49,065 nt of DNA from a virus: positions 1-49,065 of IMG/VR virus record IMGVR_UViG_3300042563_000952, one strand, 5' to 3'. Within the stretch, counting starts at the first letter, position 1. Each line of letters begins with the position of its first letter. Shown here piece after piece: positions 1 through 49,065 of the stretch. Under the pieces are notes generated by a model. The model was not told where the DNA came from. It ran no database searches and worked only from the letters and a program-made list of their open reading frames with translations. A program made the position numbers and the translations under genes.

Positions 1-262
1 TATCGTGGTTACCGCGTATTAACACTTTGTCACCGTTTAACCGATGTAAGATTTTCAAGGCCTTGCGGTTAATAACAACATCACCTAAATGGTAGACTTT
101 GTCAGTGGGTTTTACACGTTCGTTCCAAGCCTTGACCATAGCTTCGTCCATTTCTTCGGGACTATCCCATGGACGTAATTTTGTAACACCATCGTTACGG
201 GTAAAGCGGCATACACCTGTGTGTCCAAAGTGCGTGTCGCTTACTAAGAATACACTAGGCAT
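1..262 (-). CDS. Calcineurin-like metallophosphoesterase (3' end cut by window)
   Basis: Reads from ATG at 262 off the left edge. The N-terminal 87 residues carry the metallophosphoesterase motif series in order: SDTHFGH near residue 8, a GDVV block near residue 62 and GNHD at the edge, which supply the dinuclear-metal ligands. A strong ribosome site (AGGAGG, 6 nt before ATG) fixes the start. The family hydrolyses phosphomono- or diesters; the substrate cannot be read from this fragment. A second, complete phosphoesterase lies at 17666-18520. Confidence 0.88.
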   Translation of the reverse strand, partial: MPSVFLVSDTHFGHTGVCRFTRNDGVTKLRPWDSPEEMDEAMVKAWNERVKPTDKVYHLGDVVINRKALKILHRLNGDKVLIRGNHD

Positions 263-277
263 ATTCGCCTCCTTTCT

Positions 278-451
278 TTAATAAGTTTCTTTTACAATAT
301 CAAACTCTTCTTTAGGCCACTTGGCTTTAAATTCTTCCGACTTAACGTAATCGTTGTATGCCTTAGCATCAAAGAATACTTTTTGGAATACTGTTGTAAA
401 TCCACCTTTTGGGTTTATAGTCAAATAAACCGATTTTGCCTTACCTGCCAT
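278..451 (-). CDS. Small conserved-type phage protein, 57 aa
   Basis: Open frame of 57 codons (MAGKAKSVYLTINPKGG...), lysine-rich with several aromatic residues. It has AAAGG a few bases before ATG and lies 15 nt upstream of the phosphoesterase in the same direction. It fills the gap between its neighbours exactly, which supports it being a gene. No recognised domain, signal peptide or membrane segment. Function unknown. Confidence 0.7.
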   Translation of the reverse strand: MAGKAKSVYLTINPKGGFTTVFQKVFFDAKAYNDYVKSEEFKAKWPKEEFDIVKETY

Positions 452-461
452 TTTTTGCCTT

Positions 462-779
462 TCAAGCTGTTAACCAATTGTCACTGTCTCTATATTCTAT
501 AGATTCGTTGCCGTCGTACTCTGTTACTTTAAACTGGGCTCCTACAGGAACCCACTCTACCTGTAATGAGTCCATACCTCCGGCATATATTTCTGGATAC
601 TTTAACTCTACATATACCTTGAGTTCATCCCAGCGTTCTGTTTCCACATATTTTACTATAGTTGGATCAAAAACAATTTCTGGATATTCTGTGTTCCACG
701 TATACCATCCTGCTCCAAATCCGGGAGAATACACTACACCTACTTTTCCGTTTTCTTGCAATTTATTCATGTTTAACAT
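462..779 (-). CDS. Hypothetical phage protein, 105 aa
   Basis: Acidic soluble protein with a YSPGFGAGWYTWN block near residue 17 and a TEYDGNESIEYRDSDNW tail. The start codon overlaps the stop of the upstream gene. The first ATG is at 779 and a second (MNKLQE) at 770; neither has a clear Shine-Dalgarno, so the start is uncertain by three codons. The plus-strand frame over the same bases is a shadow. Function unknown. Confidence 0.75.
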   Translation of the reverse strand: MLNMNKLQENGKVGVVYSPGFGAGWYTWNTEYPEIVFDPTIVKYVETERWDELKVYVELKYPEIYAGGMDSLQVEWVPVGAQFKVTEYDGNESIEYRDSDNWLTA

Positions 780-979
780 TCTAAATCAATGTGACGACCT
801 TTGTCTAAATCTAAACGAAGATTTCTGCTCACTCGTTCTGCTATGATTTGATCAAGTCTGCGTTCTTCGATTTTTTTGGCGTAATCTTGCTCTCGTTGTT
901 TTTCCAAACGAGTCTGATCTAAACGATACTGTTCTAGATTATACTTGATAACGCTTTGTTCTGCTCTTGAAATACTCAT
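773..979 (-). CDS. Small coiled-coil protein, 68 aa
   Basis: Highly charged, almost entirely helical sequence (YNLEQYRLDQTRLEKQREQD and onward), likely a short coiled coil. Its start overlaps the stop of the phosphatase gene and its stop overlaps the next start, so the three genes look translationally coupled. No recognised family. Confidence 0.7.
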   Translation of the reverse strand: MSISRAEQSVIKYNLEQYRLDQTRLEKQREQDYAKKIEERRLDQIIAERVSRNLRLDLDKGRHIDLEC

Positions 980-1443
980 AGTTCATTCCTAAAAGTACGC
1001 CAATCATCTAAGTTTGGCTTTTCGTCTGGATCATATGTCCATCCTAACGCTTTCATCATGCGGTGCTTGACTAACAAATTTGGAGCACGGAATCTCTCAG
1101 TGTCATCAAACCCCATTGCTACACCAACCTCACAGACCGCACCCGATCGGCAAATGCCAGCATAGCAATGAACAACCACATTCATGCGATTTTCTAGTGC
1201 GTGTTGCAGTAGTCGAACAAGCTCTGCGGCCTGCTCATGACTACAACGCATGGCTTCATCTAGAGCAAAGTCCTTTTCTTCAATGTCCAAAAACTCAAAG
1301 TCATGACGCTCTTTGAATTCATGCTTGGCTTCTGGACGCCAGCTTGCGGGATCAGTAATGCTGATCAACATACTATTCTCCCCGGCCGCATGATGGAATC
1401 CTGTTGGGATGTCAGCGGCTGCTACATTTTCAATCCACGGCAT
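976..1443 (-). CDS. Dual-specificity / tyrosine protein phosphatase-like protein
   Basis: 155 aa with the Cys-based phosphatase signature HCYAGICRSG near residue 92, i.e. C-x5-R with the following Ser, which forms the phosphocysteine P-loop. A candidate general-acid Asp lies upstream, in the DIEEKDFALDEA region. Length fits a minimal dual-specificity phosphatase. It could dephosphorylate host proteins or RNA 5' ends; the sequence does not decide. First gene of a tightly overlapped trio. Confidence 0.82.
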   Translation of the reverse strand: MPWIENVAAADIPTGFHHAAGENSMLISITDPASWRPEAKHEFKERHDFEFLDIEEKDFALDEAMRCSHEQAAELVRLLQHALENRMNVVVHCYAGICRSGAVCEVGVAMGFDDTERFRAPNLLVKHRMMKALGWTYDPDEKPNLDDWRTFRNEL

Positions 1444-1455
1444 ATCTGCCTCCTA

Positions 1456-1716
1456 TCAAAATTCAGATCTAATAATCAATCGTTCTGCAATTTCTCTTGC
1501 AAACTGAGCTGCTTGTTTGTTAATGTCTTCCTTGCAGCCACGCACACGATGAATCATCATCCATGTCTCAGCCTGTTTTTCCATCATGCTAGCAAAATCA
1601 GACCATGTAAAGTTTGGACCACGATACTTTGAATTACAGAACATTGCAAATTGTCCTGCTACATTTGCGTAGCATATATTGGCAACTTCCAAGATCTTTT
1701 TATCACTAATGCTCAT
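1456..1716 (-). CDS. Hypothetical protein, 86 aa
   Basis: Small soluble protein, two Cys near the N-terminus (NICYANVAGQFAMFC) and a basic C-terminal helix. In line with its neighbours, 12 nt before the phosphatase gene. No family recognised. Confidence 0.65.
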   Translation of the reverse strand: MSISDKKILEVANICYANVAGQFAMFCNSKYRGPNFTWSDFASMMEKQAETWMMIHRVRGCKEDINKQAAQFAREIAERLIIRSEF

Positions 1717-1759
1717 TTTTTTGTACCCGTTCTTTCTCTATACGGCATAATGCCTTTTG

Positions 1760-1978
1760 TTACAATCTATAAGAAACACGACCTTTTGACAGATCGTAAG
1801 GGCTAACTTCTATCTTGACACGATCACCAAGAATGATACGAATCTTGTGTTGCTTGAGTTTACCGCTGGTATAACACAGCATCAAGTTGGGCATGTTTTC
1901 AATTTTTACTTTATACATACTGCCCGGCAGAACTTCTTCTACAACACCTGTTAATTCGATTATATCTTCTTTAGCCAT
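1760..1978 (-). CDS. infA: Translation initiation factor IF-1
   Basis: 72 aa, the usual IF-1 length. It begins MAKEDIIELTGVVEEVLPGS and ends GDRVKIEVSPYDLSKGRVSY, matching the bacterial IF-1 OB-fold from first strand to the near-invariant SPYDLSKGR. IF-1 binds the 30S A site during initiation. Viral copies are rare. With bS21 (33800-34042) and an initiator-type tRNA (4733-4808) it suggests the phage adjusts start-site selection. It lies 7 nt downstream of the gene at 1986-2210 and probably shares its promoter. Confidence 0.95.
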   Translation of the reverse strand: MAKEDIIELTGVVEEVLPGSMYKVKIENMPNLMLCYTSGKLKQHKIRIILGDRVKIEVSPYDLSKGRVSYRL

Positions 1979-1985
1979 CTAGTTT

Positions 1986-2210
1986 TTATCTTTCCTTTTT
2001 AACACGGCCGATACGGCTCGATTTATTCCAATCGTATTTAACGCCATCTGGGCACTTTCCGTCTTTGATGCTGTCTACACCAAACACCCCTACGATTTCA
2101 AATTCGCCACCTTGAATGGTAACAAACACATTTAATTCTTTGGCAAATGTCAAGGCCAAATCCAAATTGGCAAACTCTGTTGAGCTTTGTTTTTCTATTA
2201 CTTTGTACAT
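1986..2210 (-). CDS. Conserved-type phage protein, 74 aa
   Basis: MYKVIEKQ... with a GGEFEIVGVFGVDSI core and a basic C-terminus. The open frame extends upstream through tRNA-Thr, so I start it at the first ATG after the tRNA. That ATG falls at the expected transcription start (about 7 nt after the -10) of the promoter at 2217-2245 and has no Shine-Dalgarno, so the mRNA may be leaderless. Function unknown. Confidence 0.75.
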   Translation of the reverse strand: MYKVIEKQSSTEFANLDLALTFAKELNVFVTIQGGEFEIVGVFGVDSIKDGKCPDGVKYDWNKSSRIGRVKKER

Positions 2211-2216
2211 ACGACT

Positions 2217-2245
2217 ATTATACTGTCTTTCCTTTAAGTTGTCAA
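2217..2245 (-). promoter_or_regulatory. Sigma-70-type promoter (TTGACA-17-TATAAT)
   Basis: On the minus strand TTGACA (2245-2240), exactly 17 bases, then TATAAT (2222-2217). It sits immediately after the CCA of tRNA-Thr and points into the 74-aa gene and infA. The predicted start coincides with the ATG at 2210. Confidence 0.85.
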
Positions 2246-2246
2246 G

Positions 2247-2320
2247 TGGTGCTCTAGCCAAGAATTGAACTTGAAATTCAGTCTTACCAAGACTGTGTAA
2301 TACCATTTTACTACAAGAGC
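2247..2320 (-). tRNA. tRNA-Thr(GGT)
   Basis: Cloverleaf with anticodon loop TTGGTAA (anticodon GGT), T-loop TTCAATT and encoded ACCA end. The acceptor stem has one T-T mismatch at pair 6-67. Confidence 0.85.
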
Positions 2321-2321
2321 G

Positions 2322-2396
2322 TGGTCCGGCCTACAGGAATCGAACCCATATTCACGGTGTAGAAGACCGCTGTATTATCCATTATACTAAGGCCGG
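2322..2396 (-). tRNA. tRNA-Arg(TCT)
   Basis: Seven-pair acceptor (CCGGCCT/AGGCCGG), discriminator A, encoded CCA, anticodon loop CTTCTAC giving TCT for AGA/AGG codons. One base separates it from tRNA-Thr. Confidence 0.93.
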
Positions 2397-2401
2397 ATAA
2401 A

Positions 2402-2441
2402 GAAAAACCCTGCCCTAAGTACTATGTCTTAGAGGGCAGGG
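2402..2441 (-). terminator. Rho-independent terminator
   Basis: Minus-strand hairpin with GGGCAGGG closing the 3' side, paired to CCCTGCCC, followed by TTTTTC. It ends the 2500-2934 transcript just before tRNA-Arg. Confidence 0.85.
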
Positions 2442-2499
2442 CCGTGTTGTTGATGACAGACTATTTGGCTCATTATACTCCGCCTGTCAGGGAGAGTTG

Positions 2500-2934
2500 T
2501 TATTTTACATCGTACTCGTAGTTTACGGTGTCTAAATTTTCTCTAAAAACTCCGGCGCCATTTTTGGTATGAAACTTCTTGGCCATATCGGTCTTTGGAC
2601 TCAGAGTGACAAAGCGTTCTATGCTGGGAAATTGCTTTTGTATTTCTGCTACAGTTGCTCTCAGCAATTCTACACCAGCCCCCGGGGCGTAACTCCAAAT
2701 GGTGTAGAAAATTGCTGCGGTTGGCACTTCCGTATCTTTGATCAAATCATCGACATCTTCCGGTATGAAATCGTGTAAACTCACACATACCATAGCTCGA
2801 GGAATGTCATCAACTAGAGCACTCACAAACTTGTTCTTTCCTACCCTAAACTCCTTAGGCAACTCAGGGCGAACAGGATCATCCTTTATGTAATCTAGGA
2901 GTGGGTCAGTGAGATTGGTGATAAAGGATAACAT
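2500..2934 (-). CDS. Conserved-type phage protein, possible GNAT fold
   Basis: 144 aa. The central stretch (YAPGAGVELLRATVAEI, then a beta strand FVTLSP and FHTKNGAGVF near the end) resembles the acetyl-CoA-binding motif and terminal helix/strand of GNAT acetyltransferases, but the canonical Q/RxxGxG/A is not exact. Soluble, no signal peptide. The gene is followed by a strong terminator. Acyltransferase activity is an inference. Confidence 0.6.
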   Translation of the reverse strand: MLSFITNLTDPLLDYIKDDPVRPELPKEFRVGKNKFVSALVDDIPRAMVCVSLHDFIPEDVDDLIKDTEVPTAAIFYTIWSYAPGAGVELLRATVAEIQKQFPSIERFVTLSPKTDMAKKFHTKNGAGVFRENLDTVNYEYDVK

Positions 2935-2996
2935 TTTTTTCTTTCAGTTTATATGCGTACTTATGTCTTTTAGACAAAAAGACTGTTACAGTTTTA

Positions 2997-3575
2997 TTAC
3001 GGTAGATATTCTACGTCCACTGCTAGGATAAATCTATAATCATTGCTTTGGACCACGCCCGGTCGATGCCATTGATTACTGGGATACAACAACCAACTGT
3101 AATCAGTAGGGCGAACAAAGAACTTTCCTTCGCCTTGGGGTCCATTTGGCGCCATTTCAGTTCCGCAATAATCACGGTCTTTTACATCCTCGGGAATATG
3201 CAGATAAAATATACCACTCAGCATCTTGGCATTTGGATTTGTAGGATGCCAATGATCGTGCCATAGCTTTTCACGATCTTCTACACCTTCTAGATTGGTC
3301 ATAAATGCCCAGGCCATCATGTTATTGACTTTTACTTCTCGCCCAAGATACATAAACACACTGAACAAGAAACTCATACGGTACTTTAACCATACAGCTT
3401 CGGGTCTTGCAAATATGTTTTCTTGGGTTTGATACTTTGGACTATTTTTAAAATAGTTCCCATCGGCGACAATATTCTTTATAATGCCTATGGCAGTTGT
3501 ATTATCTTCTTTACCGATCGTAGAACTAAAGTCAAATTTTCTAAAGGTATCGTTTCTGTCAATAACTGTGTGCAT
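2997..3575 (-). CDS. Putative 2OG-Fe(II) oxygenase-type protein
   Basis: 192 aa. A WHDHWHP block near residue 105 gives an H-x-D/H metal pair, FYLHIPED follows as a core strand, and YPSNQWHRPG plus YRFILAVDVEY near the end supply the distal His and the 2OG-binding Arg of the double-stranded beta-helix. The ATG is 4 nt after the CCA of tRNA-Gly with no room for a Shine-Dalgarno, so tRNA 3' processing would yield a near-leaderless mRNA. Substrate unknown. Confidence 0.75.
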   Translation of the reverse strand: MHTVIDRNDTFRKFDFSSTIGKEDNTTAIGIIKNIVADGNYFKNSPKYQTQENIFARPEAVWLKYRMSFLFSVFMYLGREVKVNNMMAWAFMTNLEGVEDREKLWHDHWHPTNPNAKMLSGIFYLHIPEDVKDRDYCGTEMAPNGPQGEGKFFVRPTDYSWLLYPSNQWHRPGVVQSNDYRFILAVDVEYLP

Positions 3576-3579
3576 AATT

Positions 3580-3653
3580 TGGAGCGGGGTAACAGAATCG
3601 AACTGTCCGCATCAGATTGGAAATCTGAGGTATTACCACTATACGAACCCCGC
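3580..3653 (-). tRNA. tRNA-Gly(TCC)
   Basis: Acceptor GCGGGGT/ACCCCGC, discriminator T (usual for Gly), encoded CCA, anticodon loop TTTCCAA. Confidence 0.94.
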
Positions 3654-3667
3654 ATTGTTATTTCTAT

Positions 3668-3853
3668 TTATTCGTCGTCTTCTGGAGGATTGGCCAAAGG
3701 TGAAGTTGAAGGCTTTTTCTTAGACCACATTGAATATGATTCTCCTTCGACCCTACCACTTTGATTTGGTTTTAGTTGTTGAACTACACCACCTTTGGCT
3801 AGAAACTCAGCCATCGCTGCTTCTGTTGCCGCTTGATTTTCTGCTTTTGTCAT
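3668..3853 (-). CDS. Small conserved-type phage protein, 61 aa
   Basis: MTKAENQAATEAAMAEFLAK, then GGVVQQLKP and a polar tail ending PPEDDE. A helix followed by a disordered, Ser/Pro-rich tail. Type common in T4-like aquatic phages, from memory. Function unknown. Confidence 0.7.
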   Translation of the reverse strand: MTKAENQAATEAAMAEFLAKGGVVQQLKPNQSGRVEGESYSMWSKKKPSTSPLANPPEDDE

Positions 3854-3888
3854 TGTTGCCTTTTATAAAAAATTTGGTAGAAAACTGA

Positions 3889-4485
3889 CTAAATTATTAA
3901 TTCAGTATTGAAACTAATAATTATTCGTTCGTCCGACTTATTCAACTCAGTGTCTGAACCATGTGGTAACCAGCTGGGAAATACTATTAATTTCCCAACA
4001 GTGGGTTCGAAACTCATTTTATTGTATGTATATGTTGTAAGATGTTTTTTAGGTAGATATTCTAAAAAAGGATTAACATTATTAAAAATAATTTTACTAC
4101 TATTATTATCTACTTGCAAATACAATACGCCCGATATTAAACTAGAATAATGAGTATGGGTTAATAATGCACTATCTTTATATTGAAAACTAGCCCAAGA
4201 ATTACCTAGTTTACCACAGTTGTAACCAGATGTTTTTTCATATTCTAACACAATATCAGATAATGATGATAACATATTAGCACATGATTTTACATGTTGT
4301 TGAATGTCTTCTAATAATCTATTAGAAATATTAAATGTAGTAAACGATTTCCCAGTCATTGCCGGATAAGGTTTTTTAGGTAATCCTCGTATGTAAGTGA
4401 CAATATCATTGCACTGAGTTACAGTCAAAAACTCTGAAACTTCAAAAAGTGAAATTGGAAATAGATTACATTTTGTTATTTTCAT
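3889..4485 (-). CDS. 2OG-Fe(II) oxygenase, TIGR02466-like
   Basis: 198 aa from ATG 4485; the open frame extends into tRNA-Pro, so the downstream ATG is preferred. Family features: an H-x-H metal region (LLTHTHYSS near residue 110), GVLYLQVDNNSSKIIF, and GKLIVFPSWLPHGSDTEL then ERIIISFN, with the distal His and the 2OG-contacting Arg. One of several such oxygenases between tRNA genes. Base composition is more AT-rich than its neighbours. Substrate unknown. Confidence 0.82.
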   Translation of the reverse strand: MKITKCNLFPISLFEVSEFLTVTQCNDIVTYIRGLPKKPYPAMTGKSFTTFNISNRLLEDIQQHVKSCANMLSSLSDIVLEYEKTSGYNCGKLGNSWASFQYKDSALLTHTHYSSLISGVLYLQVDNNSSKIIFNNVNPFLEYLPKKHLTTYTYNKMSFEPTVGKLIVFPSWLPHGSDTELNKSDERIIISFNTELII

Positions 4486-4498
4486 AAATTTAAAAAAT

Positions 4499-4575
4499 TG
4501 GTCGGAGTACAAGGATTCGAACCTTGGACCCCCTGGTCCCAAACCAGGTGCGCTACCAGACTGCGCCACACTCCG
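4499..4575 (-). tRNA. tRNA-Pro(TGG), copy 1
   Basis: Acceptor CGGAGTG/TACTCCG with one G-T, anticodon stem CTGGT/ACCAG around loop TTTGGGA, encoded ACCA, T-loop TTCGAAT. Confidence 0.93.
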
Positions 4576-4577
4576 AA

Positions 4578-4727
4578 TTAATTGGGAATCATATGAGGAA
4601 CATAGGGCACTGCTCTAGGACCGTATCTCTGTTGCAGAAGCTTCATTGCTTCCTGTGCTGTTTCTGCACCAACACGATCCTTGAATTCTTTGCCGTTGAC
4701 TCTGATTGTTGCTTCAAATAATTTCAT
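4578..4727 (-). CDS. Small protein, 49 aa
   Basis: MKLFEATIRVNGKEFKDRVG, then AETAQEAMKLLQQRYG: a beta hairpin and helix typical of very small phage proteins. ATG 4727 lies 5 nt after the CCA of the initiator tRNA; no Shine-Dalgarno fits. The longer upstream open frame crosses the tRNA and is rejected. Confidence 0.65.
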   Translation of the reverse strand: MKLFEATIRVNGKEFKDRVGAETAQEAMKLLQQRYGPRAVPYVPHMIPN

Positions 4728-4732
4728 AATAT

Positions 4733-4808
4733 TGGTTGCAGGAGTCGGAGTCGAACCGACGATCTGAAGCTTATGAGACTTCCGAGATACCACCTTCTCC
4801 ATCCTGCG
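4733..4808 (-). tRNA. Initiator-type tRNA-fMet(CAT)
   Basis: Starts CGCAGGATGGAG and ends TCCTGCAACCA, so position 1-72 is a C-A mismatch, the formylation mark of bacterial initiators. The D-stem has A11-T24 (GAGA/TCTC), another initiator mark, and the anticodon loop CTCATAA equals that of E. coli fMet. It lacks the usual three stacked G-C pairs in the anticodon stem (stem GAAGT/GCTTC), which normally help P-site selection. Confidence 0.88.
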
Positions 4809-5128
4809 ATAACTTTATTAAAACAAACTAAGGCATATTAAAAGTTATAGCTATGCTAAAGAGCTCCGGGGAAGCCAAACCTAATCAAGTATTTCTACAA
4901 GATTCTAATTTGTTCTAATAAAGTGTCCGGCTACTTACACCACATAAGCCCCGAACTGAGCGGTTACTCTGTCCATAACATTTATTCTTCTGGAAAGGTG
5001 CTAAACCTCACCCAATGCGTTCTAGTATCCCTTAACTCAGAGAACTAATGGTCATAGCATTGAATACCCGGCGCTCTCTATGGTGACTGCCCCACCCCCG
5101 TTTATTACGTGTACGGGATCACGGGTTT
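4809..5128 (-). ncRNA. Hairpin-rich non-coding segment upstream of tRNA-fMet
   Basis: About 320 bases with no credible gene. On the minus strand several local stems are visible: GTTCT...AGAAC, GGTG(8 nt)CACC, GGCTTA...TAAGTAGCC, and GC-rich runs at both ends. It lies between the 5129-5701 gene and the initiator tRNA. No tmRNA, RNase P or group I intron core motif was seen. Possibly a structured RNA; identity unknown. Confidence 0.4.
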
Positions 5129-5701
5129 TTAAACTAAACCTTCTGATTGCAATGTTGCCACTACTTCTTCACTGAGTGGAATCTCTGTTTTGATATTTAA
5201 CTCAAGTACTTCATCGTTGAGTTTCTGCTTTTGTTTCTTGAGATTTTTAATCTCTGTACTAATCACATCTAGCTGTTCGTGACCGATGACATTAGTAGAC
5301 ACTGTGTCACTAAATCCATAGATACGGCTACGGCTACTTTCGCTCTTGTCGTTGCGAATCTTGTCCAACTTACCGTTGATCACGGCAAGATTAGTTACAG
5401 GATCTACTACAAGACCTTCAAGTTGAGCAACACGTTTGTCCACAAAGGCAGCAGTGGCCAATTTCAAATCAATGCCGCTTTGTGCGTTGGCACTGCCCAC
5501 AAGACCACGAATGTTATACAAGGCCAACAGCAGGCGTTGTCTCCGACTGTCGTTGTTAAACAGCGTATCGTTGGCATTCTTTAGTTCTACTGCTACATCT
5601 TGAAATTCATTGAGATCAATCGATGTTGTGATTTTAATGCCCTTGATAGCATCATTGATGCTGTTTTGTAGGGCGCTGGCTTTTCTAAGTGAAATATTCA
5701 T
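5129..5701 (-). CDS. Hypothetical protein with C-terminal coiled coil
   Basis: 190 aa from MNISLRKASALQNSIND. A helical N-terminal half, then NLKKQKQKLNDEVLELNIKT near residue 155 as a coiled coil. Start chosen inside the longer frame because the preceding residues overlap the omega gene; this start overlaps the omega stop by 17 nt. Co-expression with omega is likely. No family recognised. Confidence 0.7.
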   Translation of the reverse strand: MNISLRKASALQNSINDAIKGIKITTSIDLNEFQDVAVELKNANDTLFNNDSRRQRLLLALYNIRGLVGSANAQSGIDLKLATAAFVDKRVAQLEGLVVDPVTNLAVINGKLDKIRNDKSESSRSRIYGFSDTVSTNVIGHEQLDVISTEIKNLKKQKQKLNDEVLELNIKTEIPLSEEVVATLQSEGLV

Positions 5702-5930
5702 CTCGTTGTCCTTTACGTTTTTTTGGTAATTTATTAATATAATCTTTATAGGTATACTTGCCTTCTTCAATCTCTCGAAGTGCTGTAGAAATAAATGTTT
5801 TGCCTGGTTCAGCGACTTTGGGCATTGAACCGTTTTTTAACTCTCGGGCTCGCTGACTGGCAACTAGTACCAAGTCAAACCTATTGCCTATCTGTTCTAC
5901 TGCTAATTCTGATGTTAATCTTGATGTCAT
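5685..5930 (-). CDS. rpoZ: RNA polymerase omega subunit homologue
   Basis: 81 aa, close to bacterial omega length. It matches the omega core: EQIGNRFDLVLVASQRAREL near residue 12, then KTFISTALREIEEGK near residue 44, the conserved elements that latch the beta-prime C-terminus. The extreme N-terminus is similar to cellular omega. A phage-borne omega could join host polymerase and change promoter preference or ppGpp response. It overlaps the following gene, suggesting one operon. Confidence 0.9.
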   Translation of the reverse strand: MTSRLTSELAVEQIGNRFDLVLVASQRARELKNGSMPKVAEPGKTFISTALREIEEGKYTYKDYINKLPKKRKGQRDEYFT

Positions 5931-5937
5931 ATTTTCC

Positions 5938-6153
5938 TCAGGTTAAAAAACGGTTCAGTGAAAGGTCAAGTAAAAGACTGGACAATGTGCAAATAACAAT
6001 GCTCAATATACAATCCACAGGGGTCACTATATTTCCGGTAATCAATAAACAAATATCTTTTGGGGCCGGAACACAATGACACGGATACTTTTTCAGAGTA
6101 TTTGGAGTTAAGTTCCATTTGGCATGAAGCCAAACAGTAGTGTCTTCTCTCAT
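5938..6153 (-). CDS. Small membrane-associated protein, 71 aa
   Basis: MREDTTVWLHAKWNLT..., with three Cys and a hydrophobic C-terminal half (DICLLITGNIVTPVDCILSI onward) that could span the membrane. AAAGGTAG precedes ATG, and a consensus promoter lies about 45 nt upstream. Its start of transcription and ribosome site make it a credible gene despite no homology I recognise. Confidence 0.55.
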   Translation of the reverse strand: MREDTTVWLHAKWNLTPNTLKKYPCHCVPAPKDICLLITGNIVTPVDCILSIVICTLSSLLLDLSLNRFLT

Positions 6154-6197
6154 CTACCTTTCACTTTGCCGGTTGTGTATTGCTACACAACAAAACT

Positions 6198-6226
6198 ATT
6201 ATAGCACTATACAAGATGTTTGTCAA
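6198..6226 (-). promoter_or_regulatory. Sigma-70-type promoter with inverted repeat over -35
   Basis: TTGACA (6226-6221), 17 bases, TATAAT (6203-6198). A perfect inverted repeat AAGATGTT-4-AACATCTT (6213-6232) covers the -35 hexamer, a possible operator, or a processing hairpin after tRNA-Thr(TGT). Points to the 71-aa gene and rpoZ. Confidence 0.85.
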
Positions 6227-6242
6227 CATCTTTTGACTATAT

Positions 6243-6316
6243 TGGTGCCCCTACACAGAATCGAACTGCAAACTGCGGATTACAAAACCGCCGTTATACC
6301 ATTTAACTATAAGGGC
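6243..6316 (-). tRNA. tRNA-Thr(TGT)
   Basis: Acceptor GCCCTTA/TAGGGGC, anticodon loop TTTGTAA, encoded ACCA. The closing anticodon pair is T-T. Confidence 0.9.
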
Positions 6317-6322
6317 AATGCT

Positions 6323-6398
6323 TGGTGGAGGATAACGGATTCGAACCGTTTGCTCCTGGTTGCAAACCAGGTGTGTTAGCCAAGTATACCAATCCCCC
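6323..6398 (-). tRNA. tRNA-Ala(TGC)
   Basis: Acceptor GGGGGAT/ATCCTCC; pair 3-70 is G-T, the alanine identity element. Anticodon arm CCTGG-TTTGCAA-CCAGG, encoded ACCA. Confidence 0.95.
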
Positions 6399-6404
6399 AA
6401 TATT

Positions 6405-6695
6405 TCACTTACCTTCGTTGAGTTTATACTCTTGAAGTTTTTCTTTAAATGCTTCTTCGGTTAGTCCGTGCCAACCGATGCACTTGCCGGTTGGCGAACG
6501 ACCGCAACCGCAAGATCCGATTTTACTTTCATCTTCTTTTACTCGTACTTGCATAGTATCAATCCTGTTAAATTCTTCATCTTCTCGAACTGCATCTTGC
6601 ACTTCTTGAGGACTCTTGCGAAAAATTGTATCCCATCTATTGTCAAACTCACGCTGGCTGACACTAAAGGGTCTTGCTTTAGATCCCTTGCTCAT
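6405..6695 (-). CDS. Conserved-type phage protein with Cys/His motif
   Basis: 96 aa from MSKGSKARPFSVS. The C-terminal part holds GSCGCGRSPTGKCIGWHGLTE, three Cys and a His that could bind a metal or Fe-S cluster, followed by an amphipathic helix. The start overlaps the end of the upstream gene (6697-6909). The longer frame starts inside that gene and is rejected. Function unknown. Confidence 0.75.
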   Translation of the reverse strand: MSKGSKARPFSVSQREFDNRWDTIFRKSPQEVQDAVREDEEFNRIDTMQVRVKEDESKIGSCGCGRSPTGKCIGWHGLTEEAFKEKLQEYKLNEGK

Positions 6696-6696
6696 A

Positions 6697-6909
6697 TCAA
6701 CTTCCTGAAGATACGGTCCCAGATGCATGGGTGGTAAAATTACCATTGCCCGGTTTGCGTGTTTCACGCTTGGGTTGAACAGCGGCACATAGCTCTGCAT
6801 CAATCATGGCACGTTTCCACTCACCTCGCTTGTGAGGATCTAGAACTCTACTCATTGCTAGACTTGCTTTAGTCAAAGATGACATCTTGTAATTTGGACC
6901 TGGTTTCAT
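6697..6909 (-). CDS. Conserved-type phage protein, 70 aa
   Basis: MKPGPNYKMSSLTKASLAMS, then RGEWKRAMIDAELCAAVQPK and a Gly/Ser-rich tail. AAAGGAAACATA precedes ATG. The same arrangement is familiar from T4-like aquatic phages, from memory. Function unknown. Confidence 0.78.
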   Translation of the reverse strand: MKPGPNYKMSSLTKASLAMSRVLDPHKRGEWKRAMIDAELCAAVQPKRETRKPGNGNFTTHASGTVSSGS

Positions 6910-6934
6910 TATGTTTCCTTTATTAAAATCTGGT

Positions 6935-7134
6935 TGCTCTGACGTCCCCCGGCGGTAATTATAGTACAGAAAGATATGACGCTATCATACCCCTCACACG
7001 TACCTTCCACCCGCTTCCCGACAGGGACCGTTCTCGCATTGCTAGCGGCCTTTGGGTTTAAAGACTACCACCCGTAGTTGTCACACTACTTCTCATCGTG
7101 CGGGTCACACTATCCGAAGACACTCGGAACGTTC
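6935..7134 (-). ncRNA. Hairpin-rich non-coding segment downstream of tRNA-Ser(GCT)
   Basis: 200 bases without a gene. Minus-strand hairpins include CCGA(5)TTCGG, GTAGT(GTGACA)ACTAC, CGC(TAGCAAT)GCG and CCC(TGTC)GGG, in a row straight after the tRNA CCA. GC-richer than surrounding genes. Probably structured RNA; class unknown. Confidence 0.4.
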
Positions 7135-7222
7135 TGGCGGAGCATGTAGGAATCGAACCTACTCACCACTTGCGCAGTGACAGATTAGCAATCTGTTGCC
7201 TTAACCGGTCGGCCAATGCTCC
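7135..7222 (-). tRNA. tRNA-Ser(GCT)
   Basis: Class II tRNA with long variable arm, acceptor GGAGCAT/ATGCTCC, discriminator G, anticodon loop TTGCTAA, encoded CCA. Confidence 0.94.
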
Positions 7223-7223
7223 A

Positions 7224-7364
7224 TTATCTTGTTGCTTTACGTAGTAATTTATACCAGTAATATCTCACACCACGCCAAGTCGGCGTAAAATTCCAATTGA
7301 CAGCAAACCCCACTTTGTTAGGAATATTTCGGTATGCCTGGTCTATAATTTCTTTGGGTATCAT
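7224..7364 (-). CDS. Small basic protein, 46 aa
   Basis: MIPKEIIDQAYRNIPNKVGF, then an aromatic/basic tail with RYYWYKLLRK. It fills the space between tRNA-Val and tRNA-Ser; the stop falls one base before tRNA-Ser. Only a weak purine-rich ribosome site. Possibly coding; no family recognised. Confidence 0.5.
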   Translation of the reverse strand: MIPKEIIDQAYRNIPNKVGFAVNWNFTPTWRGVRYYWYKLLRKATR

Positions 7365-7383
7365 ACAGTCTTCTTTCTACTAG

Positions 7384-7458
7384 TGGTACCTGGTCACGGT
7401 TTCGAACCGCGGACCCTCTCGGTGTAAACGAGACGCTCTACCCCTGAGCTAACCAGGC
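7384..7458 (-). tRNA. tRNA-Val(TAC)
   Basis: Acceptor GCCTGGT/ACCAGGT, anticodon arm TCTCG-TTTACAC-CGAGA, T-loop TTCGAAA, encoded ACCA. Confidence 0.94.
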
Positions 7459-7468
7459 AAAATTCTTT

Positions 7469-7555
7469 ACCATATTGAAACACACTAACTACCACGGTAT
7501 GTACTAAAGTTCAATGAACCGTTACAACCCTATCTTTAATATGTTTCAATATGGT
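7469..7555 (-). repeat. Spacer module A: long inverted repeat between tRNAs
   Basis: 87 bases. The ends form a 14-bp perfect stem (ACCATATTGAAACA with its complement), extended by near pairs. The outer bases of one arm are the ACCA end of tRNA-Leu(TAG). The inside holds ACGGT...ACCGT enclosing TTCA/TGAA. Same length and arm pattern as modules B and C. Confidence 0.75.
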
Positions 7556-7635
7556 GCGCAAGGAGAGACTCGAACTCTCAATCCTTTCGGCAATGGCTTC
7601 TAAGACCATCGTGTATACCATTCCACCACTTGCGC
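7552..7635 (-). tRNA. tRNA-Leu(TAG)
   Basis: Class II tRNA, acceptor GCGCAAG/CTTGCGC, anticodon loop CTTAGAA, discriminator A, encoded CCA. Confidence 0.94.
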
Positions 7636-7688
7636 AAAATCTTACTTTAAATTTTTAATGAACATTACTAATTGCTTAGTATGTAACT

Positions 7689-7717
7689 ATTATATAGTCA
7701 TTACGTTATCTTGTCAA
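7689..7717 (-). promoter_or_regulatory. Sigma-70-type promoter (TTGACA-17-TATAAT)
   Basis: TTGACA (7717-7712), 17 bases, TATAAT (7694-7689). About 45 nt later transcription meets tRNA-Leu(TAG), so it feeds the left part of the tRNA array. Confidence 0.87.
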
Positions 7718-7749
7718 CAGTTATTTTAAAATATTTTTTGGTGCCGTCC

Positions 7750-8313
7750 TTAGGATTGAATTTCATTTGTTATTAGATCCTCAAGTTTTGGATTACCATT
7801 AAATCTAATGCATACTGTTATTCTAGGATTATTAAAATCTACATTCACAATATTATGTGGGATTGAACTGTTTACTAATGTCCATTCATTCTTGCCTTCT
7901 AGTTCTGTAGCAAGACATACATCATCTTCTTTAAAATAATAAGCATCTGCTACTTTAGGAATAACATTTGATTTTGTATTATAAAAACACATCCTTGTCC
8001 CTTCAAACCCCACGAGAGGTAAGTTGAAGCTTGCATATCTCAATGTTGATTTACCATCAGCATGAATGGCCTGGGAATACGTGTGTTTAAATATTGAAAA
8101 ATATTCAATCGGTGGAAATTTTAGTTTACTAACTAGCAACGAACTAAGTTTTAATATTTCTAAATCTTTATAAAAATCTTTTTTAAAATACATCATATAT
8201 AAAGGACTAGACAATTGTTCAAAAATTTTATATTTTGGTATGAATTCTTTCAAAAAATAGTTAGTCCAATATACATTATCTATTTCTGGAAAGTGTTTAT
8301 AAAAGTTTTGCAT
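7750..8313 (-). CDS. Hypothetical AT-rich protein, possible Fe(II) oxygenase-like fold
   Basis: 187 aa. Pattern HTYSQAIHADGK near residue 92 (H-x-D), SIPHNIVNVDF near residue 152 and RITVCIRFNG give an H-x-D...H...R order like 2OG oxygenases and related cupins. No Shine-Dalgarno; a late-promoter-like TAATAAATA ends 5 nt before ATG. Function inferred only from the motif order. Confidence 0.65.
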   Translation of the reverse strand: MQNFYKHFPEIDNVYWTNYFLKEFIPKYKIFEQLSSPLYMMYFKKDFYKDLEILKLSSLLVSKLKFPPIEYFSIFKHTYSQAIHADGKSTLRYASFNLPLVGFEGTRMCFYNTKSNVIPKVADAYYFKEDDVCLATELEGKNEWTLVNSSIPHNIVNVDFNNPRITVCIRFNGNPKLEDLITNEIQS

Positions 8314-8318
8314 GTTGG

Positions 8319-8327
8319 TATTTATTA
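8319..8327 (-). promoter_or_regulatory. T4-late-like promoter motif TAATAAATA
   Basis: Minus-strand TAATAAATA ending 5 nt before the ATG at 8313. With T4 late spacing transcription would begin at or next to the start codon. Confidence 0.5.
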
Positions 8328-8358
8328 ATTATGTAGAGTTCTAAGAGTCCAACTTAGT

Positions 8359-8433
8359 TGGTGCAACCTCTAGGAATCGAACTCCTATTCGCACTTTGGA
8401 AGAGAGCTGTATTCTCTATTATACAAAGGCGGC
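8359..8433 (-). tRNA. tRNA-Gly(TCC), divergent second copy
   Basis: Body begins GCCGCCTTTGTATAATAG, anticodon loop CTTCCAA (TCC), T-loop TTCGATT, encoded CCA. The acceptor stem has a C-T mismatch, the anticodon stem a T-T mismatch, and the discriminator is A rather than the usual T. It may be decaying or have changed identity. Confidence 0.75.
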
Positions 8434-8437
8434 AATG

Positions 8438-9001
8438 TTATGCAATAATTGCTAAATTTTTATAACGTTTGAGACTTTTTTCTATCAGCGTCTGATGCCT
8501 TGCTGTATCAATAAATCCTCTAATATAGATAATCTTTCTGCCCGGATCATCCTTGAGCATGTGTAGCCCTGCTGTGGTATTTAAAAGATAACAACAAGGC
8601 ACAGATGGCAATTCTGCTAACTTAAACGTGCCTCCACTTTTAACATAAAGTACATCAGTGGACCCTTCTAGGACTAGACGATACCCTGCAGGTTCGTTAT
8701 CTAAAATATTAGTGTATTCTCCTTCTTCAAATTTCATATTTGGATATACATCGTAATGAGGTGACACAGCTTGTCTTTGCTCTTTATAATATACATTTGT
8801 TACTTTGCTTATAGGCAACTGATCTAGTACAGATTTTAAAGTATCATCAACTGTTTCAGTAATTCTAGAAGTATCCCAATACTGTTGATACTCTGCAGTT
8901 TTTATGTAGGTTAGGTTGTTGATGACGTTAATTGTAGACTGTATTTTTGATGTATCAATCTTTGGAATTTCAATATCAATTGGAAGGAATAATATGTTCA
9001 T
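8438..9001 (-). CDS. Putative 2OG-Fe(II) oxygenase-type phage protein
   Basis: 187 aa from MNILFLPIDIEIPKI. VSPHYDVYPN near residue 99 gives H-x-D, GGTFKLAELP follows, TTAGLHMLKDD supplies the distal His and GRKIIYIRGF the Arg. An ATG eight codons upstream (9025) is possible. I prefer 9001 because a TAATAAATA motif ends 4 nt before it. Substrate unknown. Confidence 0.7.
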   Translation of the reverse strand: MNILFLPIDIEIPKIDTSKIQSTINVINNLTYIKTAEYQQYWDTSRITETVDDTLKSVLDQLPISKVTNVYYKEQRQAVSPHYDVYPNMKFEEGEYTNILDNEPAGYRLVLEGSTDVLYVKSGGTFKLAELPSVPCCYLLNTTAGLHMLKDDPGRKIIYIRGFIDTARHQTLIEKSLKRYKNLAIIA

Positions 9002-9005
9002 ATAA

Positions 9006-9014
9006 TATTTATTA
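9006..9014 (-). promoter_or_regulatory. T4-late-like promoter motif TAATAAATA
   Basis: Minus-strand TAATAAATA, 4 nt before ATG 9001; predicts a leaderless transcript for the 8438-9001 gene. Confidence 0.5.
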
Positions 9015-9039
9015 AATTCCACCATTCTCGCATTTGTCT

Positions 9040-9115
9040 TGGTGCAACCTCCAGGAATCGAACCTGGTTCAACGGTTCTTCAAACCGCCGCTATGACCAC
9101 ATCAGCTAAAGTTGC
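9040..9115 (-). tRNA. tRNA-Phe(GAA)
   Basis: Acceptor GCAACTT/AGGTTGC, anticodon arm GCGGT-TTGAAGA-ACCGT, encoded ACCA. Confidence 0.93.
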
Positions 9116-9116
9116 A

Positions 9117-9521
9117 TTAATCCTTTATAGTAGTATCAACTACATCAACACTGACACTTTCGGAATAGTATCCATTGCTGGAACCATACCACCGAACAGT
9201 TACAAATCCCTTGCGTGTAGCAAACTTGTAAAATGTCCATGTGTAAGACTCGTCTCCTGTAGCTTCACCTTCATAGTCAGAAACTTCTTCAGCTTCAACT
9301 AGTGGTGCTCCCACAAGGTCATCGAGGTCACCACATATGTCTTCTATGTAAACACTTTCGCAACAATCTTGGTGATGTTGGAATCTTACATAGTTTGTCT
9401 TGGACAGATACAGTGTCAATACTGAGTCGTCTGCTTCTGCCTTGTACAATGATCGTCCTAGTAATTCTTCGAACTTACGAACAGATCCCTTTAATGTGTT
9501 TAATATTTTTACTTGTTCCAT
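9117..9521 (-). CDS. Conserved-type phage protein with DCCESVYIED motif
   Basis: 134 aa from MEQVKILNTLKGS. Signature FQHHQDCCESVYIEDICGD near residue 47, then an acidic linker and an aromatic C-terminal beta-rich part (TWTFYKFATRKGFVTVRWYG). I recall this type as widespread in phages with no known role. ATG lies 16 nt after the CCA of tRNA-His; the longer open frame crosses that tRNA. Confidence 0.8.
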   Translation of the reverse strand: MEQVKILNTLKGSVRKFEELLGRSLYKAEADDSVLTLYLSKTNYVRFQHHQDCCESVYIEDICGDLDDLVGAPLVEAEEVSDYEGEATGDESYTWTFYKFATRKGFVTVRWYGSSNGYYSESVSVDVVDTTIKD

Positions 9522-9537
9522 GATATTTCTACTTTGT

Positions 9538-9611
9538 TGGGTTGAACCGGGGAATCGAACCCTCTCTAACTGTTTCACAGACAGTTGTGCAGCCACTACA
9601 CTAGGAACAAC
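9538..9611 (-). tRNA. tRNA-His(GTG)
   Basis: Anticodon arm ACTGT-CTGTGAA-ACAGT. A genome-encoded G at -1 (9611) faces discriminator C, the histidine identity pair. The acceptor (TTGTTCC/GGTTCAA) has two adjacent T-T mismatches. Confidence 0.85.
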
Positions 9612-9617
9612 ATTGAT

Positions 9618-9785
9618 CTATGTTTTAATCTTCTCCAATGCATCTTTACGCATTAGAAATTTTCTATCTTGAATGGTCTTGCTGACCAACAGGTACTCAA
9701 TGCCGTCAATTACTTGTACAGCCTTGGGATCATTACAGACCACTCGCTCATTGTTGAATCTATTTTTAAATGTAATTGTTTTCAT
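9618..9785 (-). CDS. Small protein, 55 aa
   Basis: MKTITFKNRFNNERVVCNDP, then IDGIEYLLVSK and a basic C-terminal helix. AAAGGA lies 9 nt before ATG. It occupies the gap between tRNA-Arg(TCG) and tRNA-His. Small beta-rich phage protein, function unknown. Confidence 0.75.
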   Translation of the reverse strand: MKTITFKNRFNNERVVCNDPKAVQVIDGIEYLLVSKTIQDRKFLMRKDALEKIKT

Positions 9786-9801
9786 AGCATTTTCCTTTAT
9801 A

Positions 9802-9878
9802 TGGCCGGACCGGAGAGATTCGAACTCCCAACCTCAAGTTTCGAAGACTTGCTTTCTATCCAATTGAATTACGGTCCG
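9802..9878 (-). tRNA. tRNA-Arg(TCG)
   Basis: Acceptor CGGACCG/CGGTCCG, discriminator G, anticodon arm AAGT-CTTCGAA-ACTT, encoded CCA. Confidence 0.93.
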
Positions 9879-9885
9879 ATAAATT

Positions 9886-9959
9886 TGGCAGAGGGTAAAG
9901 GAATCGAACCTTTAATAGCGGAATCAAAATCCGCGGTTATACCATTTAACTAACCCCCA
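9886..9959 (-). tRNA. tRNA-Gln(TTG)
   Basis: Starts TGGGGGT, discriminator G as in bacterial tRNA-Gln, anticodon arm GCGGA-TTTTGAT-TCCGC. The first acceptor pair is open (T-T), in keeping with the weak 1-72 pair of tRNA-Gln. Confidence 0.93.
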
Positions 9960-9967
9960 ACAGAAAC

Positions 9968-10043
9968 TGGTCTCCCTACTAGGATTCGAACCTAGACCAC
10001 ACGGCCCCAAACCGCGGATGCAACCAGATAACACTTTAGAGAG
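9968..10043 (-). tRNA. tRNA-Pro(TGG), copy 2
   Basis: Acceptor CTCTCTA/TAGGGAG, anticodon arm CGCGG-TTTGGGG-CCGTG. Same anticodon as the copy at 4499-4575 but a different body and discriminator A, so not a recent duplicate. Confidence 0.88.
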
Positions 10044-10252
10044 ATAATTGAATTTGTAAGTAGTAGAGCCACTTTAATCTCTACCATTCACCCGATTGCA
10101 CTGGTCCGGACGGGAGGTGGTACATCACTTGGAATACTTGACATAGGTGCTCCGCTGCTTTTACGGGACTCGAACCCGCCCTACTTTTGCACTAGGTTGA
10201 CCTTCGAAGAATCTTCCTAGCGAGTCTTTCTCTTGCTGACACTTACAAAACT
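10044..10252 (-). ncRNA. Structured spacer with an orphan T-arm-like hairpin
   Basis: 209 bases without a gene. It holds a canonical T-arm GCGGG-TTCGAGT-CCCGT (about 10163-10179) but no convincing acceptor or anticodon arm. A long stem CTAGG...CCTAG sits upstream, and GTAGAG(10)CTCTAC downstream. It could be a decayed tRNA or part of a structured RNA. No CCA follows the T-arm. Confidence 0.4.
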
Positions 10253-10327
10253 TGGTGGTAACGGCTGGATTCGAACCAGCACCTTGCTCCGTATGAAGGA
10301 GGTGCACGACCATTATGCTACGTTACC
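10253..10327 (-). tRNA. tRNA with CAT anticodon (elongator Met or Ile2)
   Basis: Acceptor GGTAACG/CGTTACC is fully paired including G1-C72, so this is not an initiator. Loop TTCATAC gives CAT. It could be elongator Met or, if the C is lysidine-modified, Ile(AUA). ACCA encoded. Confidence 0.87.
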
Positions 10328-10412
10328 ATATAAAAACACACTCAAGTCCGCGGCTCGGAAGGCACTATACCCGCGATGATCTATGATCAGGCCTAATGTG
10401 TTTTTATATGGT
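10325..10412 (-). repeat. Spacer module B: long inverted repeat between tRNAs
   Basis: 88 bases. Arms match over about 15-17 bases (CCATATAAAAACACA and complement). One arm overlaps the 5' GGT of the CAT tRNA. Inside are two hairpins, TGATC(ATA)GATCA and CGCGG...CCGCG, giving a possible three-way junction. Confidence 0.75.
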
Positions 10413-10517
10413 GTCGCTACCCTCTAGCGGTCAGGCCTACTCTTGCGACTTCTCATCCTCCGGTCACGACATTGTGTATGACTAGTACACCTGTTTCGAT
10501 CACATCTTCTGATACTA
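10413..10517 (-). ncRNA. Non-coding spacer between modules B and C
   Basis: About 105 bases, no gene and no complete tRNA. Small stems such as GCTA...TAGC near 10418-10438 are visible, and the octamer GATGAGAA, shared with the 6935-7134 spacer and the tmRNA acceptor piece. Nothing else recognised. Confidence 0.3.
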
Positions 10518-10602
10518 ACCATAGAAAAACACACTAGTCGGAAACGACTTAGAGACCTACTCGCCCACAGTCACGAAGGCTTCTAATGTGTTTGTCTATG
10601 GT
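10518..10602 (-). repeat. Spacer module C: long inverted repeat between tRNAs
   Basis: 85 bases. Arms ACCATAGACAAACACA and complement pair over about 17 positions with one mismatch. One arm includes the ACCA end of tRNA-Lys(TTT). Internal hairpin AGTCG(4)CGACT plus GCC...GGC repeats the two-hairpin plan of module B. Confidence 0.75.
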
Positions 10603-10674
10603 AGGAGCACCGGGACTCGAACCCGGAACTGGCAGATTAAAAGTCTGCTGTGATAACCATTTCACTATACTCCC
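10599..10674 (-). tRNA. tRNA-Lys(TTT)
   Basis: Acceptor GGGAGTA/TGCTCCT, anticodon arm GCAGA-CTTTTAA-TCTGC, discriminator A, CCA encoded. Confidence 0.94.
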
Positions 10675-10677
10675 ATA

Positions 10678-10752
10678 TGGTCCACGCTCTGAGAATCGAA
10701 CTCAGTTAGTCCGGTTAAGAGCCGGGTACTTCGCCACTAAAGTTTAGCGTGG
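10678..10752 (-). tRNA. tRNA-Lys(CTT)
   Basis: Acceptor CCACGCT/AGCGTGG, anticodon loop CTCTTAA, encoded ACCA. Only TAT separates it from tRNA-Lys(TTT), giving the palindromic junction CCATATGG. Confidence 0.9.
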
Positions 10753-10855
10753 ATGGATCGTAAATATTTTCTTTTACGTGCCATCCAGGACCATACGGGG
10801 GTCTAGGATGACACTAGAGTTTACCTCGTTTCATGTCATTCTCCATTTTAAAAAT
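10753..10855 (-). ncRNA. Non-coding spacer with hairpins
   Basis: 103 bases, no gene. A stem GGATGG...CCATCC with an inner CGTAAA/TTTACG pair is visible beside tRNA-Lys(CTT). Otherwise nothing recognised. Confidence 0.3.
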
Positions 10856-10929
10856 TGGTTCCCAGAGCAAGAATCGAACTTGCGAAGACCGGTTATCAGC
10901 CGATTATTATACCATTTAATTATCCGGGA
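10856..10929 (-). tRNA. tRNA-Ile(GAT)
   Basis: Acceptor TCCCGGA/TCTGGGA, anticodon arm ATCGG-CTGATAA-CCGGT, discriminator A, CCA encoded. Confidence 0.92.
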
Positions 10930-10933
10930 AAAT

Positions 10934-11023
10934 TGGCGGAAGTAGTAGGATTCGAACCCACGGACCCTTTCGAGCCTTCAGTTTTCAAGACTGCTGCCTT
11001 AAGCCATGCTCAGCCATACTTCC
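10934..11023 (-). tRNA. tRNA-Ser(TGA)
   Basis: Class II with long variable arm, acceptor GGAAGTA/TACTTCC, discriminator G, anticodon loop CTTGAAA, CCA encoded. The 68 bases between it and the next tRNA hold no gene; I see nothing clear in them. Confidence 0.94.
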
Positions 11024-11091
11024 ATATTAGGTGCAGGGCTTCCACCTACTCCCACATCGCTTTAAAGTCTGCGTGTCCAAGACTGGTTGAT

Positions 11092-11168
11092 TGGTACCCC
11101 TGGGCAGATTCGAACCGCCATCCAGCAGATTTTAAGTCTACCCGCACTACCAATTAGCGTACAGGGGT
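11092..11168 (-). tRNA. tRNA with TAA anticodon on a class I body (Leu?)
   Basis: Acceptor ACCCCTG/CAGGGGT, anticodon arm GTAGA-CTTAAAA-TCTGC (anticodon TAA, codon UUA), T-arm GGCGG-TTCGAAT-CTGCC, discriminator A. The variable region is only five bases, whereas bacterial tRNA-Leu has a long variable arm. The anticodon arm resembles tRNA-Lys(TTT) with two changes. Charging identity is uncertain. Confidence 0.75.
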
Positions 11169-11172
11169 ATAT

Positions 11173-11250
11173 TGGAATAGGGAGTGGGATTCGAACCCAC
11201 GGGTTTACAGTTTTGCAGACTGTTGCATTGGGCCTCTCTGCCATCCCTAT
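11173..11250 (-). tRNA. tRNA-Cys(GCA)
   Basis: Acceptor ATAGGGA/TCCCTAT, discriminator T (Cys identity), anticodon arm CAGT-CTGCAAA-ACTG, CCA encoded. Confidence 0.93.
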
Positions 11251-11256
11251 ATGGTG

Positions 11257-11348
11257 TGGTACCAGCGGAGGGAATCAAACCCTCTCAAGAACGCTAATCT
11301 GGCGCTAAAAGTCTTATAAGGACTCTCTGACTGTCAAGTCTCGCTGGC
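11257..11348 (-). tRNA. Class II tRNA with TAT anticodon (Leu-like body)
   Basis: Acceptor GCCAGCG/CGCTGGT with ACCA, T-arm GAGGG-TTTGATT-CCCTC, and a 5-bp variable stem (AGCGC/GCGTT). This long-variable-arm body resembles tRNA-Leu. The anticodon arm GAGTC-CTTATAA-GACTT gives TAT, which reads the isoleucine codon AUA. Body and anticodon disagree. Confidence 0.72.
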
Positions 11349-11351
11349 ATA

Positions 11352-11425
11352 TGGAGCGGGATAGGAGAATCGAACTCCTGACTAAACCTTGGCAAGGTTT
11401 CGTTTGACCATTAAACTAATCCCGC
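11352..11425 (-). tRNA. tRNA-Gly(GCC)
   Basis: Acceptor GCGGGAT/ATCCCGC, discriminator T, anticodon arm AAACC-TTGCCAA-GGTTT, CCA encoded. Confidence 0.95.
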
Positions 11426-11432
11426 GGTATAT

Positions 11433-11507
11433 TGGTACACGATACGAGAATCGAACTCGTCTTTCCGCCTTGAAAGGGCAGCGTCCTAACCGATAGACGA
11501 ATCGTGC
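11433..11507 (-). tRNA. tRNA-Glu(TTC)
   Basis: Acceptor GCACGAT/ATCGTGT, anticodon arm CTGCC-CTTTCAA-GGCGG, ACCA encoded. Confidence 0.93.
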
Positions 11508-11515
11508 AAATTGTT

Positions 11516-11589
11516 TGGCGTACCTCCAGGGACTCGAACCCCGACGAACAGTTTTGGAGACTGTGATGCTGCCATTACATTAGAGATAC
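11516..11589 (-). tRNA. tRNA-Trp(CCA)
   Basis: Acceptor GTATCTC/GAGGTAC, discriminator G, anticodon arm CAGT-CTCCAAA-ACTG, CCA encoded. Confidence 0.93.
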
Positions 11590-11595
11590 ATTGTC

Positions 11596-11671
11596 TGGCT
11601 CCCCGAGTACGGATCGAACGTACGACATCTTCGTTAACAGCGAAGCGCAACTACCTCTGTGCTATCGGGGA
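11596..11671 (-). tRNA. tRNA-Asn(GTT)
   Basis: Acceptor TCCCCGA/TCGGGGA, discriminator G, anticodon arm CTTCG-CTGTTAA-CGAAG, CCA encoded. Confidence 0.95.
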
Positions 11672-11677
11672 ATAAAC

Positions 11678-11753
11678 TGGCGCCTCGTAGGGGAGTCGAA
11701 CCCCTGTATTCCGCTAGACAGGCGGATATAATAGACCGTTATATGAACGAGGC
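11678..11753 (-). tRNA. tRNA-Asp(GTC)
   Basis: Acceptor GCCTCGT/ACGAGGC, discriminator G, anticodon arm TCCGC-CTGTCTA-GCGGA, CCA encoded. Confidence 0.94.
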
Positions 11754-11759
11754 AAAACT

Positions 11760-11848
11760 TGGTGGAAGTGGTAGGATTCGAACCTACAATGTTTCTTATG
11801 TGGCGGATTTACAGTCCGTTGCCTTCAACCAATTCAGCGCACACTTCC
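11760..11848 (-). tRNA. tRNA-Tyr(GTA)
   Basis: Class II, acceptor GGAAGTG/CACTTCC, anticodon arm CGGA-CTGTAAA-TCCG, discriminator A, CCA encoded. First tRNA met by transcription from the promoters at 12493-12607. Confidence 0.94.
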
Positions 11849-12075
11849 ATAAATTGTAAACACACTCTCCGCTATGCTTTTAGACAGCGTCAAGAGCTGA
11901 ATGAAGAATGTGTGTATTAAAACATTCTAAACTACTTAGTCTGACTGTTCGTAAAGAATGCTTTAATACGCTAGGGTTTTTTATCTCACAAAAGAGACTT
12001 CATCGCCTAGGCCGCCCGTTTACAACTGTTTATCGTGTGTTGCGAGGACCTCGTTTCCCCTACCACGTTGCAGTA
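11849..12075 (-). ncRNA. Structured leader with two inverted-repeat modules
   Basis: 227 bases without a gene, upstream of tRNA-Tyr. Module D (about 11862-11912) closes with ACACATTCT/AGAGTGTGT, 9 pairs. Module E (about 11911-11975) closes with GCGTATTAAAGCATTCT and its near-complement, 16 of 17 paired. Further hairpins lie towards 12075. The plus-strand open frame at 11908-12327 is judged a chance frame. Confidence 0.5.
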
Positions 12076-12228
12076 CTAGCGGGCATTTGGCCTACTTTCC
12101 TGCTTGTTTATAGCTCGATGATACTGTGCCACACGTTTCACCTTATTATGGATCAGTTTCAAAAACTGATCCTTAGTAAGAGTGTGCGTCACTGTCCATT
12201 CTGCTTCTTTAATCTTTTTCTCTGTCAT
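12076..12228 (-). CDS. Small basic protein, 50 aa
   Basis: MTEKKIKEAEWTVTHTLTKD, then QFLKLIHNKVKRVAQYHRAI and a polar tail. AAGGAA stands just before ATG. Downstream gene of the short pair behind the 12493 promoter. Highly basic helix, possibly nucleic-acid or host-protein binding; no family recognised. Confidence 0.65.
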   Translation of the reverse strand: MTEKKIKEAEWTVTHTLTKDQFLKLIHNKVKRVAQYHRAINKQESRPNAR

Positions 12229-12237
12229 TGTTCCTTA

Positions 12238-12272
12238 AAACAAAAAACCCCAGGAGTTTTAATTCCCAGGGT
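12238..12272 (-). terminator. Possible weak terminator/attenuator
   Basis: Minus-strand CCCTGGG...CTCCTGGGG can fold with an imperfect stem and is followed by TTTTTTG. It sits between two small genes and ahead of the tRNA array, so it may only reduce read-through. Confidence 0.45.
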
Positions 12273-12300
12273 CCTTGAAGTTTGCGGTGTATGTTTTACT

Positions 12301-12444
12301 TTACACTACGTCCTCCCGGACCCTTGAAATCTCTGGTGTACGATCATATGATAAACTTCCACCATTAATCGATAACCAAGAGCAGGCTATTACACCTACC
12401 TGTTTGGGCATCGTATTAAACTGATGTCTGTTAAATGATTTCAT
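12301..12444 (-). CDS. Small protein, 47 aa
   Basis: MKSFNRHQFNTMPKQVGVIA, then CSWLSINGGSLSYDRTPEIS and a charged end. First open frame behind promoter 12493-12521; purine-rich AAAAGGAAAAAGAAAG precedes ATG. No family recognised. Confidence 0.6.
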   Translation of the reverse strand: MKSFNRHQFNTMPKQVGVIACSWLSINGGSLSYDRTPEISRVREDVV

Positions 12445-12492
12445 TTGCTTTCTTTTTCCTTTTATAAACAGCACCTTGCTGTCTATGTTTTA

Positions 12493-12521
12493 ATTATACA
12501 GTTATTTAGTTCTCTTGTCAA
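12493..12521 (-). promoter_or_regulatory. Sigma-70-type promoter for the tRNA array
   Basis: TTGACA (12521-12516), 17 bases, TATAAT (12498-12493). Transcription passes two small genes and then enters the tRNA array at 11848. Confidence 0.87.
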
Positions 12522-12527
12522 CCTCTA

Positions 12528-12544
12528 TTTGCCGTTTTGGCAAA
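12528..12544. promoter_or_regulatory. Perfect inverted repeat between tandem promoters
   Basis: TTTGCC-5-GGCAAA lies 7 nt upstream of the -35 of promoter 12493-12521 and downstream of promoter 12579-12607. A candidate operator; no U-run follows on the minus strand, so a terminator is unlikely. Confidence 0.45.
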
Positions 12545-12578
12545 ATAAATTTTGACGCCTTCCTAACCAACTGTATGT

Positions 12579-12607
12579 ATTGTAATGTCTTTTTATTTAT
12601 ATGTCAA
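12579..12607 (-). promoter_or_regulatory. Second sigma-70-type promoter (TTGACA-17-TACAAT)
   Basis: TTGACA (12607-12602), 17 bases, TACAAT (12584-12579), in tandem 86 bp upstream of the promoter at 12493. Confidence 0.75.
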
Positions 12608-12645
12608 CAAAAATATGATCTGATTATGTGGCTTTTTTACCACAT

Positions 12646-12900
12646 TCACTCAAATGTTGTTTCACCCGTGATCAAAATGTGTTTGCCGATTTCAAACAGA
12701 CCCACACTTCCAGGGAGATCCATTGCTGCCACGTGTATCTGGACTTCTCCGCCGTCGTCGATTGAGCAGGCCACAAATTCTTTTATGCTATCGCTTTCTA
12801 TTTCCGCTTTGATGAATTCAATCACTGCTAACATGGCTTTCTTTTGTTCTTGCTGTTGAATATCTTCTTTGCGTTTGCTGTTGATGCTGATGACTTCCAT
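12646..12900 (-). CDS. Hypothetical protein, 84 aa
   Basis: From MEVISINSKRKEDIQ (AGGAC 5 nt upstream). An N-terminal helix, then a beta-rich half with CSIDDGGEVQIHVAAMDLPG. It follows clpP by 7 nt. No family recognised. Confidence 0.68.
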   Translation of the reverse strand: MEVISINSKRKEDIQQQEQKKAMLAVIEFIKAEIESDSIKEFVACSIDDGGEVQIHVAAMDLPGSVGLFEIGKHILITGETTFE

Positions 12901-12907
12901 GTGTGTC

Positions 12908-13501
12908 CTATAGTAATTGATCTGCGATACCAAAATCTAGTGCTTCTTGAACAGTCATATAAACGTCTGAAGCCGGTAACAATTTTGATTTTATCTTTGA
13001 TGGTGTTAGATCCGTGGCCTGTTGCAGTATATTGATCATCTTTTGATTCAAGAATTCGTTTTCCTTCATTTCAGCCTTGAGGTCGTGAAACTTAATATCA
13101 GCGGCACTCCCAGAAAACTGATGACACATAATTCCTGTGTTGGCAGCTAGGTATCGTTCTCCTTTGGCGCCCGCAGCAAAAATCAAAAAGGCAGCACTCA
13201 TTATACTGCCAACACCAATAGTTCTCACACTGTGTTTACTGCTCTGCATGATGTCTATAAGAGCAAATGCTTGATATAGATCTCCCCCTGTGGAATTTAC
13301 ATAAAGGGTGAGTATTTTTTCCTTGACTTCGAGATTTTCATAAACAATCCATTTGATGCATTCCTCCACATTTTCAGCAGTGATTTCACCACCGAGATAG
13401 TGGATGGAATTGTCTAATAATTTTACGCCAATTCTATCACTAGCATTGAACTCATCAATTTTCTTCAAGATCTGCTCCTTGGGATTACTATTACTTATCA
13501 C
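12908..13501 (-). CDS. clpP: ClpP-like serine protease
   Basis: 197 aa, normal ClpP length. Catalytic Ser in GSIMSAAFLIFAAG (about residue 102), His in GIMCHQFSGSA (about 127), Asp in LLPASDVYM (about 176); the substrate-groove strand TLYVNSTGGDLYQA is present. ClpP forms a 14-mer fed by ClpX or ClpA. Phage ClpP may redirect host proteolysis. The GTG start sits within a TTATCAC-A-GTGATAA palindrome just after an extended -10. Related in theme to clpS and the tmRNA further right. Confidence 0.92.
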   Translation of the reverse strand: MISNSNPKEQILKKIDEFNASDRIGVKLLDNSIHYLGGEITAENVEECIKWIVYENLEVKEKILTLYVNSTGGDLYQAFALIDIMQSSKHSVRTIGVGSIMSAAFLIFAAGAKGERYLAANTGIMCHQFSGSAADIKFHDLKAEMKENEFLNQKMINILQQATDLTPSKIKSKLLPASDVYMTVQEALDFGIADQLL

Positions 13502-13514
13502 TGTGATAATTATA
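13495..13514 (-). promoter_or_regulatory. Extended -10 promoter and palindrome at the clpP start
   Basis: TGCTATAAT (extended -10; TATAAT at 13514-13509) is followed by the perfect palindrome TTATCAC-A-GTGATAA (13509-13495), whose GTG is the clpP start codon. Predicted transcription begins at the GTG, so the mRNA would be leaderless and the palindrome could act as an operator. Confidence 0.55.
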
Positions 13515-13527
13515 GCATAAGTTTATT

Positions 13528-13716
13528 CTAAAGCATATCTCGAAACATCTGATTTTTGCCCGCTTCGCCTAATTCCTGTGTAAAAATGGTGTTTACGTGC
13601 TGTAACATAGCACAGGCCATCATGAGTAGATCCTGCCGATCATCACACATGAGTATTTGTTTTTCAATTGGCAACATCAATTCTGCCATTCTAGTCTGCA
13701 TTTCGCTTCTATCCAT
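13528..13716 (-). CDS. Hypothetical helical protein, 62 aa
   Basis: Met-rich, all-helical (QTRMAELMLPIEKQILMCDD and onward). Overlaps the stop of the upstream gene. No family recognised. Confidence 0.65.
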   Translation of the reverse strand: MDRSEMQTRMAELMLPIEKQILMCDDRQDLLMMACAMLQHVNTIFTQELGEAGKNQMFRDML

Positions 13717-14167
13717 GGCGTTCCTTGGTCAACTCGCATATTAGCTGAAACTGCTCGTAGGCTTTACGAACACCGTCGTGTTTCATCAATTTGTCTGCTT
13801 CATCCTGCATGGCTTTAATGCCAGCTTCTGCATGATCTCTAGAACTGCCGTAAGTTAGTGAGCATAGTTCATCACCAAACTCTTTGGCTAACTTTTCCCA
13901 GGCTTTTTTCTGCCCTAGAGTAATCGGAGTTCGTTGAGGTCGCATTTCGCTGGCTTTGCTAATTGCTCGACATATGGCATCTTCAGCAACTCTACCCGCG
14001 GCAATCATAGCCGCATAGTTAGGATCAATATTAAACCTACGACTACTGCCTCCGGGATAAGACATAACCAGGTGGTTACCTTTTGGAAAGCTGTCCAAAA
14101 AGTCGTTGTCATATTCTGCAACAGGCACATACCGTCGCCCAACTTTTTCATAGTAAATTTTCTTCAT
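13709..14167 (-). CDS. Hypothetical phage protein, 152 aa
   Basis: From MKKIYYEKVGRRYVPVAEYD. N-terminal beta-rich region with LVMSYPGGSSRRFNIDP, then a helical second half. The upstream part of the longer frame overlaps another gene, so the internal ATG is used; it overlaps the upstream stop by 20 nt. Function unknown. Confidence 0.75.
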   Translation of the reverse strand: MKKIYYEKVGRRYVPVAEYDNDFLDSFPKGNHLVMSYPGGSSRRFNIDPNYAAMIAAGRVAEDAICRAISKASEMRPQRTPITLGQKKAWEKLAKEFGDELCSLTYGSSRDHAEAGIKAMQDEADKLMKHDGVRKAYEQFQLICELTKERHG

Positions 14168-14435
14168 AGGTTTCCCACGCTTTCTTTTCGTAGTTCCAAT
14201 GTCTATTATCGTAGAAGTTAAAATGCACACAGTACCCAAACAGGCCAGCTTCAAAATCAAGGCCGGCGTGGTCTTGCCGTACAGTCCAACTAAAACTGAA
14301 CGACACTAGAACACTTTCCCTAGTAACTTCTAGTTCAATGACCTTGTTCGTAAACGGAGTTGTGTAACTACGGCACCACAGATTATCAAAACGAGCACAC
14401 CACGAGTTGCGGATGGTAAAGTTAAATGAGATCAA
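14148..14435 (-). CDS. Hypothetical phage protein, 95 aa
   Basis: Aromatic-rich beta protein with ESVLVSFSFSWTVRQDHAG in the middle and HWNYEKKAWETYEE near the end. Overlapped by ATG-stop coupling with both neighbours. Function unknown. Confidence 0.72.
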   Translation of the reverse strand: MISFNFTIRNSWCARFDNLWCRSYTTPFTNKVIELEVTRESVLVSFSFSWTVRQDHAGLDFEAGLFGYCVHFNFYDNRHWNYEKKAWETYEENLL

Positions 14436-14857
14436 CTATATTCCTTATCTAGCTTAACGTTAGTCAATCCTGAAATTACCTGGAAGTTATCCCAGGCCAT
14501 TTTAGCGGCTGGATTTGTTTCCAATTCACTGCTAGGTAATACTGCTTCCAACCAAATTTCCGGACGCCGGCGAGGATGAGCACCAAATTGGCGAGGTTGG
14601 TGCATCTTACCATCTGAGTAGAGCATAATACTCACACTACGGAATTTGTCTTCATCCTCTTTACTTTGAGAATCGTAATTGCCCCATTCGGGATTACTCA
14701 TGCCGCCGTGACAATAACCTGACCAAATTCCACTCCACTGTTCATCATCTCGTGGATCAAAATCTGTACGAGTGATCAATACCAGTACATCGTCAATGTC
14801 AACACGGCCCTCAACAATGTCCAAAACACAACGGCTATAGCTAAGTCCAATTTTCAT
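14432..14857 (-). CDS. Hypothetical phage protein, 141 aa
   Basis: Includes WSGIWSGYCHGGMSNPEWGN and FRSVSIMLYSDGKMHQPRQF. Soluble, acidic. The start overlaps the preceding stop by four bases. No family recognised. Confidence 0.72.
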   Translation of the reverse strand: MKIGLSYSRCVLDIVEGRVDIDDVLVLITRTDFDPRDDEQWSGIWSGYCHGGMSNPEWGNYDSQSKEDEDKFRSVSIMLYSDGKMHQPRQFGAHPRRRPEIWLEAVLPSSELETNPAAKMAWDNFQVISGLTNVKLDKEYS

Positions 14858-15138
14858 TTGTTTGAGTCCAAGTAAAATTCTGCCGACGCCAACATAGCTT
14901 CGGCCTGTTCTTGAGTTTTTGGCAACACTATTCTAGTGCCACGCTGGATATCATTCGCTTCATCTAACAGAGGAGAAATGTCATTGTCAAATATCTGTGC
15001 CATGGCATTCCATAAAAGCACACGTTCAATGGCAGTCATACCTGACGCAATAGAGTCATCGTTGGGATCCTTGTCTAATCCAAAATCGTGTCGCCAGGTA
15101 TAACACATCGAATTGATAATTTCTTCTCTAGTTTTCAT
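14854..15138 (-). CDS. Hypothetical helical protein, 94 aa
   Basis: MKTREEIINSMCYTWRHDFG, then SGMTAIERVLLWNAMAQIFD; predicted mostly helical. Typical small phage protein. Second gene behind the 15391 promoter. Function unknown. Confidence 0.7.
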   Translation of the reverse strand: MKTREEIINSMCYTWRHDFGLDKDPNDDSIASGMTAIERVLLWNAMAQIFDNDISPLLDEANDIQRGTRIVLPKTQEQAEAMLASAEFYLDSNK

Positions 15139-15139
15139 T

Positions 15140-15361
15140 TTATTCTTTGATCTGACAGATATAATCCTGCTGATATTTTAGTTTGTTGTCAACGGCGAAT
15201 CTAATACTTTCTTGCAGCTCAACACTGAGATCAATTCCTCGCGGAGTCATCTTGGTTTGGTAAATCCCACGGATTGCATTTTGACAACTTTGAAGATTAG
15301 AGTATGTGCCTAAATGTGCCGGTGTTTGATTTAATCCTAAGAACAGCAGAATATATATCAT
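15140..15361 (-). CDS. Small possibly exported protein, 73 aa
   Basis: Short hydrophobic N-terminus (MIYILLFLGLNQTPAHLG), two Cys (LQSCQNA and YICQIKE), otherwise polar helix. AGGA lies 8 nt before ATG, and a promoter directly upstream. Could be a small periplasmic or membrane-anchored protein; unproven. Confidence 0.65.
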   Translation of the reverse strand: MIYILLFLGLNQTPAHLGTYSNLQSCQNAIRGIYQTKMTPRGIDLSVELQESIRFAVDNKLKYQQDYICQIKE

Positions 15362-15390
15362 TTTATTTTCCTGTATGTAAGTGTACGTCT

Positions 15391-15419
15391 AGTATAACAC
15401 AAATCTTGATTAAAGTCAA
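15391..15419 (-). promoter_or_regulatory. Sigma-70-type promoter (TTGACT-17-TATACT)
   Basis: TTGACT (15419-15414), 17 bases, TATACT (15396-15391). It overlaps the 3' end of the upstream gene and serves 15140-15361 and the overlapping run to 13528. Confidence 0.75.
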
Positions 15420-15691
15420 CTGCTTTTGTATTTGAGTTTAAACATTAGCGCATCCCTCTCGTCGCCAAAATAGTAACAGGCTAATTCATCCCAATGAAGG
15501 CTCACATCACTGACGTCCGATACTTCCATCCAAACAAAACTCGTGCAATGAGTCCTTGCCCATTTTTTAATTTTCCAAAATGGTTCGCCTTGGCCGCCTG
15601 CATCGACATCTGTAATAATTACCTGATGGCATTTATCAAGGATTTCTTGAGGCGGTGCTAATTTTTTATACTCTTCATCCCAAATATACAC
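15416..15691 (-). CDS. Member of a small paralogous family (DAxMFxLRW tail)
   Basis: 91 aa. Ends ...YYFGDERDALMFKLKYKSS and contains WARTHCTSFVW in the middle. This plan (W...C...W, then a strand and D-A-x-M-F-x-L-K/R-W/Y) recurs in the genes at 15693, 16285 and 17352, and loosely at 30085. Likely one small alpha/beta fold, multiplied in this genome. Function unknown. Confidence 0.72.
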   Translation of the reverse strand: MYIWDEEYKKLAPPQEILDKCHQVIITDVDAGGQGEPFWKIKKWARTHCTSFVWMEVSDVSDVSLHWDELACYYFGDERDALMFKLKYKSS

Positions 15692-15692
15692 G

Positions 15693-15941
15693 TCAACTCC
15701 ATTTCATTGCAAACATCATGGCATCTTCTGGATTTTGAAAATACCAAGCACGACCGTTCGATTCCTGCATATCTCTAAATTTATTTTGGCAATGTTCCAA
15801 ACACCAAGTCAGCATATCGTTGTATAGATCGTCAGTGTATGGTAGGCGAACAACGTGATAGTCCTTGAGCACGGACATAAGTCCTTCTGTAGGTTTTGGA
15901 AAACTTTTTTTAGTCTTGGTTGACATCATGGCCACTGTCAT
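15693..15941 (-). CDS. Member of the DAxMFxLRW paralogous family
   Basis: 82 aa. LTWCLEHCQNKFRDM in the middle, tail WYFQNPEDAMMFAMKWS. Three Met codons near the start leave the exact N-terminus open. Lies directly before the gene at 15416. Function unknown. Confidence 0.7.
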   Translation of the reverse strand: MTVAMMSTKTKKSFPKPTEGLMSVLKDYHVVRLPYTDDLYNDMLTWCLEHCQNKFRDMQESNGRAWYFQNPEDAMMFAMKWS

Positions 15942-16288
15942 TAGCTTTGCCTCAGTAGATATTCTGTGAGTCTAGGCCCCGATAGTTTGGCGCGGACTTG
16001 AAACTTGTATCCATATTGTAGTTGATCTGGAATTCTATACCAACAAGGAGTTTCTATAGCATTTAACATAATCCATTGTCCTTGTTCGCTTTGTTGCCAT
16101 TCCCATAATGGTTGGGCTGCATATAAGTCCGGATCATCAACATCGCCCATCATGAATTCGTGTACTACTATTTCTCTTACTTCCTCTACTTGATCGCCTA
16201 TTTGCATATATTTGTATGTATTCCGTGTTGGAGGCTTACCAAAAAAACCTTGACTGGGTTCAAATTGATAATCTTTAGTTTTTGTCAT
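15941..16288 (-). CDS. Hypothetical phage protein, 115 aa
   Basis: Tyr/Trp-rich, with PLWEWQQSEQGQWIMLNA and YRIPDQLQYGYKFQVRAKL. Between two members of the paralogous family and overlapping both by a few bases, so one transcript. No family recognised. Confidence 0.7.
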   Translation of the reverse strand: MTKTKDYQFEPSQGFFGKPPTRNTYKYMQIGDQVEEVREIVVHEFMMGDVDDPDLYAAQPLWEWQQSEQGQWIMLNAIETPCWYRIPDQLQYGYKFQVRAKLSGPRLTEYLLRQS

Positions 16289-16536
16289 TTTAATTTATTG
16301 CCTTCTGCTGAGCCCCAACGAAGCATAAACATAGTGGCATCATAGTCATCTTCAAATTGAAAATACAGTGTGTGATAGCTTTCGCAACGCCAAAGGCTTT
16401 TACAGTTATCTTCACACCAAGATTTCATCAGCGGTAGATTTTCATAACCTACCTTGTCAAAATTGATCCTATAGGGAAACACAGCTCTCACTCTTGTTGC
16501 TAGAACTTCTCTAATAGAAGGCAGTGTTGTATTCAT
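16285..16536 (-). CDS. Member of the DAxMFxLRW paralogous family
   Basis: 83 aa. MKSWCEDNCKSLWRC in the middle, tail YFQFEDDYDATMFMLRWGS. The clearest family representative. Overlaps the peptidase gene stop. Function unknown. Confidence 0.72.
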   Translation of the reverse strand: MNTTLPSIREVLATRVRAVFPYRINFDKVGYENLPLMKSWCEDNCKSLWRCESYHTLYFQFEDDYDATMFMLRWGSAEGNKLK

Positions 16537-17348
16537 AGAGGAAATGCAAATTCAATAGTTTGGTACACAGGGGGTGCTTGTGGAATTGGTTCTTTGCTGA
16601 TCAGTTCGTTGGCCAGTTGACTGCGTTCTTTTACATTGGGCTGTCCTAGCACAATCACAGCATACAATCTATCTTCTTTTCTAACCAACATTGCCACACA
16701 CCTACCTGCAGGATTTGTAAATCCTGTTTTAGAAATAATAATATTATCAAATTCAAATAATGTAGGATTGGTATTTCTTAGATTTATCTTGACAGTCTTT
16801 TTACCTTTTGGTAACTTTAATGTGGTTGTTCGTTCATTGGATATAGCTTGAATGATGTCATGGTCTTTAATTCTAAATAAAAAAGCAACAAGATTATCTA
16901 TAGTGCTGACATTACCAGGCAGCAGGCCACTGGCATCTACAATTCGAGTTCTGGTAAGCCCTGTTCCCATCACCCATTGATTTGTGTCAGATATGAATAC
17001 ATCAAACCCGCCTGGATATGAGTGTGCAAGAGTTTCGGCGGCTAGATTGTCTGAACTGATTAACATGGCCTTCATTAGATCGATTCTAGGAACCATAGCA
17101 CCTCGAGGGAATCTACCTTTGGACTTGCCGGTAACTTTGACTTTCTCGTCTAGATCAAGGCCCTGCCTTAGGATAGTTGTTGCTGTAAACAGTTTTGTAA
17201 TAGAAGCAATGCTACGAACATCACTCCTATTATAAACCATTTGATATTCCGTGAGATCATAATCGTAGAGTCCCCAGGCTCCGTGACTTGGTTGTGAATA
17301 ACTTATAGTTGAAATGCATACACAAAATAACAAAAATAATTTTTTCAT
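16533..17348 (-). CDS. D-alanyl-D-alanine endo/carboxypeptidase (PBP, S11 family)
   Basis: 271 aa with an N-terminal signal peptide (MKKLFLLFCVCISTISYS, cleavage near SYSQ). All three penicillin-binding motifs are in order: SITK near residue 49 (nucleophile Ser), SSDN near 98, KTG near 208. It resembles PBP7-type endopeptidases and acts on periplasmic peptidoglycan peptides. In a phage it may loosen the wall for lysis or remodel it during infection. It is not a typical endolysin. Confidence 0.9.
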   Translation of the reverse strand: MKKLFLLFCVCISTISYSQPSHGAWGLYDYDLTEYQMVYNRSDVRSIASITKLFTATTILRQGLDLDEKVKVTGKSKGRFPRGAMVPRIDLMKAMLISSDNLAAETLAHSYPGGFDVFISDTNQWVMGTGLTRTRIVDASGLLPGNVSTIDNLVAFLFRIKDHDIIQAISNERTTTLKLPKGKKTVKINLRNTNPTLFEFDNIIISKTGFTNPAGRCVAMLVRKEDRLYAVIVLGQPNVKERSQLANELISKEPIPQAPPVYQTIEFAFPL

Positions 17349-17351
17349 AAT

Positions 17352-17666
17352 TCAATCTTGGCCGTTACCATATTTTAACAAAAACATTGTGCGTTTTTGT
17401 TCGTCGTAGAAATCCAAACGAACAGTATGTACATTCTTTTTGCCTTCGAACCAGCCGCTTGGTTCCATATAAAACCATTCATCTTTGTCTTGTGGACGTC
17501 TTACATAATCAGGGTCTTTGACATACTCTCTATGATCACGCACAGTAAAGCCCAGCACGTCTTTCATCTTTGTTCGTGAAAGATAGACACTGGGCTTTTC
17601 TCGTTGCTTGATGCGTTCGAGAACACTGCCCCATTGATCGGGACTCATAACCACAGGCTTGCTCAT
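17352..17666 (-). CDS. Member of the DAxMFxLRW-like family, 104 aa
   Basis: Tail RLDFYDEQKRTMFLLKYGN matches the family end; EWFYMEPSGWFEG precedes it. It overlaps the stop of the phosphoesterase gene by one base. Function unknown. Confidence 0.7.
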   Translation of the reverse strand: MSKPVVMSPDQWGSVLERIKQREKPSVYLSRTKMKDVLGFTVRDHREYVKDPDYVRRPQDKDEWFYMEPSGWFEGKKNVHTVRLDFYDEQKRTMFLLKYGNGQD

Positions 17667-18520
17667 TATACTTCCAATACTATGTTAGGATTCCAACCAC
17701 TGTTTTCACTGTAGCCATCGTTTTCGTAACCACGTGGGTTGCAAACAACACGAGTCTCTCCAATCATATAATCAAATGGCTGATGCATGTGCCCGTGTGT
17801 CCACAATTTAATCTGCGGGTGATCCATAATGAACTCACTTAGGTCACTGGCATATCCACCGTTCATAAGTGTTTGACTAGCGTATTGTTCACTGACACTT
17901 TTAAAACTAGGTGCGTGGTGCCCGACTACCACGCACTTCTTATCTTTATGTTCTTGAACAATCAGTTTGATGTAACTCAGCGTCTTATCGTGACGTATGG
18001 CAACATCCAACGGACTCATAGCTGCATACTCACGTTTGTCATTTCGCACAATTCGGAAATCGTTCATCATGTCTTTGATGGCATGCATTGTAAGTGGATC
18101 ACGACCATTCATATCTGTCCACAATGTTCCACCCACAAACACAACATCGTCGATAATTTTCATATCCTGTTCTAACAAGTAGATGTTAGGATACTTGGCA
18201 ACTTCTTCACGCATATAATCAATAGCCGCATAAAATTTGCCGTGATAGAATTCGTGATTGCCCATAATGTAAATTACATGGGGGAACTGAAAACTACAAC
18301 GCTTGAAAAAATCACGGAAGCGAGCAACACGTTGCATTTTACGGCTAAGATCGGCAAATGCGCCACTGCTATACGGATTGAAATCAGCGGCAATGTGGTC
18401 ATGTAGATCCTGTGCAATCATAATATCGCCACCGAGAATCAAAACATCGTAATCTTGATCATTTTGGATATTGATATCACTGAATTCTAAATGCAGATCC
18501 GATACCAGTTTAATTTTCAT
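17666..18520 (-). CDS. Calcineurin-like metallophosphoesterase
   Basis: 284 aa from MKIKLVSDLHLEFSD. Full motif series: SDLHLE (8), GGDI (about 30), GNHEFY (about 93), VVGHHAPS (about 197), THGHMH (about 244). Such proteins are often phosphodiesterases. The longer frame starts upstream of the transcription start of the 18546 promoter, so the internal ATG is used. Only a weak ribosome site. Possible partner of the nucleotide cyclase, but cNMP specificity cannot be read from sequence. Confidence 0.92.
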   Translation of the reverse strand: MKIKLVSDLHLEFSDINIQNDQDYDVLILGGDIMIAQDLHDHIAADFNPYSSGAFADLSRKMQRVARFRDFFKRCSFQFPHVIYIMGNHEFYHGKFYAAIDYMREEVAKYPNIYLLEQDMKIIDDVVFVGGTLWTDMNGRDPLTMHAIKDMMNDFRIVRNDKREYAAMSPLDVAIRHDKTLSYIKLIVQEHKDKKCVVVGHHAPSFKSVSEQYASQTLMNGGYASDLSEFIMDHPQIKLWTHGHMHQPFDYMIGETRVVCNPRGYENDGYSENSGWNPNIVLEV

Positions 18521-18545
18521 AGAATGTTCCAGGTAATGTATGTAT

Positions 18546-18574
18546 ATTATACAGTCAGTTTTAATTTCTGTCAA
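18546..18574 (-). promoter_or_regulatory. Sigma-70-type promoter (TTGACA-17-TATAAT)
   Basis: TTGACA (18574-18569), 17 bases, TATAAT (18551-18546). Drives the phosphoesterase and the peptidase run; the divergent plus-strand genes start 42 nt away. Confidence 0.87.
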
Positions 18575-18615
18575 CCTGATTAAATATGTATATAAATTAT
18601 ACCGGGAGCGAATCG

Positions 18616-18807
18616 GTGAAGTACTACGACTACGATTGGGATGTCAACCCAGAATCTATCATTCTGGACAAAGAACTAAACATTGATAAATTGGGCTGGA
18701 AAGCGGGTGACTGCTTTGTTGTTCAAAATATTGACGGCCGAGCCATGCTGAGAAAGCTGGACCCCCTGGAGAAATTCATAAAAGAAGGGGAACAAGAACA
18801 TGGGTGA
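18616..18807 (+). CDS. Conserved-type phage protein, 63 aa
   Basis: (V)KYYDYDWDVNPESIILDKEL, then DKLGWKAGDCFVVQNIDGRA. This resembles small proteins of T4-like aquatic phages, from memory. I start at GTG 18616 with GGGAGCG upstream; an in-frame ATG at 18586 has no ribosome site. It overlaps the next gene by 8 nt. Function unknown. Confidence 0.75.
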   Translation: MKYYDYDWDVNPESIILDKELNIDKLGWKAGDCFVVQNIDGRAMLRKLDPLEKFIKEGEQEHG

Positions 18808-19078
18808 TTTTTTTAAACTAGTGGCCGAACTTGGGTTTCCTATAGCAGGTGCCATGGCGGCTGGCTACTTTGTTTTCCTAACACTAAAATTTATCCTTGC
18901 TGGAGTTACTAGCAGTGTAAATGGAATGGGGGGAATTATCAAAGGCCTAGACAGTCGTGTTGACACCATGACCAATCAACTACAGCGTATTGATGTTAAA
19001 GTAAGTCATGCATTAGGTCTACAACCTGACTACGATCGTATCAGTAGAGCAGAACAAGCAGATCAAAGGAAAGATTAA
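18800..19078 (+). CDS. Small membrane protein with coiled coil
   Basis: 92 aa: short N-terminal helix, one transmembrane segment (AGAMAAGYFVFLTLKFILAG), then a coiled coil (DSRVDTMTNQLQRIDVKVSH). Same architecture and partly the same N-terminal pattern (xLGFPIxxA) as the gene at 19207, so the two are probably paralogues. Holin-like or virion-membrane roles are possible. Confidence 0.72.
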   Translation: MGDFFKLVAELGFPIAGAMAAGYFVFLTLKFILAGVTSSVNGMGGIIKGLDSRVDTMTNQLQRIDVKVSHALGLQPDYDRISRAEQADQRKD

Positions 19079-19079
19079 C

Positions 19080-19205
19080 ATGATCGACTGTCAAGAGATA
19101 GCATTACTACATGCAGTAGCCGTTAACATAGACAAAGACGCCCAACCCGAATTATGGAAAGAATTAAACGATCGTTTGATCCTAGCAATTTTAAGGAACA
19201 ATTAA
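19080..19205 (+). CDS. Small protein, 41 aa
   Basis: MIDCQEIALLHAVAVNIDKD, then PELWKELNDRLILAILRNN. AAAGGA lies 8 nt before ATG; it fits exactly between two plus-strand genes with 1-nt gaps. Amphipathic helical peptide, function unknown. Confidence 0.68.
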   Translation: MIDCQEIALLHAVAVNIDKDAQPELWKELNDRLILAILRNN

Positions 19206-19206
19206 A

Positions 19207-19557
19207 ATGGATCCAGTAGAACTAGTAAACAAATATGGTTTTCCTATTGTGGCCGCAGGTGGCATGGGATACTTCATCTATTACGTGTGGACCTGGGTTA
19301 CCACAGAAATCAAACCCGTTATAGGACAAGCCAATGGAACTCTTATCGCTCTTATTGATCGTATTCGTATGCTTGATAACGATCTTATCAGGTTGAATCA
19401 GAAAGTAGAAACTGTCATGGAACTACGTGGCAAGACCATTGAGTACGAACGTATCAAGGCCGAACACGAAATCAACAAAGTTTCAGAAGAAGAAGGGCCG
19501 CCAATCGGCAAGCGTAAGGCTACAAAAGAAGAAATTAAAGGCGCTGCCGGCGACTGA
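19207..19557 (+). CDS. Small membrane protein with coiled coil, paralogue of 18800-19078
   Basis: 116 aa: ELVNKYGFPIVAAGGMGYFI transmembrane start, coiled-coil middle (LIDRIRMLDNDLIRLNQKVE), charged C-terminus. It ends one base before the convergent cyclase stop. Function unknown. Confidence 0.72.
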   Translation: MDPVELVNKYGFPIVAAGGMGYFIYYVWTWVTTEIKPVIGQANGTLIALIDRIRMLDNDLIRLNQKVETVMELRGKTIEYERIKAEHEINKVSEEEGPPIGKRKATKEEIKGAAGD

Positions 19558-21618
19558 TTACTTCGAGGTAGCTTTGTAGGTACCGTCCCAATCTTTTGGT
19601 AAATCTCTAGAGCGCATATCAGCTATACGCTCAATCCACAGTTCATAGTAGTGATCCATATTGCCGTCAAATTCACCAGTGAGTGTCTTGCATAATTCTA
19701 TAGCGTCATCCCACTTTTGCTGCTTATAATAGGTCAACATACCGTTATGCATATCACGGGCAGTGTTCCATTTAACTGCTACAGTTTCATCAGGCATGTA
19801 GAATACAGTAAAAATATTAACACCAATGGTCTTGCCCTTGACTGCAATACAGTCTAAAGGAATAGTAAAGTACTGATCGTTAACACGCTTCTCTGTGCTT
19901 TCACTGATAATGATTAGTTGTCCATAGTTCTTGGTTTGACTTTCTAGTCGTGCTGTTAAACTAACTGAGTCACCTAGTACATCATATCCAAATCGGTCTT
20001 TACTACCAATGTTACCGATTAGTGTAGGACCGGTGTTAATACCCAAACCCATACCTACACGTGGCTTTCCTTCTCGTTCAAGTTCGATGTTAAACAGTTC
20101 AACAGCATGAATCATTTCTAGTCCAGTGCGGACAGCAGCGTGAGCATGATCAGGATCTTGAAGCTCTTGGATCGGAGCACCATGAACGTGCAGACTAGCA
20201 TCACCAATGAACTTGATCAAGCATCCATTGTTGCGCAGTATAGGTTCAGCAATGGCAGTCATATAACGATTCATTGTTTGTGTAAATGCCACAACGTCAT
20301 CACCATAGGTTTCACCTAGGCCAGTAAAGTTGCGCATGTCACTCATGATGATGGTAAGGTCTTTCTTCTCTCCGCCTAGTTTAATAAAGCTAGGATCTTT
20401 TTGTAGGCGTTCAACAATTACAGGATTTACATAGCTGCCAAACTGTTTCTTAATCTGTGACTTTTGCAAGTACTCGCTTAAAAATTTGACACTATAAGCG
20501 TGAATGTATACCAGACTACAGCCAACAACAAACCAAGTGGCGTCCAATAGGATTCTGGAGTTTTCATATAGATAAGATATAGCGAAATGACTGCCGCCGA
20601 GAAAGACAACAACAGGAATAAAAGCATAGGTCCACCTTGATAAAAATAGTACTAGTAATCCAGCGGCCAGCAAGGCAATGATCTCAGCTTGGTCAGCCCA
20701 ACCTGGACGCTGTATGTTGCTCTGCGTCATCATAGTGCCAATGACTGCACCTTGTAGGTATTGTGGCCATACTTCACCTTTGGCTGTACTAACAGGGTTT
20801 ACCAGACCAGCAGCACTGAGTCCAACAATAACAATACCGCCGTCAAATGATTCAGGCAACTGCATGTAACTGTATTCTCTAGGCGTTGCTGACCAATCAA
20901 TCCAAACACGACCTTCGTTGTCCGTTGGTACTTTGCCAAACTTAGGAACACGCACAGCTTCTACACCCATGTCACCAATCTTGACTTGGAACTTGGGATC
21001 CTTGGCAGCCACACGCAGTGTCTCTAATGCTAGACTAGGATGTAGTTTTTCTTGACTTAGTATGACCATGGGCATACGACGAACAACACCGTCTATCTCT
21101 GGAAATGTATTAACAATACCAACACCTGCTGCTAGACTTTCTTGCGGCTCCACATTACTAATCAATCCTGGATACTCAACAACTAGTCCCTTAGGATCCA
21201 TGCCTATTACTTGTGCAGGTGTTCTATGAGTAATATTCTTTTGACGTTCACTTCCTAGTGCTGGTAATACCACAGGATACTTCTTAAGTGTTTCACCTAG
21301 TACGGCATCCTTGCCAAAACGATCTTTCTCTGGCATTAGCACGTTAAACACAACCAGTCCGGCATCACGTCTATAAATCTCTTTAATGATATCAGCATAC
21401 ATGTCTCTAGGGAAAGGAAACTGTCCTAGCTTGTCTAGAGTTGCTTCATCAATGTTGACTGTATAAACAGGAACATCGTTGGCAGGTTGACTAGTTACTA
21501 ATGTGTCAAAATAACGTAGTCTTACGCTTTCAATAAAACTAGGATCTACAAGACGGATGCCTAATACTAATGCTAGAGTGACCAATGCGGTCCAAGGGTT
21601 TAATAGTAGCTTTTTCAT
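19558..21618 (-). CDS. CHASE2-domain class III adenylate/guanylate cyclase
   Basis: 686 aa from MKKLLLNPWTALVTLALVLG. An N-terminal membrane anchor, an extracytoplasmic CHASE2 sensor (about 25-290), three membrane helices (about 310-385), then a class III cyclase domain (about 420-610). Metal-binding Asp in IMSDMRNFTG and KFIGDASLHVHG; the base-selecting Lys and Asp positions suggest ATP. In GDSVSLTARLES the usual transition-state Asn (VNxxAR) is Ser, so activity may be reduced. A late-type GATAAATA ends 5 nt before ATG. A cyclase in a phage is highly unusual. Confidence 0.9.
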   Translation of the reverse strand: MKKLLLNPWTALVTLALVLGIRLVDPSFIESVRLRYFDTLVTSQPANDVPVYTVNIDEATLDKLGQFPFPRDMYADIIKEIYRRDAGLVVFNVLMPEKDRFGKDAVLGETLKKYPVVLPALGSERQKNITHRTPAQVIGMDPKGLVVEYPGLISNVEPQESLAAGVGIVNTFPEIDGVVRRMPMVILSQEKLHPSLALETLRVAAKDPKFQVKIGDMGVEAVRVPKFGKVPTDNEGRVWIDWSATPREYSYMQLPESFDGGIVIVGLSAAGLVNPVSTAKGEVWPQYLQGAVIGTMMTQSNIQRPGWADQAEIIALLAAGLLVLFLSRWTYAFIPVVVFLGGSHFAISYLYENSRILLDATWFVVGCSLVYIHAYSVKFLSEYLQKSQIKKQFGSYVNPVIVERLQKDPSFIKLGGEKKDLTIIMSDMRNFTGLGETYGDDVVAFTQTMNRYMTAIAEPILRNNGCLIKFIGDASLHVHGAPIQELQDPDHAHAAVRTGLEMIHAVELFNIELEREGKPRVGMGLGINTGPTLIGNIGSKDRFGYDVLGDSVSLTARLESQTKNYGQLIIISESTEKRVNDQYFTIPLDCIAVKGKTIGVNIFTVFYMPDETVAVKWNTARDMHNGMLTYYKQQKWDDAIELCKTLTGEFDGNMDHYYELWIERIADMRSRDLPKDWDGTYKATSK

Positions 21619-21623
21619 AGTAA

Positions 21624-21631
21624 TATTTATC
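21624..21631 (-). promoter_or_regulatory. T4-late-like promoter motif GATAAATA (cyclase)
   Basis: Ends 5 nt before the cyclase ATG (21618). Predicts transcription from the start codon. Confidence 0.5.
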
Positions 21632-21635
21632 GCTA

Positions 21636-21738
21636 AATACCTTGGGGAGTAACTAGCCAACAGGTGTTGGTTTTATAGGTCGTCAACACGGTATACATAT
21701 ACCCGGTCTATAGACAAAGCGGTGAGACCATAACTTTA
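21636..21738 (+). ncRNA. yybP-ykoY (manganese) riboswitch upstream of terC
   Basis: The leader carries the family landmarks in order: CTTGGGGAGTAACTAGCC at 21641, GGTCGTCAACACGG at 21678, CCCGGTC at 21703 and AAAGCGGTGAGACCATAAC ending at 21735. In the known class two loops dock to bind Mn2+ and the output gene is often a TerC/YkoY membrane protein, as here. No terminator follows; the ribosome site AAGGAAG begins right after the aptamer, so control is probably translational. Confidence 0.85.
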
Positions 21739-21746
21739 AGGAAGAT

Positions 21747-22406
21747 ATGGAACTCTTTACGATCCAGGCCCTTTGGGCATTTCTCGCTATCATTTTGATA
21801 GACATTGTATTAGCCGGTGATAACGCTCTTGTTATCGGAATGGCCGCTAACAAATTACCAGAACATCTACGCAAACGAGCAATTCTTTGGGGAACATTTG
21901 GTGCTATTGCTATCCGCTTTATTTCTGTAGCCGCACTGACCTACCTATTAATGATTCCAGGGCTACGCTTAATAGGCGGTGCTGCGCTATTGTGGATTGG
22001 CTGGAAGTTGGTTTTTGATGAAGGTGATCACGACATTGAAGCCAAAGACACATTCTGGGGTGCCATTAGTACTATTGTAGTCGCTGACGCAGTTATGGGC
22101 ATAGACAATGCACTTGGTATTGCCGCGGCCGCAAATGGAAATTTTGTGTTAGTCATTGCTGGCCTGTTGATCAGTGTACCTATTATATTATTCGGTGCTG
22201 GATTAGTCAGCAAGATACTTGAGAAGTATCCCAACAGTGTGTTCGTAGGCAGCTTTGTATTATTTGCTGTGGCATTTCAAATGGCTATCAAAGAACCTCT
22301 ATTGCAAGATTGGCTAGAACCTTTAGCCGGTTGGGTTAAGACTGTGCTACCTTGGTGTGCTTCGATGGTAATAACAGCAGTGCAGTATAAGAAAGCTAGA
22401 ATGTAA
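21747..22406 (+). CDS. TerC/YkoY-family integral membrane protein
   Basis: 219 aa, about seven membrane helices. Family signatures: DIVLAGDNALVIGMAA near residue 20 and VVADAVMGIDNALGIAAAAN near 111, each with the acidic D-N pair in a helix that defines TerC proteins. Relatives export manganese or load metalloproteins. The Mn2+-type riboswitch in front supports a manganese role. AAGGAAG precedes ATG. A bidirectional terminator follows. Confidence 0.92.
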   Translation: MELFTIQALWAFLAIILIDIVLAGDNALVIGMAANKLPEHLRKRAILWGTFGAIAIRFISVAALTYLLMIPGLRLIGGAALLWIGWKLVFDEGDHDIEAKDTFWGAISTIVVADAVMGIDNALGIAAAANGNFVLVIAGLLISVPIILFGAGLVSKILEKYPNSVFVGSFVLFAVAFQMAIKEPLLQDWLEPLAGWVKTVLPWCASMVITAVQYKKARM

Positions 22407-22432
22407 AAAAGCCCCGGAAGGGGCTTTTTATT
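22405..22432. terminator. Bidirectional terminator
   Basis: AAAAAAGCCCC-GGAA-GGGGCTTTTT: an A-run, GC stem and T-run on both strands. Ends terC on the plus strand and the curli-side operon (last gene 22435) on the minus strand. Confidence 0.9.
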
Positions 22433-22434
22433 GA

Positions 22435-22920
22435 TTACGATCTTACTAACATAGCAAAACTAAAGGCAAACGCAGGTATTGCTAATGCTGAAAAACTTAT
22501 AAAAATTAGTGCTCTATCTATTAAATCTGATTTGGCCTTTATCCTAGCGTTTGCTAAGTCTGCTTCTAGTTTAGCACGTTCTTTATACATACGTACACGC
22601 TCAGCCATCATTTGTTCCCAAACATCACTATTACCACTATATATCAACAGTTCTTTGAGTTGTTTTTCTGCGTCTCGCAAGGCTTTACTCTGCATGGCAA
22701 TTTCTATTGACATGGCTCTGATCTGTCCGTCTGTGAGAATCTTTTTGCTGGTTTGTGCGGCTGCATTAGCACTGTGAATTTTATCGCTGTTTTCAAAGAA
22801 CTTGGCAAACTGTCCGTAAAGGCTGTTGACATCCTTGCCTAAGGCAATGGCCTTTTTAATATAACCAACTGATTGTTGTGCGGCTGTAAAAGCAATGCCA
22901 AGGGTAATAGGATCAATCAT
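22435..22920 (-). CDS. Phage membrane protein with coiled coil (holin-like architecture)
   Basis: 161 aa: helical soluble part (AQQSVGYIKKAIALGKDVNS), a charged coiled coil in the middle (MMAERVRMYKERAKLEADLA), and one C-terminal transmembrane segment (ALIFISFSALAIPAFAFSFA). Similar proteins occur in T4-like aquatic phages. ATGA overlap with the 22917 gene. Last gene before a terminator. Confidence 0.75.
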   Translation of the reverse strand: MIDPITLGIAFTAAQQSVGYIKKAIALGKDVNSLYGQFAKFFENSDKIHSANAAAQTSKKILTDGQIRAMSIEIAMQSKALRDAEKQLKELLIYSGNSDVWEQMMAERVRMYKERAKLEADLANARIKAKSDLIDRALIFISFSALAIPAFAFSFAMLVRS

Positions 22921-23075
22921 GTTTTCTTAGGATCCTTATCTTTGGGTGGCGGCTTAGTCCATTCTAAGCATACAACTCGACGATTATAAACATCCCCGGT
23001 CCAAGTCCATTTTACACAACGAGGCTCCTGGGCTAGCATGCCTGCCAACATCAATGAGCCTATGGCGTTGAACAT
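22917..23075 (-). CDS. Small phage protein, 52 aa
   Basis: MFNAIGSLMLAGMLAQEPRC, then VKWTWTGDVYNRRVVCLEW and a Lys/Pro tail. Possible short signal segment followed by two Cys. Stop overlaps the next start (ATGA) and its start is just before the stop of the curlin-repeat gene, so coupled translation is likely. Function unknown. Confidence 0.7.
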   Translation of the reverse strand: MFNAIGSLMLAGMLAQEPRCVKWTWTGDVYNRRVVCLEWTKPPPKDKDPKKT

Positions 23076-23076
23076 A

Positions 23077-24960
23077 CTATGGTCCCGTGCCTTGTGTTAC
23101 TGAAACACTACATCCAGATAATGTAGCACACTGTTGTGTAATATTAATGTTTTGTGCTGTGGTGCCTTGTTGTATTAGATTAACTGTGCTAGAGCCACCA
23201 GCATTGGTCAAGTTGATAGTGGCTTTGTGACTGCCTGCGTCCTTTTGACTGGCAGTAACATTGTGCCCGTTGCCTGTTAGGCTTAGATCAAAGTAACTGC
23301 CTGATCCTTGTTGTGTAACATCAAATACATTAGTATTACCGTTGACAACGCCAAAGAATGTTTTCTCACCGTTGCCCATTTGCTTCAGTGTTCCTTGATT
23401 GCTATTACCAGTGACATCAACATAGGCAAAGTGCCCACTTGCAGTTCCGCCGTCATTGCTTTGTTTTAGACTCAACGTGTTTGTGCTGCCGTTGATATTT
23501 AGACCCATATAGTGTCCACCACTCTCTTGTCCGTCTTGTAAGCCAGTTGTAGGATTACGTGCTTGCCATAAGGTAATGTTATTTGTGTTGCCTGTGACGC
23601 TGAATTCAAACAAGTTCTTACCCAGGGTATCACCTTGTTTGATGTTTAAGGTATTGTTGTCACCGTCTATGACAGCGTAGTCAGTGCCACCTAGGCCTGA
23701 GATCTTATTATAGTTGCCTGTTTGTTCAATGGTTATTGCATTACCGCTACTGCCAATCTTTTGATCAAGATATAAACTGTTGCCCAATGTAATGTTACTA
23801 ACACGACTCTTAGCAGAATTCTTCTGCGCTGTTTGATTTACAGTTATGTCGCTAGTAGAAGGCCAAGTAGGAGCACAGTCGGCGCAAACGCTGCCTGCTT
23901 GACCTGGATTAGCAGGAGTTCCGCCTGAACCAGTATCAGTACTAGTAACGCCATCATTTAAATCATAGTAGTAGGTAACTTCAGCAATTTGCATACTGTC
24001 GCAGTTTAACCCACAGAATTCCCCTGCTTTAGTTGTTGGAAACAATATGAAGTAGTAGATATAGGCAGTAGTATTGCCTGTCGCTATTTCGGGACTAGTC
24101 CAAAATCTCGACTCGCTTAAACTTAAACTATCTTGTTTAATCAGTGTCCAGTTGGCACCGTTATTACTACCATACAGTTTATAGCTAGTAGGATCACGGC
24201 CACTAAAATCATTAGCAGTTGTAATAGTAAATTTCTGAACCACTCGACCTTGACTTAGTTTGACAGTTACACCTGCATTCTTTTTGTCAAAATTTAGATA
24301 TTTGGTATTAACATTGCCGTCAAAGGCCTGTGTTGCACCTTCTCCAAACGGACTGTTATTGCTAGTGGGAAATATAGTGCTGATAACCACAGGTGTGCTA
24401 TTAGTTCTAATCAATTTCCAGTCAGCCGGGGCACTACTCGGTGTAGTTGTAGCAGTTTGTCCTGCGGTCAACGGTACAGTAGAATAGTTAGCGTTGGCAT
24501 AAGTGTTGGCCTGTGCTACTGTGGGGTTAAGTGTGCCAGTCCATGAAACACCGTTAGTGTTATTCATACCACTTGATCCACTGAATAACTGTCCTGTGTT
24601 ATTGTCACTGCCCACAAAGAAGAAATAGTCAGGACCCATGTTGACAATCTTACCGGTGCCAATAGTACCTGCTAGTGTGCCATTGCTATTGTAAACTTTA
24701 CCTTCGTAAGGGTAACTACCATTACCAGTTGCTGCAAATTGAACATATTGTCCTGCTTGCCAACTCCAGGTTCCGTTAAACCAAGGAATCTTATACATAG
24801 TACCCGGTTGTTTACTGTAGATTTGGCAGGTAGTAGTATTGAGACAGGCATTGACATTCCACTGACTGTCGGCAATTTGGCTTTGTCCAAACTTGATATC
24901 AGTTAGGTCAGCAAATGCATTAGAGCATACGAACAGTAAAGCTAATAATATCTTTTTCAT
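23077..24960 (-). CDS. Large secreted protein: discoidin-like domain plus curlin repeats
   Basis: 627 aa with signal peptide (MKKILLALLFVCSNAFA). Residues about 190-335 look like an F5/8 type C (discoidin) domain: AFDGNVNTKYLNF, SYKLYGSNNGANWTLI, then the closing strand. Residues about 385-620 are curlin-type repeats (IGSSGNAITIEQTGNYNKI and others with N-x-x-x-QxG spacing). A four-Cys C-terminus is present. Likely an amyloid-forming surface protein with a binding module, exported through CsgG. Confidence 0.85.
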   Translation of the reverse strand: MKKILLALLFVCSNAFADLTDIKFGQSQIADSQWNVNACLNTTTCQIYSKQPGTMYKIPWFNGTWSWQAGQYVQFAATGNGSYPYEGKVYNSNGTLAGTIGTGKIVNMGPDYFFFVGSDNNTGQLFSGSSGMNNTNGVSWTGTLNPTVAQANTYANANYSTVPLTAGQTATTTPSSAPADWKLIRTNSTPVVISTIFPTSNNSPFGEGATQAFDGNVNTKYLNFDKKNAGVTVKLSQGRVVQKFTITTANDFSGRDPTSYKLYGSNNGANWTLIKQDSLSLSESRFWTSPEIATGNTTAYIYYFILFPTTKAGEFCGLNCDSMQIAEVTYYYDLNDGVTSTDTGSGGTPANPGQAGSVCADCAPTWPSTSDITVNQTAQKNSAKSRVSNITLGNSLYLDQKIGSSGNAITIEQTGNYNKISGLGGTDYAVIDGDNNTLNIKQGDTLGKNLFEFSVTGNTNNITLWQARNPTTGLQDGQESGGHYMGLNINGSTNTLSLKQSNDGGTASGHFAYVDVTGNSNQGTLKQMGNGEKTFFGVVNGNTNVFDVTQQGSGSYFDLSLTGNGHNVTASQKDAGSHKATINLTNAGGSSTVNLIQQGTTAQNINITQQCATLSGCSVSVTQGTGP

Positions 24961-26135
24961 CTAAAGTTCTGATTGATAACAATCTGTCCCACGGCTTTAC
25001 CACTGCTGAAGTTCCAACTGTTGGTCTGCATGTCCTGTGTAACAATCACCTGCACTTTGGTATCTAAAGGCATAACAACATTAGCATAGTTGCGACTGTT
25101 AGGGCTTAGGCTTTCAAACATCCAACCTATTTGTTGTGTTTCGCTTTTATCTTTAAACAATTTCTTAACGTAGGGATTTTCAGTTTCGCTTACTGCGGCC
25201 ACTTCAGTGACTAAGGCATCTTTGTTAGCGGCAGTATCTAATCCTACCTTAGTAGCAGTGTCTAAATTCTCATCGCCTTCATTGGCACTACGTCCTTGCT
25301 TATAAGACTTGTTGCTTCCACCTTTTTCACCTTTACTAGCCACTTGTTGTTTTTCGCCATCTTTAGCATCATCTTTGTCATCTTTGTCTTTGTCGTCTTT
25401 TTTGCCGTCTTTCTTCGCATCGCCTGTCTTTTCAGCAGCAGCACGAGCAGCAGCGATCACGCTGACTCCAGTAGTAGTTCTTGGAGGATTAACCATTAGG
25501 TTGTTGCCAATGGCCATGCCGTTGAGAGCAACAATAACAGCAGGACTAGGAATACCATTTAATGTTTCAACTAAGGTAGCTTGATAAGGACGATTAAGTT
25601 TAACTATGCCTGCCGGTGTCTCTACATCAATAGCGCCACTGCCGCAGGTAAGTCCTTTTAAGTTTACGTTTTGTTCTATTTCACAGGTTGGCATCAACAT
25701 GATCATACTAGCGCCTGTTTCACTAACAGCCATGACAAAGTCTGTGCCACGAACAGCAATGGCCGCAGTAGGTGTGTTGATTTTTACATTCTTGGGGTCT
25801 TTGGCAATACTGCCTGATACATAGCGCACAGTACCTGCGGCAGCTTTAAGTCCTAGTTTTCCGGCACCGCTTTTAGGATCATATACAAAATCGTCAATAA
25901 TAAGGCTACTCGACTCAGTAACAGTAACGTTCGTATCGTCTTTAAAAACGATCTTGACTTTTCCATTCTTAGTTTCAATCTTGTCATTGGTTTTGATTTC
26001 TGTGCCTTTGACAATTTGAATTGTATCTTTACCACGCTTGATAATAGCAGTACCGGACGATTCAGTAACCGATCCGATATCTGCCCATGCCGACACGGCT
26101 GTGATCAAGCCTATGATAAGAGCAGCAACTCTCAT
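24957..26135 (-). CDS. FecR-domain secreted protein
   Basis: 392 aa with signal peptide (MRVAALIIGLITAVSAWA). Residues 25-145 form a FecR domain (GTEIKTNDKIETKNGKVKIV, then TAAIAVRGTDFVMAVSETG). A Lys/Asp-rich disordered linker (about 245-275) and a small C-terminal domain follow. FecR-domain proteins act in the periplasm or at the surface, sometimes with CHASE2 cyclases. Starts overlap (ATGA) with the curlin-repeat gene, so part of the curli operon. Confidence 0.85.
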   Translation of the reverse strand: MRVAALIIGLITAVSAWADIGSVTESSGTAIIKRGKDTIQIVKGTEIKTNDKIETKNGKVKIVFKDDTNVTVTESSSLIIDDFVYDPKSGAGKLGLKAAAGTVRYVSGSIAKDPKNVKINTPTAAIAVRGTDFVMAVSETGASMIMLMPTCEIEQNVNLKGLTCGSGAIDVETPAGIVKLNRPYQATLVETLNGIPSPAVIVALNGMAIGNNLMVNPPRTTTGVSVIAAARAAAEKTGDAKKDGKKDDKDKDDKDDAKDGEKQQVASKGEKGGSNKSYKQGRSANEGDENLDTATKVGLDTAANKDALVTEVAAVSETENPYVKKLFKDKSETQQIGWMFESLSPNSRNYANVVMPLDTKVQVIVTQDMQTNSWNFSSGKAVGQIVINQNFR

Positions 26136-26144
26136 TGCCGTTCC

Positions 26145-26933
26145 TTAGTTCTTCTGTGTTATATTGAATATACCGCTGTTGGATATACTTTTGATATTAA
26201 CCACGTTGTCAATAGTTCCAGTTTGGCTGATAGTAAACTTGTTGCTGTTACCAGCCAAGTCAACCCAAACACTACTACCAGCTGCACCAGTTGAACGCTG
26301 ACTGATGTTAAACTCGTTAGTATCACCTACCACTTTGATTGTGTCAGTGTGCTTGCCACCAATAGCATCAATGAAGAACTTGTTGGTGTTGCCCGTTACA
26401 TCAATAGCAGCTTTCAAGTCGTCGCCTGTGCCACGATATTGAATTTCATTGCTGTTGCCTGTGAACTTCATGTTTAGGTCAGCTGCTTTACATCCCGTTA
26501 GTGCTGTAGTTCCATCGCTGGCATTGCCATAACCGCAGGCCACGTCAGCTTTGTTAGTGTTACCCAACTGCTGAATAGTCACGGTTGCGCCAACACCTGT
26601 GCCTGTGGTGTCGTTCTTTACTTCTAGGTTGATTTCGTTGCTGGCACCAACTTGGTTAGTAACAATCTTCTGATCAATGCCACGTAGGTATACTGGACGA
26701 GCAGCTGATCCTGCTTTGTTACCTGATCCATTTTGTGTCATATTGACATTAGGATTGTCACCGCTTTGATCGATAAAGATGCGGTTAGTTGTGGCAATGG
26801 CTAGTGAGGCTGTTGCGTTAGGGCTAACAGTTACCATTGTTGGGATTGTGGCTGCACTTGGTGCAGTTACAGCAGTCTGGGCCATTACTGGAAATGCTGC
26901 TGCTAATAATATTGTTATAATTGTTTGTTTCAT
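26145..26933 (-). CDS. Curlin-repeat (CsgA/CsgB-like) secreted protein
   Basis: 262 aa with signal peptide (MKQTIITILLAAAFPVMA). Repeats of the amyloid type: DQSGDNPNVNMTQNGSGNKA, TVTIQQLGNTNKAD, TNEFNISQRSTG, SNKFTISQTG and a terminal ISNSGIFNITQKN. Spacing of N, Q and G fits curlin strands. Likely the major or nucleator subunit of an extracellular amyloid exported by the CsgG encoded next to it. Confidence 0.87.
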   Translation of the reverse strand: MKQTIITILLAAAFPVMAQTAVTAPSAATIPTMVTVSPNATASLAIATTNRIFIDQSGDNPNVNMTQNGSGNKAGSAARPVYLRGIDQKIVTNQVGASNEINLEVKNDTTGTGVGATVTIQQLGNTNKADVACGYGNASDGTTALTGCKAADLNMKFTGNSNEIQYRGTGDDLKAAIDVTGNTNKFFIDAIGGKHTDTIKVVGDTNEFNISQRSTGAAGSSVWVDLAGNSNKFTISQTGTIDNVVNIKSISNSGIFNITQKN

Positions 26934-26961
26934 TTTTTGCTCCTAACCTTGTGGGTTATTT

Positions 26962-27900
26962 TTACTTCCAGAACTGGATTCGTGTCCAGATACTCTTCTC
27001 TTTGCTTCCTTCAACACTTTTTCCGCTATCGGACTGCTGTGGTGAGGATGCAGTTTTGGCTGCGTCTTTGGTCTTGGTTTGTGCTTGAACCAACTCATTG
27101 GACTTCTCCTTGAATTGCCACAGGCCACCACGCTCTCCCTTTTTAATCAACTCAATAACCGCTGTTTCGATTGCTGAACGTAGGGCATAGTTACCTGGCT
27201 CGTTAAATGTTTGGCTTGAATCAAATTCAAATGCCTGTGTTGCTTGGTTGAAAAACTTCAACGCAGTGGCACCGTCGGCGGTGCTGAGCAAGTTCTTTTC
27301 CACTGTAACAGTGGTTAGTACTTCTCCAGTTTGAACACTGACCAAACGTAGGCTGATCACAACCACGTCTTGAGTATAGGCGGTAGATGTTCCAATACCT
27401 AACCAACGAGCACCTGTGCCGCCTGTTAGTGTATTGCTGTTATAATCAATAATGCCACCTTCTAGAATAACACCAGCCATTTGCAATGGTGGTAACGGTT
27501 TGGCATTAGCGCCTTCGTAGATCTCACGTGTCTGTTTGATCATCTGACGCTCTTTTAACAAGTTGTCCAAGCCAACACGCTCAACAACTGTGAACCATTG
27601 ACGATTACCAACTTCTTGTAAACTCTTCATTAGGTATGCTTCAGCACCCTGGGTGACTGCTGTTGAAAACAAGCTGAGTGTTGAACTTGGCTTTCGCTGT
27701 CCTGTTAGGTCTTTGAAACCATACACTGCCACTGTCACTGCCGGACCTGCTGGTGCAGGAACATTGGCAAAACTCTTGTTGATTGTGTCTGTAACTGTAG
27801 CTTCTTCTTTGATTTGTGTACTGCCCCATGGACGTACGGTTGAACATCCAGCTAGGGCTACTACGGCTAATGTGATTAAGGATAATTTAATTGCTTTCAT
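26962..27900 (-). CDS. csgG: Curli secretion channel CsgG
   Basis: 312 aa. Lipoprotein signal with lipobox LAGC (Cys about residue 19), then the CsgG domain: PAVTVAVYGFKDLTGQRKP, WFTVVERVGLDNLLKERQMI, AGVILEGGIIDYNSNT and the transmembrane hairpin region GARWLGIGTST. CsgG forms the nine-subunit outer-membrane pore. The C-terminal 50 residues are a polar extension beyond the usual length. Between csgF and a curlin gene. Confidence 0.93.
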   Translation of the reverse strand: MKAIKLSLITLAVVALAGCSTVRPWGSTQIKEEATVTDTINKSFANVPAPAGPAVTVAVYGFKDLTGQRKPSSTLSLFSTAVTQGAEAYLMKSLQEVGNRQWFTVVERVGLDNLLKERQMIKQTREIYEGANAKPLPPLQMAGVILEGGIIDYNSNTLTGGTGARWLGIGTSTAYTQDVVVISLRLVSVQTGEVLTTVTVEKNLLSTADGATALKFFNQATQAFEFDSSQTFNEPGNYALRSAIETAVIELIKKGERGGLWQFKEKSNELVQAQTKTKDAAKTASSPQQSDSGKSVEGSKEKSIWTRIQFWK

Positions 27901-27909
27901 ATTTTCTCC

Positions 27910-28392
27910 TTAAAAACTAAAACTAGCAATTGGAACTATAACTCGAGTAACAGTACCTTTGGCATCTACTACTGTCAGTGTAACTTTGTCGTTGGCCTTG
28001 GCCCAGGTAACTGTATTACCATCTAGAGCAAAGTTACCTGTTGTTGGATTCACGCAACCTGGAATCGCCGTGCCATCTGCGGCAGCGCATTTGTTTGTGA
28101 ATAGGTTGTTGCTTAACTGTGTTGCAAGTTGAGCATATACTTGACTTTGAAATAGACTCATGAATCTATTCAACGGGGTGTTTAGCAGTTCAGCCTCAGC
28201 TTTGGCAATGGCTGCTTTTTTGTCTGCTTCGATAGCATCACGTCGTGACTTTTCAATGCTGTCAATGGTCAACACATGACTGCTAAATCCAATGCCACTA
28301 AAGGCTGGATTTTTAAATTGTTGTACTAACTCTGCTTGTGCAGTCGTGGATAATGCCAGCATCATCCCTAGTGTCACTAAGGTTTTCTTCAT
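27910..28392 (-). CDS. csgF: Curli assembly factor CsgF-like
   Basis: 160 aa with signal peptide (MKKTLVTLGMMLALSTTAQA). The mature N-terminus ELVQQFKNPAFSGIGFSSHV corresponds to the CsgF segment that inserts into the CsgG pore. Then a helix (RFMSLFQSQVYAQLATQLSN) and a beta C-terminus. First gene of the operon: GGTAAATA at about -30, GGGAGCG ribosome site. Confidence 0.9.
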   Translation of the reverse strand: MKKTLVTLGMMLALSTTAQAELVQQFKNPAFSGIGFSSHVLTIDSIEKSRRDAIEADKKAAIAKAEAELLNTPLNRFMSLFQSQVYAQLATQLSNNLFTNKCAAADGTAIPGCVNPTTGNFALDGNTVTWAKANDKVTLTVVDAKGTVTRVIVPIASFSF

Positions 28393-28455
28393 CGGTTCGC
28401 TCCCGGGTTTGTAATGTATTTACCGGGAGTTGTGCTAGAATAAACTATGAGTTAT

Positions 28456-28824
28456 CTAAAGACAGATGACAGCCGCAATGGCCAAGTAAGATGCTTGATG
28501 CGCTAGTTGATCTAGGCCGAATTGATTCCAAAATAAGGGTTTAGTATTGTCTTTGCAACCGTATTTTACCTTGGTGTAATCTATTACATAATGATATACG
28601 CCTTCAATAACTGCTACAGATATCATTGTAACAGCACTGATTGGATGAAAGAAACTAAAAATCAACAATAATACTAATGTTCCCCAGACATGATCTAGCG
28701 TATGACTTATGCCAACAGGATCTAGCCACACACCTTTTTTAACGGTCTGCATATAGGTCTGTATCTTAAAATCAGCATACCAGTGCTTGATTTGAAACAG
28801 TAGTAAAAGTGCAAGAATTTCCAT
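28456..28824 (-). CDS. DUF3307-like membrane protein
   Basis: 122 aa with three to four hydrophobic segments, a KHWYADFKIQT N-terminal motif and HTLDHVWGTLVLLLIFSF and DQLAHQASYLAIAAVICL later: the His/Asp-bearing helices of DUF3307. Exact TATAAATA ends 6 nt before ATG. Function of the family is unknown. Confidence 0.8.
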   Translation of the reverse strand: MEILALLLLFQIKHWYADFKIQTYMQTVKKGVWLDPVGISHTLDHVWGTLVLLLIFSFFHPISAVTMISVAVIEGVYHYVIDYTKVKYGCKDNTKPLFWNQFGLDQLAHQASYLAIAAVICL

Positions 28825-28830
28825 GTTAGC

Positions 28831-28838
28831 TATTTATA
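28831..28838 (-). promoter_or_regulatory. T4 late promoter consensus TATAAATA
   Basis: Exact TATAAATA on the minus strand, 6 nt before the ATG at 28824, in a 23-bp intergenic gap. No Shine-Dalgarno follows. Confidence 0.6.
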
Positions 28839-28847
28839 TAGCTGAAT

Positions 28848-29528
28848 TTATTTCAATTCAGGAAAAAGACAGTCCTGGATAAACATTTGGACATCTTCCT
28901 CGCTTAAACCTAAACTGACCATTACTTTAGGAGTATGTGGGTTTTGCTTTTGGTTTTGAGCATAGTAATTCTGCTGATCTTTGGTGCTTTCTGCAGTATT
29001 ATTAGTTTCTCCCACACATTCTGTGTAGTGATTAACTAGTATATGTGCTAGACTTGCAATCTGTGCTAATTCGCTTTCGTCGCTGACATTGCCCGCAGCA
29101 ATCATATGCGGACTAAAAATACGCTCTGCCCATTCGGGAAGTTTACGTGGTTTATTCCAGTCGTATCGGCCAACTTCTTCAGCAAAGTATTCAATCATAG
29201 GATGATCAAAATCACCTGTAGGACTATAATCAATAAAGCAACCTGTGATCTTATTCTTACCTGCTATTACGTCAAAGCCAAAAATAGGAGCAGGGTTGTG
29301 TGTATGTGGAAACACACAGCAGTGCATCATCCATAACCCTTTACTTTCTCGAGCATCTACAACATCAATGTGAGCACGACGATAACGATCGCTAGTCCAG
29401 ATGCGATTAACCCAACCTGGCTGATTAAATCTTTCCATCCCAGATTCATTAACCTCTTGACCCGTGCGGCTGAAGTTATCTTCCAATAGATGTTGGATCT
29501 CAACTAACTTTTCCCAAACTTGACTCAT
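28848..29528 (-). CDS. Ferredoxin-dependent bilin reductase (PcyA/PebS/PcyX family)
   Basis: 226 aa. Family core: RRAHIDVVDARESKGLWMMH near residue 50, VFPHTHNPAPIFGFDVIAG near 72 and KITGCFIDYSPTGDFDHP near 93, including the catalytic-region Asp of the DYSPT segment. It reduces biliverdin with ferredoxin electrons. It overlaps the stop of the heme oxygenase gene, so heme to biliverdin to reduced bilin is encoded as one unit. Product (PEB, PCB or other) cannot be told from sequence. Phage PebS and PcyX are known relatives. Confidence 0.87.
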   Translation of the reverse strand: MSQVWEKLVEIQHLLEDNFSRTGQEVNESGMERFNQPGWVNRIWTSDRYRRAHIDVVDARESKGLWMMHCCVFPHTHNPAPIFGFDVIAGKNKITGCFIDYSPTGDFDHPMIEYFAEEVGRYDWNKPRKLPEWAERIFSPHMIAAGNVSDESELAQIASLAHILVNHYTECVGETNNTAESTKDQQNYYAQNQKQNPHTPKVMVSLGLSEEDVQMFIQDCLFPELK

Positions 29529-30073
29529 CAGTGCCTTTCATTGTTTAGAGCCTTCATTATCTTGATAGCCCATTCAAAGGCTATTCGAGCTTCGGGTCCT
29601 AGGTCATCAGTGAGTTCAGCACGGATGGCTGCTTTTAAATTATGTGCATCGTCAAAGTCATAGAATCTTCCTTGACCCGGCGCTTTCTTTTTAATAATTT
29701 GTCCGCCAAACAAGTCTCCCATATGACGACAATACATATGAGCTTTTATCAAATGTTTTCTTTCAGGATTCATATTGAGTTCTAAAAGATATTGATAGTA
29801 CTCAATGGTAACCGGCAACCAAAACAAGTTGTGATGTGGACCAACTAGTTCTATACAATCTTGATAGATCTTGTGTGTTCGTTCAATATCTTTTAGATTG
29901 GTCAACATTCCTTGACTTTTACAGGCAGTTTCGATACCGTTATAGACCAGCACCATTTGCCAAAGATAATTAGCATATTCTTCTGCGGTAAAAGACCCGC
30001 TGACCAATTTCGTTGCGAAGATTGTTTTTTCTGCTTCTTCGTGCAGATCGTGTGTGATTTCTCGTAGACTCAT
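29528..30073 (-). CDS. ho: Heme oxygenase
   Basis: 181 aa, somewhat shorter than cellular enzymes. Proximal-His region LREITHDLHEEAEKTIFATK near residue 3, and the distal-helix motif CRHMGDLFGGQIIKKK near residue 114 (GDLxGGQ). It cleaves heme to biliverdin, CO and iron using ferredoxin. TTAAATA ends 8 nt before ATG. Overlaps the bilin reductase by one base. Confidence 0.94.
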   Translation of the reverse strand: MSLREITHDLHEEAEKTIFATKLVSGSFTAEEYANYLWQMVLVYNGIETACKSQGMLTNLKDIERTHKIYQDCIELVGPHHNLFWLPVTIEYYQYLLELNMNPERKHLIKAHMYCRHMGDLFGGQIIKKKAPGQGRFYDFDDAHNLKAAIRAELTDDLGPEARIAFEWAIKIMKALNNERH

Positions 30074-30081
30074 AATATGTA

Positions 30082-30088
30082 TATTTAA
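30082..30088 (-). promoter_or_regulatory. T4-late-like promoter motif TTAAATA (heme oxygenase)
   Basis: Ends 8 nt before the heme oxygenase ATG (30073). Confidence 0.4.
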
Positions 30089-30354
30089 TTCTTTAATTTG
30101 AACTTCAAAAGAAAAATCAGGAGGTCTTTCTCCTGATCTAATTTAACAGTATATATCTGTTCATTTTGCCTTTGAAAATGCCATCTTTGGCCTAATGGGC
30201 CAAACAAACTTTCTAGATATGCTATCAAGGTTCTTTTTCCTTTTTTCCCAGAAGTTTGATTGCCGCTTCTACAATCAAAAAGAGTTAGCCAATATTGAAA
30301 TCTCTTTGTGCCAAGATCAGTGTATTTTATAACTCTGATATCTTCTTGATTCAT
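30085..30354 (-). CDS. Small protein, distant member of the DAxMFxLRW family
   Basis: 89 aa; tail YTVKLDQEKDLLIFLLKFKL follows the family plan, though the D-A-x-M-F core is altered. RYFQYWLTLFDCRSGN-like region in the first half. Overlaps the clpS stop by four bases. Function unknown. Confidence 0.65.
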   Translation of the reverse strand: MNQEDIRVIKYTDLGTKRFQYWLTLFDCRSGNQTSGKKGKRTLIAYLESLFGPLGQRWHFQRQNEQIYTVKLDQEKDLLIFLLKFKLKN

Positions 30355-30653
30355 GCATCTGGTTCAATGGTTACCACTAAAGGAAATCCATTTTGTCTTG
30401 CAGCCTGAGTAGAATCGATGCCTTTTTGTTCGGCGATTTCGTGTGTATAGATTCCTGCTACCGCACTACCCGTGTTGTGTATTTCCAAGGTAATGTCTTT
30501 GGCTCGATCCTGTGCGTGTTTGAATATTTCAGTTAACACTTCGATGACAAATTCCATAGGAGTTTTATCATCGTTCAGCAATACAACTTTCCATAGCTTT
30601 GGTGGCTGTAAGGAAACTGTTATTTTTTCATCAATTTTTAAATCAGTGGACAT
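30351..30653 (-). CDS. clpS: ClpS-like protease adaptor
   Basis: 100 aa. Core LWKVVLLNDDKTPMEFVIEV near residue 20 (the NDD/TPMEFV N-degron pocket) and GIYTHEIAEQKG near residue 67 (pocket His). ClpS hands N-degron proteins to ClpAP. An extra acidic N-terminal tail fits the segment threaded into ClpA. With ClpP and tmRNA it suggests deliberate tuning of proteolysis. Confidence 0.93.
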   Translation of the reverse strand: MSTDLKIDEKITVSLQPPKLWKVVLLNDDKTPMEFVIEVLTEIFKHAQDRAKDITLEIHNTGSAVAGIYTHEIAEQKGIDSTQAARQNGFPLVVTIEPDA

Positions 30654-30698
30654 ATTTTTATTTGCTCCAAATTAGGGGAGTAAGTCTCCCCTAATTAA

Positions 30699-31136
30699 TT
30701 ACTTAATTTCCACAATATCAATGATACGTGGTTTTTCGGATTCCGGAACGTTACGGAAAAGTTGAATTCTCAACATACCGTTTCTAATCTCGGCTACCTT
30801 AACTTCCATGTGCTCTGCTAAAGTAAAAGTTTTTTCAAAGTCTCGTGTAGCAAGTCCACGATGAAGGTACATGGCATCTCCTAAAGACATTTCTTTAGAT
30901 TCGCCAAATACGCTCAATTGATTGCGCTCGACTTCTACTCGAATTTCTTCCTTCTCAAATCCAGTAATTGCAATTTGAATTTCGTATTGGTCTTCATTCC
31001 ATTTGAGGATATTAAATGGAGGATAGTTGGTAGACACTTGGTTGGCAAATCTGCGTTCCATTTGGTCAAACATTGTGTCAAATCCCACAAGTGCTCTGCT
31101 CAGTGTGTCTAATCTCGATAGTTGATTGTTGTTCAT
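30699..31136 (-). CDS. Small heat-shock protein (Hsp20/IbpA family)
   Basis: 145 aa from MNNNQLSRLDTLSRALVG. The alpha-crystallin domain runs about 40-130: YPPFNILKWNEDQYEIQIAI, then LATRDFEKTFTLAEHMEV and GMLRIQLFRNVPE. Holdase that binds unfolding proteins. Strong AAGGAG site; its leader shares an 18-base block with that of dnaK, the next gene upstream. Confidence 0.93.
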   Translation of the reverse strand: MNNNQLSRLDTLSRALVGFDTMFDQMERRFANQVSTNYPPFNILKWNEDQYEIQIAITGFEKEEIRVEVERNQLSVFGESKEMSLGDAMYLHRGLATRDFEKTFTLAEHMEVKVAEIRNGMLRIQLFRNVPESEKPRIIDIVEIK

Positions 31137-31195
31137 AATAGTCTCCTTATAAAGTAAGAACAATGGGGGCCTCGAAAGTACCCCCTATTTGACAA
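31137..31195 (-). promoter_or_regulatory. hsp20 leader with hairpin and shared 18-base block
   Basis: After the dnaK stop: hairpin GGGGG(11)CCCCC at 31165-31187, then TCTTACTTTATAAGGAGA, identical to the block before dnaK at 33101-33118. No U-run after the hairpin, so probably regulatory or for processing. Confidence 0.5.
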
Positions 31196-33097
31196 TTAGC
31201 TAAACTTAGTTTCAGTAAACGTAGCGTCTACCACATTGTCATCTGCTTTGGCTTCTGGTTGAGGCGCCTGAGCTGCCTGTTCCTTGGCCTGCTTTTTATC
31301 CAATAATGTTTTCATTGCCGGATAAACCTTGTTGAGTTCTTCAGTGATCTTTTCAGGGTCTGTGCCTTTGGTAGCTTCTTCTACTGCTTTGATCACTGTT
31401 TCTAACTCAGTGATTTCTGTTTCAGAAAGTTCTGAACGGAACTCTTCTAGATCTTTACGTACTTCGTGCATCTGTGCTTCAGCACCATTACGTGTTTCAA
31501 TCAGTGTACGTGCTTTCTTATCTGCTTCTGCATTGACTTCAGCATCTTGAACCATACGCTCGATTTCTTCTTTGCTCAATCCACTATCTGATTTAATAGT
31601 GATTTTGTTTTCTTTGCCGGTGTTTTTGTCTTTGGCGCTGACGTGCATGATACCGTTGGCGTCAATGTCAAAACTCACTTCAATCTGAGGTTGTCCTCTG
31701 CGTCCTGGTGCAATACCTTCTAGGTTAAACTCGCCTAGTAACTTGTTATGTTGTACGAGTTCGCGTTCACCTTGAAACGCTTTGATGGTCACAGCAGGCT
31801 GGTTGTCTTCTGCTGTAGAGAATGTTTGACTAGCTTTAGTTGGGATAGTTGTATTCTTTTGCACCAGCTTGGTCATAATGCCACCCATGGTCTCAATGCC
31901 TAGACTCAACGGTGTAACATCCAACAACAAAACGTCATTGCGATCACCACCTAGAACAGCACCTTGAATGGCGGCGCCTGCGGCCACAGCTTCGTCGGGG
32001 TTAACATCTTTACGGGGTGCTTTGCCAAACAGTTGCTCAACAGCTTCTTGTACTTTAGGCATACGTGTTTGACCACCAACAAGAATAACTTCGTCGATGT
32101 CAGTGGCGGTAATGCCTGCATCTTTCATAGCTGTGCGGCAAGGTGCTAGACTACGTTCGATTAGATCAGCTACAAGACTTTCTAGTTTTGCACGGGTGAT
32201 CTTTACCACTAGATGTTTAGGACCACTAGCATCAGCTGTAACGTATGGAAGATTGACTTCTGTTTGTGCAGAACTCGATAATTCAATCTTGGCTTTTTCA
32301 GCAGCATCTTTTAAACGCTGTAGGGCAAGCATATCTTTCTTGAGATCGATTCCGGAATCTTTCTTGAATTCATCAACTAGGAATTCCATAATGCGTTGGT
32401 CAAAATCTTCACCACCTAGAAAGGTGTCACCATTGGTGCTTAGTACTTCGATTTGTTTGTCGCCTTCCACGTTCGCGATCTCAATGATCGATACGTCGAA
32501 AGTACCGCCACCAAGATCATAAACAGCAATCTTCCTGTCAGCTTTATCAGACTTATCAACGCCATAACTAAGAGCTGCCGCAGTAGGCTCGTTAATAATA
32601 CGCAGTACCTCCAAGCCGGCAATCTGTCCAGCATCCTTGGTAGCTTGTCTTTGGCTGTCGTTAAAGTACGCAGGAACTGTGATAACTGCTTGAGTAACTT
32701 CATGACCTAAATAATCCTCCGCTGTCTTTTTCATTTTACGCAGAACTTCTGCTGAAATCTGCGGAGGAGCAAGACGTTGTTCTCCTGCCTTGACCCAAGC
32801 ATCACCATTACCGTTTTGGATAATTTCATAAGGCATCAGGTCGATGTCCTTTTGAACTGCATCCTCAGTGAATTTACGACCAATCAAACGCTTGGCAGCA
32901 TAGATGGTGTTTTTGGGATTTGTTACTGCCTGGCGTTTTGCGCTGGCACCAACTAGAATTTCATTGTTGGTGTAGGCAACCACGCTGGGTGTAGTTCTAG
33001 CACCTTCTGAATTCTCAATAACTTTGGGAATTCCATTTTCGACGATAGCCACGCAAGAATTCGTGGTGCCGAGGTCAATACCGATGATCTTAGACAT
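31196..33097 (-). CDS. dnaK: Chaperone DnaK (Hsp70), full length
   Basis: 633 aa, full cellular length. ATPase domain signatures [13 protein letters not shown] (4-16), [15 protein letters not shown] (about 195) and VGGQTRMP (about 340); the linker [13 protein letters not shown]; a substrate-binding domain and lid; C-terminal [11 protein letters not shown], near the cellular tail. Needs DnaJ and GrpE, not seen here, so likely uses host partners. Strong AAGGAG site. Confidence 0.97.
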
Positions 33098-33178
33098 AAT
33101 ATCTCCTTATAAAGTAAGATCTAAATTGTGAGCACTATGCTCTGTAAATTGCCCTATTGGTACAATTTACGATTTTAT
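33098..33178 (-). promoter_or_regulatory. dnaK leader with two inverted repeats
   Basis: GTAAATTG-11-CAATTTAC (33144-33170, perfect 8-bp arms) and GAGCA-3-TGCTC (33129-33141) precede the TCTTACTTTATAAGGAGA block. Candidate operator, attenuator or RNA thermosensor. No convincing -35/-10 pair. Confidence 0.45.
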
Positions 33179-33760
33179 TTATCTTTGATGTGCCAACGGT
33201 TGAAAAAGTTCACCGTTGATACTACTAGCAGTTCGTAATTTTTTATAAACATTCTGAACACCTACTGCTTGATTCCAAGCATCTTCAAGGGCATGATGTT
33301 TTAGTACAGGAGGCCGGTTAGGATTGATTCCAATGTCAAATATAGTGCGAGTATCGCGTACTTCCCAGAAACTCCAAGGAATAGCTTTGCCTATCTTGCG
33401 AAAATAATGTTCTAAAATAATAACATCAAATCCTGCACCATGACTCCATACTCGCTTGCCGCCCCAACAAAACTTATACAGTTGTGTCATTGCTTCTTCG
33501 ATAGAAATTCTATTTGCAGGATCAAATGCTTCGTCCTGAGCAGCTTGGCTTTGATTGGACCACCAGTCTAAGGTAGCCTGACTAACCGTAGCACCAATCC
33601 GATCACAACTATCAACATCAACACGGACATAAAATTTCTCACATTTTGGGTCATTAACATCGTCACCAAACGGATCAAATTTAACTGCTCCGATAGTAAG
33701 GATAGTTGCGGTGGGGAGTACGTCTAGCGTCTCCAAGTCAATCATAATATCTGTGTTCAT
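33179..33760 (-). CDS. DEDD 3'-5' exonuclease (DexA-like)
   Basis: 193 aa. Exo I motif MIDLETLDV (Asp, Glu) near residue 6, Exo II with WSHGAGFDVIILEHY near residue 109, Exo III HHALEDAWNQAVG near residue 155 (H...D). Resembles phage DNA exonuclease A. The ATG (33760) coincides with the predicted start of promoter 33767-33795; a downstream ATG at 33745 is an alternative. Confidence 0.88.
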   Translation of the reverse strand: MNTDIMIDLETLDVLPTATILTIGAVKFDPFGDDVNDPKCEKFYVRVDVDSCDRIGATVSQATLDWWSNQSQAAQDEAFDPANRISIEEAMTQLYKFCWGGKRVWSHGAGFDVIILEHYFRKIGKAIPWSFWEVRDTRTIFDIGINPNRPPVLKHHALEDAWNQAVGVQNVYKKLRTASSINGELFQPLAHQR

Positions 33761-33766
33761 ACAGCT

Positions 33767-33795
33767 ATTATACTACCTTTCTGACCAATGGTCAA
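33767..33795 (-). promoter_or_regulatory. Sigma-70-type promoter (TTGACC-17-TATAAT)
   Basis: TTGACC (33795-33790), 17 bases, TATAAT (33772-33767). About 7 nt after the -10 lies the exonuclease ATG, so the transcript would be leaderless. Confidence 0.8.
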
Positions 33796-33799
33796 TAGA

Positions 33800-34042
33800 T
33801 TAAAACATTTTTTTAGGAAGTTGTTGTTCTCTGAGCTTTTTATTCCAACGTGCTTTGGCTGCGCCAGCTTTGCGTTTGCGCTCAGTTGTGGGTTTTTCAT
33901 AAAATTCACGGGCACGTAGTTCTTCCAAAAGTCCACTGTCGTCTATTTTCTTTTTGAATCTTCTTAGAGCTTGATTGATATTTTCGTTTTCTTTGACAAA
34001 AACGGTATTACCAGTTAGTCTAATTGTATTATTGTTGTTCAT
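33800..34042 (-). CDS. rpsU: Ribosomal protein bS21
   Basis: 80 aa. [20 protein letters not shown], then [20 protein letters not shown]: the bS21 signature including the near-invariant EFYEKPTxxRKR. bS21 sits near the anti-Shine-Dalgarno end of 16S rRNA and affects start-site choice. Phage copies are known in aquatic phages and may replace the host protein. AGGAA before ATG; the gene overlaps its upstream neighbour by 14 nt. Confidence 0.96.
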
Positions 34043-34415
34043 AAGTTCCTATTACGGTTTCTAATAATTTGATGCAGTCATCAATACTATATATAGCCTT
34101 TGTATTGACCTTAGCTAGGTTTTTTAGTATCCCAAAATAAGATGAATTACGTTGTGCAGCCATATAACCAGTTATTAACTGATTTTCGTGTTCCGCATTA
34201 AAGATTATATGGTGACTCTTGTGTTTTTTATCAAACAACCAATCTGGACTACTGTTGTTCCAGATATAAAGAACCACCATTGGTAAATTATTGATTTTCG
34301 ACAATGCTGTAGATAATAATTGTGTTTGGTCAGCGGTAAGATTGACCAGCAACAATCTCACACCATCGTAGGCTACGTCATCGGGATCGGTGACCAAAAT
34401 CACTTTACTGTTCAT
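34029..34415 (-). CDS. Hypothetical phage protein, 128 aa
   Basis: [20 protein letters not shown], then [20 protein letters not shown]: an alpha/beta fold similar to unnamed proteins of T4-like phages. Overlaps both neighbours. Function unknown. Confidence 0.72.
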
Positions 34416-35862
34416 CTTTTTTTGCTTTCACACGTTGCCAAAGAGTGGACTTAGTCTGTTCTGCATTTTGAACGTATTCTACACTTCCTTGGTTTTCTTG
34501 ATCTGCTGTGTCCCTTGTTTCTCCAACCAGGTCACTGTCTTTTTTTTTAGATTCGTCTGCGAGAACACGTTGTTCTTCTATCCATTTGGCAGCTTCGCCA
34601 GCAGCATCATCGTGATCAGGCTGCGGCCTTAGATAAGATTGCCAGGGTAGTTCTTTGATAACATTACGTTCAAAAAGTTTTCTCTGAAGTTTCAAACTGC
34701 TGTCAGGATGATCTGCTTTCCAACGGGTCATTGCAGATGCTTCACTTTCAGATGCTTGCGCCAATTCATCTTCATCAGTGTGCTCTTCTTCTGTCGGTTC
34801 CTCAGTTTTATGGACCTGTGGACCCACTCGAAATTCTTCCGGTACTTGACTTACCCACGGTTTTAAAAGATAAGGATGTTTTTCAAAAATACCCAATTCT
34901 CTGTCTTCGACTGATAGTGTTGGTCCTTGAACCGGGAATGGCCATAATGGGCTGCCGGCCGGAATAAAAGGTTCTGCTTTTATTTTGACATCTTGCTCTG
35001 CGGCTTCTTGATCTAATTGACGAGCACGTTCTTTGCCTTGTTCGAACCATTCTTTTACTGCTAACTCGTCGTCTTCTTCTCGAGCAGTTCGGAACCATTG
35101 AAAACTGTATTGACTGGCCAACAACAAGATCACTGCCAGAGGATCAAATACCGCAACAATAATAATGATTACCCAGGTGACAGCTTTTTCTAATAGATTG
35201 GCATCTGGATTGCTTCCGTAAATAAAAGAAGCTATGTATTTTATTGGTCCAACCTCGGCCTCCACTTTTCGAACCTCTGCCGCAATAGGTGCTCTCTCAC
35301 TGTTAAGTGTAGAGATGGTCTTTTGCGATTGAGCAATTTCTTGAGTAATACGGCCGCGATCTTTTTGCTGGGCTTTACGAATTGCGACTGCTTTTTCGGC
35401 ACCCTTTTCATCTGTTGAGCGACCCATAACTTGGTCCACTGCCTCATCAAGTTGTTTGAGAACTTTACGATTTGCATCTATATTTTCTTTTTCTGTTTTG
35501 ATTTTCTCATCATAGACGGCAATCCTACTTTGTACGTCACCGCTTACAAGACTTTGATCACTATGTGCTTTTGATAGGAATCCAAAGATACCCATTGATG
35601 TTATCACCATTAGGATAGCAATGGCCGCAATTAGATACGACCTAATAAAAATAGGAGCACGGGCCCAATTTATCTTGAGCCATACGGTGGCAATTAATTT
35701 GCTGACCTCTAACACAACACCCATTACAATAATAGGTATAACTGCGGCCGCAAAGATTGAAACAAGGCCAGCCACGCTGTACCAAATTGCCACAGCAGAT
35801 ATAGTTAGTCCGCTTAGAAGAGCCAACCAGGCTATGATTTTATCACTTAGATTTATTTTCAT
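34405..35862 (-). CDS. Large phage membrane protein with coiled coil
   Basis: 485 aa. Four or so membrane helices in the first 100 residues (AVAIWYSVAGLVSIFAAAVI; IIVMGVVLEVSKLIATVWL), then a coiled coil (about 120-215), another helix (WVIIIIVAVFDPLAVILLL, about 238) and a long acidic disordered tail. Similar proteins recur in T4-like aquatic phages. Possibly an inner-membrane organiser or virion protein. GGTAAATA ends 8 nt before ATG. Confidence 0.75.
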   Translation of the reverse strand: MKINLSDKIIAWLALLSGLTISAVAIWYSVAGLVSIFAAAVIPIIVMGVVLEVSKLIATVWLKINWARAPIFIRSYLIAAIAILMVITSMGIFGFLSKAHSDQSLVSGDVQSRIAVYDEKIKTEKENIDANRKVLKQLDEAVDQVMGRSTDEKGAEKAVAIRKAQQKDRGRITQEIAQSQKTISTLNSERAPIAAEVRKVEAEVGPIKYIASFIYGSNPDANLLEKAVTWVIIIIVAVFDPLAVILLLASQYSFQWFRTAREEDDELAVKEWFEQGKERARQLDQEAAEQDVKIKAEPFIPAGSPLWPFPVQGPTLSVEDRELGIFEKHPYLLKPWVSQVPEEFRVGPQVHKTEEPTEEEHTDEDELAQASESEASAMTRWKADHPDSSLKLQRKLFERNVIKELPWQSYLRPQPDHDDAAGEAAKWIEEQRVLADESKKKDSDLVGETRDTADQENQGSVEYVQNAEQTKSTLWQRVKAKKDEQ

Positions 35863-35870
35863 TGAGCTAG

Positions 35871-35878
35871 TATTTACC
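35871..35878 (-). promoter_or_regulatory. T4-late-like promoter motif GGTAAATA
   Basis: Ends 8 nt before the ATG at 35862 of the large membrane protein. Confidence 0.4.
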
Positions 35879-35910
35879 GGCCTTTAATAAAGTTAAAAAC
35901 TATACTAAAT

Positions 35911-36246
35911 TTATTTAAAAAATATCAGCGCCATCATTACTGCTTGGACAATAAACCCCAATCCGATAGTAACTACATTGAGCATATCTTTTTGCACCGT
36001 GGCTTTAACAAACAACAAGGTCAGGCCGCCCCAACATAACAGCACAAGATCCACTGCGGGCATCTTGTCAGTTAGGCCGCTCATTACTGCAAACAGACTA
36101 GGAACAGTAGCAGCGTGTAAGACAATAACTGCCAACCAACCAAATGTTTCTGCTGAAATATGACTGACCTTAGCCGTAGCCCAAGTTTTAAATTCTTGAA
36201 GATTTTCAAATTGGGGTAACGGATTAAATTTATTTAGATTAGCCAT
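35911..36246 (-). CDS. Small membrane protein, 111 aa
   Basis: From MANLNKFNPLPQFENL, with AAAGGA upstream. Three hydrophobic segments (GWLAVIVLHAATVPSLFAVM; LVLLCWGGLTLLFV; LGFIVQAVMMALIFF). Overlaps the hydrolase stop by 8 nt. Possibly holin or anti-holin beside a cell-wall hydrolase; inference from context. Confidence 0.7.
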   Translation of the reverse strand: MANLNKFNPLPQFENLQEFKTWATAKVSHISAETFGWLAVIVLHAATVPSLFAVMSGLTDKMPAVDLVLLCWGGLTLLFVKATVQKDMLNVVTIGLGFIVQAVMMALIFFK

Positions 36247-36793
36247 TTGTTTTCTTTCCTTTGTAAAAGATATGATTACCGATTGATCCAATTTTTTCTA
36301 AAGGCCAACGAGGATTGACATAGTTAGCATGATAATACAATGCTTCTTTCATTACGTCAAGTCGAAAGCCTTCCAATAACACTTTCTTGGCCACAGCCAT
36401 ACTTTCATTATAAGCTGATTGGTTAACAGGTCTAGCTTTGTGAGCAGTGTCACAGTACCATGAGAATTGGCAAATGACTCTGTCTATCACTACTGACTTT
36501 TGAAAAACAACTGCACAGACATCTTTTGGGAACGAAGGATGAGCCGCCCTGTTCATAGTGACCTGTGCTACTGCTACTTTGCCTTCAAAGTTTTCGTGGC
36601 CTGCTTCGCGATAGATATTCATCGCTAGACATTCTAGTTGTCGTTCTCTAGTTTTGATTGACACAATATCAGGCGATGATAACATCTGACCCTCACGTAG
36701 CTTTGCCATTTTGGTCTGAGTAATACTTTGCACCAACATGGCTACTACAACTAAGCCCATAACATAGGCTGTAAATCTAAATAACTTTTCCAT
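36239..36793 (-). CDS. SleB/CwlJ-type cell-wall hydrolase
   Basis: 184 aa with one N-terminal membrane anchor (AYVMGLVVVAMLVQSI). Hydrolase_2 domain: LAMNIYREAGHENFEGKVAV (catalytic Glu in YREAxxE), AQVTMNRAAHPSFPKDVCAV, then CQFSWYCD. It cleaves peptidoglycan glycan strands. Strong AAAGGAGG site. A likely lysis or entry enzyme together with the small membrane protein that follows. Confidence 0.9.
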   Translation of the reverse strand: MEKLFRFTAYVMGLVVVAMLVQSITQTKMAKLREGQMLSSPDIVSIKTRERQLECLAMNIYREAGHENFEGKVAVAQVTMNRAAHPSFPKDVCAVVFQKSVVIDRVICQFSWYCDTAHKARPVNQSAYNESMAVAKKVLLEGFRLDVMKEALYYHANYVNPRWPLEKIGSIGNHIFYKGKKTNG

Positions 36794-36833
36794 AAGTCCT
36801 CCTTTGACTTGGTGTTGTAAAACTTCTACAACA

Positions 36834-37004
36834 TTACATAAAGGGAGTTAACTTCACGAGGCTCTGACAGAACCCTACTTTCGTGTAGTTGTCTCCATTA
36901 GCCACCACAACTTGTGGTACCTTTGGCGACCCTTGGCATCCCGAAAATACGGGTTTCTCATTGGCCAAGACCCGCGGACATGATTTTGATGGTATCTCTG
37001 TCAT
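36834..37004 (-). CDS. Small protein, 56 aa
   Basis: MTEIPSKSCPRVLANEKPVF, then SGCQGSPKVPQVVVANGDNY and two blocks with Cys. Possible short beta protein. Weak GAGATAG site. It fits the gap between 36793 and 37080 and looks coding. No family recognised. Confidence 0.5.
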   Translation of the reverse strand: MTEIPSKSCPRVLANEKPVFSGCQGSPKVPQVVVANGDNYTKVGFCQSLVKLTPFM

Positions 37005-37015
37005 GTCAACTATCT

Positions 37016-37077
37016 CAGTTTCTTTGCGAAACGTTTAATATATACCCCATAGATTCGAAATCTCCCGAGAAACTGGT
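37016..37077. repeat. Inverted repeat CAGTTTCT/AGAAACTG
   Basis: 8-bp perfect arms about 46 bp apart, enclosing a smaller hairpin AGATT-TCG-AATCT. Lies between 37080 and the 56-aa gene. Possible processing or regulatory stem. Confidence 0.4.
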
Positions 37078-37079
37078 GA

Positions 37080-37472
37080 TTATCGACGCATTTTGGAGAT
37101 ATCTTGTGCTTCTTCGTCCGAAAACACAGGCACCGCATTTGACTTGTGCATAGTGGCAATGCCTTTGACCTTGGTTCCTGTGTAGACTGGATTAGGTCGC
37201 AATACTGCATTGCCACCTGTGTTCACGCTCTTGATGTGAGCAGTACTACGGTCTGCCGGAATGGCAAGACTGTAATTTCCCTTGAGTGGTTCTGCAGACA
37301 ATGCTCGTTTACGCTTCTTGTCTTCAATTTCTACAGCCCATTTCTTCTGTAGTTCTTTCCAACTTTCGTCCAATTCTCTAGCCTTTCTAGCGTGTTCAGC
37401 TGATGCAAACTTTTGCTTGCCTTTGCGTTTACCTGTGGTACTAAGCCACGGGCCTTCTAAATGCATTGTCAA
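37080..37472 (-). CDS. Conserved-type basic phage protein, about 130 aa
   Basis: MHLEGPWLSTTGKRKGKQKF, then a Lys/Arg-rich helix and a beta-poor C-terminus. GGAGG is 6 nt before TTG 37472 and 12 nt before ATG 37466; I list the TTG start because of spacing, but ATG is possible. Behind promoter 37506-37534. Function unknown. Confidence 0.75.
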   Translation of the reverse strand: MTMHLEGPWLSTTGKRKGKQKFASAEHARKARELDESWKELQKKWAVEIEDKKRKRALSAEPLKGNYSLAIPADRSTAHIKSVNTGGNAVLRPNPVYTGTKVKGIATMHKSNAVPVFSDEEAQDISKMRR

Positions 37473-37505
37473 AAGAAACCTCCAAACTTGTTAAACTATG
37501 TTAGT

Positions 37506-37534
37506 AGTATAACATTTAGTTTGGAGGTTGTCAA
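37506..37534 (-). promoter_or_regulatory. Sigma-70-type promoter (TTGACA-17-TATACT)
   Basis: TTGACA (37534-37529), 17 bases, TATACT (37511-37506). Transcribes the 37080-37472 gene and onward. Confidence 0.83.
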
Positions 37535-37543
37535 GACCCAATA

Positions 37544-38188
37544 TTACAAATCTATAGTTTCGGGATCTACCAATGCCAATTCTTCAAATCCCCAACTCCT
37601 TTCCTCGCAAGAATAACATAAATTGCATTTTCCTCTGAGCTGCCGAGAACAAGAATGTGTATATGGTATTATAAAGTCAGTTCCTAGTTTGTACAATATA
37701 TCAGTCATGTGTGGTTTAAGTAGATCCAAAAAAGGTTGCTGATACAATGGAGTTTGTTTGTAGACAAAACCTAGGCTGCCTTTGAATATTTTAATATCCG
37801 GCGATGGCATATTGTTTCCGCTCAGATAAATTTGTCCGTTAAACTGTTTGCATGTTTCAGCAACAACATTAGAGTCCATTCTTCCCTGGCGAATTGCCTC
37901 TTCAGTATTAGGAATATTATTCACGTGCAATATGCCAACTTGAAAATGGTCTTCAAACTGCTTTAAAATACGAGTTGCATACCTTGTCTCGCCTGTTGGT
38001 TTTTCTATAGTGAAAGCAGTCAATGATACTGTTTTTAATCGATCAGTCTGATATAGTTCTGTTAAAATTAAAGATAACATTGCAGACGAGTCTAAACCGC
38101 CCGACATAAAAATTCCAATATTATCTACTTCCGGAATAGTAAAAGTAAACTCGCGTTCTAGGTGTTTAGGTCCAATTGTTATTTTCAT
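37544..38188 (-). CDS. QueC-like PP-loop ATPase
   Basis: 214 aa from MKITIGPKHLEREF. PP-loop FMSGGLDSSAMLSLI near residue 27; C-terminal zinc-type cluster THSCSRQLRGKCNLCYSCEE near residue 182, as in 7-cyano-7-deazaguanine synthase. It could make preQ0 for tRNA or DNA modification, yet the rest of the sequence is diverged, so another PP-loop amidation reaction is possible. No other queuosine-type gene in the window. Confidence 0.7.
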   Translation of the reverse strand: MKITIGPKHLEREFTFTIPEVDNIGIFMSGGLDSSAMLSLILTELYQTDRLKTVSLTAFTIEKPTGETRYATRILKQFEDHFQVGILHVNNIPNTEEAIRQGRMDSNVVAETCKQFNGQIYLSGNNMPSPDIKIFKGSLGFVYKQTPLYQQPFLDLLKPHMTDILYKLGTDFIIPYTHSCSRQLRGKCNLCYSCEERSWGFEELALVDPETIDL

Positions 38189-38196
38189 ACTGTGGT

Positions 38197-38209
38197 TATT
38201 TATTAAATA
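38197..38209. promoter_or_regulatory. Divergent late-promoter-like element TTATTTATTAAATA
   Basis: Minus-strand TAATAAATA (38205-38197) ends 8 nt before ATG 38188. Plus-strand TATTAAATA (38201-38209) ends 4 nt before ATG 38214. One near-palindrome serves two divergent genes. Confidence 0.5.
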
Positions 38210-38213
38210 CAGA

Positions 38214-38918
38214 ATGACCACTGATCCTAAATTTGCTTTTCCTACTAAACCAAACGACTTTTCATCGTCTTTAAATATCGATGTATCAACCGAACATTTA
38301 ATGTGCGAAATGCAATTAAGTGCAATAGGTTGCTGGGAGCCTTTAGATTTTTTAATTGATCAGTCAATTTGGGAAGACGACAAGGGTAGGCTTAAAGACC
38401 TATGGCGACCGTTCCAGCCAAAAGAAGGAATAACCAACGATAGAGATTCAATTTTATTGTTTGGGTTGAACGGTGACACTGCAATCAGTCCAACGGGATT
38501 GTCGCACGTTCACGCAAAAATAGGTCGTTTTCCAAAAGAAACTGAATTTACCTATCCAACTGATGCTGTTCCTCTACTACATTCTTGTCAGGAAATTATG
38601 GAATTCTTCTCCCCTATGTGTCGTAGTTTTATCATAAGATTAAATGCCGGCGGCTTTTACCCAAGACACAGAGATCACTTTTTACTTAATCGTGATACAT
38701 TTAGGCTTGTTACTTTTTTAGGTAACTCGAGCGATAATTTGGAATGGGAAGTAGAAGGTAATATTAAAACATTTTTACCAAATACTACCTACTATATCGA
38801 TACTAGAAAAATGCATAGACTATCGTCGTGGAATCACGGCTCAACTATGATAGTATGGAATGTTCGAAAAACATGGGTCAACGTTCTAAAAGTTTTAACA
38901 CGATTAAAACATAAATGA
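38214..38918 (+). CDS. Aspartyl/asparaginyl hydroxylase-like 2OG oxygenase
   Basis: 234 aa. GGFYPRHRDHFLLNRDTFRL near residue 147 supplies H-x-D and the following Arg, YYIDTRKMHRLSSWNHG near 199 the distal His. Beta-hydroxylase-type cupin. Divergent from the QueC-like gene and the only plus-strand gene in this half. Substrate unknown. Confidence 0.78.
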   Translation: MTTDPKFAFPTKPNDFSSSLNIDVSTEHLMCEMQLSAIGCWEPLDFLIDQSIWEDDKGRLKDLWRPFQPKEGITNDRDSILLFGLNGDTAISPTGLSHVHAKIGRFPKETEFTYPTDAVPLLHSCQEIMEFFSPMCRSFIIRLNAGGFYPRHRDHFLLNRDTFRLVTFLGNSSDNLEWEVEGNIKTFLPNTTYYIDTRKMHRLSSWNHGSTMIVWNVRKTWVNVLKVLTRLKHK

Positions 38919-38924
38919 ACAGTA

Positions 38925-39431
38925 TCAGCTGTTCAACACCTTAGCAACTGAATTCATAACTGCCGCGATTCTACCAATGTCACGCAGTTGCTCTACACTA
39001 TAGCCTTCTGTTTTTAGTGTTTCATAATGTGCTTTCACACAGAAGTGACACTTGCCCACAATACTAGCTGCCAAAGAGAATGCTTCAAAATTTGCCTTAG
39101 TAGTTCCGCCGTGACTAGCAATAGCGTTCATGCGTAACTGTGCTGGCAATCCTTTTAGACTAGGATCATCTGCCATTTCAACGTAAGGGTACCATACATT
39201 GTTCTGTGCCATAATACTAGCGGCTGTCATTGCAGAGTCAGCATGTACTGGAGCATCTGCTAACAACACCGCAAGCACCTTGCCGTTGCCAGTTGCGGCC
39301 AATGCAGCCACAGCACACCCCATAGCCACATCTGCATCTAGTGTACTACGCAAAAGGACAGCGTCCAAGTTTAACTTAGTGTCCTTTGCGTATTCTGGTA
39401 ATACGCCTTTTACTGATTCAATAAAACTCAT
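38925..39431 (-). CDS. ahpD: Alkylhydroperoxidase AhpD
   Basis: 168 aa, close to the mycobacterial AhpD length. Active-site VGKCHFCVKAHYETLKTEG (C-x2-C...H) near residue 129, with Glu and His of the proton relay nearby. AhpD re-reduces AhpC. Same operon as AhpC (39849-40388) with PsiE between. A peroxiredoxin/AhpD pair on a phage is unusual. Confidence 0.93.
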   Translation of the reverse strand: MSFIESVKGVLPEYAKDTKLNLDAVLLRSTLDADVAMGCAVAALAATGNGKVLAVLLADAPVHADSAMTAASIMAQNNVWYPYVEMADDPSLKGLPAQLRMNAIASHGGTTKANFEAFSLAASIVGKCHFCVKAHYETLKTEGYSVEQLRDIGRIAAVMNSVAKVLNS

Positions 39432-39432
39432 T

Positions 39433-39849
39433 TTATGCTACCTCATCTTTCTTATCGCTAGGGAATTTTGCACTAGTGTATCGAATAACCAATACGCTGA
39501 TGGCAATAATAAATGTGGAACCAGCCACTGACAGCATCTCAACAATGTTGATGGGCTGGTGACTCATGATGTCTACCATGTGCCGGGTCAATGCAGTTAT
39601 TGCTATGTAAAGTAGAAACCTAACAGGCATATGATTGGTTCTAAAGTAAATCCCAACCATGGCCCCAATTTCCAAATAGATAAACATTAGCAACAAGTCG
39701 GCAACTCCGGCATGGTGCTTCTGGAACATTTCAAAAAACGTCCAGCCAGCGGCCCATACCGTTGCGGCGCCTATTCCAAAAAGTGCCAATCGGTGAAAAA
39801 TATCAACTAAAGTATTTCCAACACGATCAACATTTTTTGTGTTTAACAT
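39433..39849 (-). CDS. psiE: PsiE-family membrane protein
   Basis: 138 aa with four hydrophobic segments (ALFGIGAATVWAAGWTFFEM; LLLMFIYLEIGAMVGIYF; MPVRFLLYIAITALTRHMVD; TFIIAISVLVIRYTS). The IEIGA-type and TRHMVD features match phosphate-starvation-inducible E. Between ahpC and ahpD, overlapping ahpC stop by one base. Confidence 0.83.
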   Translation of the reverse strand: MLNTKNVDRVGNTLVDIFHRLALFGIGAATVWAAGWTFFEMFQKHHAGVADLLLMFIYLEIGAMVGIYFRTNHMPVRFLLYIAITALTRHMVDIMSHQPINIVEMLSVAGSTFIIAISVLVIRYTSAKFPSDKKDEVA

Positions 39850-40388
39850 TATAGAGTCTCTCCGCCCACTGTACGATTACAAGCACAGAGTTCACCTGTT
39901 TGTAGCGCATCCAACACACGAAGTGTTTCTTCTGGGCTACGACCAACATTTAAGTTATTGACTGTAACATGCTGAATCTCGTTGCTTGGATCAACAATGA
40001 ATGTGGCACGTAATGCCGCACCAGCTGGAGCATAGAACACACCCAGTTGTTCAATCAAGCTCAACTCACCACGCTGTGTATCAGCAAACTGGTGATGTGT
40101 GATTTTCTTCAAATCAGCGTGTGCAGTCTGCCATGCTACTTTACAGAACTCATTATCTGTTGAACCTGTTAGCAGGACTGCATCACGGTCAGCAAAGTCT
40201 TGTGTCAACTTGTCGTAGGCCACAATCTCTGTTGGGCAAACAAATGTAAAGTCTTTTGGATAGTAAACGATTACTTTCCACTTGCCTTCGAAACTATTTT
40301 CTGTAATAGTGTAGAACGCATCTTCTGGTTGTCCTGGCTTGACACCTGTAATTGCGAATGGGGCTAATTTATCTCCAACTGTTTTCAT
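39849..40388 (-). CDS. ahpC: Peroxiredoxin AhpC (two-Cys, mycobacterial type)
   Basis: 179 aa from MKTVGDKLAPFAITGVKPGQ. Peroxidatic Cys in FTFVCPTEIVAY near residue 57; C-terminal ELCACNRTVGG supplies resolving Cys residues in the CxC-type arrangement seen in AhpC partners of AhpD. Reduces peroxides. AAGGAG site 8 nt before ATG; leader with TAAATA-like AT-rich stretch. Extra N-terminal codons in the longer frame are rejected. Confidence 0.95.
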   Translation of the reverse strand: MKTVGDKLAPFAITGVKPGQPEDAFYTITENSFEGKWKVIVYYPKDFTFVCPTEIVAYDKLTQDFADRDAVLLTGSTDNEFCKVAWQTAHADLKKITHHQFADTQRGELSLIEQLGVFYAPAGAALRATFIVDPSNEIQHVTVNNLNVGRSPEETLRVLDALQTGELCACNRTVGGETL

Positions 40389-40513
40389 GCTTATATCTCC
40401 TTGTGTGTGAATGAAACAATAATTATTGTACATTTATTTACGCTATAAATCAATGGTTTTCCATTAGTTTTGACTAATATTTTTTAATGGCACTAATAGG
40501 AAGAACTAATAAT

Positions 40514-40540
40514 AGAAAAGGCTCCGAAGAGCCTTTGGTA
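40514..40540 (-). terminator. Rho-independent terminator
   Basis: AAAGGCTC-TTCG-GAGCCTTTT on the minus strand just after the 40554-41450 stop. Confidence 0.88.
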
Positions 40541-40553
40541 AATTGTAAAGTGT

Positions 40554-41450
40554 TTACACTACCGGAGTATACTCAATACCTGTAGTTGCTAGACCAACTA
40601 ACCCAATAGTAGTTTCAAAAGCTGCCAACTCGCTGGCAGCAACTAAGACGTCAGCCTGACTCAACTTGTTGTTGGTCATCCATGCTGTGTAGTCTGTAAC
40701 CTGTGTCAATGTAGCATCAGTGCCGTAGACATTTTTGTAAACGTGCTTGATAAATGTTTCATTGCTAACACCACCTGCATCTGTTTTGTAAACATCTGTG
40801 GCTAACAATGCTGTGGCTAATTCCTTGTTGGTCCAACCTGAATCAGCAAGTCGAATGCCAACACCTGTATAGGCTTTGGTAACATCAGCTGTACCAAGTG
40901 CGGCAGCTAACAATGCGTAAACATCACCTGCACGACCTGCGGCATCATAGGCAACAGCCTTGTCCGTGAACACCACACGCTCGTGGTTGGCAAGATTGAA
41001 TTCCATGTTGCTGACCAATGTGCTGGCTAACTTTACATTGTCAGCAGTTTTAGTAACTGTGAACTCTGTGCTCTTGCCACCCATTGCATAAGTGTCAACT
41101 CCGGTAGTACCAGTAACGTCAACTGTGATATCCACTGTGCCATCACCTGCGCGACCTGTACCCACTACACCAAAGGTGGCAATCTTACCTGCGGTGCCAA
41201 CTGTGGCCACTGTGACGATCAAGTTGTTAGCCACTGCGCCGCCTAATGCTGTACCAGCAAGGGTGATTGTGTCGCCGGCAAGGTAACCTGTACCTGCACT
41301 GGCTGCTAGACTGTCTAGAACAACAGAGTATACTCCGTCTGTTTTAGTAACATCAAACGCAGCACCGGTTCCGGTTCCGCCTGTTAGGCCTGTGACATTT
41401 TGATAAGTTGCGTTAATTGGTTTGTCTTTGATCGTGATTGTTGTTGTCAT
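40554..41450 (-). CDS. Repeat-rich surface-type protein with DUF4214-like C-terminus
   Basis: 298 aa, Gly/Thr/Ala-rich. Residues 20-130 are beta-rich (GTGYLAGDTITLAGTALGG and GRAGDGTVDITVDVTGTTG); the second half is helical, with HERVVFTDKAVAYDAAGRAG and ALGTADVTKAYTGVGIRLAD, loosely like DUF4214 or S-layer-type modules. No signal peptide. AAAAGG site before ATG. Possibly a virion decoration or secreted surface protein. Confidence 0.65.
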   Translation of the reverse strand: MTTTITIKDKPINATYQNVTGLTGGTGTGAAFDVTKTDGVYSVVLDSLAASAGTGYLAGDTITLAGTALGGAVANNLIVTVATVGTAGKIATFGVVGTGRAGDGTVDITVDVTGTTGVDTYAMGGKSTEFTVTKTADNVKLASTLVSNMEFNLANHERVVFTDKAVAYDAAGRAGDVYALLAAALGTADVTKAYTGVGIRLADSGWTNKELATALLATDVYKTDAGGVSNETFIKHVYKNVYGTDATLTQVTDYTAWMTNNKLSQADVLVAASELAAFETTIGLVGLATTGIEYTPVV

Positions 41451-41530
41451 AATTTTCCTTTTTAATAATATGAGTCATAAACTTAATTAGTGGTTTATAC
41501 TACCATTATACGCAAAATATCAAACAAAAC

Positions 41531-41548
41531 TTGTGCGTACACGCACAA
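41531..41548. promoter_or_regulatory. Perfect palindrome TTGTGCGT-2-ACGCACAA
   Basis: Two-fold symmetric 18-mer between the surface-protein gene and the terminator at 41578. It has the form of a repressor site; a TATAAT lies near 41507. No -35 at normal spacing. Confidence 0.5.
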
Positions 41549-41577
41549 CTTCGATGTGATAATTGATTAACTTTACC

Positions 41578-41605
41578 AAAAAACCCGCCGAAGCGGGTTT
41601 TTTGA
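41578..41605. terminator. Bidirectional terminator
   Basis: AAAAAACCCGC-CGAA-GCGGGTTTTTT, A-run, GC stem and T-run on both strands. Ends the methyltransferase operon. Its stem equals that of the tmRNA terminator at 44011-44028. Confidence 0.93.
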
Positions 41606-41616
41606 TTGTATTTAAT

Positions 41617-43200
41617 TTACTCGACAATGAATAAATTGTTAAATCTATCTTCTGCTTCTTGATCTGTGATATCGTCGATAACCTCTGGCTCTTCTATATG
41701 TAGAGCTAGGAATCCTGCCATAGTTATTGTTTCTGCTTCAGCATCTAATGAGCTAATCCACTCTTTCATAAACTGTTTTGGTAGACAGAAGTAAAAACGT
41801 TTTCTTATTTGCTTTTGTTGCTTGTACCAGGGTTGAGCAGAAACATACTTTATATAACTAAACACAAATTCGTACGGAAGGGAAATGCCCTCTTCGTTCT
41901 CAGTTGCGGTATTCCAATATACCTTAAATTTGTCTGTTAGGTTGTCAGCCATATTTTTTAAAGGAACAGTCCTACAGCACCCCGGACTACTATTTCTAGT
42001 AATGTCATATTCACAATACCCAAAGTAATCAGTACTTCCGCTAGACGGATTAGATGTAAAGTAAAAACTAGGTTGCGGATTTGGATTTAGTTCGTATACA
42101 AAACTACATTTTTTTAATGCTATATTTCTAAAATAGAATCGTGTTACTTTACGTTGCTGAATTGGTTTATAATTTTTGTCATCTGCAAAAATTGATAAAT
42201 CTTTGACTACTGTTTTAACTTCGTTTATATAATCTGCAATTTGTTCTAATTTAGACTGTACTTTAACAGGGTCTTTACTGCTAAGAATTTTCAAATGGAA
42301 TTTTTTATTGTGCGTTAAATCTGTAGCCAATGACGCCGCAGTAACGGGATTACTAAAAATCCTAACCAATCTATTCTTAAATTCTGTTTGAGATTCACCA
42401 GGCGAACTAATTAGAAAACTTTCTGCAGGAACTGACCCTAAGTAAGTTTTTTTAAAAATTTGCTGAAATGGGATATCTGGTGATAATAGTTGTAATACTT
42501 CATCCACTGGCTCTTCTACTCCATTATGTAGAGTATTGTAGTTAGTAGTGTCGCCACCAATCTGCATACTAAGTACAATCAGTCCTTGTGCTACATTATC
42601 AAACTTGGATGGATCTACGTCGAACACTGCTACAATTTTAAAATACTTTTTTAAGAAGTTTTTAAATTGTAGATAAAATTTAGAATCGTTAGTAACTAGA
42701 CTTTTTGGAATAACATAATGGATCCCGCCAGTATAGTTATTGGTAATCATAATGTCTGCCGTTTTTATAATAAAGAAAACAGCTTCTTCTCTAATACCAG
42801 TAACTTCATACTTGTGTGCTAGTGCTTTTACATATTTTTTATGTGTAGTTAAACTGTATGCAGGGCTTCTAAAAGGAACATTGCCAATAAAAGATACACT
42901 CTTATTTTCAAAAACTAATTCTTTATCAATGTCATAAAAATTAGAATGGTACAGATCCAAATTAGGAAATCGGTCAACTCCCTTGTCGTACCATTCTTGA
43001 TCAAGCTCAACTCCCACAATTTTTTTGTCAGGATACATTTCGATCATAGGTTCAATGAACCCGCAGCCCCCGAAACTAGGTTCAATTACAATATCAGAGT
43101 CAACTTTTATATTACCCAGAATTTCTTTAACAAGATCCACGGGTGTAAAAAATTGTCCTAACTGATATTTTTTTGATTGTATATTTTTTTCTTCTAGCAT
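41617..43200 (-). CDS. DNA adenine methyltransferase, gamma (N6) type
   Basis: 527 aa. SAM motif EPSFGGCGFIEPM near residue 43, then VGVELDQEW (motif II Asp/Glu) and FIGNVPF (motif IV, N-P-P-F variant) near residue 105. A large C-terminal half likely recognises DNA. TTG-rich, AT-rich gene with CTAAATA 4 nt before ATG. It lies directly after a restriction-endonuclease-like gene, so the pair looks like a type II system. Confidence 0.85.
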   Translation of the reverse strand: MLEEKNIQSKKYQLGQFFTPVDLVKEILGNIKVDSDIVIEPSFGGCGFIEPMIEMYPDKKIVGVELDQEWYDKGVDRFPNLDLYHSNFYDIDKELVFENKSVSFIGNVPFRSPAYSLTTHKKYVKALAHKYEVTGIREEAVFFIIKTADIMITNNYTGGIHYVIPKSLVTNDSKFYLQFKNFLKKYFKIVAVFDVDPSKFDNVAQGLIVLSMQIGGDTTNYNTLHNGVEEPVDEVLQLLSPDIPFQQIFKKTYLGSVPAESFLISSPGESQTEFKNRLVRIFSNPVTAASLATDLTHNKKFHLKILSSKDPVKVQSKLEQIADYINEVKTVVKDLSIFADDKNYKPIQQRKVTRFYFRNIALKKCSFVYELNPNPQPSFYFTSNPSSGSTDYFGYCEYDITRNSSPGCCRTVPLKNMADNLTDKFKVYWNTATENEEGISLPYEFVFSYIKYVSAQPWYKQQKQIRKRFYFCLPKQFMKEWISSLDAEAETITMAGFLALHIEEPEVIDDITDQEAEDRFNNLFIVE

Positions 43201-43204
43201 TTTA

Positions 43205-43211
43205 TATTTAG
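43205..43211 (-). promoter_or_regulatory. T4-late-like promoter motif CTAAATA (methyltransferase)
   Basis: Ends 4 nt before the methyltransferase ATG (43200) and overlaps the stop of the endonuclease-like gene. Confidence 0.45.
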
Positions 43212-43921
43212 TACACCAAGTTTTCGTATTTAGATAAATCGTATTTAGATAAATCTGTAAGGAATGGAGTTTCCCATGTGATGTCTAATAAGAACAAATC
43301 ATGGAATTTTTCCGGTCTACTAATTTGTCCTTCTGTAGTGTGTCCTCGGTGTTGTGATTGTAACGGTATCATACCTTTAGTGAAATTATCAGCACCCGCG
43401 GTGGTTGAGATTAGGTGATAAGGAACCCAGTAATGCACAGCACCGTTGCCGAACACCGCAGAAAACAATCCGTAGTCAGCTTTGTCTGGATGTATCTGTT
43501 GAAAAGTGCCGCCACCGATATAATTATAACCTTTAGTAGCAAGCGGATTCTTTACAAGTTTCTTAGTACGTGCGCCTGCTTCTAGAGCATATCCTCTTTT
43601 TTCAATTGCTTTTGTAGAGTCACCTTTGGCTATTACAGTATATTTGATTTCCACACGGGCTCCCCGTAAATTTTGCAATTTAACAACAGCAGAGTCTAAA
43701 GTGGCATCATGGGTTTCGTCTTGCTTTTCTAATAGCCCAGATGATGCACGTATTTTATCTTCCCATATATCACCTTTACGTTTAGATGAAATGGGAGCTT
43801 GTACAGGATAATACATTGCGTCAGGTAATCCATAAAACTCAGTCCACCGTGTTCGGTCTTGTGTTGACTGCAACAATCTGTATTCTTCAGTAGTTAAGTT
43901 TTTGATGTTATCGGAAATCAT
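43208..43921 (-). CDS. Putative PD-(D/E)xK endonuclease, restriction-type
   Basis: 237 aa from MISDNIKNLTTEEYRLL. RKGDIWEDKIRASSG near residue 47, HDATLDSAVVKL near 70 and RVEIKYTVIAKG near 91 give an E-helix, D, and E-x-K series typical of type II restriction endonucleases. The C-terminal half is aromatic-rich. The gene ends 7 nt before the methyltransferase gene. Endonuclease function is inferred from motif and partner. A consensus promoter lies just upstream. Confidence 0.65.
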   Translation of the reverse strand: MISDNIKNLTTEEYRLLQSTQDRTRWTEFYGLPDAMYYPVQAPISSKRKGDIWEDKIRASSGLLEKQDETHDATLDSAVVKLQNLRGARVEIKYTVIAKGDSTKAIEKRGYALEAGARTKKLVKNPLATKGYNYIGGGTFQQIHPDKADYGLFSAVFGNGAVHYWVPYHLISTTAGADNFTKGMIPLQSQHRGHTTEGQISRPEKFHDLFLLDITWETPFLTDLSKYDLSKYENLVY

Positions 43922-43964
43922 TTTAGTCTTTCTAGATGTGGCCGCTTGTTTAGCGTATGTGTTT

Positions 43965-43993
43965 ATTATACCGTCAATAGTGCCAAATGTCAA
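43965..43993 (-). promoter_or_regulatory. Sigma-70-type promoter (TTGACA-17-TATAAT)
   Basis: TTGACA (43993-43988), 17 bases, TATAAT (43970-43965). Directly after the tmRNA terminator; drives the endonuclease-like and methyltransferase genes. Confidence 0.87.
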
Positions 43994-44010
43994 GTACAAA
44001 ACAAAAAGAA

Positions 44011-44028
44011 AACCCGCCGAAGCGGGTT
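44011..44028 (-). terminator. Terminator of the tmRNA gene
   Basis: AACCCGC-TTCG-GCGGGTT followed by TTCTTTTTG on the minus strand. Confidence 0.92.
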
Positions 44029-44029
44029 C

Positions 44030-44209
44030 CGAGTTTCTGTTACGAGGTATGTCTTACCCTAAGCTGAGTTTAGGCAGCTAATGCGAACTTTGAGTCGTTT
44101 GCGGTTACTTTTTTGTGTCTTCGACCGGGAGACCCCAATCCTAACGGCTTCTACATTGCCGAGCTGTCCACTCTGTTACTCTTTGCCCAATCGATCCTGT
44201 GTCAGGCCC
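44030..44209 (-). ncRNA. ssrA: Permuted tmRNA, coding piece (5' half)
   Basis: Minus strand. Begins GGGCCTGACACAGGATCGAT, the tmRNA 5' acceptor strand and D-like loop. A tag frame at 44102-44070 reads A-N-D-S-K-F-A-L-A-A-stop, preceded by AAAAAAGTAACC as in proteobacterial tmRNA. GGGCCTG pairs with CAGGTCC of the acceptor piece, giving a 7-bp stem whose third pair is G-T, the alanine identity element. The 3' end is ahead of the terminator at 44011-44028; approximate. Confidence 0.88.
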
Positions 44210-44310
44210 ATCAGAAAAACACTTATGTCTTGTTAAACCTTTACCTGGTGCCCAACTAAATCTATTAAAACAACTTGGGCACAATGCGGTGTACTTCATA
44301 AATATCCTTT
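44210..44310 (-). ncRNA. Intervening loop of permuted tmRNA
   Basis: 101 bases between the CCA of the acceptor piece and the 5' end of the coding piece. They hold a strong hairpin GTGCCCAA-19-TTGGGCAC. A short open frame (MKYTALCPSCFNRF...) crosses it but runs into the coding piece, so it is treated as chance. Expected to be removed on processing. Confidence 0.75.
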
Positions 44311-44385
44311 TGGTGGACCTGGCGGGCACTGCCCCCGCGTCTTGAACTTATTTCTCATCGCTTCATACAGCAATAACTTATATTT
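44311..44385 (-). ncRNA. ssrA: Permuted tmRNA, acceptor piece (3' half)
   Basis: Ends AAGACGCGGG, then GCCCGCCAGGTCCACCA: the tmRNA 3' end with T-stem GCGGG/CCCGC, acceptor strand CAGGTCC, discriminator A and CCA. The T-loop is GGCAGTG, not the usual TTCRA. GTTCAA pairs with TTGGGC of the coding piece (start of helix P2). The 5' end, near the stop of the upstream gene (44388), is approximate. Confidence 0.85.
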
Positions 44386-44387
44386 AA

Positions 44388-44696
44388 CTACATTTTAACA
44401 GTTAAGTCAATGTCTTCTTGTTGCTTTTGGACTTCTTTCATAGGACGAATAGGTTCTAACCAGGAATCTGGAATGTAGGCCTTTGGAGTATCTCCGTACA
44501 TATTACTCAATCCAAATTCTGTGGCTATCCACCAAAAGTGATCTGTAATAGCAGCCTTGCAGGCAATTCCCTTAAACTGAAATTCCTCACCTTGCGTAAA
44601 ATGTCCCACATACTCATCCACCAACACAGTTTTGCCTATGTTGGTAGGCCGTATGCTCATGATAATTTTGGCAAGATCGCCTTGTTCACATTTCAT
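44388..44696 (-). CDS. Conserved-type phage protein, 102 aa
   Basis: Beta-rich protein with GDLAKIIMSIRPTNIGKTVL near the start and AYIPDSWLEPIRP near residue 74. This end motif is familiar from phage and prophage proteins of unknown role. Overlaps the next gene upstream by 11 nt. Confidence 0.75.
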   Translation of the reverse strand: MKCEQGDLAKIIMSIRPTNIGKTVLVDEYVGHFTQGEEFQFKGIACKAAITDHFWWIATEFGLSNMYGDTPKAYIPDSWLEPIRPMKEVQKQQEDIDLTVKM

Positions 44697-44937
44697 TTTG
44701 TTTCATCAATCTAGTGTGTAAGATCATATTCTCAGTGACCAGTTTAGTGATAGTGGCCAGCATGATTAATCTATCCGCATCTGTAATTGTTTCTTTGTCA
44801 AACTGTTCTAGAATACTAGAGCCTATCATTCGCATGGTCTGCTCTTGGCCTTTGGAAAATACTCCCCAGTCAAACGGGTCGCCTTCTTCGTGTGCAAAAG
44901 CAATATCCACAAGTTCATCAAGAGTTATTTTAGCCAT
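44686..44937 (-). CDS. Conserved-type phage protein, 83 aa
   Basis: MAKITLDELVDIAFAHEEGD, then DADRLIMLATITKLVTENMI: helical protein of a kind common in T4-like phages, from memory. Overlaps both neighbours by about ten bases. Function unknown. Confidence 0.77.
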   Translation of the reverse strand: MAKITLDELVDIAFAHEEGDPFDWGVFSKGQEQTMRMIGSSILEQFDKETITDADRLIMLATITKLVTENMILHTRLMKQNEM

Positions 44938-45344
44938 GCTATTTTTTCTCCTGTTTCTTTTCTTCGATCATATTCTTCTGGGGTACTGGGATATCTCCAG
45001 GCCCATACAGCTACGAGAGCCATAAAGATACCTGTATAGATAACACCACGCAATGGCACTGTCCCAATACTCATTAAGATCAAACTCAACGACATCATGC
45101 CAATCATAAGATATTTCATCTTTTGTGGAAATACACGTTTCTCTGACCAATTGCGTAGGAAAGGTCCAAACAGCTTGTGATTCATAATCCAGTTATGCAT
45201 ACGTTCTGAACTTCTTGCAAAACAAAAAGCACTTGCAACCACAAAGGGACTATAAGGAATACCCGGAGTTATAACTCCAATGTATGCCATTACTAGGCAA
45301 AGACAGCCTAGAACAAAAAAGAACGCTTTTTTTAATTTAATCAT
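44925..45344 (-). CDS. DUF454 (YbaN-like) membrane protein
   Basis: 139 aa with three or four membrane segments. The family pattern GVITPGIPYSPFVVASAFCF, FARSSERMHNWIMNHKLFGP and EKRVFPQKMKYLMIGMMSLS is clear. Family function unknown. An accessory gene usually found in bacteria. Confidence 0.88.
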   Translation of the reverse strand: MIKLKKAFFFVLGCLCLVMAYIGVITPGIPYSPFVVASAFCFARSSERMHNWIMNHKLFGPFLRNWSEKRVFPQKMKYLMIGMMSLSLILMSIGTVPLRGVIYTGIFMALVAVWAWRYPSTPEEYDRRKETGEKIAWLK

Positions 45345-45349
45345 ATTAT

Positions 45350-45613
45350 TTAATTAGCAAAGACATTTGACGACCCAGTCAATGGGTCGCCACAGGTGCA
45401 GGCATCTCCCTGACGGTTAACTGGTTTGTTCCCAGCAAACACATTCCCACTTGCAGCCTGTGTTTTAGGACCACCATGTTCACCACTGCCATGACCTTCT
45501 ACTGATGCAGCAGTTACGGATATAGGAGCATTATTGACTATTACCGAAGGAACCAGTGCTTCAATAACTAGCCCCCCACAGTTGTCTACATTGACTCTTG
45601 CTACGCCTGGCAT
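45350..45613 (-). CDS. PAAR-domain protein
   Basis: 87 aa from MPGVARVNVDNCGGLVIEAL. PAAR features: an N-terminal MPGVARV start, glycines in EGHGSGEHGG and GNVFAGNKPVNRQGDACTCG near the end, with zinc-binding His/Cys. These proteins cap tail-spike tips. The frame extends upstream, overlapping the Sm-like gene by about 47 nt, so the MPGVAR start is preferred. Confidence 0.85.
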   Translation of the reverse strand: MPGVARVNVDNCGGLVIEALVPSVIVNNAPISVTAASVEGHGSGEHGGPKTQAASGNVFAGNKPVNRQGDACTCGDPLTGSSNVFAN

Positions 45614-45617
45614 ACTA

Positions 45618-45908
45618 TTAGGCCAACGCAATGCCAGTAGTTGATTCAAGAAATTGTTTGGCAAACTGTGAATCTGTTGCTTCGGCTACAGTAACAGTTG
45701 ATTTTTGTAGTTTAACTTCAGTATCCGGATTGACTGTAAACAGGTAAGGCATTAAACCTGGACCTTTTGGCCCCATACCAATTACTTGCGGATTTTTTAG
45801 TTTATAATAAACTGCACCGTCTTCTACTAACTTGGCAACAATTTCTTCACCACTTGTGAGTTTAAGAGTGATTACTTCGCCTGCTGATACGCCTTTATTA
45901 ATTAACAT
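45618..45908 (-). CDS. Conserved-type phage protein with Sm-like beta fold
   Basis: 96 aa. EVITLKLTSGEEIVAKLVED near the N-terminus resembles an Sm/LSm strand pair, followed by PQVIGMGPKGPGLMPYLFTV and a polar C-terminus. Such proteins recur in T4-like aquatic phages. RNA binding is only suggested. Confidence 0.7.
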   Translation of the reverse strand: MLINKGVSAGEVITLKLTSGEEIVAKLVEDGAVYYKLKNPQVIGMGPKGPGLMPYLFTVNPDTEVKLQKSTVTVAEATDSQFAKQFLESTTGIALA

Positions 45909-45909
45909 T

Positions 45910-46137
45910 TTATACCTTTTCTAAATGTGCTTTAAGTTCTGTAAATCCACCAATCAGTTCTTCGCCGATAAAAATCTGCGGAACTGTTCGTGCTGTTGGA
46001 ACAGCTTCCAATAGTTCTTCTCGAGTATATCCGTCTCCAATTTTCTTTTCTTCGAACGGAATACCTCGTTGTTTTAACAAGGCCTTGGCCTGGTCACAAT
46101 AGGGGCAATGGTACTTTGACCATACTGTTGCTTTCAT
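45910..46137 (-). CDS. grx: Glutaredoxin
   Basis: 75 aa. Redox motif KYHCPYCDQAKALLK, then TVPQIFIGEELIGGFTEL (cis-Pro and GGF). Reduces ribonucleotide reductase encoded to the right. It overlaps the upstream gene by four bases. Confidence 0.95.
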   Translation of the reverse strand: MKATVWSKYHCPYCDQAKALLKQRGIPFEEKKIGDGYTREELLEAVPTARTVPQIFIGEELIGGFTELKAHLEKV

Positions 46138-46586
46138 TTTATTTCCTTTGTGTCATATGTCTGTTGGAAGATGTCTTTTTTCACAGCACCATAGTCTCCT
46201 TCGCCGTGACGCACAATAACATCATTGCCTGCGGTATATTCCAAGTTGCCCCACGTGGCTTTAATAACGCCATCGTGATCAGCCAACTTAGCTATTTTGA
46301 TTACACCACCCTTAGGGGTTCCTGTACCGTCATGATTGTCGTCGTATTTGTCATGAAAATTTTCAGGATCCAAAGGCCAAAATTCTTTCTTAGGACCCGG
46401 ACCCATGATATAATGTCCTGCCTTATGCTCTACTGGACCTTCCAATGTTTGTGTAACTCCATCACTGTCGGCAATGGTATACGGCACTGGAATTGGCTTC
46501 TTAAAAGTTTTAAATGCCCCATCTTTAAACCAGCTATCGTCAATTTTACCTTCAATGAGGTTAATGTATTCTCTTAGTGTTTTCAT
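46134..46586 (-). CDS. Phage protein with PGDYG-like C-terminus
   Basis: 150 aa. N-terminal helix MKTLREYINLIEGK, as in phage structural or capsid-associated proteins, then IVRHGEGDYGAVKKDIFQQT near residue 125, the (P)GDYGxVKxDIF motif. Role unknown. Confidence 0.75.
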   Translation of the reverse strand: MKTLREYINLIEGKIDDSWFKDGAFKTFKKPIPVPYTIADSDGVTQTLEGPVEHKAGHYIMGPGPKKEFWPLDPENFHDKYDDNHDGTGTPKGGVIKIAKLADHDGVIKATWGNLEYTAGNDVIVRHGEGDYGAVKKDIFQQTYDTKEIK

Positions 46587-46588
46587 AA

Positions 46589-46756
46589 TTAACTTGAATA
46601 TATAACTCTGCCTTTTTTATCAAGGACTCTAACCAGTATAGCACCTTTAGCTTTTTTGGCCAGGGCCATAGAAATGGCCTGAGATTCGGTGCCAGCACCG
46701 CCTATAGAATTCCAAGATTCAAAAGGACTTTTACTTTTAAATTGTACCTTGTACAT
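46589..46756 (-). CDS. Small protein, 55 aa
   Basis: MYKVQFKSKSPFESWNSIGG, then AISMALAKKAKGAILVRVLD: beta-alpha-beta mini protein of a kind common in phages. AGGAA upstream of ATG. It fills the gap between nrdB and the 46134 gene, 2 nt from the next start. Confidence 0.75.
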   Translation of the reverse strand: MYKVQFKSKSPFESWNSIGGAGTESQAISMALAKKAKGAILVRVLDKKGRVIYSS

Positions 46757-46764
46757 ATATATTC

Positions 46765-47865
46765 CTAGATGGCCGGTAGCTCATCGTAATCTAGGCTTTC
46801 TCCCATTATGCCAATGACATAATTTGTGCTTTCACTTTCTTGTAGTGCTGTTTGTTTCTTGCTAGTATCAGTGTGCTTGTTAAACCAAGGGATCGGAGTT
46901 GACTTAGGCGCTGTCGCCTGGTACTTGATACCAATTTGTTTTAGTGCATCTACTGCTGTGTAGTCCACAAAATCACGTAGGATATTAGCGTTGAGTCCAA
47001 TAACTGGTCCCATCTTAAACAGGTATGTGGCCCAATCTTTTTCTTCACGTATCACATCCATGTACAGTTGATACACTTCTGCTTCGCATTCTTGTTTGGC
47101 TTCAACAAACCGTGTGTCCTCTTTGACCACTTGGTTGATCAAATAGGCAGTCCATCCCTTGTGTAACAACTCGTCTTGTAGAATTAATTGAATAATATTA
47201 CCATTGCCCATAAAGATTTTATTCTCTACCATTGCTAAACTAGTAGCAAAACTAACCATAAAACGGAATGCCTCAAGAGCATAACTTGCGTGTAAGGCCA
47301 TCCATATTGCTCGGATGTGTTCTTTCTCTGTAACTGTCTCGCCTAGCTGTTTACGACAATTGATAACGTGAAGTGCTTCATAGTAGTTGCCCACACTTGA
47401 TGCCATGTCTACAATTTCTTTAGTGTCATGTATGGTGTTAAACACATCTTTGGGTACATTGTAGATGTTGCGAATGATGTGGCTATAACTCTTGCTATGT
47501 ATGTTGGTTTCAAAAAATGTCCAGTTGTATACTAGTGCTTCTAGTTCTGGCAAAGATATTACAGGCATAAAGATTTGACTTGGGCCACGTCCTTGTAAAC
47601 TGTCTAAGGCTGTTTGGCGTAACAAGTTGCTGGTAAAGATATGCTTGACAGCATCGCTGGCGTCTTTGAAGTCGTTTGAATCTTTGGTAAGACTGATCTC
47701 TTCTGGTTGCCAAAAGAAGCCACGTGCTGTTGCTTCAAAGTCGGCAATTTTTTTGTATTTGACTTCTTCAAATCTCTGTATGGTCACAGGCCCAGCTGGA
47801 TCCAAAAACATCTTGCGATTAAGGTAGTCTGTCTTTGTGTTTAGGTTGTATTGTTGTTTACTCAT
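46765..47865 (-). CDS. nrdB: Ribonucleotide reductase class Ia, small subunit NrdB
   Basis: 366 aa. The four-helix core has the metal ligands: EALVYNWTFFETNIHSKSYSHII (Glu...His, near residue 108) and LILQDELLHKGWTAYL (Glu and His near 230), plus YYEALHVI with the radical-Tyr neighbourhood. Makes the Fe/Mn-type radical for deoxynucleotide synthesis. Stop codon near that of the 46589 gene. Overlaps the 62-aa gene by four bases. Confidence 0.95.
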   Translation of the reverse strand: MSKQQYNLNTKTDYLNRKMFLDPAGPVTIQRFEEVKYKKIADFEATARGFFWQPEEISLTKDSNDFKDASDAVKHIFTSNLLRQTALDSLQGRGPSQIFMPVISLPELEALVYNWTFFETNIHSKSYSHIIRNIYNVPKDVFNTIHDTKEIVDMASSVGNYYEALHVINCRKQLGETVTEKEHIRAIWMALHASYALEAFRFMVSFATSLAMVENKIFMGNGNIIQLILQDELLHKGWTAYLINQVVKEDTRFVEAKQECEAEVYQLYMDVIREEKDWATYLFKMGPVIGLNANILRDFVDYTAVDALKQIGIKYQATAPKSTPIPWFNKHTDTSKKQTALQESESTNYVIGIMGESLDYDELPAI

Positions 47866-48050
47866 TTTAAGTAATCCACGTGTGCTACAGCCCTCCAGAG
47901 ATCTAGTCTTGGAGGTTCTCCATTATCGGGTTCTTTGTATACGATTCTTATCTCAACATTGTTGGGATGAAGTTCAGCCATTAAAGAATTTATTGTTTCC
48001 AACGCTGCTTTAATGTTTTCTATTTGTTGTCCAATATTTTGTGTTGTCAT
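47862..48050 (-). CDS. Small protein between nrdA and nrdB, 62 aa
   Basis: MTTQNIGQQIENIKAALETI, then VEIRIVYKEPDNGEPPRLDL. Helix then beta strand. Overlaps nrdA stop and nrdB start by four bases each, so it is co-translated with the reductase. No family recognised. Confidence 0.75.
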   Translation of the reverse strand: MTTQNIGQQIENIKAALETINSLMAELHPNNVEIRIVYKEPDNGEPPRLDLWRAVAHVDYLK

Positions 48051-49065
48051 AATTTACAGGCCTCGCAGTCCTCTTCTATTTCATATCCATTTACAGAATT
48101 TGTGTGTCCGTTTACTTGCACCACTAATTGTTCTTCTTGCATTTTGCTTCCTGCTTTGTTAATCAAGCTATAGTAGAATGTTTTTAATCCCCACATATGT
48201 GCCTGCATCAAATTCTTAGCAATCAGGGTTGTTGGAACTTTGCGTTCTGGAAAATGTGCAGGATTATAGAATGTGTTAGTTGAAATTGATTGATCAACAT
48301 AAGCAGCAATAACAGCCGCTGTTTTCAAATAACCATCGCAGTCTTTTTGTTCCCACATCAATTGATATTTGTTTTTTAATCTATTATATTCTGGAACAAC
48401 CTGCGTAAACGATCCTGCCTTTGATTCTTTAGTGCTGATCAAGCTCATTGGCATTTCAATGCCGTTAGTTGAATCAATTACCACTGAGCTTGATTCAACA
48501 GGTGCTACCGCCATCAAGGTGGCATTACGAACACCGTGTTCTTTCATATTCGTACGTAGTGCTTCCCAATCAAGTTCAGGCGTAAAGTCTGCTAGTTCGT
48601 TGACTCCCTTAGCCCGCAGTTCCCAGGGAAACACACCTTGTCCGTAACGTGTTTTGGCACTCTCTAAACAAGGTCCACGTTCCTTGGCCAGTTCAACTGT
48701 GGCTTCTGTGAGATAGTAGGCCTGATGCTCCATCCAGGTTTTGACTTCTGCCAATGCATCCTGTTCCCCGTACTTCAATGAACGCTTGGCGTGCCAATAG
48801 GCTAGATTAGTAATGCCAATGCCTAGGGGCTGTATCTCATCATTACTTAATTTACTTTGTATTGATAAGAAGTCTTGATAGTCAAGAATGTTACACAGGC
48901 TACGCTGTAGAATCCTGCAGGCTCTACGCATATCCTCCGGGTTCCGGAACGCTCCCCAGTTGATAGATCCCAGTGTACATAACGCTATGCGGCCATCCTC
49001 GTCGTCTAATCTCTTAAATGAACGGGTGGGTAATAGGATCTCACAACACAAGTTACTTTGATAAA
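48047..49065 (-). CDS. nrdA: Ribonucleotide reductase class Ia, large subunit NrdA (5' part outside window)
   Basis: The last 338 codons are present; reading remains open to the right edge. NLCCEILLPT near the edge, GRIALCTLGSINWG, ATLMAVAPVESSSVVIDST (substrate-site loop) and TLIAKNLMQAHMWGLKTFYY are clear NrdA features. The C-terminus EIEEDCEACKL gives the redox-active C-x2-C tail. Reduces ribonucleotides; partner NrdB follows. Confidence 0.95.
   Translation of the reverse strand, partial: YQSNLCCEILLPTRSFKRLDDEDGRIALCTLGSINWGAFRNPEDMRRACRILQRSLCNILDYQDFLSIQSKLSNDEIQPLGIGITNLAYWHAKRSLKYGEQDALAEVKTWMEHQAYYLTEATVELAKERGPCLESAKTRYGQGVFPWELRAKGVNELADFTPELDWEALRTNMKEHGVRNATLMAVAPVESSSVVIDSTNGIEMPMSLISTKESKAGSFTQVVPEYNRLKNKYQLMWEQKDCDGYLKTAAVIAAYVDQSISTNTFYNPAHFPERKVPTTLIAKNLMQAHMWGLKTFYYSLINKAGSKMQEEQLVVQVNGHTNSVNGYEIEEDCEACKL

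Follow-up and report, generated by a model that had tools for sequence, protein, structure and literature searches.

The DNA analysed here is a stretch of 49,065 nucleotides (IMG/VR record IMGVR_UViG_3300042563_000952, positions 1 to 49,065), referred to below as the window; the record is viral and encodes a match to a head maturation protease. On its minus strand lies a tmRNA gene of the permuted kind, in which the acceptor half stands upstream of the coding half and an intervening sequence (IVS) separates the two (Table 1). Two Rfam models recognize the gene above their gathering thresholds: RF04321 (tmRNA_permuted) matches over its full length at 44372-44070(-), with 102.1 bits and an E-value of 6.9e-19 against a gathering score of 47, and RF01849 (alpha_tmRNA) matches at 44414-44025(-), with 72.6 bits against 50. 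A first-pass annotation had proposed a phage-encoded two-piece tmRNA at this place and had named permuted Rfam models as the check; these matches bear it out and assign the gene to the alphaproteobacterial type. The order of the halves on the minus strand, the 101-nt IVS between them, the 7-bp acceptor stem GGGCCTG/CAGGTCC with its G3-U70 pair, the CCA and the tag ANDSKFALAA can likewise be read directly from the sequence as described there, and a terminator scan finds the terminator named there. The tag frame ends in a hydrophobic C-terminus followed by a stop, as a permuted tmRNA requires. On these sequence grounds, 44025-44414(-) is confirmed as a permuted tmRNA gene of alphaproteobacterial type on a phage contig.

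Table 1. Features of the permuted tmRNA locus, in order of transcription
Feature	Position	Strand	Basis or remark
-35-like TTGACT of the tmRNA promoter	44405..44410	(-)	by register only
-10-like TTAAAT	44382..44387	(-)	by register; ends 71 nt upstream of CCA end
Acceptor half: T-arm, CAGGTCC, A73, CCA	44311..44372	(-)	RF04321 match
IVS, 101 nt, expected to be excised from the precursor	44210..44310	(-)	read from sequence
IVS terminal stem, 5' strand (holds SD and AUG)	44297..44309	(-)	13 contiguous pairs, MFE fold
Shine-Dalgarno (SD) AGGA, 5 nt before ATG	44305..44308	(-)	read from sequence
IVS ORF, ATG to TAG, 52 aa, CxxC-x14-HxC	44141..44299	(-)	30 codons inside IVS, remainder in coding half
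IVS terminal stem, 3' strand	44215..44227	(-)	pairing, MFE fold, shared register
GGGCCTG, 5' strand of the acceptor stem; RNase P cut predicted directly before	44203..44209	(-)	pairs 7/7 with CAGGTCC; cut inferred
tmRNA coding half	44025..44209	(-)	RF01849; 3' limit approximate
Tag frame ANDSKFALAA and stop TAA	44070..44102	(-)	read from sequence
Intrinsic terminator	44009..44030	(-)	terminator scan

One might suspect a decayed, functionless copy of a host tmRNA. ARAGORN missed a tmRNA gene at 44025-44414, and two-piece genes can be captured from hosts. Such a relic is nonetheless extremely improbable, given that both Rfam models match, that tag, acceptor pairs and terminator are intact, and that 230 nt of the coding half are identical in 7 other loci. 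Moreover, the exact 26-nt acceptor arm occurs in 0 contigs of a bacterial and archaeal collection of 84,980 species, outside of which records very near the window may fall. A looser form of the arm retrieves at least 118 loci from the same collection, mostly from Alphaproteobacteria going by record title, and blastn of the locus against phage records returned no relatives. The first-pass annotation had pointed to a second ssrA gene as a sign of decay; none was found within the window, the whole record being a 49-kb fragment. It had also called the T-loop GGCAGTG unusual. The sequence was read correctly, but the RF01849 consensus has GGGGGCgGUACCC at the same place, and the alpha T-loop of the window fits the consensus T-loop GGCgGUA, so an odd T-loop is ruled out as a mark of decay. 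All told, the window shares gene order, acceptor pairing, alpha T-loop, tag and terminator with the permuted tmRNAs of RF04321 and RF01849.

As a discovery, the two-piece phage tmRNA had been anticipated. Melnitz, a cultured myophage of the Methylophilales, has one, and the paper on it puts the number of two-piece tmRNAs among 18,146 phage genomes at 53, of which 50 are aquatic (PMC9004378). The novelty seen in the first-pass annotation does not stand, and a phage permuted tmRNA was dropped as the main story, being already published and also common (at least 119 viral contigs). The interesting part of the locus is the IVS and not the tmRNA itself.

The IVS had been described as a spacer with an 8-bp hairpin. 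That hairpin, GTGCCCAA/TTGGGCAC, is present. The main structure, however, is a 13-bp stem in which the ends of the IVS pair with each other, and the supposed spacer also holds an SD, an ATG (44299) and an ORF. The IVS contains AAAGGATATTTATG and a frame MKYTALCPSCFNRFSWAPGKGLTRHKCFSD..., with SD and start within 32 nt of the CCA. The frame is open through the IVS and stops 69 nt past its end; it lacks the in-IVS stop seen in 59 of 80 unique ORFs, a stop that membership of the class does not require.

The class emerged from four scans of viral contigs. Scan 1 used the 26-nt acceptor-arm pattern, was unselected for SD and returned at least 119 contigs; scans 2-4 select for an SD, not for openness of the frame. 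Scans 1, 2 and 4 gave at least 119 rows each and are no census, and prevalence is drawn from scan 1 alone because the others were SD-selected. A regular expression found a complete tmRNA in 111 of the 119 scan-1 loci, 8 being dropped on account of contig ends or another D-arm; two loci outside the expression (L437 and L157) were added by hand. Together with the window, scan 1 provides 70 unique IVSs among the matches listed, 63 of them of at least 60 nt.

Several measures indicate that many of these IVSs are coding. SD and start codon lie in the first 32 nt of 24 of the 70 unique scan-1 IVSs among the matches listed, and all 24 are open throughout, where dinucleotide shuffles lead one to expect 2.5 (sd 1.3). 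Counted by copies, again among the scan-1 matches listed, an IVS ORF of at least 18 codons is present in 37 of 112 tmRNAs, the window counted. When all scans are pooled, 76 of 84 unique SD-bearing viral IVSs of at least 60 nt among the matches listed are open against 8.2 expected, the exceptions being L204, L359, L390, L409, L414, L417, L418 and L422. The 80 unique ORFs from all scans, among the matches listed, fall by blastp into 41 clusters, 15 of them with more than one member. In 14 of these 15 families dN/dS lies between 0.09 and 0.31; the L056/L069 family has 1.40 on 7 differences. Chance ORFs are ruled out by the shuffles and dN/dS as an explanation of the class, though chance is still a rival for the window alone. 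RF04321 scored above gathering in 11 of 11 related IVS-ORF loci tried.

The stop codons of these ORFs occupy few positions. In 46 of the 80 exactly 1 nt separates the stop from the mature 5' end predicted for the coding half (position -1); in 13 it falls 12-14 nt before that end, in 11 it lies 13 nt past it and in 10 further on, so that 21 of 80 stop, like the window ORF, past the IVS end. Four ORFs (L372, L375, L057 and L076) count as trivial or doubtful, the first two of them belonging to the 46; a zinc-finger-like ORF in L004 was left uncounted, having no SD by the rule applied.

What the encoded proteins might do is hinted at in few cases. One family is DUF2061 (Pfam E 3.5e-20), while the other 9 of 10 IVS proteins tried had no Pfam match above cut-off and PHROGs returned nothing convincing for 10. 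The commonest family comprises 15 unique sequences of 62 aa, with four cysteines invariant in 9 aligned sequences. A free-standing homolog, 59% identical, is annotated as gene 85 of Melnitz, directly upstream of the tmRNA; it ends ...IAS, and the 15 IVS copies all end ...SL. For the 122-aa IVS protein of L053, assignment as a GNAT was set aside as a lead only: the model has a pLDDT of 63.5 and the best Foldseek E-value is 0.057, despite many GNAT acetyltransferases among the matches.

Bacterial permuted tmRNAs have short IVSs and no enclosed gene, whereas viral IVSs reach 382 nt and often contain an ORF, of up to 123 codons among the matches listed. The 106 bacterial tmRNAs among the matches listed, mostly alphaproteobacterial going by title, have IVSs of 4-139 nt (median 30), and no enclosed gene was seen in these or in three long IVSs examined in addition. 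Just 5 of the 106 reach 60 nt, and the sole SD-start among them is a trivially open short frame. Under a looser rule, an SD-like site together with a frame of 18 codons or longer turns up in 10 of the 106; all 10 frames stop 37-100 nt past the IVS, and therefore nothing is enclosed, 9 of them belonging to IVSs of 5-32 nt. Among five long bacterial IVS loci in the matches listed, three were readable and none had an SD-start near the CCA; the remaining two, L445 and L446, did not fit the tmRNA expression. A sample of 289 genomes from the class to which genome G029 belongs yielded a tmRNA match above cut-off in 263. Phage-encoded SmpB was sought and rejected: no match was found in any of 30 viral records, some of which are fragments, and the phage would therefore rely on host SmpB.

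The terminal stem is a property of viral IVSs at large. Across 67 unique scan-1 IVSs among the matches listed, the two ends of an IVS pair over 10.6 contiguous bp, against 6.9 when each end is matched with those of other IVSs. One register, in which position i from the start pairs with position -(4+i) from the end, outdoes every other in 113 of the 128 unique viral IVSs among the matches listed; the window IVS follows it with 13 pairs covering SD and AUG. Pair-type changes are compensatory at nearly every stem position from 1 to 12. The register leaves ACCA opposite a 4-nt stretch, mostly UGAU or UAAU, that contains the stop codon. The window precursor has a computed folding energy of -56.4 kcal/mol, whereas shuffled sequences average -42.7 (z -3.3).

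In coding IVSs the stem takes in both ends of the gene: SD bases are paired, often through G-U, and the last codons are also buried. Indeed, 45 of the 46 ORFs that stop at -1 end in Leu or Phe. IVSs that start with TAA have Leu as the last residue in 32 of 35 cases and those that start with AAA have Phe in 8 of 8, an association of last codon with first IVS bases that gives a Fisher p of 9e-6 over sequences and 0.004 by family. The C-terminal Leu or Phe would be there because the first IVS bases pair with the last codon. Such tight pairing of SD and start could mean that there is little translation.

The ORF in the window would specify a zinc-knuckle-like peptide of about 30 residues with a variable C-terminal extension, since the frame is still open where RNase P is predicted to cut. 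The peptide has 0 matches in Pfam and PHROGs, and by tblastn no phage record encodes a match. The window IVS is identical in 9 other viral loci. A cassette scan whose pattern fixed only the CCA, SD and start codon returned 27 contigs, one of which breaks off within the ORF; adding the window brings the complete sequences to 27, representing 12 versions. All 12 have an IVS of 101 nt, with 0 indels and 0 stops within it, and the frame beyond the IVS end varies among them. Replacements are concentrated in codons 9, 12, 15 and 17-19, and the window and L157 ORFs differ by 2 nonsynonymous and 3 synonymous changes.

Whether this particular frame is a gene, or is open by chance in a structured spacer, even granting that the IVS genes of other phages are genuine, can be weighed from the same 12 versions. 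The spacer reading draws on the small size of the frame (just 30 codons in the IVS), on the fact that 0 of 12 versions stop before the RNase P site, and on the internal hairpin, which, as read from the variants, survives by way of G-U changes. Outside the motif codons, moreover, pN/pS is 0.57 (0.062/0.110), which indicates weak constraint. Over all 30 codons it falls to 0.37, however, and not one of the 12 versions has lost C7, C10, H25 or C27, although within the ORF the retrieval pattern demanded the start codon alone and none of these residues; both this and the lack of indels and stops count against a spacer. We consider a chance frame unlikely, and cassette conservation is moderate evidence that the window ORF in particular is translated.

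Both halves of the tmRNA appear to be served by one promoter. Promoters with at least 10 of 12 consensus matches lie upstream of 43 of 132 tmRNAs among the matches listed (3.5% of shuffles), and in 33 of these 43 the distance from the end of the -10 to that of the CCA is 71-75 nt; no promoter was found inside the acceptor half in the 132 tmRNAs scanned. The window pair, TTGACT-17-TTAAAT, stands in this register with 9 of 12 consensus matches. It is weak, and absent from the promoter-scan output; the second base of its -10 breaks the scan rule. We infer that one transcript spans both halves, starting about 65 nt before the CCA and stopping at the terminator.

There is also evidence that the contents of the IVS move independently of the RNA around them. 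Between the window and L438, L437 and L157, identity is 93-96% in the IVS and just 65-75% in the coding half (300 nt, gaps left out). Conversely, L010, L021, L018 and L065 contain four different IVS genes, with 97-100% identity in their acceptor halves and 82-91% in their coding halves. On a rough tree of 133 tmRNAs from which the IVS had been removed, the coding or noncoding state changes at least 28 times, at least 14 of the changes being forced by starred branches, and at the same time none of 500 shuffles of the label reaches the clustering observed. L007 has, at about 4890-4690(-), a decayed tmRNA copy with a damaged acceptor arm and D-region and an intact IVS ORF; the copy precedes a sound tmRNA whose own IVS is noncoding. 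L052 has the same nested pattern, the DNA itself having been read for L007.

Taken together, and judged from sequence comparison, these observations quite probably define a widespread class of phage genes in which a permuted tmRNA houses a small protein gene in its IVS, the pre-tmRNA being both mRNA and tmRNA precursor and the IVS an exchangeable pocket. Ribosomes would bind the SD just behind the CCA while the transcript is nascent or unfolded, and the IVS gene would be translated. Pairing of the IVS ends over 12-13 bp, beside the acceptor stem and across a 4x4 loop of ACCA and UGAU, would then hide SD and start. RNase P and the 3' tRNA-processing enzymes would cut at GGGCCTG and CCA, in competition with translation, and release the IVS, and the two pieces would join as an alanine-charged tmRNA working with the SmpB of the host. 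A gene in such a pocket could be swapped between tmRNAs with the mature RNA unharmed.

Alternatively, the IVS might be a harmless landing site, its genes real and translated, with a stem that serves processing alone and has no regulatory link to translation. The turnover of IVS contents seen on the tree agrees with that, as does the presence of the same stem in noncoding IVSs; the building of SD and last codons into the stem of coding IVSs does not, nor does the convergence of unrelated proteins on C-termini of -SL or -SF. A neutral pocket is possible, though on balance we lean against it. A further reading is a dual-use switch, in which pre-tmRNA is first translated as the IVS mRNA and then folded and cut; in the window, and in others of the 21 of 80 that stop past the IVS, cutting would produce a nonstop IVS message whose leftover ribosomes would be tagged and cleared by the resulting tmRNA. 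We offer this proposal tentatively, as rather unlikely. If true, self-tagging would link the supply of tmRNA to the level of a phage peptide. The arfA gene of E. coli is said to have a nonstop mRNA and a product repressed through tmRNA; the hypothetical nonstop end in the window would differ in coming from RNase P cutting of the tmRNA precursor itself.

Homing offers another account of the exchange, with the IVS ORFs as selfish mobile genes aimed at the tmRNA gene. The same IVS in diverged tmRNAs, and both gain and loss, would fit, and group I introns with homing endonuclease genes, including one form of tmRNA with such an intron (PMC11915505, accessible text), likewise have a protein gene in a part of the RNA that is removed. 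Here, however, removal would be the work of tRNA-processing enzymes; no intron appears in the Rfam results for the window and 11 loci, and no nuclease family was found among the 10 IVS proteins searched in Pfam and the 10 in PHROGs. The ORFs, at no more than 123 codons and in 41 clusters among the matches listed, are ill suited to the idea, and recombination in near-identical flanks would suffice for exchange. Homing genes are accordingly a very unlikely explanation next to that of an exchangeable pocket.

The exchangeable pocket has partial precedents. The ssrA of Melnitz resembles that of the window in being a two-piece tmRNA with an SD-bearing IVS ORF, MFKWLSKTRLVVITRDY..., that likewise continues beyond the RNase P site; it differs in having, upstream of the tmRNA, a free-standing homolog of an IVS gene found in another group of phages. 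The Melnitz IVS ORF is unannotated, lying under the SsrA feature, and is unmentioned in the accessible portion of PMC9004378; annotation can thus hide such ORFs. A second gene in an IVS, as here, is described in the accessible portion of the tmRNA database paper (PMC11915505), where a tRNA gene in one permuted tmRNA IVS is called unique and a repeat is noted in another; that is an RNA gene in one nominally archaeal case, unlike the many protein genes of phages found here, and protein genes in IVSs are not mentioned in that portion. No description of protein genes in tmRNA IVSs was found in the literature searched, preprints, subscription papers and supplements lying beyond its scope.

If the IVS genes are translated, many phages house complete protein genes in a segment that their ribosome-rescue RNA discards, and these make up a set of unannotated small phage proteins. 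They may also account for the unusual size of certain phage tmRNA genes. An IVS-bearing pre-tmRNA would, in addition, be a natural test of translation and tRNA-type processing competing on one RNA.

The tags of these tmRNAs vary as well. In L003, L008, L023, L119 and L195 they end in ...AANA or ...AVNA in place of ...LAA, which may alter protease recognition. Very long tags of 24-29 residues occur in L147, L376 and L157 (for example ANDNASNVFSFVDFSNARKYVNEDFALAA), that of L157 having 28 residues by hand translation. Directly after the Melnitz tmRNA, Rfam places a glutamine riboswitch (L436, 2107-2155), as the accessible text of PMC9004378 also reports.

Elsewhere in the window, ARAGORN finds 29 tRNA genes at 2247-11848(-), covering all 20 amino acids. 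A full-length DnaK/HSP70 of 633 aa (31196-33097(-), Pfam E 3e-254) was used to place the phage and tells little of the host; relatives also occur on uncultured phage records of 484-735 kb. A fusion of a CHASE2 sensor with a class III nucleotide cyclase domain is encoded at 19558-21660(-), and a FecR-domain protein at 24957-26135. At 26962-27900(-) is a CsgG curli-pore protein (Pfam E 4.5e-51), a protein that has reportedly been seen in Melnitz and in pelagimyophages.
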